Assembly (NCBI RefSeq): GCF_013912005.1
Contig: NZ_JACESB010000006.1
Span: forward strand, 1 to 35,783
Direction: 5' to 3'
Length of the DNA: 35,783 bases
Source of the DNA: Brevundimonas sp.
GTDB lineage: Bacteria > Pseudomonadota > Alphaproteobacteria > Caulobacterales > Caulobacteraceae
In this document: piece by piece, positions 1 to 35,783 of the stretch
Layout: the number at the start of each line of letters is the position of its first letter
Position numbering within the stretch: the stretch's first letter is position 1
Made by a program: the position numbers and the translations under genes
The notes under the pieces: generated by a model
Told to the model about the DNA's origin: nothing
The model's database searches: none
What the model saw: only the letters and a program-made list of their open reading frames with translations

Positions 1-460
<460 letters not shown>

Positions 461-541
461 TTTCTCAGCAAAACTCATTCGATTGCTTCGGCTGACGCCG
501 AAGCCGACAATGTCTTCTCGCAATCCTTCTGTCCGCCTGGT

Positions 542-661
542 TGACCTGGTGGCTATGTCGGAGGTTCCCCACCCGATCCCATTCCGAACTCGGTCGTTAA
601 GCCCTCCAGAGCCGATGGTACTTCGTCTTAAGGCGCGGGAGAGTAGGTCGCCGCCGGGTCT
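542..661 (+). rRNA. rrf: 5S ribosomal RNA
   Basis: Contains the conserved 5S core (CCCGATCCCATTCCGAACTCGG around 571-592) and the 3' GGGAGAGTAGGTCGCCGCC. The terminal helix forms between GACCTGGTGGC near 543 and GCCGCCGGGTC ending near 660, 11 pairs including two G-U pairs. The length of about 120 nt is normal. It follows the 23S gene by about 80 bases, as in a standard rrn operon. Flanking CTGGT and ACCAG extend the pairing and may belong to the processing stem, so both ends are approximate. Confidence 0.95.
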
Positions 662-718
662 ACCAGTCGGACAGATGATTGCTTCTCGAACCGTTCTTCC
701 TCACTGCCTACCGTTTGC

Positions 719-2379
<1,661 letters not shown>

Positions 2380-2380
<1 letters not shown>

Positions 2381-2640
2381 CAGCGGCTCGGCTCCGAGGG
2401 GGGATGGGTCCCTACAGGCTGGGCTTCCAACAGCATTCGCGCAAGAGCGCGAGCGAGGTCATCAACCAGTGCTTGTGCGCCCATCATGCGCAGAGTTGGG
2501 CAAACCTCGTCGTCATGAGAAATCTCCGCGACGCGAGCGGTGACATAAGACGTAAGATCGCCAAGGAAGGCCGGTGCCTGAGTTGCCGTCGCCTCTTCAG
2601 AGGAAAAGGGAAGGCTGGCAGCTTGATGTACAAGGGACAT
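2380..2640 (-). CDS. Small unknown protein coupled to the recombinase
   Basis: An 86-aa protein that I do not recognise. Its stop TGA overlaps the recombinase ATG (TGATG), and its own ATG is preceded by GAGGG at good spacing, so it is probably a real gene translated with the recombinase. It has no signal peptide or membrane segment. The middle (about residues 28-72) looks helical, and the C-terminus is Pro/Ser-rich. In this position it could be an accessory factor of the recombinase, such as a directionality factor, but nothing in the sequence shows that. Its ribosome binding site lies in the 3' arm of a stable predicted stem. Confidence 0.6.
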
Positions 2641-2643
2641 TCA

Positions 2644-2693
2644 CCCTCACGGATACAGCGTCGCAACTTTCGTGTGCGACGGGAACGTGAGGG
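2644..2693 (-). promoter_or_regulatory. Leader stem that hides the ribosome binding site of the recombinase operon
   Basis: Nested inverted repeats. The outer arms are CCCTCACG (2644-2651) and CGTGAGGG (2686-2693), and the inner arms CGTCGCA (2659-2665) and TGCGACG (2675-2681), both perfect. In the minus-strand transcript the 3' outer arm contains GAGGG, the ribosome binding site of the 86-aa gene starting at 2640. If transcription starts upstream, the folded leader would mask that site, so translation of the integration genes may be controlled by RNA structure. The repeats are seen directly; the regulatory role is inference. Confidence 0.5.
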
Positions 2694-2703
2694 GGCCTTC
2701 GAC

Positions 2704-2728
2704 TTGGTAGGCTGAGAAATCCTACCAA
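2704..2728. repeat. Perfect inverted repeat upstream of the recombinase operon
   Basis: TTGGTAGG (2704-2711) and CCTACCAA (2721-2728) flank a 9-base spacer. It lies about 65-90 bases upstream of the 86-aa gene start on the minus strand. It has no adjacent T-run, so it is not a typical terminator. It could be an operator, a second leader hairpin or a recombinase-binding site. Confidence 0.5.
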
Positions 2729-2859
2729 TTCCCTAACTATGGTCGGCGATCGAGTGCTAACGCCTCCTTGGGCAGCTTGGAACCAGAACGGGCAGGGGCT
2801 TTGGGCTCAGTCGACTCGAGGCACGGCTTGGGACAGAGCAGACTATCGTGACCAGCCGT

Positions 2860-3075
2860 TTAATCCGCCAGGAATGTCGCCGGGCTCACGTTGAGGGCAC
2901 GTCCAAGGTGGACGAGGGCCAGCACGCCGACGTTCCTTTCGCCCCTTTCAATACCGCCGATGTAGTTCCGGTGCAGGCCTGACCGTTCGGCGAGCTCTTC
3001 CTGGCTCAAGCCGGCCGACAGCCGTGCGGCCCTGACGCGCGCGCCCATAGCGATGAGGTCCGGAGATTTGGCCAC
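2860..3075 (-). CDS. XRE-family regulator resembling restriction controller (C) proteins
   Basis: A 71-aa protein that is almost entirely one Cro/C1-type helix-turn-helix: GLSQEELAERSGLHRNYIGG followed by IERGERN and a final amphipathic helix. The SGLHRNYI...IERGERN pattern is what C proteins of type II restriction-modification systems show, and a methyltransferase-nuclease pair lies 1.9 kb away. I chose the GTG at 3075, preceded by AAGG and giving VAKSPDLIAMGARVR, because related proteins often carry a short SPDL-like lead. The ATG at 3048 is a shorter alternative. The longer frame back to 3213 would overlap the divergent gene. A perfect palindrome at 3110-3124 is its obvious operator candidate. 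The DNA-binding role is secure; C-protein identity is inference. Confidence 0.75.
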   Translation of the reverse strand: MAKSPDLIAMGARVRAARLSAGLSQEELAERSGLHRNYIGGIERGERNVGVLALVHLGRALNVSPATFLAD

Positions 3076-3109
3076 GACCTTGGTTGCGTCAGGCCAATCT
3101 CCGGAGCTA

Positions 3110-3124
3110 CACACTATCAGTGTG
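3110..3124. promoter_or_regulatory. Palindromic operator candidate between divergent genes
   Basis: CACACT-ATC-AGTGTG is a perfect 6+3+6 inverted repeat. It sits 34 bases upstream of the chosen start of the XRE regulator and 20 bases upstream of the divergent 276-aa gene. Short symmetric boxes at this position are typical autoregulatory sites of XRE/C proteins. Binding is inferred. Confidence 0.55.
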
Positions 3125-3144
3125 ATTGATGAGGTGGCGCACTG

Positions 3145-3975
3145 ATGGACGAGACGGACAGGTACGAAGAGGACTACGGAGCCATCGGCTCCCTGATCGG
3201 GCCGGGCTCGCATCTCGAAGGCGACCGCCTGAACGAATTGCTGGCTCTGATCTCCATCGAGCTAATGAGGCGCGCCACAAAGGCCGGGCTCGAAGACGAG
3301 GGTGCCCGGGCGCTCCGCCAGGTGCTGCTGCTCTGGATGCGCAAGCTCCATTCGACCCCGTACAATCCCCGGCGGCTCGAGTTCTTCGTTTCCGAGTTTT
3401 CGGATCCCGACAGAAAGAGGGTCGAGCGGGGCCTCAAGCTGCTCAGCCAGTGCCTGCCGATGGTCCAGAAGAACGGATGGGCAGGCGAGATCGTGGTGGA
3501 CCTCTCACCATGGCTCAGGGACAACGACGACGCTTTGATCTCTGACCTGCACCGGCAGTGGCTGAGCCAGCATATCCGCGCCGTTCAGCACGCCTGCCAC
3601 GGGGCCGAGCTGATGATCGAGAATTACCTCGACCCGCGGCTGCCGCAGAGCAGCCGGCCCGGCGTGCGCGCCCGACTGACGTTGCTTCAGGAACGATGGA
3701 AGGCCCTTCAAAGGCGCCTGAAGCTGACAAGGCGTGCCCATCTGCGCGAGGCGCTGGGCGATCCCTGGGCGCTGTACGACGAGGTCGCCGAGCTGGAGCA
3801 TCTCCACGACTGCGTCGTGGGCTTGCAGGCTGACCCCGACGGAACGCCCATGCTGTTCTCAATGCTCTGGAGGCTGGAGGGGCCGTCGAAGCTTCAGGCG
3901 CTGTCGCTTTCGCGGCTCGAAACCGGCAAGGCCGAGCGTGAACCTCGTCGCCGGAGCAGTGGTTTGGTACACTGA
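3145..3975 (+). CDS. Unknown 276-aa protein
   Basis: I do not recognise this protein. It starts at an ATG with GAGGTGG about 8 bases upstream. It is Leu/Arg/Glu-rich and looks almost wholly alpha-helical, with no signal peptide, membrane segment or cysteine cluster. A short acidic N-terminus (DETDRYEEDY) precedes the helices. The region from about residue 175 to 235 is strongly charged (QERWKALQRRLKLTRR) and ends in an EHLHDC segment. It is divergent from the XRE regulator across a perfect palindrome, so it is probably controlled by it. The small membrane gene at 4025 follows on the same strand. Being between a regulator and a restriction-modification pair, it may belong to the defence or mobility module, but its function is unknown. 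Confidence 0.65.
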   Translation: MDETDRYEEDYGAIGSLIGPGSHLEGDRLNELLALISIELMRRATKAGLEDEGARALRQVLLLWMRKLHSTPYNPRRLEFFVSEFSDPDRKRVERGLKLLSQCLPMVQKNGWAGEIVVDLSPWLRDNDDALISDLHRQWLSQHIRAVQHACHGAELMIENYLDPRLPQSSRPGVRARLTLLQERWKALQRRLKLTRRAHLREALGDPWALYDEVAELEHLHDCVVGLQADPDGTPMLFSMLWRLEGPSKLQALSLSRLETGKAEREPRRRSSGLVH

Positions 3976-4024
3976 TCCGGCCACGTCCGGCCGCGCGGGC
4001 CGCGAGTTTCAGAGGAGTGCTCCG

Positions 4025-4192
4025 ATGTTGGACGTCGCGATTTTCGCGCTCGGCGGCCTGACCGCGCTGATCGTCGGCTTCGTCGTCATCCCTCTGTTCC
4101 GGAGGCTTGTGAGCAAGCTGACAGAACCGGCAGACGCCGTGCACTCCGCCCCACCCGCCGAAGGAAATCGGGACCAAGCAACAGGACAATAG
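4025..4192 (+). CDS. Small single-span membrane protein
   Basis: A 55-aa peptide that I do not recognise. A strong ribosome binding site (AGAGGAG) lies about 7 bases before the ATG, which supports it as a real gene. Residues 4-24 (VAIFALGGLTALIVGFVVI) form one hydrophobic span, followed by a basic stretch (FRRLVSK), so the C-terminus should be cytoplasmic. It follows the 276-aa gene by 49 bases and is probably cotranscribed. Partner and role are unknown. Confidence 0.55.
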   Translation: MLDVAIFALGGLTALIVGFVVIPLFRRLVSKLTEPADAVHSAPPAEGNRDQATGQ

Positions 4193-4536
4193 AGCGCCTG
4201 TTCGGTGCGGGGGCGACGCGATCATAGGCGCTGTCCACTTCCAGCGCTGCCCCGCTCGAACATTCCTCGAGGGGGGGCTCGATCACTTGCCTTAGGCCCC
4301 TCAGTTTCTGCCGATTGGCGAGCCCAAACCTCAGTAGTCGACCGGCGCTGAGTGGCCGCGCCAGGACCGCTGTCAGGCCCCCAACGAAGATAGTTCAGTC
4401 GCTGGCTCGATGCGGTTGTCCGGCCCCACAGGGGCGAAGGAAGAAGCCTCTTCGAGGCGTGCACACACTACGCACACCTGCGGCCTTGGAAGTCGCTGAT
4501 AAATAATACGAAAAAAAAGTATGGGCGGAGGCTACT

Positions 4537-4600
4537 AGTAGCTCACCTTCGCTTCACGCCGATATTCTCCTTACAGATCGGGGAGTTCGAGTGAGCTACT
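4537..4600. repeat. 10-bp perfect inverted repeat with 44-base spacer
   Basis: AGTAGCTCAC (4537-4546) and GTGAGCTACT (4591-4600) are exact reverse complements. The repeat stands just after an AT-rich patch in the gene-poor region before the methyltransferase. It could be a pair of binding sites or the trace of a lost small element. No transposase is present between or beside the arms. Confidence 0.5.
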
Positions 4601-4682
4601 TTTGACCCGCCCTGGACGAAATGGCCCATCTGAGGCGACGATCATGGGAGCGTCAACGATCACAAAGTGCGCTCGTGGAGCG

Positions 4683-4702
4683 GCTTCGCGTTATGGCGAA
4701 GC
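4683..4702. repeat. Short perfect hairpin
   Basis: GCTTCGC (4683-4689) and GCGAAGC (4696-4702) with a 6-base loop GTTATG. It has no T-run, so it does not look like an intrinsic terminator. It lies about 280 bases before the methyltransferase start. Confidence 0.4.
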
Positions 4703-4978
4703 AGGCCGTTGATCACGTGCGTCGTGCCTCGTTTGCGCTGAGGCGGATCTCGATGCCGGTGCTGCCTGAGTGACCATTTCGAGCGTGCCGGGGGCACCGT
4801 CCATGAGATGTTCCGATTTGCGCCACGAGCGGACATCGGCTCCGCGCCTGGAAGTAGACAAAAGAGCTCGAACCACAGGAGCCGTGCGGACGAACAAACA
4901 ATGAACTGGACGACGCATCTCGCAGCAGTCAGATTCCCTATCTGCCGAATCTCGCATGCTGCTCGGCCCGGAGTGAAG

Positions 4979-6142
4979 ATGACCGCGCGCAACGGACAGA
5001 TGTCCTTCTATGAGTTCTTCGCTGGTGGAGGCATGGCACGTGCTGGACTTGGCGATGCGTGGACTTGCCTGTTCGCCAACGATTTCGACGCCAAGAAGGG
5101 CTTCACGTATCAAGCCAACTGGGGGACCGGTGGTGAGCTGACCATCGGGGATATACGCGACCTTGAAGCGAGCGCCTTGCCAGGCACCCCAAACCTCGTC
5201 TGGGGCAGCTTCCCCTGCCAAGATCTCTCATTGGCAGGTGCCGGGGCGGGCCTCGCCGGTGCGCGGTCCGGCACCTTCTATCCCTTCTGGGACCTGATCC
5301 GGGGATTAGTGGACGATGGACGAGCACCGGATCTCGTCGCTGTCGAAAACGTGTGCGGCACGCTGACGTCGCACGGCGGCGAGGACTTTCGCGCCATCTG
5401 CCGAACCTTCTCAGAGGCCGGGTATCGGTATGGCGCCCTCGTCATCAACGCGGACCTCTTCGTCCCCCAATCTCGCCCCCGCCTGTTCGTCATCGGCGTC
5501 CGGGCAGATGTCCCGATCCCACCGGAACTTTTGTCGCCGGAAGCGATCGGCCCGTTCCACACCCGCGCTCTGAGCCGCGCGATCGAAACTCTCTCTCCAG
5601 AGGTTCGTGAGAACCTCGTCTGGTGGAATGTCCCCACTCCCGAACGGCGTCAAAGCACGTTTGCGGATCTGATCGAGGACGCCCCCGACAGCGTCGTCTG
5701 GCATAATCAGCTCGAAACCAAGAAGCTGCTCGACATGATGTCGCCGGTGAACCTGGCCAAGGTCGAGGCCGCCAAGCGCGCCGGGCGGCGCATGGTGGGC
5801 GGTGTCTACCGCCGGACCCGTCCCGACGGCCAAAGGATCAAGGTGCAGCGGGCCGAGGTCCGGTTCGACGATGTGGCGGGATGTCTGCGAACGCCGGCGG
5901 GCGGCTCCAGCCGCCAGATCATTCTCGTCGTCGACGGTCCGCGTGTCAGATCGCGGCTCATCTCAGCGAGGGAGACAGCCCGCCTGATGGGCCTTGAGGA
6001 CAGCTACATTCTCCCGAGCCGCTACAATGAAGCCTATCATTTGACGGGCGATGGCGTTGCAGCTCCCGTCGTCCGGCACCTAGCCCGACACGTTTTCGAG
6101 CCCGTGCTGGCGGCCGCTCCGGCTTTGCGTCAGGTCGCCTGA
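4979..6142 (+). CDS. C5 cytosine-specific DNA methyltransferase
   Basis: This 387-aa enzyme would transfer a methyl group from S-adenosylmethionine to carbon 5 of cytosine in a specific site. Motif I is FFAGGGMARAGLG (about 13-25), motif IV has the catalytic Cys80 in FPCQDLS, motif VI is ENVCG (123-127) and motif VIII is QSRPR (164-168). A variable target-recognition region lies at about 180-330, and motif X (GDGVAAPVVRHLA) closes the protein. I chose ATG 4979 because GGAG lies 5 bases upstream and motif I then falls near the N-terminus, as usual. Upstream ATGs give an extension without family features. The stop is directly followed by the ATG of a GIY-YIG nuclease gene, which points to a type II restriction-modification system. 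The target sequence cannot be read from the protein. Confidence 0.92.
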   Translation: MTARNGQMSFYEFFAGGGMARAGLGDAWTCLFANDFDAKKGFTYQANWGTGGELTIGDIRDLEASALPGTPNLVWGSFPCQDLSLAGAGAGLAGARSGTFYPFWDLIRGLVDDGRAPDLVAVENVCGTLTSHGGEDFRAICRTFSEAGYRYGALVINADLFVPQSRPRLFVIGVRADVPIPPELLSPEAIGPFHTRALSRAIETLSPEVRENLVWWNVPTPERRQSTFADLIEDAPDSVVWHNQLETKKLLDMMSPVNLAKVEAAKRAGRRMVGGVYRRTRPDGQRIKVQRAEVRFDDVAGCLRTPAGGSSRQIILVVDGPRVRSRLISARETARLMGLEDSYILPSRYNEAYHLTGDGVAAPVVRHLARHVFEPVLAAAPALRQVA

Positions 6143-6868
6143 ATGGCGGGTCCTCTGCAGTTGGAGGACGGCTCTCACCTGCCTCCCTTTGAAACAGAAG
6201 ATCTGCGCGCCAACCTGGCTGCGTTCCTCGACTCCGGTTTTGACGATCCATCAGGCCTGAGGGTGCGGGTCGGGAATTATAAGTGGGGCGTCTACGCCTT
6301 CTTCGACTACGACGGCGAACCCATCTACGTTGGCCAGACTAATGAGATGCTGCGCACCCGCATTCGGCGGCACCTCACCAATCAACGGACGGACGCCGTG
6401 GCGATGTCCGTCCTCGACCCTTTTGAAGTCTATGAGATCGAAGTCTGGCCGCTTCCGGATCTCCAGCAAGTCAGTGGCAAAAACGTCGAGGCCAAACGTC
6501 GCCTTGATGCTCTAGAGCGGCTGATCACCGAACAGGCGGTGGAACGGTCGACCTTCAAGGCGATCCTAAACGAGAAGGATCCTCCGCCGGGCGTTCTGGC
6601 TGTCGAGGCTCCGCCATCGTTGCGCGGGCGGATCGTCTCGGATCGGGTCTTCGAACTCCGCTCCCATCCAGACTTTCGCATCGCACGGCGCGCTCTCGTG
6701 ATCTCACGTTTGGCGCAGGTGATCTCCGAGCGGAAAGTCCAAGGGGGCCTCCGGCGAGTTCTCAAGACGCAGGCGCGACGATTGCAGTGGCTTGCGGAGA
6801 GGCGCTACGAGGCCCTCGGCGGAGCCGCCTCGGTTGAACATGAAGACGTGCTCGACGGCGGCACCTAG
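6143..6868 (+). CDS. GIY-YIG nuclease, probable restriction endonuclease
   Basis: A 241-aa protein whose start codon directly follows the methyltransferase stop (TGAATG). The GIY-YIG fold is visible: GVY at 49-51, YVG at 62-64, then RTRIRRHL (71-78) carrying the conserved Arg and a His, and ALERL with the probable metal-binding Glu125. Asn143 follows in FKAILNEK. GIY-YIG restriction enzymes are known (Eco29kI and Hpy188I are examples), but spacing here differs from what I recall of Eco29kI, so I do not assign it to that family. The C-terminal half (about 150-241) is basic and helical and may bind DNA. As partner of the methyltransferase it would cut unmethylated foreign DNA at the same site. 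The nuclease family is well supported; the restriction role is inferred from the neighbour. Confidence 0.8.
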   Translation: MAGPLQLEDGSHLPPFETEDLRANLAAFLDSGFDDPSGLRVRVGNYKWGVYAFFDYDGEPIYVGQTNEMLRTRIRRHLTNQRTDAVAMSVLDPFEVYEIEVWPLPDLQQVSGKNVEAKRRLDALERLITEQAVERSTFKAILNEKDPPPGVLAVEAPPSLRGRIVSDRVFELRSHPDFRIARRALVISRLAQVISERKVQGGLRRVLKTQARRLQWLAERRYEALGGAASVEHEDVLDGGT

Positions 6869-7053
6869 CCTGACACTCCCATACTGAGCCATCCCGGTGC
6901 GGAACTGGCCGGGTAATGAAGCACGGCTTCCGGCAGACCTGCCCCAGCAACGGACCTCGGAGCCGCGCCGTATGACGGACGTTCGGCGGCGACGCCAGCT
7001 TTCCCTCCCTCGGAGAACGGCGCAACCTGTGCTAGCACGTCCTGGGAGGGCGC

Positions 7054-9309
7054 GTGCTTACACAGATCAAGAAGATCAAAAGTCTCGGCGTGTTCGACAA
7101 CTACGCCGCACCGCCGGAGCTGAAAGCCTTCGAGCGGTTCAACGTCATTTACGGCGAGAACGGCTCCGGCAAGACGACCCTCTCGCGCCTTCTCGCCTGT
7201 CTTCAGGCGGGCGAGCACAAGGATTACCCGAGTCTCGAATTTGCAGTCGATACGCAATCGGGGTCGCTGACCCACGGCCAGCAGTACGTGCGGAACGTCC
7301 GCGTCTTCAACAGCGATTTCGTGGAGGCCAACATTGGCCGGTTCGACGGTCCCCTTCGGCACATCCTGATCCTGGGCGAGGAGAACAAGGCCGTTGCGGC
7401 TGAGATCAAAGCCGAGATCGCGACTCGCGACGACCGGACCAAACGGCTTCAGGATATCGCCGCCGCCGTCACGAAGCTGGAGAGTGAGCGCGGGAAGATC
7501 TTCTCGACCATCGCCAAGACAATCGGCGAGGCGACCAGCGGCTCAACACTTCGGACCTATCGGAAGCCCGACGCCGAGATGGCATTCGGCAAGCTCTCGA
7601 ATGCCAAATCGCTCAGCGATCCCGAGCTGGAAATCCACCGCGCCACCGTGCGGCAGGAGCAGATGCCGGAAGTCGGCAAGCTCCCCGTCCCCGGCATTAT
7701 CGAACCGGACTCCGGGAAAACCATCGGGCCGGTCGGGGCCGCACATGCACTCGCGGAACGGTGCAAGGCGCTCACGACGCGGTCGGCGCAATCGGCCGTC
7801 ATCGCCCGGCTTGCCAGTCATCCGGATATCGCGGTTTGGGTTGAGGAGGGCGTTGCCCTTCACAAGCACCACGCCAGCGAGACGTGCGAGTTTTGCGCCC
7901 AGCCGCTGCCGGCGGTGCGATTGAAGGCGCTCGCAGATCACTTCAGCGTCGAGGACCAGCAGCTCAAAGCCGAGATCGACCAAGAGCGGGTGTGGATCGC
8001 GGAAGTTCAAAAGGCTTTGGGGGAATTCGTCCTCCCTGACCGCCTTGCGCTCTATTCAGAGCTTCGCACTGATTACGACACCGCAGTCGCGGCCTTCGAG
8101 ACTGAACTGGAGGCCGTCAAGGCGAGGGTGGCCGTCGTCGACGGCCTGCTCGCTGAGAAGCTGACGCGGCGTACAGAAGCTTATGACGGCGCGGCCCAAT
8201 CAGATGCAGAGGCATTGAAGGCGGCCCTCACAGCGATCGCCGATGTGATGGACAGGCACGACGCTAAGACGAAAGGATTCGAAGCCGAGAAGGCGGCGGC
8301 CCGAAATGCCATCGAGGCCCACTATCTCCTGACCGTCAAGGCACAGGTCGAGGGGGTGGCGGCGAAGATCGCCACCTACAAAGCCGAGGAGACGTTGCTC
8401 ACGGACGGCGGGGACGGTCTGCCCGACAAACGAAGCCTTGCTGCAATCACGCAGTCGATCATCGACAAGCAGGCCCAGATCTCGAACGAGCACAAAGGCG
8501 GCGAGGAGCTTACCACGCACCTGAAACAGTTCCTCGGCCGCACCGATCTCGTCTTCGAGAACAGCAAGGAGGGCTATGTCGTCCTGCGCCGGGGCAAGCC
8601 GGCGAAGCGCCTCAGCGAGGGGGAGAAGACCGCCATCGCCTTCCTCTATTTCCTCGTCCAGCTGAAGGATCAGGACTTCGACCTGGCTGAGGGCGTAGTC
8701 GTCATCGACGACCCCATTTCCAGTCTCGATTCAGGCGCGATCTATCAGGCCTTCTCGTTCCTGAAAAACGTCACGCAAGACGCCAAACAGCTCTTCATCC
8801 TGACCCACAATCACGAGTTCCTGCGGCTCGTAATCAACTGGTTCCAGAACCTGCCGAACTCCCTCGGCAAGAAGTCGTACGCGATGGTCCTGTGCTCCGA
8901 GACAGCGGCCGGACGCTCCGCCCGCATCACGACGCTTGACCCGCTCTTGATCGAGCATGCGACCGAGTACCATTACCTCTTCAAGGTGCTCTACACGTTC
9001 CAGTCGGATGGCACGATCCTGAGTTGCTACCACGTGCCGAACATCGCCCGGAAAGTCCTCGAAACCTTCCTCGACTTCCATCTGCCTTCGAACAATTCGC
9101 TCTATCGCAAGCTCGATGAGACGGACTTCGACCCGCACAAAAAGACGGCGATCTACAAGTTCACCAACGACCTGTCGCATTTCACCGGCAAGGGTTTCGA
9201 TCCGGCCTTGGTCTCCGAAACGCAGAAGAACACCGCATACCTTCTGGAGATGATCAAACACGTGGCTCCCCTACATTACGCTGGGCTTGAGGCGTTGGCC
9301 AAAGGTTGA
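7054..9309 (+). CDS. RloC/PrrC-like AAA ATPase (candidate anticodon nuclease)
   Basis: A 751-aa protein starting at GTG 7054, with GGGAGG a few bases upstream. It has a split ABC-type ATPase: Walker A GENGSGKTT at 34-42, signature LSEGEK near 520, Walker B VVVIDDP followed by a D-loop SSLD near 548-557, and the H-loop LTHNHEF near 583. Between them lies a long coiled-coil region with a CEFC motif (Cys278, Cys281), as in zinc-hook proteins. The architecture and length match RloC, a translation-disabling tRNA nuclease that uses a CxxC zinc hook, and the wider AAA_13/PrrC group. The C-terminal part holds FTNDLSHF (703-710), resembling the conserved C-terminal Asn...His motif of this group, though I cannot confirm a complete nuclease triad. 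The location beside a restriction-modification pair fits a backup defence role. Family fairly sure; nuclease activity unproven. Confidence 0.8.
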   Translation: MLTQIKKIKSLGVFDNYAAPPELKAFERFNVIYGENGSGKTTLSRLLACLQAGEHKDYPSLEFAVDTQSGSLTHGQQYVRNVRVFNSDFVEANIGRFDGPLRHILILGEENKAVAAEIKAEIATRDDRTKRLQDIAAAVTKLESERGKIFSTIAKTIGEATSGSTLRTYRKPDAEMAFGKLSNAKSLSDPELEIHRATVRQEQMPEVGKLPVPGIIEPDSGKTIGPVGAAHALAERCKALTTRSAQSAVIARLASHPDIAVWVEEGVALHKHHASETCEFCAQPLPAVRLKALADHFSVEDQQLKAEIDQERVWIAEVQKALGEFVLPDRLALYSELRTDYDTAVAAFETELEAVKARVAVVDGLLAEKLTRRTEAYDGAAQSDAEALKAALTAIADVMDRHDAKTKGFEAEKAAARNAIEAHYLLTVKAQVEGVAAKIATYKAEETLLTDGGDGLPDKRSLAAITQSIIDKQAQISNEHKGGEELTTHLKQFLGRTDLVFENSKEGYVVLRRGKPAKRLSEGEKTAIAFLYFLVQLKDQDFDLAEGVVVIDDPISSLDSGAIYQAFSFLKNVTQDAKQLFILTHNHEFLRLVINWFQNLPNSLGKKSYAMVLCSETAAGRSARITTLDPLLIEHATEYHYLFKVLYTFQSDGTILSCYHVPNIARKVLETFLDFHLPSNNSLYRKLDETDFDPHKKTAIYKFTNDLSHFTGKGFDPALVSETQKNTAYLLEMIKHVAPLHYAGLEALAKG

Positions 9310-9378
9310 TCAGCCATCAAATGTGGGTGCGACCTCTGAACTCCTCACGGCGCAGAGCAGACCTGCCGAACGTCAGCT

Positions 9379-9399
9379 AAGAGTCAAAGGCCGACTCTT
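9379..9399. repeat. Hairpin after the RloC-like gene
   Basis: AAGAGTC (9379-9385) and GACTCTT (9393-9399) form a perfect 7-bp stem with a 7-base loop, about 70 bases after the end of the ATPase gene. There is no following T-run. It may help end transcription, but the intrinsic-terminator signature is incomplete. Confidence 0.35.
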
Positions 9400-9558
9400 G
9401 GCGCACCATCGTTGGCAAGGTCCGCGCCTGACTCATTTCGGCCGTTGGGAATGTCAGCTTCAAGGCGAGACGCCTCCGCCATCGCCCCTTGGTCATCCAC
9501 CATGTCGTCGAAACGTTTGGCGTTACGGGGGGCGAGGTCAGACCTTATGACGAGCCCG

Positions 9559-9983
9559 TTATCGGGCGATACGTACGTTGGACTTGAGCGCTCCAGTTTG
9601 TCGCGTCGAGAGATCGACGAGGATCGGACAGTCCGGCCGGTCGTCGCCGGCGCAGCACTTCGCCAAGGTGCGCAGGGCGTCGGCCATCGCCTTCATCTCG
9701 GCGATGCGGGCGTCGAGATCGGCGACGTGCTTCTGGGCGATCGCCTTGACCTCGCGACTGGGGCGATCGCGATCACGCCAGAGCGACAGCAGATGGCCGA
9801 TCTCCGCCACCGAGAACCCGAGGTCGCGGGCGCGGCGAATGAACTGCAACTCGTGCACGTCCCGCTCGCCGAAGTCACGGTAGTTGCTGTCCGTCCGGTC
9901 CGCCGGGCGGATCAGGCCGACGGACTCGTAGTACCGGATCATCTTGGTCGACACGCCCGTCGCCCGGGAGGCCTGGCCGATGT

Positions 9984-9987
<4 letters not shown>
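9559..9987 (-). CDS. cueR: CueR-type Cu(I)-responsive MerR regulator
   Basis: A 142-aa MerR-family activator. The N-terminal helix-turn-helix ([20 protein letters not shown]) and the long dimerisation helix are present. The metal site is that of CueR: Cys112 and Cys120 in [12 protein letters not shown], plus Ser77, the residue that marks monovalent-ion sensors (Cu+, Ag+, Au+) rather than Zn or Hg sensors. Position numbers match E. coli CueR exactly. It would bind cytosolic Cu+ and untwist a promoter with a 19-bp spacer; two such sites lie at 12506-12528 and 13159-13181. The start overlaps the copA stop by ATGA, so it is the last gene of the copA transcript and is autoregulated through copA. 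Confidence 0.93.
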
Positions 9988-12467
<2,480 letters not shown>

Positions 12468-12505
12468 CGGGACGGTCTCCGGAATTCCAGGTCCCGCCTC
12501 GGATG

Positions 12506-12528
12506 GACCTTCCAGTCATGGGAAGGTC
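12506..12528 (-). promoter_or_regulatory. CueR operator/promoter of copA-cueR
   Basis: GACCTTCC-AGTCATG-GGAAGGTC is a perfect 8+7+8 inverted repeat, the CueR consensus. On the minus strand it overlaps a TTGACC -35 box. The next 19 bases form the over-long spacer typical of MerR-family promoters, followed by a weak -10 (CATCCG). It faces copA, whose ATG is at 12467. Confidence 0.9.
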
Positions 12529-12544
12529 AAGCTCCAAAATTCGC

Positions 12545-13075
12545 CTATCGCACCGCCTCGCGAATCTTCGGCTCCATGTCCGGCGTCAGCACCGCCGGGC
12601 GCGGCGGGAGCGGCCGATCGGCGCGCTCGCCGTTGAGCTCGATGTCCGCGATCAGCCTCTTCATCTCCTCGATCTCGCGGACCTGACTGGCGATGATCTC
12701 GTCCGCCAGCTCCCGGACCCGGGGATCGCTGATCTGCGCCTTGCTGGCGTTGTTGATGGCGATGGAGTGGTGCGGGATCATGGCGCGCATGAAGGTGGTG
12801 TCGTCCACGAGGGTCTGCGCCCGGTTCATGTAGAGCAGCAGCGCGCCGAGAACCGCGGCCGCCGCCACGATCGCCAGCTTGGCGCGCCGGCCCTCGTACA
12901 TGCTCCACATGAAGCCGAGCATGATTACGGCCATGACGCAGCCCATGATCAGCGACGCCATCAGCCGGTTCAGACTGAACAGCGCGTGGTCGAGGCTGTA
13001 GACCAGCTGATACATCAGGAAGAACATCACGACCGTCGAGGTCGCGATCATCGCCGCGAAACGGCCCCAGCTCAT
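12545..13075 (-). CDS. DUF305 membrane protein
   Basis: A 176-aa protein with about three hydrophobic segments (within residues 6-84: a span at 10-28, one at 38-60 and one at 66-82) and a C-terminal periplasmic DUF305 domain marked by [13 protein letters not shown] (His102, His103). DUF305 proteins are ferritin-like helical His/Met proteins frequently found with copper genes; the molecular role is not settled. I chose the ATG at 13075 because GAGG lies 6 bases upstream; an ATG two codons earlier (13081) has no room for a ribosome binding site. It is followed by the CueR operator and copA on the same strand, and is divergent from the copZ-like gene. A copper-handling role is inferred from context. 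Confidence 0.85.
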
Positions 13076-13158
13076 TTTCATCCTCGGACACTCCGGAAGA
13101 ACGTTGTCTTCCGGGCCAACGCCGCTGCGGCGTCCCGTGTTCCGGCGGGGAGCCCTTG

Positions 13159-13181
13159 ACCTTCCAACGCTGGGAAACCCC
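13159..13181 (+). promoter_or_regulatory. Second CueR-like operator, before the copZ-like gene
   Basis: GACCTTCC-AACGCTG-GGAAACCC has the same first arm, the same 7-base centre length and GGAA of the second arm as the site before copA. It overlaps a TTGACC -35 box at 13157-13162 and gives a 19-base spacer toward the plus-strand gene at 13217. The second arm is degenerate, so affinity should be lower. Confidence 0.75.
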
Positions 13182-13216
13182 ACCTGCCTCATCGTCGATC
13201 GACAAAGGAGATGACG

Positions 13217-13519
13217 ATGATCGAGTTGAAGGTTGAACGGATGACGTGCGGCGGGTGCGCCGCGACGGTCAGGGCTGCCGTGGCGGAAGTGGCGCCCGAC
13301 GCCCGCCTGGAGATCGAGATCGCCTCGGGAACCCTGCGGGTCGAGGGGGCCGGCCACCCCGCCCGGCTCGCGCGCGACTTCAGCCGCTCGACCGAGGCCT
13401 ACGCCCCCCAGACCGGAGAAGCCAGTTCCCGGCCCGCAAGAAAGCCGCGGACAACCCGCAAGACTCTGACGTTGCTTGCAAAACCGGCGCGATTTACGGG
13501 GAGTGGGGCGCAACCATGA
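13217..13519 (+). CDS. copZ: CopZ-like copper chaperone (heavy-metal-associated domain)
   Basis: A 100-aa protein. Residues 1-65 form one heavy-metal-associated domain with the copper motif MTCGGC (9-14), which would carry Cu+ in the cytosol to the CopA ATPase. The tail after about residue 70 is Pro/Arg/Thr-rich and unlike the family, which normally ends near 70 aa. I chose the second ATG (13217), since AAAGGAG ends 6 bases before it; the first ATG (13211) directly touches the ribosome binding site. A CueR-like operator precedes it. Its stop overlaps the next start by ATGA. The tail may be a reading frame kept open to couple the LuxR-type gene. Chaperone family secure; the gene name is by function only. 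Confidence 0.85.
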
Positions 13520-13767
13520 GGTTATGCTCCATGCATCCGGAACCCGTCCCGAAACCCGAAGAACCCCTGGCGCTCAGCCAGCGCGAGACCGAATGCCTGG
13601 CCTGGGTCAGCCGCGGCAAGAGCTCCTCAGACATCGGCGCCATTCTTGGGTTGTCGCCGCGAACGGTCGACAGCTATCTCGAAAAGGCCTGCGCGAAGTT
13701 GCGCGTCCGCACCCGGATCGAGGCGGTGGCCCTCGCCGTCCGCACCGGCCTGATCGATCCGATCTGA
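13516..13767 (+). CDS. Single-domain LuxR-type transcriptional regulator
   Basis: An 83-aa protein made of a LuxR/GerE helix-turn-helix: [20 protein letters not shown] followed by [16 protein letters not shown] and a C-terminal helix ([19 protein letters not shown]). There is no receiver or autoinducer domain, so any signal must come from another protein or from its own level. The start ATG overlaps the copZ-like stop (ATGA), so the two are cotranslated and presumably CueR-controlled. A second in-frame ATG lies six codons in. What it regulates is unknown; the copper genes around it are candidates. Confidence 0.8.
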
Positions 13768-14128
13768 AGGGGAGGGGGCGGGCCTGGAACTTCTGTACGG
13801 AAGCCCGGCGTTTCACAGCCGATCGCCGCCGACGCCGAAGACGTCCCCTGGCTCAAGATCGACCGCTATCGTTCCGGAACCCGCCGGGGACTCTTCTACA
13901 TCACCGTCGGCGTCCGCGCATGCCCGGCATCCGGGTGGACGGGTCTGTACGCAGCGGCCGTCGCGGCCCCTCGTCGCTGGCGGACGACGACGACTATATT
14001 TCGCACTCCGGAACCGTCGCCGGAAGGCGGGGTTGTTCAGGCGTTCGCAACAAAGGGAGCCGGATCGCGGAACGGTTTTGTCCCGTTTGCCACGGAACGC
14101 CGCGTACGCCATCCGGCCGTAAGCCGCC
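13768..14128 (+). other. Intergenic region without a supported gene
   Basis: About 360 bases between the LuxR-type regulator and the DUF305 lipoprotein. Open frames here lack ribosome binding sites and family features. It should hold the promoter of the downstream DUF305 pair, for example around the relatively AT-rich CGACTATATTTCGCAC near 13991. I see no CueR-type box in it. Confidence 0.5.
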
Positions 14129-14776
14129 ATGCCCCTCCGACTCGTCCGTTCCGTCGCTCATCTTGGCGCCCCGCTTGTCCTTCTGGCCGCCTGCGGCCCG
14201 GGCGCCGAGCCCGGCGCGACCAAGGTCGAGGCGCAACAGCCGGCCGCGCCGGCGCAGGCGGCCGGGCCGGCCACGCCCTACGCTGCCGCCGAACAGAAGA
14301 TGCACCAGGCAATGGCGGCGGCGAGCGGGGCGACGCTCGACGAGACCTGGACGCGCAAGATGATCCCGCACCACCAAGGGGCCGTCGACATGTCGCGCGT
14401 GGCGCTGGGGAGCACCCAGGACGCCGACATCCGGCGCATGGCCCAGAAGACCGTCGACATGCAGACCATGGACATCGCCGACCTGCAGCGATGGCTGGAA
14501 CAACACGCGCCCTCGACGGGCGCCGGGCCGGCCGGTGATCCGTTCCGGGCGGCCGAAGACAGGATGAACCAGGCCATGATGGCCGCCAGCGGCGAGGGCG
14601 AGGTCCTGTGGGCCCGCAAGATGATCCCGCATCACCAGGGCGCTGCGGACCTGTCCCGCATCGTCCTTGAGCAGAGCGACGATCCAGCCATTCGCGAGAA
14701 GGCCCGGAAGATCATCGACGAGTCCATGAAGGACATCCGGGAGCTGGAGGCCTGGCTTTCGGAGCACGGCGGCTGA
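14129..14776 (+). CDS. Lipoprotein with two DUF305 domains
   Basis: A 215-aa predicted lipoprotein: signal peptide ending in the lipobox LLAAC with Cys22, an Ala/Pro linker, then two DUF305 repeats, each with the hallmark KMIPHHQGA (near residues 83-91 and 167-175), followed by (A)DLSR or VDMSR. Between them lies a short Gly/Pro linker. It would sit in the periplasm attached to a membrane. Tandem DUF305 repeats suggest doubled His/Met metal sites. The gene lies 30 bases before another DUF305 gene and is probably cotranscribed with it. The start has no clear ribosome binding site, but the signal peptide begins there, so it is accepted. Confidence 0.87.
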   Translation: MPLRLVRSVAHLGAPLVLLAACGPGAEPGATKVEAQQPAAPAQAAGPATPYAAAEQKMHQAMAAASGATLDETWTRKMIPHHQGAVDMSRVALGSTQDADIRRMAQKTVDMQTMDIADLQRWLEQHAPSTGAGPAGDPFRAAEDRMNQAMMAASGEGEVLWARKMIPHHQGAADLSRIVLEQSDDPAIREKARKIIDESMKDIRELEAWLSEHGG

Positions 14777-14805
14777 AACCGCGATCAAACCGGAGGGCGC
14801 CCGCC

Positions 14806-15285
14806 ATGGCCAACAGCCATCCCGAACACCCGGGCCAGGAGATGAAAGGGGCGTACCGCGGTCTCTTTATTGAACTCGCGATCGATTTCGTGATCATGTA
14901 CCTGGTCATGTACACGATGATCGCCACGCCCGATCACTTCCGCCTCAACCTCAACAACGTCGACATGACCTTGATGATGGTCGCCCCGATGGGGTTGGTC
15001 ATGCTCCTGTTCATGCGCTCGATGTTCCCGTCCCGGCGCGCCAACCTGCTCATCGGCGCCGGGGCCGCGGCGGTGTTCGCCGTCAGCCTCTGGGGCATGC
15101 GCACCCAGGCCGCGATCGGCGACGACGAATTCCTCCGCTCGATGATCCCGCACCATTCGGGCGCCATCCTGATGTGCCGCGAGGCCCGCCTGACGGATCC
15201 CGAGATCATCCGCCTCTGCGACGGGATCGTGCGGTCCCAGCAGCGGGAGATCGACCAGATGGAGGCCATCCTGGCGCGGCGTTAG
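14806..15285 (+). CDS. DUF305 membrane protein (second)
   Basis: A 159-aa protein with three hydrophobic segments (about 20-40, 53-70 and 78-97) and a C-terminal DUF305 domain with SMIPHHSGAILMC. GGAGG lies about 10 bases before the ATG. It is related in layout to the DUF305 protein at 12545-13075, so the island carries two membrane-anchored versions and one lipoprotein version. It ends the plus-strand pair and is convergent with the PepSY gene. Copper handling is likely from context, but the biochemical role is unknown. Confidence 0.87.
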   Translation: MANSHPEHPGQEMKGAYRGLFIELAIDFVIMYLVMYTMIATPDHFRLNLNNVDMTLMMVAPMGLVMLLFMRSMFPSRRANLLIGAGAAAVFAVSLWGMRTQAAIGDDEFLRSMIPHHSGAILMCREARLTDPEIIRLCDGIVRSQQREIDQMEAILARR

Positions 15286-15322
15286 CCGGTGCGGTCGCCC
15301 CTGCGGGACGGAGATCGGGCGT

Positions 15323-16048
15323 TCAGCCCGCCGCGGCGCGGCGACGCGATCGCCACATCGACCAGTCCCGCGCCAGCCGGATCCAAAGCAGGATGAAGCC
15401 GGTGATCACGATGGTGAAGGTCAGGAAGGTGACAATGATGATCAGGGGGTGGTTGAAGTTTTCGCCCTTCTCCAGGTCCATGATGTGGAGCCGCCAGAAG
15501 AAGTCGTAGAAGCGCCACACCGCCGAGCGGCGGGTGACCACCTCACCGGTCTGCGGCGACAGGTAGAAGGTGGTGCGTTCCCTGTCGTCGAAGTCGACGC
15601 GCCAGATCGGCCCCTCGCGGCCAGTCTCCTGGGGGGCCTTGTCGAGCAGGACGGCGGCGGTCGGCGCGCCTTCGCCCTGATAGGCGCCCTGAGCCAGTCG
15701 CCGGGCCAGAGCGGCGTCGAGGGGTGGGAAGGCCTCGCCGGTCACGGCGGACACTGTCACCGGTTCGCCCTTCGCGGGCTTCAGGATCCAGGCGGGGCCG
15801 CGCGGGGTGGACCTGAGCTCCGCGCCGGCCACCGCCAGGCCGCGAGCGCGGGCGATGTCGCCGGGACTCCTGAGACTGTCGAAGGCGATGGGGACGGCTT
15901 CGCGCTCGCGAACATGGTGCTCGCTGCGCACGGTCTCGATCGGGATGGCGGTCATCACCAGCCCGCCGGCGACCCAGAACAGCACCTGGATGCCGACAGC
16001 CAGCGCGATCCACTTGTGCAGCTGGGTCGAGAGTCGAAGCACCTTCAT
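15323..16048 (-). CDS. PepSY-type membrane protein
   Basis: A 241-aa protein with an N-terminal membrane span (about 12-34), a periplasmic region with PepSY-like elements (YLSPQTGEVVTRRSAVWRFY near 168-187) and a second span near the C-terminus (about 205-226). The segment WRLHIMDL is typical of PepSY-associated membrane proteins. These proteins are often linked to metal or haem reduction and uptake in the periplasm; the reaction here is unknown. It is the last gene of a minus-strand operon, starting 8 bases after the DUF411 gene. Confidence 0.8.
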   Translation of the reverse strand: MKVLRLSTQLHKWIALAVGIQVLFWVAGGLVMTAIPIETVRSEHHVREREAVPIAFDSLRSPGDIARARGLAVAGAELRSTPRGPAWILKPAKGEPVTVSAVTGEAFPPLDAALARRLAQGAYQGEGAPTAAVLLDKAPQETGREGPIWRVDFDDRERTTFYLSPQTGEVVTRRSAVWRFYDFFWRLHIMDLEKGENFNHPLIIIVTFLTFTIVITGFILLWIRLARDWSMWRSRRRAAAG

Positions 16049-16056
16049 CGTGGTCC

Positions 16057-16536
16057 TCAGGCTTGGGCGTTATGGCGGGCGAAAAGGCGGGTTGCGCCAT
16101 TCTTCAGCACCAACAGGGTGTCGTAGGGCTCGCGGTCGCCGCCCGGCGTCTCCATCCCGGGCGATCCCGGCGGCATGCCCGGAACGGCGATCCCGACCGC
16201 CTCGGGCCGCTCGGCGAGCAGGCGACGAATGTCGGCGGCGGGCACATGGCCTTCGACGAAGTAGCCGGCGACGCGGGCGGAGTGGCAGGACGCCAGCGTT
16301 TCAGCCAGGCCGTGACTGCTGCGCAGGCCGCGCAGGTCCGCCAGGATGTTGACCGACACCATGAAGCCGGCGCCCCGCAGATGGCTTATCCAGGCGTCGC
16401 AGCACGCGCAGGTCGGGGTTTTGTAGACGGCGATCGCGTGGTTTTCCCGCGCCTGGCCGCAGGCGGCGGCCGGCGCGACGGCGGCCAGAACAACGCAGCC
16501 GAGGACGGCGCGGCGGGCGAGAACGGGCAGGGGCAT
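16057..16536 (-). CDS. DUF411 periplasmic metal-binding protein
   Basis: A 159-aa exported protein: a signal sequence (about 1-26), then the DUF411 core. The motif KTPTCACCDAW carries Cys43, Cys45 and Cys46. ASCHSA has Cys84 and His85. EGHVPA (95-100) and GMPPGSPGME (about 129-138) complete the family pattern. DUF411 proteins sit beside copper-resistance genes and are presumed to bind Cu(I) through these Cys/Met/His residues. The gene is separated by 81 bases from the NTF2-like gene upstream and by 8 bases from the PepSY gene downstream, consistent with one transcript. Confidence 0.9.
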   Translation of the reverse strand: MPLPVLARRAVLGCVVLAAVAPAAACGQARENHAIAVYKTPTCACCDAWISHLRGAGFMVSVNILADLRGLRSSHGLAETLASCHSARVAGYFVEGHVPAADIRRLLAERPEAVGIAVPGMPPGSPGMETPGGDREPYDTLLVLKNGATRLFARHNAQA

Positions 16537-16617
16537 CGGGAGGCTCGGTGTTGGTGACGAGGCGCCGAAACGACCGCGAACTTCAGCGGCCTGGACGGGC
16601 TGGCGTGTGGGAAAGGT

Positions 16618-17115
16618 CTAGGCGGCCGGGCGCGGCGCCCGCGAAGACGAATGATAGCGGATGATCCGCCAGCGTCCATCGCGGCGCTCGAGCACGCTGG
16701 TGGCGACGCCGCGCCGCTCGACCGTCGCCCGGGTGGGATCCTTGAAGACGATCCGGTAGCGGTAGGTCTCGGTCGCATAGGCGAGGTCGCCGGCCACCGT
16801 CGTCTCGAGTCGCCGGTCCTCGAAGGTGAACGCCGAGAACGCGGCCAGTTCCGGCCCGAGGTGGTGGGCGAGATAGTCGGCGAAGCGGCCCTCGACGCCG
16901 CCCTGCTCGTAGACCTGCGCCTCCGGCCAGAAGAACTGTGCAGCGGCCTCGCCGTCGAGCGCTTCGACGGCGGCCCGGTAGCCTTCCAGCACGGCAGCGA
17001 CCTCGCTCTGGGCCTGGGAGGCGGCCTGGGGCGCTGGCGTCGCGTGGGCCAGGACGGGCGGAGCGACAAGAAGGACGGCGAGCAGGCTCAGGGCCGCGAT
17101 CAGCATGCGGGACAT
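16618..17115 (-). CDS. Secreted NTF2-like/SnoaL-fold protein
   Basis: A 165-aa protein with a signal peptide ending near ALAHA (residue 24) and an NTF2-like domain (about 38-155) of the kind seen in DUF4440/SnoaL proteins: VLEGYRAAVEALDGEAAAQF, an ALVYEQG-like segment and the final GRWRIIRYH. No catalytic residues typical of the enzymes in this fold can be pointed to, so it may only bind a ligand. Its ATG overlaps the acyltransferase stop (TGATG). Similar proteins occur in copper clusters of related bacteria, but the role is unknown. Confidence 0.75.
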   Translation of the reverse strand: MSRMLIAALSLLAVLLVAPPVLAHATPAPQAASQAQSEVAAVLEGYRAAVEALDGEAAAQFFWPEAQVYEQGGVEGRFADYLAHHLGPELAAFSAFTFEDRRLETTVAGDLAYATETYRYRIVFKDPTRATVERRGVATSVLERRDGRWRIIRYHSSSRAPRPAA

Positions 17116-18275
17116 CAGAAGGGTTCTCCTTGGTCGCTGTGGACGCTGCGCGCCTGTTCCAGCCCGGGGACAGGTTCGCGCCGTTCGACGAGCCGGCGGA
17201 TCAGCCGTCGGCCAGGGCGCTCGATCGCCATGTGGATTCCGGCCGCCGCGGCCAGGGTCAGGGTCAGCAGGAGCGCCAGTTCCCCCAGACCCATCCGATA
17301 GTCGCCGCCGAGACCGGCGAGCCTCTGGACGGCGTTACGCCAGACCATCAGCACGGGCAGGTGAACCAGGTAGAGGGCGTAGGACGCCTCGCCGGCGAAC
17401 AGCCAGAGCGGCTGTGACAGGAAGGTGCGGGCGCCGGATTTGGCGAGCAGGGCGAGCGCCAGCAGGAAAGGCCCCGAGAGGGCGACGATGAGGCGGTCGT
17501 CGAGCGGGATCTGCATGGCCGCGAGCAGGGCGGCGGTCGCTGCCAGCACGGCGGCGATCGCCGCCCGGGGGGAGAGCGCCACCCGCTGTCCCAGATAGTA
17601 GAGGCCTATCCCGAACAGGAACTCCGGCGCGATGCGCAGGATGCCCATGCTGTCTTCGGCCCGCGGCAGGACCACCCCGAAGACCCTGCGGTAGACGAGG
17701 TCGAGGGCCAGGAAGAACAGGGCGGCCAGGCCGGTCAGGACCAGCGGTCGGTCGCGCAGACGAAGGGCGATCCAGGCGAAGGCCGGAAAGGTCAGGTAGG
17801 CGAACCATTCCGCGGACAGCGACCAGGCCGGCCCGTTCCACAACGCCAACGACTGGCGCGGGAACCAGGCCTGGACCAGCAGCAAGGTCTGGACGAAGTC
17901 CGGGGCGTTGAAACGACCCGGCTCCAGGCCCACCCCCGCCAGGGGCGCCGCCAGCACCAGGGCCAGCATGCCCAGAAGGATGGCCAGGTGGGCGGGATAG
18001 ATCCGGGCGAACCGCGCCGCCAGGAAGCGCCGGTATCGGGGTTGGGCGTTCCCCTGCAGATAGACGTGGGTGAGGATGAAGCCCGACAGGATGAAGAAGA
18101 TGTCGACCCCGAGACGGGTCCGGTCCAGCAGGCCCGAGGCCGACGGCGGCAGCGTCCAGTAGAGCTGGTAGTGGAACAGCACCACCCCCAGGGCCAGGAA
18201 GAAGCGGATGCTGGTCAGCGGGTCCAGGACATCGGGGAAGGGATGGCGTCTAGAAGCGGAGATGGTTGACGCCAT
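17115..18275 (-). CDS. Membrane acyltransferase 3 family protein
   Basis: A 386-aa integral membrane protein of the OafA/YrhL acyltransferase-3 family, with about ten hydrophobic segments. Family features: LTSIRFFLALGVVLFHY (20-36) with the conserved His35, GVDIFFILSGFILTH (56-70), and the RFLAARFARIYPAHL segment. Such enzymes transfer acyl groups to sugars or lipids of the envelope. The start at 18275 overlaps the 3' end of the DUF2231 gene by 26 bases and has no clear ribosome binding site, but no better start is seen. Its presence inside a copper operon is unusual and suggests envelope modification under metal stress; the substrate is unknown. Confidence 0.85.
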   Translation of the reverse strand: MASTISASRRHPFPDVLDPLTSIRFFLALGVVLFHYQLYWTLPPSASGLLDRTRLGVDIFFILSGFILTHVYLQGNAQPRYRRFLAARFARIYPAHLAILLGMLALVLAAPLAGVGLEPGRFNAPDFVQTLLLVQAWFPRQSLALWNGPAWSLSAEWFAYLTFPAFAWIALRLRDRPLVLTGLAALFFLALDLVYRRVFGVVLPRAEDSMGILRIAPEFLFGIGLYYLGQRVALSPRAAIAAVLAATAALLAAMQIPLDDRLIVALSGPFLLALALLAKSGARTFLSQPLWLFAGEASYALYLVHLPVLMVWRNAVQRLAGLGGDYRMGLGELALLLTLTLAAAAGIHMAIERPGRRLIRRLVERREPVPGLEQARSVHSDQGEPF

Positions 18276-18885
18276 GGGTCAGCGCGCCTCCGAGCCAGGC
18301 GTTGAGCAGGACCGCCAGGGTCACCGCGGCCAGCGCCGCCGCGTAGAGGCCGCGCGCGGCGCGGCCAGACTGCCGACGCATCGATCGCTCCTTGGCCCAC
18401 CAGGCCAGCAGCCCGAGCGCCGCGATCCCGGTCCCGAGCCACCGATGGAGGGTGTGGGTGGCGTCCTCCACCGGACCTGGCAGGCCCATCGCCAACCAGC
18501 CCAGGGCCGCGGCCCCGATGGCAGACAGCGCGGCCAGGGCGATCAGCACCCGCGTCCCGTCCGTTAGCCAGGCGCGTCGTCCCCAGGCCGCCGCCGCCTC
18601 GAGAACCGCGGCCACCAGGAACAGCGCGATCGGAAAATGCACCACGGCCGGATGCCAGCGACCGAGCCAGCGGACGAGGCGCTGCGGCATCGGTTTGGGC
18701 TCGGCGGCCGCCTCCGTGGCGGTATGATCCATGGCGGCGTGGTCCATGGCCGCCGGCGCGCCGGGCTGCGCCGCCGCGGCGGTCGGCGGGGGCGCCTTCT
18801 TGTGATCCTCGTGCGCCCAGCTCGGAGCCGTGACGAAGAGGGTTCCGATCGCCAGGACTGCCGGAATCCACCGCGACAACATCAT
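18250..18885 (-). CDS. DUF2231-like membrane protein with His/Met periplasmic segment
   Basis: A 211-aa protein: signal-like first span, then a metal-binding-looking stretch (HEDHKK, AMDHAAMDH at about 25-54), then four membrane segments. The segment WHPAVVHFPIALFLVAAVLE at 78-97 is characteristic of DUF2231 proteins. The conserved His in HPAVVHFP suggests haem or metal binding in this family, but this is not proven. It is the first gene of the five-gene minus-strand operon and is divergent from the CnrY-like gene across 128 bases. Regulation by the neighbouring ECF sigma factor is plausible. Confidence 0.8.
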   Translation of the reverse strand: MMLSRWIPAVLAIGTLFVTAPSWAHEDHKKAPPPTAAAAQPGAPAAMDHAAMDHTATEAAAEPKPMPQRLVRWLGRWHPAVVHFPIALFLVAAVLEAAAAWGRRAWLTDGTRVLIALAALSAIGAAALGWLAMGLPGPVEDATHTLHRWLGTGIAALGLLAWWAKERSMRRQSGRAARGLYAAALAAVTLAVLLNAWLGGALTHGVNHLRF

Positions 18886-19013
18886 TTCCCCCTCCGCACC
18901 AAGGCTTGCTATCCAGTGTTACGCGCTGGCCTCTCGGCCCCCTCGTCGGCCGCGCGGCGAGGGCCGTAGCCCCGGCGCGCGTAGTTCGAAATGGGGCGTG
19001 AAGGACGACGATC

Positions 19014-19280
19014 ATGGACAATCTGGATCAATGGCTGGCGCGGGTTCCGCCGGGCGGCCCGTCGCTGAACCAGCTGGAGGCCGATGTCTGGGGCCGCGTT
19101 CGAGCCATGCGGGCCGAGCGGGCCACGGCGCGTGTGCGCGTGGTCGCGGTGATCTTCGCCCTGAGCGTGGGCGTGGCCAACGGCGGCCTGGGGGCCAGCC
19201 TGGCCCGGCCGCCGGCCTCGGAGATGTCGGTGTTCTCCTCCGCCGCTCTGTTGCCCCTGGCGCGCCTGGAGGTTCACTGA
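19014..19280 (+). CDS. CnrY-like membrane anti-sigma factor
   Basis: An 88-aa protein with a cytoplasmic N-terminal part (1-40, containing DNLDQWLARVPP and an amphipathic helix), one membrane span (about 42-64) and a short periplasmic tail. This is the layout of CnrY, which binds and holds the ECF sigma factor CnrH at the membrane. Sequence similarity is hard to judge for so short a protein; the assignment rests on size, topology and gene order. Its stop TGA overlaps the ATG of the CnrX-like gene (TGATG), and the sigma factor gene follows, giving the same Y-X-H order as in cnr/ncc systems. Confidence 0.7.
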   Translation: MDNLDQWLARVPPGGPSLNQLEADVWGRVRAMRAERATARVRVVAVIFALSVGVANGGLGASLARPPASEMSVFSSAALLPLARLEVH

Positions 19281-19720
19281 TGACAATCGGCTGGAAATCC
19301 ATCGCCGTGACCACCGTGCTGGCGATCGCCGCCAGCGGCATGGGCGCCTGGGGCGGCGCGACCTGGGTACTGCAGCGGCAGACGCCGCCCTCGCTGCATG
19401 AGATCGTCCATCGCGACCTCGACCTTGACCGGGGCCAGTTGGCCCGAATCGAGGCGATCGAGTCGCGCTTCGCGACACGCCGGATCGCCCTTGAACAGCG
19501 GGTCCAGGCCGCCAACCGGGAACTGGCGCAGGCCATCGCCGAGAGCGACGGCGACAGCCGCAAGGTGCAGCCGGCGATCGATCACTTCCACGACGCGATG
19601 GGCGACCTCCAGCAGGCCACGGTCGCCCACATCTTCGAGATGCGGACGGTGATGACGCCGGCCCAGGCCGAGCGGTTCGATCACAGCGTGATCGCGGCGC
19701 TGGCGGTCGCGGGCGAGTAG
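19280..19720 (+). CDS. CnrX-like periplasmic metal sensor
   Basis: A 146-aa protein with an N-terminal membrane anchor (about 8-30) and a helical periplasmic domain. It keeps the metal ligands described for CnrX (His42, His46, Glu63, His119, Met123) each shifted by exactly two residues: His40 and His44 in LHEIVH, Glu61, His117 and Met121 in HIFEM. The following segment TPAQAERFDH also fits the family. It would sense a metal in the periplasm and relieve the anti-sigma factor. In Cupriavidus this site responds to cobalt and nickel; here the surroundings are copper genes, so the true inducer is open. Overlap with the upstream gene indicates coupled translation. Confidence 0.82.
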   Translation: MTIGWKSIAVTTVLAIAASGMGAWGGATWVLQRQTPPSLHEIVHRDLDLDRGQLARIEAIESRFATRRIALEQRVQAANRELAQAIAESDGDSRKVQPAIDHFHDAMGDLQQATVAHIFEMRTVMTPAQAERFDHSVIAALAVAGE

Positions 19721-19726
19721 GCGGCG

Positions 19727-20293
19727 GTGACGGCCGAGGAGGATCTGCCGGCCAGGGCCGCAGCCGGGGATCCGGAGGCCTTCGAACGCCTGATGCTGGC
19801 CACCAAGGCCAGTCTCTATCGGCTCGTCCGGCGCTATGTCGGCGACGCGGACGAAGCCTACGACCTGGTGCAGGAGACCTACGCCGCGGCCTGGCTGGCG
19901 ATCCGCCGCTTCGATCCGAAACGCCCCTTCGAGGCCTGGCTGAGGACCATCGCGCTCAACAAGTGCCGGGACTGGAGCCGCCGACGGCGGGTCAGACATT
20001 GGTTGCTGGGCGCCGCCGACCTGGCCGACCGCGAAGCCTTGGCCGTCGCCGATGAGGCCCGGGGCGCGGCGGAACAGTACGAACTGGGCCAGACGCTCGG
20101 CCGGCTCGAGGCGGCCATCGCCGACCTGCCGGCCCGGCTCAAGGCGCCGCTCCTGCTGACCGCGCTGGAGGAGCGCAGCCAGGCCGAGGCCGCCGCCATC
20201 CTGGGCGTCTCGGTCAAGGCGGTGGAGACCCGCGTCGCCAGGGCGCGACGCAAGCTGGCCGAAGCGCTGGGGCCCGCGGCCGGGGCGATCTGA
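19727..20293 (+). CDS. ECF sigma factor (CnrH-like position)
   Basis: A 188-aa RNA polymerase sigma factor of the extracytoplasmic-function group. Region 2 spans about residues 10-80 (DADEAYDLVQETYAAAWLAI and FEAWLRTIALNKCRDWSRR) and region 4 about 125-180 (LPARLKAPLLL, QAEAAAILGVSVKAVETRVA). The start is GTG 19727 with GGCGG just upstream. It follows the sensor gene by six bases and would be held inactive by the CnrY-like protein until the sensor binds metal. Likely targets are its own operon, the divergent DUF2231 operon and the downstream multicopper oxidase operon. I could not identify a convincing shared promoter. Confidence 0.88.
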   Translation: MTAEEDLPARAAAGDPEAFERLMLATKASLYRLVRRYVGDADEAYDLVQETYAAAWLAIRRFDPKRPFEAWLRTIALNKCRDWSRRRRVRHWLLGAADLADREALAVADEARGAAEQYELGQTLGRLEAAIADLPARLKAPLLLTALEERSQAEAAAILGVSVKAVETRVARARRKLAEALGPAAGAI

Positions 20294-20429
20294 GCGGGCC
20301 GGGAACGGTCGGCCGCACGACGCTTTGATCGCGCGTTGCGTCAACTTGCCCGAGGGCGCCGCGCCGCGCGCGCGTAGACCGGAAGAAGGCCGGGGTTCGC
20401 CGCGGGACGCCGCCAGTCTGGAGCCAGGT

Positions 20430-22217
20430 ATGAAGTTCGATCGTCGCGCCCTGCTGGGCGGAGCCGCCGCAGGCGGCGGCCTGTGGGCGCTGCAGGCCTT
20501 GCTGCCGGCCTGGGCTCAGACCGACTCGGCAGGCCTGAGAGCGGACCTGCCGACGCTAACCGGCCCGGACATCGGCCTGACGATCGGCCGGACGCCGTTC
20601 ACGGTCAACGGTCGGACCGGGCAAGCGGTCACCATCAACGGCACGCTGCCGGCGCCGGTGCTGCGTCTGCGGGAGGGCCAGACCGTACGGCTGTCGGTCA
20701 CCAACACCCTCGACGAGGACACCTCGATCCACTGGCACGGGATCCTGCTGCCCTTCCAGATGGACGGGGTGCCCGGCATCAGCTTCCCGGGCATTCGCCC
20801 GCGCGAGACCTTCGTCTACGAGTTCCCGATCATCCAGTCGGGCACCTTCTGGTACCATAGCCATTCCGGGCTTCAGGAGGCGCTCGGGCACTACGGCCCC
20901 ATCGTCATCGATCCGGCGGGCGCCGATCCGGTCGGTTACGACCGCGAGCACGTGCTGGTCCTGTCGGACTGGAGCTTCATGCGTCCGCACGAAATCCTCG
21001 AGAAGCTGAAGAAGAGCCCCGGCTACTTCAACCGCCAGCGCACGACCTTAGCCGGGCTGCTGGACGGCAGCGACCGGATGAGTCTGGAAGAGCGGCGCAT
21101 GTGGGGATCCATGCGCATGGACCCGCGCGACATCCTCGACGTCAACGGCTCGACCTACACCTACCTGATCAACGGTCATGGCCCGGCGGAGAACTGGACC
21201 GGCCTGTTCCGCCCCGGCGAGCGGGTCCGGCTGCGGATCATCAACGCCTCGGCCATGTCGATCTTCAACGTCCGCATCCCCGGTCTGGCGATGACCGTGG
21301 TCCAGGCCGACGGCGAGAACGTGCGGCCGGTGGAGGTCGACGAGTTCCAGATCTCGGTCGCCGAGACTTACGACGTCATCGTCCGGCCGACCGAGGATCG
21401 GGCCTACACCATCGTCTCCGAGGCCATCGACCGCTCCGGCATGGGGCGGGCGACCCTCGCCCCCCGGCCGGGCATGACCGCCGAGGTCCCGCCGCTGCGC
21501 CAGGTCCCCAACCTGACAATGCGGGACATGGGCATGGGTAGCATGGACCATGGCGCCATGGCCGGCATGGATCACGCCGCCATGGGCGGCATGGCTCATG
21601 GGAGCGCGAGCCCCGACCCGGCGTCCGGCGACGGGGCCATGTCCATGGCCGGCATGAACATGCGCGATCCCGACAACGCCCCGCCGGACATGGAGGTGGG
21701 CGTCGGCGTGGACATGGTCTCGATGGATCCGGCCAACCGCCTTGGCGAACGGCCGACGGGATTGGAGACCGTTCCACACCGGGTGCTCGTTTATACCGAC
21801 CTCGTCTCCCTGCAGCCCAACAAGGATCAGCGCCCGCCGTCGCGAACGATGGAGATCCACCTGACCGGCAACATGGAGCGGTTCATGTGGGGCTTCGACG
21901 GCCGCAAGTTCAGCGAACTGGTCGAACCGATCCGCTTCGAACGCAACGAGCGGGTGCGGGTGACCCTGGTCAACGACACCATGATGGCCCACCCCATCCA
22001 CCTGCACGGCCACTTCTTCGAACTGGTGACGGGTGGTCCCGCAGGCCATCAGCCGCTCAAGCACACGGTGAACGTCGCGCCCGGCGGCAAGGTGACCTTC
22101 GACCTGACCGCCGACAATCCCGGCGACTGGGCCTTCCATTGCCACCTGCTGATGCACATGCACGCGGGGATGTTCAACGTCGTGACCGTCCGCCCCCTCG
22201 AAGGAGCCGCCTCGTGA
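20430..22217 (+). CDS. Copper-resistance multicopper oxidase CopA/PcoA
   Basis: A 595-aa periplasmic oxidase that would convert Cu(I) to less toxic Cu(II). The Tat signal has the twin arginine (MKFDRRALLGG). Copper ligands are in HWH (101-103), HSH (143-145), HPIHLHGH (521-528) and HCHLLMHMH (570-578), which together make the type 1 and trinuclear sites. A Met/His-rich insert at about 365-415 (repeats like MDHGAMAGMDHAAM) is typical of CopA/PcoA and gathers copper. I chose ATG 20430 because the Tat signal begins there; the open frame further upstream has no features. The stop overlaps the copB GTG start. It heads the operon with copB, a lipoprotein and copC. Confidence 0.95.
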   Translation: MKFDRRALLGGAAAGGGLWALQALLPAWAQTDSAGLRADLPTLTGPDIGLTIGRTPFTVNGRTGQAVTINGTLPAPVLRLREGQTVRLSVTNTLDEDTSIHWHGILLPFQMDGVPGISFPGIRPRETFVYEFPIIQSGTFWYHSHSGLQEALGHYGPIVIDPAGADPVGYDREHVLVLSDWSFMRPHEILEKLKKSPGYFNRQRTTLAGLLDGSDRMSLEERRMWGSMRMDPRDILDVNGSTYTYLINGHGPAENWTGLFRPGERVRLRIINASAMSIFNVRIPGLAMTVVQADGENVRPVEVDEFQISVAETYDVIVRPTEDRAYTIVSEAIDRSGMGRATLAPRPGMTAEVPPLRQVPNLTMRDMGMGSMDHGAMAGMDHAAMGGMAHGSASPDPASGDGAMSMAGMNMRDPDNAPPDMEVGVGVDMVSMDPANRLGERPTGLETVPHRVLVYTDLVSLQPNKDQRPPSRTMEIHLTGNMERFMWGFDGRKFSELVEPIRFERNERVRVTLVNDTMMAHPIHLHGHFFELVTGGPAGHQPLKHTVNVAPGGKVTFDLTADNPGDWAFHCHLLMHMHAGMFNVVTVRPLEGAAS

Positions 22218-23596
22218 TCCGCGCCTCCGCCGCACTGCATCTGCTCGTCCTGGCCGCGGCCCCGCCGGCCTTCGCCCAGTCGCATGCCGGCCATCTCTCG
22301 ACGCCCCAGGCCGGGCAGGCGGCGCCCCCGCGGGCCGGCTGCGTCCGCCGGGGCGCGCCGACGGCCGACGCGGCGCGCCTCGGACAACCCGGCGCGCCGG
22401 CCTGTCCGACCGGTTATGTGCCGGAACGATCGCCCGCCGCCGACCCGCACGCCGGTCACGACATGGGCGCCCCGGGGCAGCCCCAAGTCGCACCGGCGAG
22501 CGATCCGCATACGGGTCACGCCATGCCGGAGACGCCGGCGCCGAGCGCCGATCCGCACGCTGGCCATGACATGGGCGCCCCGGAGCAACCCCAGGCCGCT
22601 CCGCCGAGCGATCCGCATGCGGGTCATGCCATGCCGGAGACGCCGGCGCCGAGCGCCGATCCGCACGCTGGCCATGACATGGGCGCCCCGGCGCGACCCC
22701 AGGCCGCTCCGCCGAGCGATCCGCACGCCGACCACCCCATGCCAGGAACGCCGGCTCCCGTCGCGGCGGACCCCCATGCCGGTCACGACATGGCCGGCAT
22801 GGCAATGCCGCCGGACGTGCCGACCAGCGCCGACACCCCGGGCCGGCCGCCGGAGGATCCGGCCCCCCCGGCGGCGTCGCGGGGCCCGGCGCACGCCGCT
22901 GACCTCCTCTTCGATCCGGCAGAGATGGCGGCCGCCCGGGAGCAGATGCGCGCGGAGAACGGAGACGTCCGCACCACGGCGGTGGTCTTCGATCGGCTCG
23001 AGGCGAACCTCGGTGACGGCGAGGAAGGGTTCGCCTGGGACGCCGAGGGCTGGAGCGGGGGCGACATCAACCGGTTCTGGTGGAAGTCGGAAGGGGAGGG
23101 GGGTTTCGGCGACGAGGTCGAGGAGGCGGGGGTGCAGGCGCTCTACAGCCGCGCCGTCGCGCCCTTCTGGGACGTCCAGGCGGGCCTGCGCCAGACCTGG
23201 CGGCCGGTAGAGAACCGGACCGACCTGGTGATCGGCGTCCAGGGGCTGGCGCCCTACTGGTTCGAGGTCGACGCCGCCTTGTTCCTGTCCAACAAGGGGG
23301 AGCTCACCGCGGCCGCCGAGGGCGAGTACGATCAGCGCATCACCAATCGCTGGATCCTGCAGCCGCGCGCCGAGGTGAATCTCTCGGCCGAGGACATCCC
23401 CGAGCTGTCGATCGGTGCGGGTTTGACCTCGGTGCAGCTCGGCGCGCGTCTGCGCTACGAGATCCGCAAGGAATTCGCGCCCTACATCGGCGTGGAATGG
23501 ACGAAGCGCTTCGGCCGCACGGCCGACTACCTCGAGGCCGCCGGACGGAACACCGAGGATACTCGGATCGTCGTCGGCCTGAGAGCCTGGTTCTAG
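22214..23596 (+). CDS. copB: CopB-type outer-membrane copper-resistance protein
   Basis: A 460-aa protein starting at GTG 22214, four bases overlapping the oxidase stop. A signal peptide (ending AFAQ near 22) leads into a long low-complexity region (about 70-230) with His/Met copper-binding repeats DPHAGHDM or DPHAGHAM, encoded by a tandem DNA repeat. The C-terminal half (about 230-460) is the CopB/PcoB beta-barrel domain: FDRLEANLG, WDAEGW, WWKSEGE, YSRAVAPFWDVQAG and a terminal aromatic (RAWF) as outer-membrane proteins show. It would bind copper and possibly export it. Repeat number may vary between strains. Assignment is firm. Confidence 0.92.
   Translation: MIRASAALHLLVLAAAPPAFAQSHAGHLSTPQAGQAAPPRAGCVRRGAPTADAARLGQPGAPACPTGYVPERSPAADPHAGHDMGAPGQPQVAPASDPHTGHAMPETPAPSADPHAGHDMGAPEQPQAAPPSDPHAGHAMPETPAPSADPHAGHDMGAPARPQAAPPSDPHADHPMPGTPAPVAADPHAGHDMAGMAMPPDVPTSADTPGRPPEDPAPPAASRGPAHAADLLFDPAEMAAAREQMRAENGDVRTTAVVFDRLEANLGDGEEGFAWDAEGWSGGDINRFWWKSEGEGGFGDEVEEAGVQALYSRAVAPFWDVQAGLRQTWRPVENRTDLVIGVQGLAPYWFEVDAALFLSNKGELTAAAEGEYDQRITNRWILQPRAEVNLSAEDIPELSIGAGLTSVQLGARLRYEIRKEFAPYIGVEWTKRFGRTADYLEAAGRNTEDTRIVVGLRAWF
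22442..22768 (+). repeat. 108-bp tandem repeat inside copB
   Basis: Three in-frame units begin at 22442, 22550 and 22658 (the last is 111 bp) and a partial fourth begins at 22769. Each encodes 36 residues with two His/Met motifs, DPHAGHDMGAP and DPHAGHAMPETP. Units 2 and 3 are nearly identical, so they arose by recent duplication. Confidence 0.9.
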
Positions 23597-23614
23597 ATCG
23601 TGAAAGGACTGCAG

Positions 23615-23932
23615 ATGAAACCCGTCTTCCTGGCGCCGCTGGCCGCCGCCGTCGCCCTGGCGGCCTGCCAACCGGCGGCCGAAACCCCGCCGGCGCAACA
23701 GCCCGAGCCGGCTCCGGCCGCGCCGCCCGCGACCGCGGCGCCCGCCGACCTCGCTGTCGAGACCCCGGCGACCGCCGCGCCCGCGCCCGCGCCGAAAGCT
23801 GCGCCGCAGCGGCCGCGACCGGCGCCCGTGCCCCCGCCGGCGACCGAGCCGGCCCCGACCGACCCTCATGCCGGACACGACATGAGCGACATGCCGCCAG
23901 ACATGCCCGGCATGGATTCTCCGAAGACCTAA
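23615..23932 (+). CDS. Small Ala/Pro-rich lipoprotein with His/Met tail
   Basis: A 105-aa predicted lipoprotein: signal peptide with lipobox LAAC at about residues 15-18, a long Ala/Pro linker and a C-terminal cluster DPHAGHDMSDMPPDM rich in His and Met. I chose ATG 23615, since AAGGA lies 6 bases upstream; a GTG at 23600 is a weaker start. It stands between copB and copC, spacing 18 and 12 bases, so it belongs to the operon. The tail repeats the copper motif of CopB, suggesting a tethered periplasmic copper buffer. No named family is recognised. Confidence 0.75.
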   Translation: MKPVFLAPLAAAVALAACQPAAETPPAQQPEPAPAAPPATAAPADLAVETPATAAPAPAPKAAPQRPRPAPVPPPATEPAPTDPHAGHDMSDMPPDMPGMDSPKT

Positions 23933-23944
23933 GGAACCGCCCTC

Positions 23945-24343
23945 ATGCGCAAGCTGCTTTCTCCCGTCCTCGTCGCCCTTTCCGCCTTCGTCCTGGCCGG
24001 CGTCGCCCAGGCCCAGACCGATCCGCATGCCGGGCACCACCCCGCCCCCGGAGCCGCCGCCCAGGCCGCCGAGGTCCGCACGACCCCGGCCGACGGCTGG
24101 ATGGGCTCAACCGCCCCGACCGCCTTCAGCATCACCTTCCGGCATCCAATGCGGCTGACCGCCGTGAGCCTGAAGAGCGGTGAGGCCGACCCGGCGGCGA
24201 TCGCCGTGACCGACGCCGCCTCGAGCGCGGCGGTCAGCGTGCCGTTGCCGGCGCTGGCCAAGGGCAACCATGTGCTGACTTGGTCGGCCCAAGGCGCCGA
24301 CGGCCACGTCATGAACGGCGTTGTCCGCTTCATGGTCCACTGA
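23945..24343 (+). CDS. copC: CopC-like periplasmic copper-binding protein
   Basis: A 132-aa exported protein: signal peptide ending near AQAQ (22-25), a His-rich N-terminal tail (DPHAGHHP) and a CopC-type beta-sandwich, recognised by FRHPMRLTAVSL and HVLTWSAQGADGHVMNG. CopC proteins normally bind Cu(II) through an N-terminal His exposed by signal cleavage; here the mature N-terminus appears to begin with Gln-Thr-Asp-Pro-His, so the usual site is absent or altered. It is the last gene of the operon. No copD partner was seen in the window. Confidence 0.85.
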   Translation: MRKLLSPVLVALSAFVLAGVAQAQTDPHAGHHPAPGAAAQAAEVRTTPADGWMGSTAPTAFSITFRHPMRLTAVSLKSGEADPAAIAVTDAASSAAVSVPLPALAKGNHVLTWSAQGADGHVMNGVVRFMVH

Positions 24344-24367
24344 TCGCGGATCGCCCGCGGCACGGAG

Positions 24368-24464
24368 ACAGGTCTAGACCGACCTGTGGTCTTCTGTCGC
24401 AGGCGCGTATTCGAGGCGGCGATGATGAGGGGAGGACGGCGACGGCGCGTAAAGCCACGCCGTC
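24368..24464 (+). terminator. Candidate terminator hairpins after copC
   Basis: Two inverted repeats follow the copper operon: ACAGGTC (24368-24374) with GACCTGT (24381-24387), and GACGGCG (24441-24447) with CGCCGTC (24458-24464). Neither is followed by a clear T-run, so a classical intrinsic terminator is not shown. They may form a structured 3' end. Confidence 0.35.
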
Positions 24465-24536
24465 TTCCTGTCGACATAAATCATTGATGCGCCTCCGTAT
24501 TTATCCGTAGTCCTGTTCTATTTCTTTGACTTCGAA

Positions 24537-24920
24537 ATGGAAGGCGCGCCAACTTCGAACATGTGGACGCTGCTGCGAGCCCTCCTCGTCGCCTTCGCCC
24601 TGGCCGGTCTTGCCGGCCAGTTCGGCGCTCACGCGACGACCCCGCCGTCGGCCGCCCAGGCGGCCGCGACGATGGACGACTGCGCGGATATGGAGGGCAT
24701 GACGGACTCGGACCGCTCCGGGCGCGGTCAGCCGTGCTCGGATAGGACCCCTGCCTGCATAGCCAATATGGGATGCGCGGCGCCCCTCGCGGTGCTTCCC
24801 GCCGTCGTCGGGACGCCCATCCCGGCTGCGGCGACGGTGCGGCTGCGTGCGGATTCGCAGCGGAGCCTGGACGAGGTCCAGGGGCCTGGGATTCTGAGGC
24901 CGCCCAGGACCGTGGCCTAA
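24537..24920 (+). CDS. Small secreted Cys-containing protein of unknown function
   Basis: A 127-aa protein that I do not recognise by name. It has a hydrophobic signal segment (WTLLRALLVAFALAGLAGQF at about 10-29) and then several cysteines in DDCADMEGM, GQPCSDRTPACIANMGCAA, with Met residues close by. A disulphide-linked or copper-binding secreted protein is suggested. The start could also be the ATG at 24561, just before the signal segment; neither has a clear ribosome binding site, and an AT-rich stretch lies directly upstream. It precedes the efflux genes by 73 bases and is probably the first gene of that operon. Confidence 0.6.
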   Translation: MEGAPTSNMWTLLRALLVAFALAGLAGQFGAHATTPPSAAQAAATMDDCADMEGMTDSDRSGRGQPCSDRTPACIANMGCAAPLAVLPAVVGTPIPAAATVRLRADSQRSLDEVQGPGILRPPRTVA

Positions 24921-24993
24921 GCCTCTCCCGGTCCGCCCGGCCCTGTCCGGGCCGAGAAACGGCGCGCTCGCGCCCCCACACCACGGATATCCC

Positions 24994-26298
24994 ATGTCTG
25001 CTCTCTTCTGCGGGAGGGCGCGCGTCGGCGGGCGCGGCCATTCCCGCATCGCCGACCCGCCGGCGGGTCGCCAGGCCGCCGTCGCCGCCGTCCTCGCCTT
25101 GGCGCTCGCCACCCCGTCCTTGGCCGGACCGCTCACCTACGGCCAGGCGCTTGAGCGCGCCGCGGCCGACGCGCCGGAGGTCCGCGCCCGCGGCCTGGCG
25201 GTCGACGCCGCCCGGGCCGCTGCGCCCGCCGCCGGGCAACTGCCCGACCCCGAGCTCTCCGTCGCGGTCGAGAACCTTCCGGTCTCCGGCCCCATGGCCG
25301 GTTCGTTCGGTCGGGACGAGATGACCATGGTCCGGGTCGGGGTCATGCAGGCCGTGCCGAGCGGCGCCCGGCGCCGCGCCGAGCGCCAGATTGCCGCCGC
25401 CGATATCGGCGTGGCCGAAATGCAGTCGCAGATCACGCGTCGCGAGGTCCGGGTCGCCGCGGCCCTGGCCTGGACGGACCTGCATTACGCCAAGCGACGG
25501 CGCGAGGCACTGGACGAGGTGCTGGCGGCCCTGGAACCGCTGTGGGACGCCGCGCCTGCCGCCGTCGCCTCGGGTCAGGACCGGCCGGCCGGCGCCCTTT
25601 CGCCCATCCGCCTGAAGGCCGCCCTGGAGGACCGTCGCAGCGCCCTGGTCGCGGCCGAAGAGCGCGCCCGGGCCGAGCTCGCGCGCTGGACCGGCGAGCC
25701 CGATCCGCAGGCCGATGGCCCGCCGCCCGAGCCGGTTCTGGACGAGGGACGGCTTCGGGCCGGCCTGGAGCAGGTCCCGACCCTGCGCGCCTGGACCGCG
25801 GTCGCCGATCGCGCCGACGCGGAAACCGATCTCGCCCGGGCCGGACGCCAGCCCGACTGGAGTTTCGAACTTGGCTACGGCCGGCGCGATCCGATGTACG
25901 GGGATATGGTCTCGGTCGGCGCGCGCGTGAGCCTGCCGCTGTTCGCCGACCGCCGCCAGGATCCGGTGATCGCGGCGCGCTCGGCCGACGCCCGCCGGGT
26001 CCGCATCGAACGCGAGGCGGCGACGCGGGGTCTGCGCGCCGCTCTTGAGGCGGACCTCGCCGAGCACCGGATGCACCACGACCAGTGGCGGCGAGCCCGC
26101 GACGTGCTGCTGCCGGCCGCCCGCGACCGCGCCTCGCTCGAGACTTCCAGCTACGGCGCCGGACGGGCCGGCCTGGCGGACGTCATCGACGCCTTCACCG
26201 GGCTCGCCGACGCCCGCCTCGAAACCCTGGACCGCGAGGCGCTGGTCGTCCGCGAGGCGGTCCGCATCTCGCTCACCTACGGGGAGGACCCCCAATGA
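24994..26298 (+). CDS. Outer-membrane efflux protein (TolC family, CusC-like)
   Basis: A 434-aa outer-membrane channel subunit of a metal RND pump. After a signal segment ([16 protein letters not shown] near 31-45) come two outer-membrane efflux domains: [32 protein letters not shown], then in the second half [17 protein letters not shown] and [15 protein letters not shown]. These coiled-coil and strand segments are typical of TolC relatives. The N-terminus before the signal is unusually long and Arg-rich, so the start may be wrong. The stop overlaps the ATG of the CusB-like gene (ATGA). Substrate copper or silver is inferred from the partner genes. Confidence 0.88.
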
Positions 26299-27584
26299 CC
26301 CGCATTGCCCAGAACCGGTCGAGGCTCGCCCTCGGCGCGGCCGGCCTGCTAATCCTCGGCGCCGCCGTCGGCGTGGCCGTGGTCCGCGTCCTGCCGGCCG
26401 GCGAGACGTCCCCGGCGGCCCAGGCGCCCGAGCGACGCGTGCTCTACTGGTACGACCCTATGGCTCCGGACCGGCATTTCGACGCGCCGGGCAAGTCACC
26501 GTTCATGGACATGCCCCTGGTCCCCCGCTACGCCGACGAGGCGGAGGCCGGGCAGCAGGCCGGCGTGCGGATCGATCCGGCCCTGACCCAGGCCCTGGGC
26601 GCGCGCTACGCCGTCGTCCAGCGGGGCGTCCTGGCGGGCGACCTGACCGTCACGGCGGTGGTCGACTTCAACCAGCGCGACGTCGCCGTGGTCCAGGCGC
26701 GGGCCGGCGGTTTCGTGCAGCGGGTCTATGGCCGGGCGCCGGGGGACGTGATCGCCGCCGGCGCGCCCCTGGCCGACCTGCTGGTCCCGGAGTGGGGCGG
26801 AGCCCAGGCGGAGTACCTGGCCGTCCGGAGCGCCGGCGACCCGCGCCTGGTCCAGGCCGCCCGCCAACGGCTGCTTCTGCTGGGCATGCCGGAGGCGCTC
26901 ATCTCGGCGGTGGAGCGCAGCGGTCGCCCGCGCACCACGGTGACGGTGACCAGCCCGTCCGGCGGCGTGATCCGCACGCTCAGCGTGCGTGCCGGCATGA
27001 CGGTCTCCCAGGGCCAGACCCTGGCGGAGGTGAACGGCCTGTCGACGGTCTGGCTGAACGCCGCCGTTCCCGAGGCGCAGGCCTCGCGGCTGCGTGTCGG
27101 GCAGGCGGTGGAAGTCACCTTCGTCGGCTTCCCGGGGGAGCGCTTCAGCGGCCGGCTCGGCGCGCTGCTGCCGGAGGTGTCCGGCGACAGCCGCACCCTG
27201 ACCGCCCGGGTGGAGCTCGCCAACCGCGGCGGACGGCTGCGGCCCGGCATGTTCGGGCAGGTCGTCTTCGGCGGCGGAACCGAGGAGACCCTGCTGGTCC
27301 CGTCCGAAGCGGTGATCCGCACCGGAACCCGGACGTTGGTCATGCTTGCGGAAGGGGACGGCCGCTACCGCGCCGCCGAGGTTCGCATCGGCCGCGAGGC
27401 CGGCGGGCAGACCCAGATCCTCCAGGGCCTCGCCGAGGGCGAGCGGGTGGTCGCCTCCGGCCAGTTCCTCATCGACTCCGAGGCCAGCCTGAGCGGCGTC
27501 GCGGTTCGTCCGCTGTCCGGAACCGCGGCGTCCCCGCGTCCGGCCCAGGCGTCCGGCCACGCCGGGCACGGGGGAGCGCACTAA
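26295..27584 (+). CDS. cusB: RND efflux periplasmic adaptor, CusB-like
   Basis: A 429-aa adaptor with an N-terminal anchor (about 12-32), a heavy-metal-binding N-terminal region (YWYDPMAP...[15 protein letters not shown]), lipoyl/barrel-sandwich and beta-barrel domains, and a His-rich C-terminal tail (GHAGHGGAH). The three Met residues that bind Cu(I) in E. coli CusB are present with the same spacing: Met56, Met71 and Met73. It would pass copper to the CusA subunit. Translation is coupled to the upstream channel gene (ATGA) and to the downstream pump gene (TAATG). Confidence 0.92.
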
Positions 27585-30500
27585 TGATCGCCGCCCTCAT
27601 TCGCCTGTCGGTGCGCGCCCGCGTCCTGGTGCTGATCCTGGCGGCCGCGCTGTTCGCCGCCGGCCTGCTGGCGGTGCGCGGCACGCCGGTGGACGCCTTG
27701 CCGGACCTCTCCGACGTCCAGGTGGTGATCCGCACCCCATACCCCGGACAGGCTCCGCAGATCGTGGAGAACCAGGTCACCTATCCGCTGGCGACCACCA
27801 TGATGTCGGTGCCCGGAGCCCGGACCGTGCGCGGCTATTCCTTCTTCGGGGACAGCTTCGTCTACGTCCTGTTCGAGGACGGGACCGATCTCTACTGGGC
27901 CCGCTCGCGGGTGCTGGAGTATCTCAACCAGGTCCAGGCCCGGCTGCCGGAAACCGCCCGGCCGGCCCTGGGCCCCGACGCCACCGGGGTCGGCTGGATC
28001 TACCAGTACGCCCTCGTCGACCGGACCGGTCGCCACGACCTGTCCCAACTGCGCAGCCTGCAGGACTGGTTCCTGCGCTATGAGCTCAAGACCGTGCCCG
28101 GCGTGGCCGAGGTGGCCACGATCGGCGGCATGGTGCGCCAGTACCAGGTCGTGCTCGACCCTGTGAAACTGGCCGGCTACGGCGTCACCCACCAGGCTGT
28201 GACCGATGCCCTGCAGCGCGCCAACCAGGAGACGGGCGGCTCGGTGCTGGAGCTGGCCGAGGCCGAGTACATGGTGCGCGCCAGCGGCTATCTGACCAAC
28301 CTGGACGACTTTCGGGCTGTGCCGATCCGCACCGCCGCGAGCGGCGTGCCCGTGCGCCTGGGCGACGTCGCCACCGTCCAGGTCGGACCGGAGATGCGCC
28401 GGGGCGTCGCCGAGCTGAACGGGGAGGGCGAGGTCGTCGGCGGCGTCGTCGTCCTGCGCTCGGGCGAAAACGCCCGCGCCGTCATCGACCAGGTGCGGGA
28501 CCGGCTGGCCGCGCTCAAACCGAGCCTTCCCGCCGGTGTCGAGATCGTTCCCGTCTACGACCGCTCCGGCCTGATCGACCGGGCCATCGAGAACCTCAGC
28601 GGCAAGCTTTTGGAGGAGTTCATCGTCGTGGCGCTGGTCTGCGGCCTGTTCCTGTGGCACGCCCGCTCGGCCCTGGTCGCCATCCTGACCTTGCCGCTCG
28701 GGGTCATGGCCGCCCTGCTGGTGATGAACCTGCAGGGGGTGAACGCCAACATCATGTCGCTGGGCGGCATCGCCATCGCCGTCGGCGCCATGGTCGACGC
28801 CGCCGTGGTCATGATCGAGAACGCCCACAAGCACATCGAACGCTGGGAACACGACCACCCCGGCGAACGGTTGCTGGGGGAGGCCCGGTGGCGGGTGGTC
28901 ACGGAGGCCGCCGCCGAGGTCGGCCCGGCCCTGTTCCTCAGCCTGGTGATCATCACCCTGTCCTTCGTGCCGGTGTTCAGCCTGCAGGCCCAGGAGGGGC
29001 GGCTGTTCGCGCCACTGGCCTTCACCAAGACCTACGCCATGGCGGCGGCGGCGATCCTTTCGGTCACCCTCGTGCCGGTGCTCATGGGCTATCTGATCCG
29101 CGGCCGCATTCCCGCCGAGCAGGACAATCCGGTCAACCGCGTCCTGACGCGGCTCTATCGGCCCGCGCTCGATCTGACGATGCGGCGACCCCGGCTGACG
29201 CTCGCGGTCGCCCTGCTGGTGCTGGTGTCGGCGGCCTGGCCGCTGTCGCGCCTGGGCGGCGAGTTCCTGCCGGCCATGGACGAGGGCGACCTGCTCTACA
29301 TGCCCTCCGCCCTGCCGGGCCTGTCCGCCGCCCAGGCCTCCAGCCTGTTGCAGCGGACGGATCGGATGATCGCCGCCGTGCCCGAGGTGAAGACGGTGTT
29401 CGGCAAGGCCGGCCGCGCCGAGAGCGCCACCGATCCGGCTCCGCTGGAGATGTTCGAGACCACCATCCAGTTCAAGCCGAGGGACCAGTGGCGACCCGGC
29501 ATGACGCCGGAGAAGCTGGTGGAGGAGTTGGACCGCGCCGTCCAGGTTCCGGGTCTGTCCAACGTCTGGGTGCCGCCGATCCGCAACCGGATCGACATGC
29601 TGGCCACCGGCATCAAGAGCCCGATCGGGGTCAAGGTCTCCGGGGCCGACCTCGCGGAGCTGGATCGGATCGCGGCCGAGGTCGAGCGGGTGGCCAAGGA
29701 CGTGCCGGGGGTCAGTTCGGCCCTGGCCGAGCGCCTGACCGGTGGCCGCTACATCGACGTCGACATCGACCGCGCGGCCGCCGGCCGCTACGGCCTGAAC
29801 ATCGCCGACGTGCAGTCGATCGTCGCCGGCGCCATCGGCGGGGAGACCATCGGCCAGACCGTCGAGGGCCTGGCCCGCTATCCGATCAGCGTCCGCTACC
29901 CGCGGGAACTGCGCGACAGCGTCGAGGACCTGCGCGCCCTACCGGTGCTGACCCCGTCCGGCCAGCAGATCACCCTCGGGACCGTGGCCGCCCTGCGCGT
30001 CGCCGACGGGCCTCCGATGCTGAAGAGCGAGAACGGCCGGCCGTCCACGTGGGTCTATGTCGACGTGCGGGGGCGGGATCTCACCTCGGTGGTCTCGGAC
30101 CTGAGGCGCGCCGTCGGCGCGCAGGTGCGGCTGTCGCCGGGCGTCAGCATCGCCTACGCGGGCCAGTTCGAGTATCTCGAACGCGCCGGCCAGCGGCTGG
30201 CGCTGGTGATTCCGGCCACCCTGCTGATCATCTTCGGCCTGCTTTACCTGACCTTCCGGCGGCTCGACGAGGCGCTGCTGATCATGGGTACGCTGCCGTT
30301 CGCCCTCGTCGGCGGGGTCTGGCTGCTCTACCTGCTCGGCTACCACCAGTCGGTGGCGACCGGCGTCGGCTTCATCGCCCTGGCCGGCGTCTCGGCCGAG
30401 TTCGGCGTGGTCATGCTGATATACCTTCGGCACGCCCTGGCCGAACGGGGCCCGACCCCGTCGCCCGAACAGGTCGAGGCGGCGGTGCGCGAAGGCGCTC

Positions 30501-30733
30501 TTCTGCGGGTGCGACCCAAGGCGATGACGGTAGCCGTCATCCTGGCCGGCCTGTTCCCCATCCTGATCGGCCACGGCGCCGGGTCGGAGGTGATGAGCCG
30601 CATCGCCGCGCCCATGATCGGCGGCATGCTGACCGCGCCGCTGCTGTCCATGCTGGTCATCCCCGCCGGCTATCTGCTGCTGCGACGGCGACGCGCCCGC
30701 CCCGCGGTGCGCAGCGGGGGCGGCGCGTCGTGA
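27584..30733 (+). CDS. cusA: Heavy-metal RND transporter, CusA-like Cu/Ag pump
   Basis: A 1049-aa inner-membrane proton antiporter of the heavy-metal RND family with twelve membrane segments and two periplasmic loops. The copper-binding Met triad of E. coli CusA falls at the same numbers: Met573 in LLYMP, Met623 in PLEM, Met672 in RIDML. Proton-relay Asp405 (GAMVDAA) and Glu939 (SAEFGV) also match in number; the Lys of RPKAM is at 979. The real start is ATG 27584, overlapping the adaptor stop (TAATG); the frame is open far upstream, but that is a shadow of other genes. It would pump Cu+/Ag+ from periplasm or membrane through CusB and CusC. Very sure. Confidence 0.95.
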
Positions 30734-30809
30734 CCTCGTCCGCGGCCGGGTTGATCCAGCGCAAGGCGCCCGCGCCAAGCCGGATGTTGGCTGGCCTTGG
30801 GAGGCGGCC

Positions 30810-31781
30810 ATGAAGCTGAACGCCAAAACCTGGGTTACGGTCGTCGCGATCACCCTCGTCGCGCTCGCCGGCGGGGCCGGCCTCGCCTATTGGCGGCTGC
30901 AGCCCCAGCCTCAGCCGCCGCAGGTCATCTACGGCAGTGGCCGGATCGAGGCCGATGAGGTGCGCGTTGGCGTCGAAGCGTCCGGACGCCTGGCGGAGAT
31001 CCGCGCGGTCGAAGGCGAGACGGTCCAGGCCGGAGGTCTTCTGGCCCGGATCGTGGGGACCGACTACGAGTTGATGACCGAGCGCGCCGAGGCCCAGCAG
31101 GCGGCGGCGGTGCGGACCCGCGCTCAGCTGGACTCCCAGATCGACCTGGCCACGCACCATGCCGAGACCGCAAGGACCAATCTGTCACGCTACGAGACCC
31201 TGAGCAGCCAGGGTTACCTTCCCGCCCAGCGTCTCGACGCCGCGCGCGACGCCTACGCCGAGGCTCTCCACCGGGTCGAGGTTCTGCGACAACAGCGGGC
31301 CGAAGCCCTCGCCCAGGCCGACGCGGCGGGCAAGACCTTGGCGCTGGCTCGTTCCCAGAGCGGCAAGACGGTGGTGACCGCGCCGATCACCGGCGCGGTC
31401 CTGGAGCGGCTCGTCGAGCCCGGCGAGGTGGTCGGGCCCGGCGAGGCGGTGGCCGTGCTCGCCGACCTGTCGACCATCCGGCTGAAGGTGTTCATCACCG
31501 AGGCGGACCTCGGCAAGGTCCGGCTGGGCGCGCCCGCCCGCTTGCGGGTCGACGCCTTTCCGGGGCGGGATTTCCAGGCCCGGGTGGCGCGCGTCGACTC
31601 GCAGGCGCAGTTCACCCCCCGGGACGTGCACGTCCCGGACGAGCGCAGCCGCACCGTCTACGGCGTGATCCTCGAAGCGCCCAACCCCGACGGTCTGCTC
31701 AAACCCGGCATGCCCGCCGACGCCTGGATTCTCTGGGATGAGGCGGCGGGCTGGCCGGCCACCCTGCAGGTCCCGGAATAG
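30810..31781 (+). CDS. HlyD-family periplasmic adaptor of an ABC exporter
   Basis: A 323-aa membrane-fusion protein like YhiI/YbhG: one N-terminal anchor (about 9-28), barrel-sandwich halves (GRIEADEVRVGVEASGRLAE and TAPITGAVLERLVEPGEVVG) separated by a helical hairpin (about 85-185), and a beta-barrel (IRLKVFITEADLGKVRLG). GGGAGG lies about 5 bases before the ATG. It would link the ABC permeases downstream to an outer-membrane channel. The gene starts 76 bases after cusA and ends 2 bases before the ATPase gene, so it is in one unit with them. The substrate is unknown; copper is not shown. Confidence 0.88.
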   Translation: MKLNAKTWVTVVAITLVALAGGAGLAYWRLQPQPQPPQVIYGSGRIEADEVRVGVEASGRLAEIRAVEGETVQAGGLLARIVGTDYELMTERAEAQQAAAVRTRAQLDSQIDLATHHAETARTNLSRYETLSSQGYLPAQRLDAARDAYAEALHRVEVLRQQRAEALAQADAAGKTLALARSQSGKTVVTAPITGAVLERLVEPGEVVGPGEAVAVLADLSTIRLKVFITEADLGKVRLGAPARLRVDAFPGRDFQARVARVDSQAQFTPRDVHVPDERSRTVYGVILEAPNPDGLLKPGMPADAWILWDEAAGWPATLQVPE

Positions 31782-31783
31782 GG

Positions 31784-33477
<1,694 letters not shown>

Positions 33478-33481
<4 letters not shown>

Positions 33482-34575
33482 AGCTGTCGCGCACGCTTGC
33501 CTTCTCACGCAAGGAGACACTGGAGATCGTCCGCGATCCGATCACGGTCTGGATCGCGGTCTTCATGCCGCTCGTGATCCTGTTCCTGTTCGGCTACGCC
33601 CTGTCCTTCGATGTCGAGGAGGCGCCGCTGGTCGTCGTCGATCACGACCGGAGCGCGGCCAGCCGCGCCCTTGCCGACCAGTTCGTCAACACCAGCTATT
33701 TCCGGCTCGCCGCCAGCCCCCAGAGCGAAGAGGAGGCGGAGCATCTGGTGATGCGAGGCAAGGCCCGCGCCGTCCTGGTGATCCCGCCCGACTTCGGCCG
33801 CCGCCTGCGGAAGGGGCAGGACGCTCCGGTCGAATTCCTGGTCGACGGCACCTACGCCTCCACCGCCGCCATCGTTTCCGCCTATGGCCGGGCCATCATC
33901 TACGCCTTCCCGAAAGGAACGCTCGAGTTGCCGGTCCAGCCGCAGGTGCGGGTCTGGTACAATCCGCAGCTGCGCAGCCGCGACTTCATCGTACCGGGGC
34001 TGTTCGCGGTGATCCTGATGGCTTTTCCGCCTCTGCTCACCGCGCTCGCCGTCGCCCGCGAGAAAGAACTGGGGACCATCGCGCAGATCTACGCTTCGCC
34101 GCTCGGCAAGTTCGAGTTCATGGTCGGCAAGCTGCTGCCCTACGCCGTCATCGCCTTCGCCCAACTGGCCCTGGTGCTCGCCGCCGGCTTCCTGTGGTTC
34201 AAAGTTCCGATGCACGGCAGCTTCGCGCTGCTGATCGCCCTGGGCGCCCTCTACGTGATCTGCACGGTCTCCATCGGGTTGCTCGTCTCCACGCTCGTCA
34301 AGACCCAGGTCGCGGCCATGCTGGTGACCCTGATCCTGACCCTCATGCCGGCCTTCCTGTTCTCCGGCTTCATCTATCCGGTGTTCACCATGCCCGAGCT
34401 GTTCCAGGGCTACTCGGCGCGAGTCCCGGCCATGTACTTCGTCAACATCTCCCGCGGCATCGTCATGCGCGGGGCCGGGCTGGCGGACCTGTGGTTCAAC
34501 GTGGCGGTGCTGGTCGGCTACACCGCCGTGGTGCTCGGCCTGTCGAGCCTGTTGTTCAACAAGCGGGTAGCTTGA
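33478..34575 (+). CDS. ABC-2 type permease (first)
   Basis: A 365-aa membrane protein of the ABC-2 family (YhhJ/YbhS/YbhR-like). One N-terminal membrane segment (about 21-42) is followed by a large periplasmic domain (DHDRSAASRALADQF, VVIPPDFGRRL, RVWYNPQLRSRDF) and five C-terminal segments, with AREKELGTIAQIYASPL before the third. Overlap with the ATPase gene by ATGA. It pairs with the similar permease downstream to form a heterodimeric channel. Confidence 0.92.
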
Positions 34576-34577
34576 CC

Positions 34578-35681
34578 ATGCTCGGCCGGCTCCAGGGCCT
34601 GATCGGCAAGGAGTTCGCGCAGATGCTGCGCGATCCGGTGGTGCTGTTCCTGGTGTTCTGGCTGACCACGGTCGAGGTCGTCATGTGCACCATGGCCATC
34701 GGGTTCGACGTGCGCGACCTGGGACTGGGGCTGGTCGATCACGATCGCAGCGCGGCGAGCCGGGGGCTGGTGGAGGAGATGACGGCTGGCGACAGTTTCA
34801 TCCTGAGGCGTCAGTTCGCGACCGCGCGCGAGGCGGCCGACGAACTGCGGAAGGGGACGCTGCACGCGGTTGTGGAGATTCCGCCCGGGTTTGGCGCGCG
34901 GGTGGACGGCGGCCGTGGCGCCGGGTTCGGCGTCATCGTCGACGGCTCGAACGCCACCGTCGGCGCCCGCGCTCGGGCCTACATCATCGAGATGGCCGCC
35001 CGCTTCACCCGCGGGCGCGCCATGGGATCCATGCCGATGAGCGGCGGTGTCGAGCCGTCGGTGCGCGTCTGGTACAATCCCGACCTGACCAACACCCGCT
35101 TCTCGGCCCTCAACATGCTGGCCCAGGCCGGCTTCATGCTGGCGGTCATCCTGCCGGCGGCCGGCTTGGTGCGCGAAAAGCAGAACGGCACCCTGGAGCA
35201 GATCCGGGTCACGCCGATCCGTGCGCACGAACTGTTCCTGGGCAAGATCATTCCACCGATCCTCGTGACCCTCGGCTCGGTGTTCCCCTCGCTGCTGGTG
35301 ATCCGCCTGCTCGGCGTGCCCATGGCCGGAGATCTCGCGACGCTCTTCCTTCTCGAATTCCTGTTCCTGCTGAGCGCGGTCTCGATCGGGGTCTTCGTCG
35401 CCACCCTCACCAGCACCCTGCAGCAGGCGATGCTGGCCAGCTTCTTCAGCCTGTTTCCGCTGCTCTTCCTTTCCGGCAGCATCGCGCCCGTCGACAGCAT
35501 GCCCCGGTGGTTGCAGGTCGCCGCCCAGGCGAGCCCCCTGCTCCATGCGCTGGAGAGCGTCACCGGCGTCTTTCTGAAAGGGGCGGGGATGAGGGAGCTC
35601 TGGCCGCATGCGGCGGCCCTTGTCGGCATCAGCCTGCCGTTGCTCGGCGGCGGATGGCTCATCTTCCGACGCCAGTGGTGA
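34578..35681 (+). CDS. ABC-2 type permease (second)
   Basis: A 367-aa paralogue of the preceding permease with the same layout: an N-terminal segment (about 22-43), a periplasmic domain (DHDRSAASRGLVEEM, VWYNPDLTNTRFSALNM) and C-terminal membrane segments after VREKQNGTLEQIRVTPI. The start ATG lies two bases after the first permease stop. The two share the DHDRSAASR and WYNP motifs, showing origin by duplication. It is the last gene in the window; the following 100 bases hold no supported feature. Confidence 0.92.
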   Translation: MLGRLQGLIGKEFAQMLRDPVVLFLVFWLTTVEVVMCTMAIGFDVRDLGLGLVDHDRSAASRGLVEEMTAGDSFILRRQFATAREAADELRKGTLHAVVEIPPGFGARVDGGRGAGFGVIVDGSNATVGARARAYIIEMAARFTRGRAMGSMPMSGGVEPSVRVWYNPDLTNTRFSALNMLAQAGFMLAVILPAAGLVREKQNGTLEQIRVTPIRAHELFLGKIIPPILVTLGSVFPSLLVIRLLGVPMAGDLATLFLLEFLFLLSAVSIGVFVATLTSTLQQAMLASFFSLFPLLFLSGSIAPVDSMPRWLQVAAQASPLLHALESVTGVFLKGAGMRELWPHAAALVGISLPLLGGGWLIFRRQW

Positions 35682-35783
35682 GCATCCGACACCTTGATCC
35701 GGCGCAAGGGGAGGCACTCTGGACCCGCGTAAGGAGTCTTGGGGCCCCGGAATTCCGTCCGAGCCCTTCATCGGTCTTCGCGA

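Follow-up and report, generated by a model that had tools for sequence, protein, structure and literature searches.

Three consecutive genes at 19014..20293 in a Brevundimonas sp. contig were originally predicted to form a switch like the cobalt/nickel switch CnrYXH inside a copper island. The window, by which we mean the whole stretch of DNA analysed here, comprises 35,783 nucleotides (NZ_JACESB010000006.1, positions 1 to 35,783). The locus raises the question of which metal such a switch answers and which genes it controls. Two alternatives had been set out, namely that the CnrX-type sensor has been recruited for copper, or that cobalt/nickel stress triggers copper defence.

Identification of the switch and its copper neighborhood

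The three genes lie on the forward strand in the order Y-X-H, as in the CnrYXH/NccYXH family, and all parts of the predicted switch were recovered: a small protein of 88 aa predicted to be a CnrY-type anti-sigma factor (Y, 19014..19280), a CnrX-type periplasmic metal sensor of 146 aa (X, 19280..19720) and a CnrH-type ECF sigma factor of 188 aa with a GTG start (H, 19727..20293). X matches the Pfam family Metal_resist (PF13801) with 56.8 bits against a cut-off of 29.2, and its hits among PDB sequences at E up to 1, seven in all, belong exclusively to CnrX or NccX (best E 5.5e-18). Since the listed CnrX alignments run without gaps, the five ligands of X (His40, His44, Glu61, His117 and Met121) lie at CnrX spacing, which bears out the claim made for them; the protein additionally carries His104 and Met107, the residues that characterize the copper-type sensors defined below. 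The matched CnrX chains 2y3h and 3zg1 have an altered residue at the Glu and the Met ligand positions respectively, which would fit their use as test mutants. H contains Sigma70_r2 and r4_2 domains, and in a search of PDB sequences its closest solved relative is CnrH (4cxf, E 5.5e-34; runner-up E 5.1e-16). Region 4 of this protein finishes at about residue 177, and it has a single cysteine overall and no Cys-rich C-terminal extension. Y has no match in Pfam, NCBIfam or PDB sequences and aligns weakly with CnrY (14% identical in a multiple alignment); it is recognised solely by its position, its size and this alignment, which together suggest an anti-sigma role. X and H of the window recur unchanged in Brevundimonas viscosa.

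The genes that follow H encode a CopA/PcoA-type multicopper oxidase (20430..22217, plus strand; TIGR01480 840 bits, cut-off 479), the outer-membrane copper resistance protein CopB (22217..23596, plus strand; PF05275) and, after one small gene, CopC (23945..24343, plus strand; PF04234); these genes take the place of the effector operon, where no CnrCBA or NccCBA pump is found. A second small gene of unassigned family (24537..24920, plus strand; no Pfam match) stands between CopC and an outer-membrane factor, and heads a cus-like set made up of this factor, a CusB-like adaptor and a CusA/CzcA-family RND pump (24994..30733, plus strand). The adaptor scores 343 bits to CusB, below the cut-off of 390, versus 132 to CzcB. 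The pump scores 1371 bits to TIGR00914, a label that does not separate Cus from Czc/Cnr, and is 34% identical to CnrA. The copper oxidase, CopB and Cus genes named by the original prediction are thus all accounted for. On the minus strand, divergent from the switch, is a predicted operon of DUF2231, acyltransferase, SnoaL-like, DUF411 and PepSY_TM genes (15323..18885), delineated by Pfam matches and reading-frame spacing. Farther away on the same strand lie a copper P1B-type ATPase, belonging to the cytoplasmic arm of copper defence (9984..12467; TIGR01511 598 bits, cut-off 397), and the cytoplasmic Cu(I) regulator CueR (9559..9987; TIGR02044 167 bits, cut-off 147, match 9610-9987). The claimed absence of CusRS/CopRS systems is supported by the genome, in which none of 49 response-regulator matches passes the CopR/SilR cut-off (TIGR01387; best 234 bits versus 279). 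A large serine recombinase (755-2380, minus strand) is encoded close to the window's left end, and a cytosine methylase and a GIY-YIG protein occur in its vicinity, suggesting possible mobility of the copper island.

A promoter signature common to the switch and the copper operons

Reading the intergenic gaps by eye, we noticed a signature of the form RAGGG-N15-GCGTA before yxh, before copA-copB, before the divergent DUF2231 operon and before the cus-like operon. The predicted sigma promoter of yxh (18959..18983, plus strand) reads GAGGG-N15-GCGTA; those of the DUF2231 operon (18920..18944, minus strand), of copA-copB (20352..20376, plus strand) and of the 24537 gene with the cusCBA-like genes (24427..24451, plus strand) score 15.6, 16.9 and 21.4 bits respectively with the promoter matrix described below. 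A fifth match is an orphan with no gene behind it on its strand (13948..13972, minus strand). B. viscosa (L012) and one near-identical MAG (L013) share this orphan site, which a second such MAG (L014) lacks. Opposite it, at about 13517-13768, is a reading frame that looks LuxR-like by eye.

Chance placing of the motif was considered and rejected on the basis of spacing controls, shuffles and a matrix trained without the window. The five sites of the window compare with a mean of 0.15 and a maximum of 2 in 200 dinucleotide shuffles. The matrix, from whose training the window, its paralogue and three near-identical relatives were excluded, ranks these five sites first within the window (15.6-21.4 bits), although its training sites were chosen by the core pattern, so that this test is not independent of the pattern. 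In the genome, GAGGG-(11 to 17)-GCGTA has 33 matches, and all eight of total length 25 fall in two copper islands while the remaining 25 are scattered; similarly, RAGGG-N15-SCGTA has 13 sites in the 2.89 Mb genome, ten of which are within the two islands. The totals themselves are not enriched, with reversed-pattern controls giving 51 matches versus 33 for the GAGGG form and 11 versus 13 for RAGGG-N15-SCGTA, and hence the case rests on place and spacing. Unlinked sites can also score high, as seen in L213 (15.9 bits), inside a gene of a cnr operon (15.0 bits) and in L186 (13.9 bits).

The signature resembles the mapped promoters of the cnr system. On plasmid pMOL28 the cnrY start lies directly behind AAGGG-N16-CCGTA and the cnrC start behind GAGGG-N16-CCGTA, at a distance of about 9 nt (starts from the available part of PMC9045368), so that both elements of the window sites recur with a spacer one base pair longer than N15. 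Because of this spacing the mapped cnr promoters score just 2.9 and 1.3 bits with the matrix. CnrH-type promoter elements thus appear to precede both Y and the effector operon in the window, with N15 where cnr has N16. An alternative that we regard as very improbable is that the motif is the site of another regulator, or has merely spread with the island, and that H does not use it. One table tags the cnrY start, 23 nt before the gene, as RpoD (PMC11647585, as far as available), in keeping with this alternative, but the same start is among the nickel-induced promoters, cnrYp and cnrCp, that the accessible text of PMC9045368 describes as CnrH-dependent, and it is before these very starts that the two elements occur at near-equal spacing. 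Moreover, in 174 unique sites collected in the survey presented below both elements are conserved and the spacer hardly at all, and the start implied for the window lies about 22 nt before Y, compared with 23-24 nt for cnrY.

A second island and the cobalt/nickel pumps of the same genome

The genome contains a second complete yxh (L003, G000:C1:25000-42000; Y 8803-9084, X 8366-8806 and H 7793-8356, all on the minus strand), which has its own copA and copB behind it, is divergent from an acyltransferase gene and encodes an X 60% identical to that of the window. Within this island, motif sites precede Y, copA, copCD and the acyltransferase gene. As the two copies share the same promoter signature, cross-activation between the islands may be expected.

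A cobalt/nickel pump elsewhere in the genome was considered as a competing target. The prediction that no such pump is seen holds for the window and fails for the genome, which has two CnrA/CzcA-like pump operons on other contigs (L210 and L211), with pumps 51-52% identical to CnrA. Both operons lack the promoter signature: the best matrix scores in their stretches are 7.1 and 6.8 bits, and neither of these lies at an operon start, as read from the reading-frame lists. We therefore reject this target at the sequence level. The motif stands before the operons neighbouring the switch, and a cobalt/nickel efflux operon as its sole target was not found.

Other loci bear on the extent of the regulon. 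Just past the window, a motif site at C39:46144 opens a minus-strand run of DUF2933-like, isoprenylcysteine-methyltransferase-like and copper P-type ATPase genes (L185 7338-10723; G000:C39, about 42.8-46.2 kb), the first two named by eye; the membrane motif of this ATPase is CPD, the usual one being CPC. A third Metal_resist gene, on C21, was considered as another yxh copy and rejected, as its neighbours are an EF-hand protein and an ECF sigma factor other than H, and its product has no ligand histidines apparent by eye. This locus (L217 3018-5172, G000:C21, minus strand) comprises the ECF sigma factor, a downstream membrane-protein-like frame, the Metal_resist protein and the adjacent EF-hand-like protein, and the sigma/Metal_resist pair can be likened to the sigV/calcium-binding-protein circuit of Caulobacter (PMC13171946, from the part available).

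Copper-type and Cnr-type switches across genomes

Searches with X gave matches in 149 of 299 sampled genomes of the family, in 12 of 385 of the class (E up to 1e-3, weak ones counted) and in 22 of 398 of the phylum, as well as in 79 plasmid records, mostly of sphingomonads, which name the proteins 'periplasmic heavy metal sensor' and 'RNA polymerase sigma factor'. We inspected 13 weak X-like loci from the phylum and class samples; with one weak exception, none of them has a sigma factor resembling CnrH (E up to 1e-3) in the surrounding 1.5 kb or so. Our survey comprises 99 X entries: 80 X genes, each in a stretch of about 14 kb, together with plasmid and genome loci, the second copy and the window. 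It is uneven, since the window's family supplies most entries and since L012, L013 and L014 nearly duplicate the window. Of these entries 94 are copper-type, with His104 and Met107, and five are Cnr-type, with Glu and Ala in these positions; the latter are exactly those that precede CnrB-/CnrA-like genes, and come from three Cupriavidus plasmids (two with identical X), G550 and one locus of G035.

H adjoins X in all 94 copper-type entries. A CopA oxidase or CopB is encoded in 89 of the 94 copper-type stretches and any of CopA, B, C or D in 90; in 62 entries the oxidase is immediately downstream, whereas a Cnr-type pump is never found in that position (0/94). Somewhere in the stretch there is a CusA-like gene in 13 entries and a CnrA-like gene, nearer CnrA than CusA, in nine. 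The four entries without CopABCD are L131, L134 and L139, which have CusA-like genes nearby, and L149, which has just a CnrA-like gene, upstream. The linkage of the switch to copper genes recurs in both Caulobacterales and Sphingomonadales.

The promoter signature was examined in the same entries. An N15 motif lies upstream of Y in 73 of the 94 copper-type entries. The other spacings between 10 and 21 account for 0 to 5 entries each, and 100 shuffles yield 0.06 on average and 2 at most. The N15 motif also occurs on the opposite strand before Y in 49 entries and in the gap that follows H in 60. The exact motif is missing before Y in 21 entries. In 14 of these there is a form with a GCGTA core that deviates by one letter, by one extra base in the spacer or in both ways, and two more (L136 and L166) have an ACGTA form; the shuffle control applies to the exact motif and not to these loose forms. 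In the stretch before Y of the remaining five (L115, L120, L126, L142 and L149) we found no form of the motif, though L115 and L120 have a site closer to X instead. The Cnr-type entries show the N16 spacing in three of five before Y and in three of five behind H; the Y site of L174 reads N15, and none was found in L152. Genomes of the genus with X have a mean of 10.6 motif matches (n=51) versus 5.4 in those without X (n=20; p = 3e-6), and the reversed-pattern control also differs, to a lesser extent (7.8 versus 5.9, p = 0.005).

These distributions bear on the second of the original alternatives, that the switch still senses cobalt or nickel and the copper genes form a cross-protection regulon. 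All five CnrX ligands are kept, and CnrX binds cobalt and nickel tightly (PMC7689651, available in part); a point against a copper reading is that the five-ligand site is that of the cobalt/nickel sensor. Nevertheless, the lack of a Cnr-type pump directly downstream in any copper-type entry, and of the promoter before the CnrA-like pump operons of the genome, make this alternative unlikely. So does the genome G035, which belongs to the same family as the window and has five X matches: at L152 (G035:C2:1733997-1748428) a Cnr-type yxh with a Glu/Ala X is followed by CnrBA-like genes, while two further surveyed copies, L150 and L151, are of the His/Met copper type. This genome offers a natural pair for testing the choice of metal. 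Recruitment of a CnrX-type switch for copper is the better supported alternative, because the signature stands before copper operons and not before the CnrA-like pump operons, and because the linkage recurs.

Residues separating the two types of sensor

The five CnrX ligands are common to both groups, save that three copper-type sensors (L155, L167 and L168) have Asp for His40, L167 additionally having Ile for Met121. As the known ligands do not differ between the branches, the determinant of copper versus nickel must be elsewhere. We found six fixed or nearly fixed differences. His104 and Met107 are present in all 94 copper-type sensors, with Glu and Ala respectively in all five Cnr-type ones, and are kept in 62 of 62 sequences after thinning at 80% identity, making them more constant than His40 or Met121. 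Gln53 (Cnr-type Glu) and Gln129 (Cnr-type His) are each likewise present in 94 of 94, Leu47 (Cnr-type Val) in 93 and Phe133 (Cnr-type Tyr) in 92. Histidine and methionine are common copper ligands, and by helix spacing residues 104, 107, 111, 114, 117/118 and 121 would share one face of a helix. Glu72 is also well conserved among the copper-type sensors (89 of 94). We tentatively propose, while giving the idea rather less than even weight, that the CnrYXH family is mainly a copper family in which the textbook cobalt/nickel switch is a minority branch, and that His104-x-x-Met107 might form a second site determining copper specificity, located on the same helix as His117 and Met121; the cobalt/nickel branch has Glu and Ala there. 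In sigma trees built without L151, the sigma factors of the five Cnr-type entries group in a single clade (SH-aLRT 98 and 96), so that a single old change explains the residue pattern and a function for His104 and Met107 is only suggested by it. With eight other ECF factors as outgroup, and the L158 sigma, apparently read in a wrong frame, dropped beforehand, the root of the tree was unsupported (copper group 41).

The same residues help in weighing a further alternative, that the switch responds to more than one metal or to general envelope stress, with copper genes as its commonest targets through linkage only. A precedent of sorts is the copper-answering SigAb of Acinetobacter with its large indirect regulon (PMC12153292, in the part available), and the four copper-type entries without CopABCD would be in line with it. 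Given the fixation of His104 and Met107 in copper-type entries and the scarcity of exact-spacing sites, ten of 13 of which are in copper islands, we hold this to be more improbable still than cobalt/nickel sensing.

A model for the switch and its relationship to known systems

The above observations make it quite likely that the locus represents a copper-dedicated branch of the CnrYXH family, in which copper would trigger X and Y to release H onto RAGGG-N15/16-GCGTA promoters of copper genes. The gene order, ligand conservation, common promoter signature, likeness to the cnr promoters and recurrent copper-gene linkage on which this draws were all computed. As the same signature precedes the switch and the copper operons, the former appears to turn on copper-defence genes; Y is the presumed anti-sigma factor, H the putative reader of the signature and copper the presumed inducer. 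Release is modelled on CnrYXH, where metal bound to X weakens the hold of Y on H (PMC7689651, as available). At rest, a membrane-bound Y would retain H at the membrane's inner face, a state in which Y would be kept by the periplasmic domain of X; when periplasmic copper rises, metal would bind X, Y would release H, and the freed H would direct RNA polymerase to the signature promoters. In the window it would thereby activate yxh itself, a positive feedback, along with copA-copB(-copC), the cus-like genes and the divergent operon of DUF2231 and acyltransferase genes; the targets in the second island would be its yxh and acyltransferase operon as well as copA-copB and copCD. The switch would thus constitute the periplasmic arm of copper defence, with CueR and the P1B ATPase as the cytoplasmic arm. 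The periplasmic copper circuit originally envisaged therefore gains support from promoter placing and recurrent linkage to copper genes, while the sensing of copper itself is what we infer.

By structure we class this as a CnrYXH-type switch, and not as a cobalt/nickel determinant. It shares with CnrYXH of Cupriavidus metallidurans pMOL28 the order Y-X-H, the five ligands, CnrH as the nearest solved sigma factor, and -35 (RAGGG) and -10 (CGTA) elements before both Y and the effector operon. It differs in its effectors (CopAB, CopCD and Cus-type genes in place of CnrCBA-T), in a spacer mostly 1 bp shorter, in having His104/Met107 where CnrX has Glu/Ala, and in having, nearly always, Leu47, Gln53, Gln129 and Phe133 where CnrX has Val, Glu, His and Tyr. 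NccX of the nickel/cobalt/cadmium system NccYXH is likewise among the structures matching X (4clv, E 2.6e-16), but nccYXHCBAN is a pump operon (PMC3637150, in the part accessible).

The same kinds of effectors, CopAB and Cus, are controlled in answer to periplasmic copper by CusRS, CopRS and PcoRS, which, in contrast, consist of a kinase and a response regulator, the latter being a type of which the present genome has no example above the CopR-type cut-off. Among copper-linked ECF sigma factors, CorE of Myxococcus xanthus senses copper itself via a Cys-rich C-terminal extension and has no anti-sigma factor, according to the available text of PMC10141476, whereas H is devoid of such an extension. 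SigF/NrsF of Caulobacter crescentus, from the same bacterial family, governs a copper-induced ECF regulon, but with NrsF as anti-sigma factor and DUF692 and DoxX-type targets, and the core table in the available part of PMC8224329 does not include pcoAB. In Acinetobacter the sigma factor of SigAb/AabAB is copper-activated and the predicted AabA-SigAb contact resembles that of CnrY and CnrH; there, however, the sigma gene comes first, the metal genes are mostly indirect targets, and the accessible portion of PMC12153292 makes no mention of a CnrX-type sensor. Our literature search found no description of a CnrYXH-like copper switch, though most subscription journals lie outside its coverage and absence is unproven.

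Under the copper reading, metal selectivity in the CnrX fold would become directly testable through the six differences named above. The promoter signature, for its part, provides a way to read copper regulons from unannotated genomes. If the copper reading itself holds true, the switch would represent a further route of periplasmic copper signalling, besides the two-component systems, in a group of environmental bacteria in which numerous plasmids encode it.
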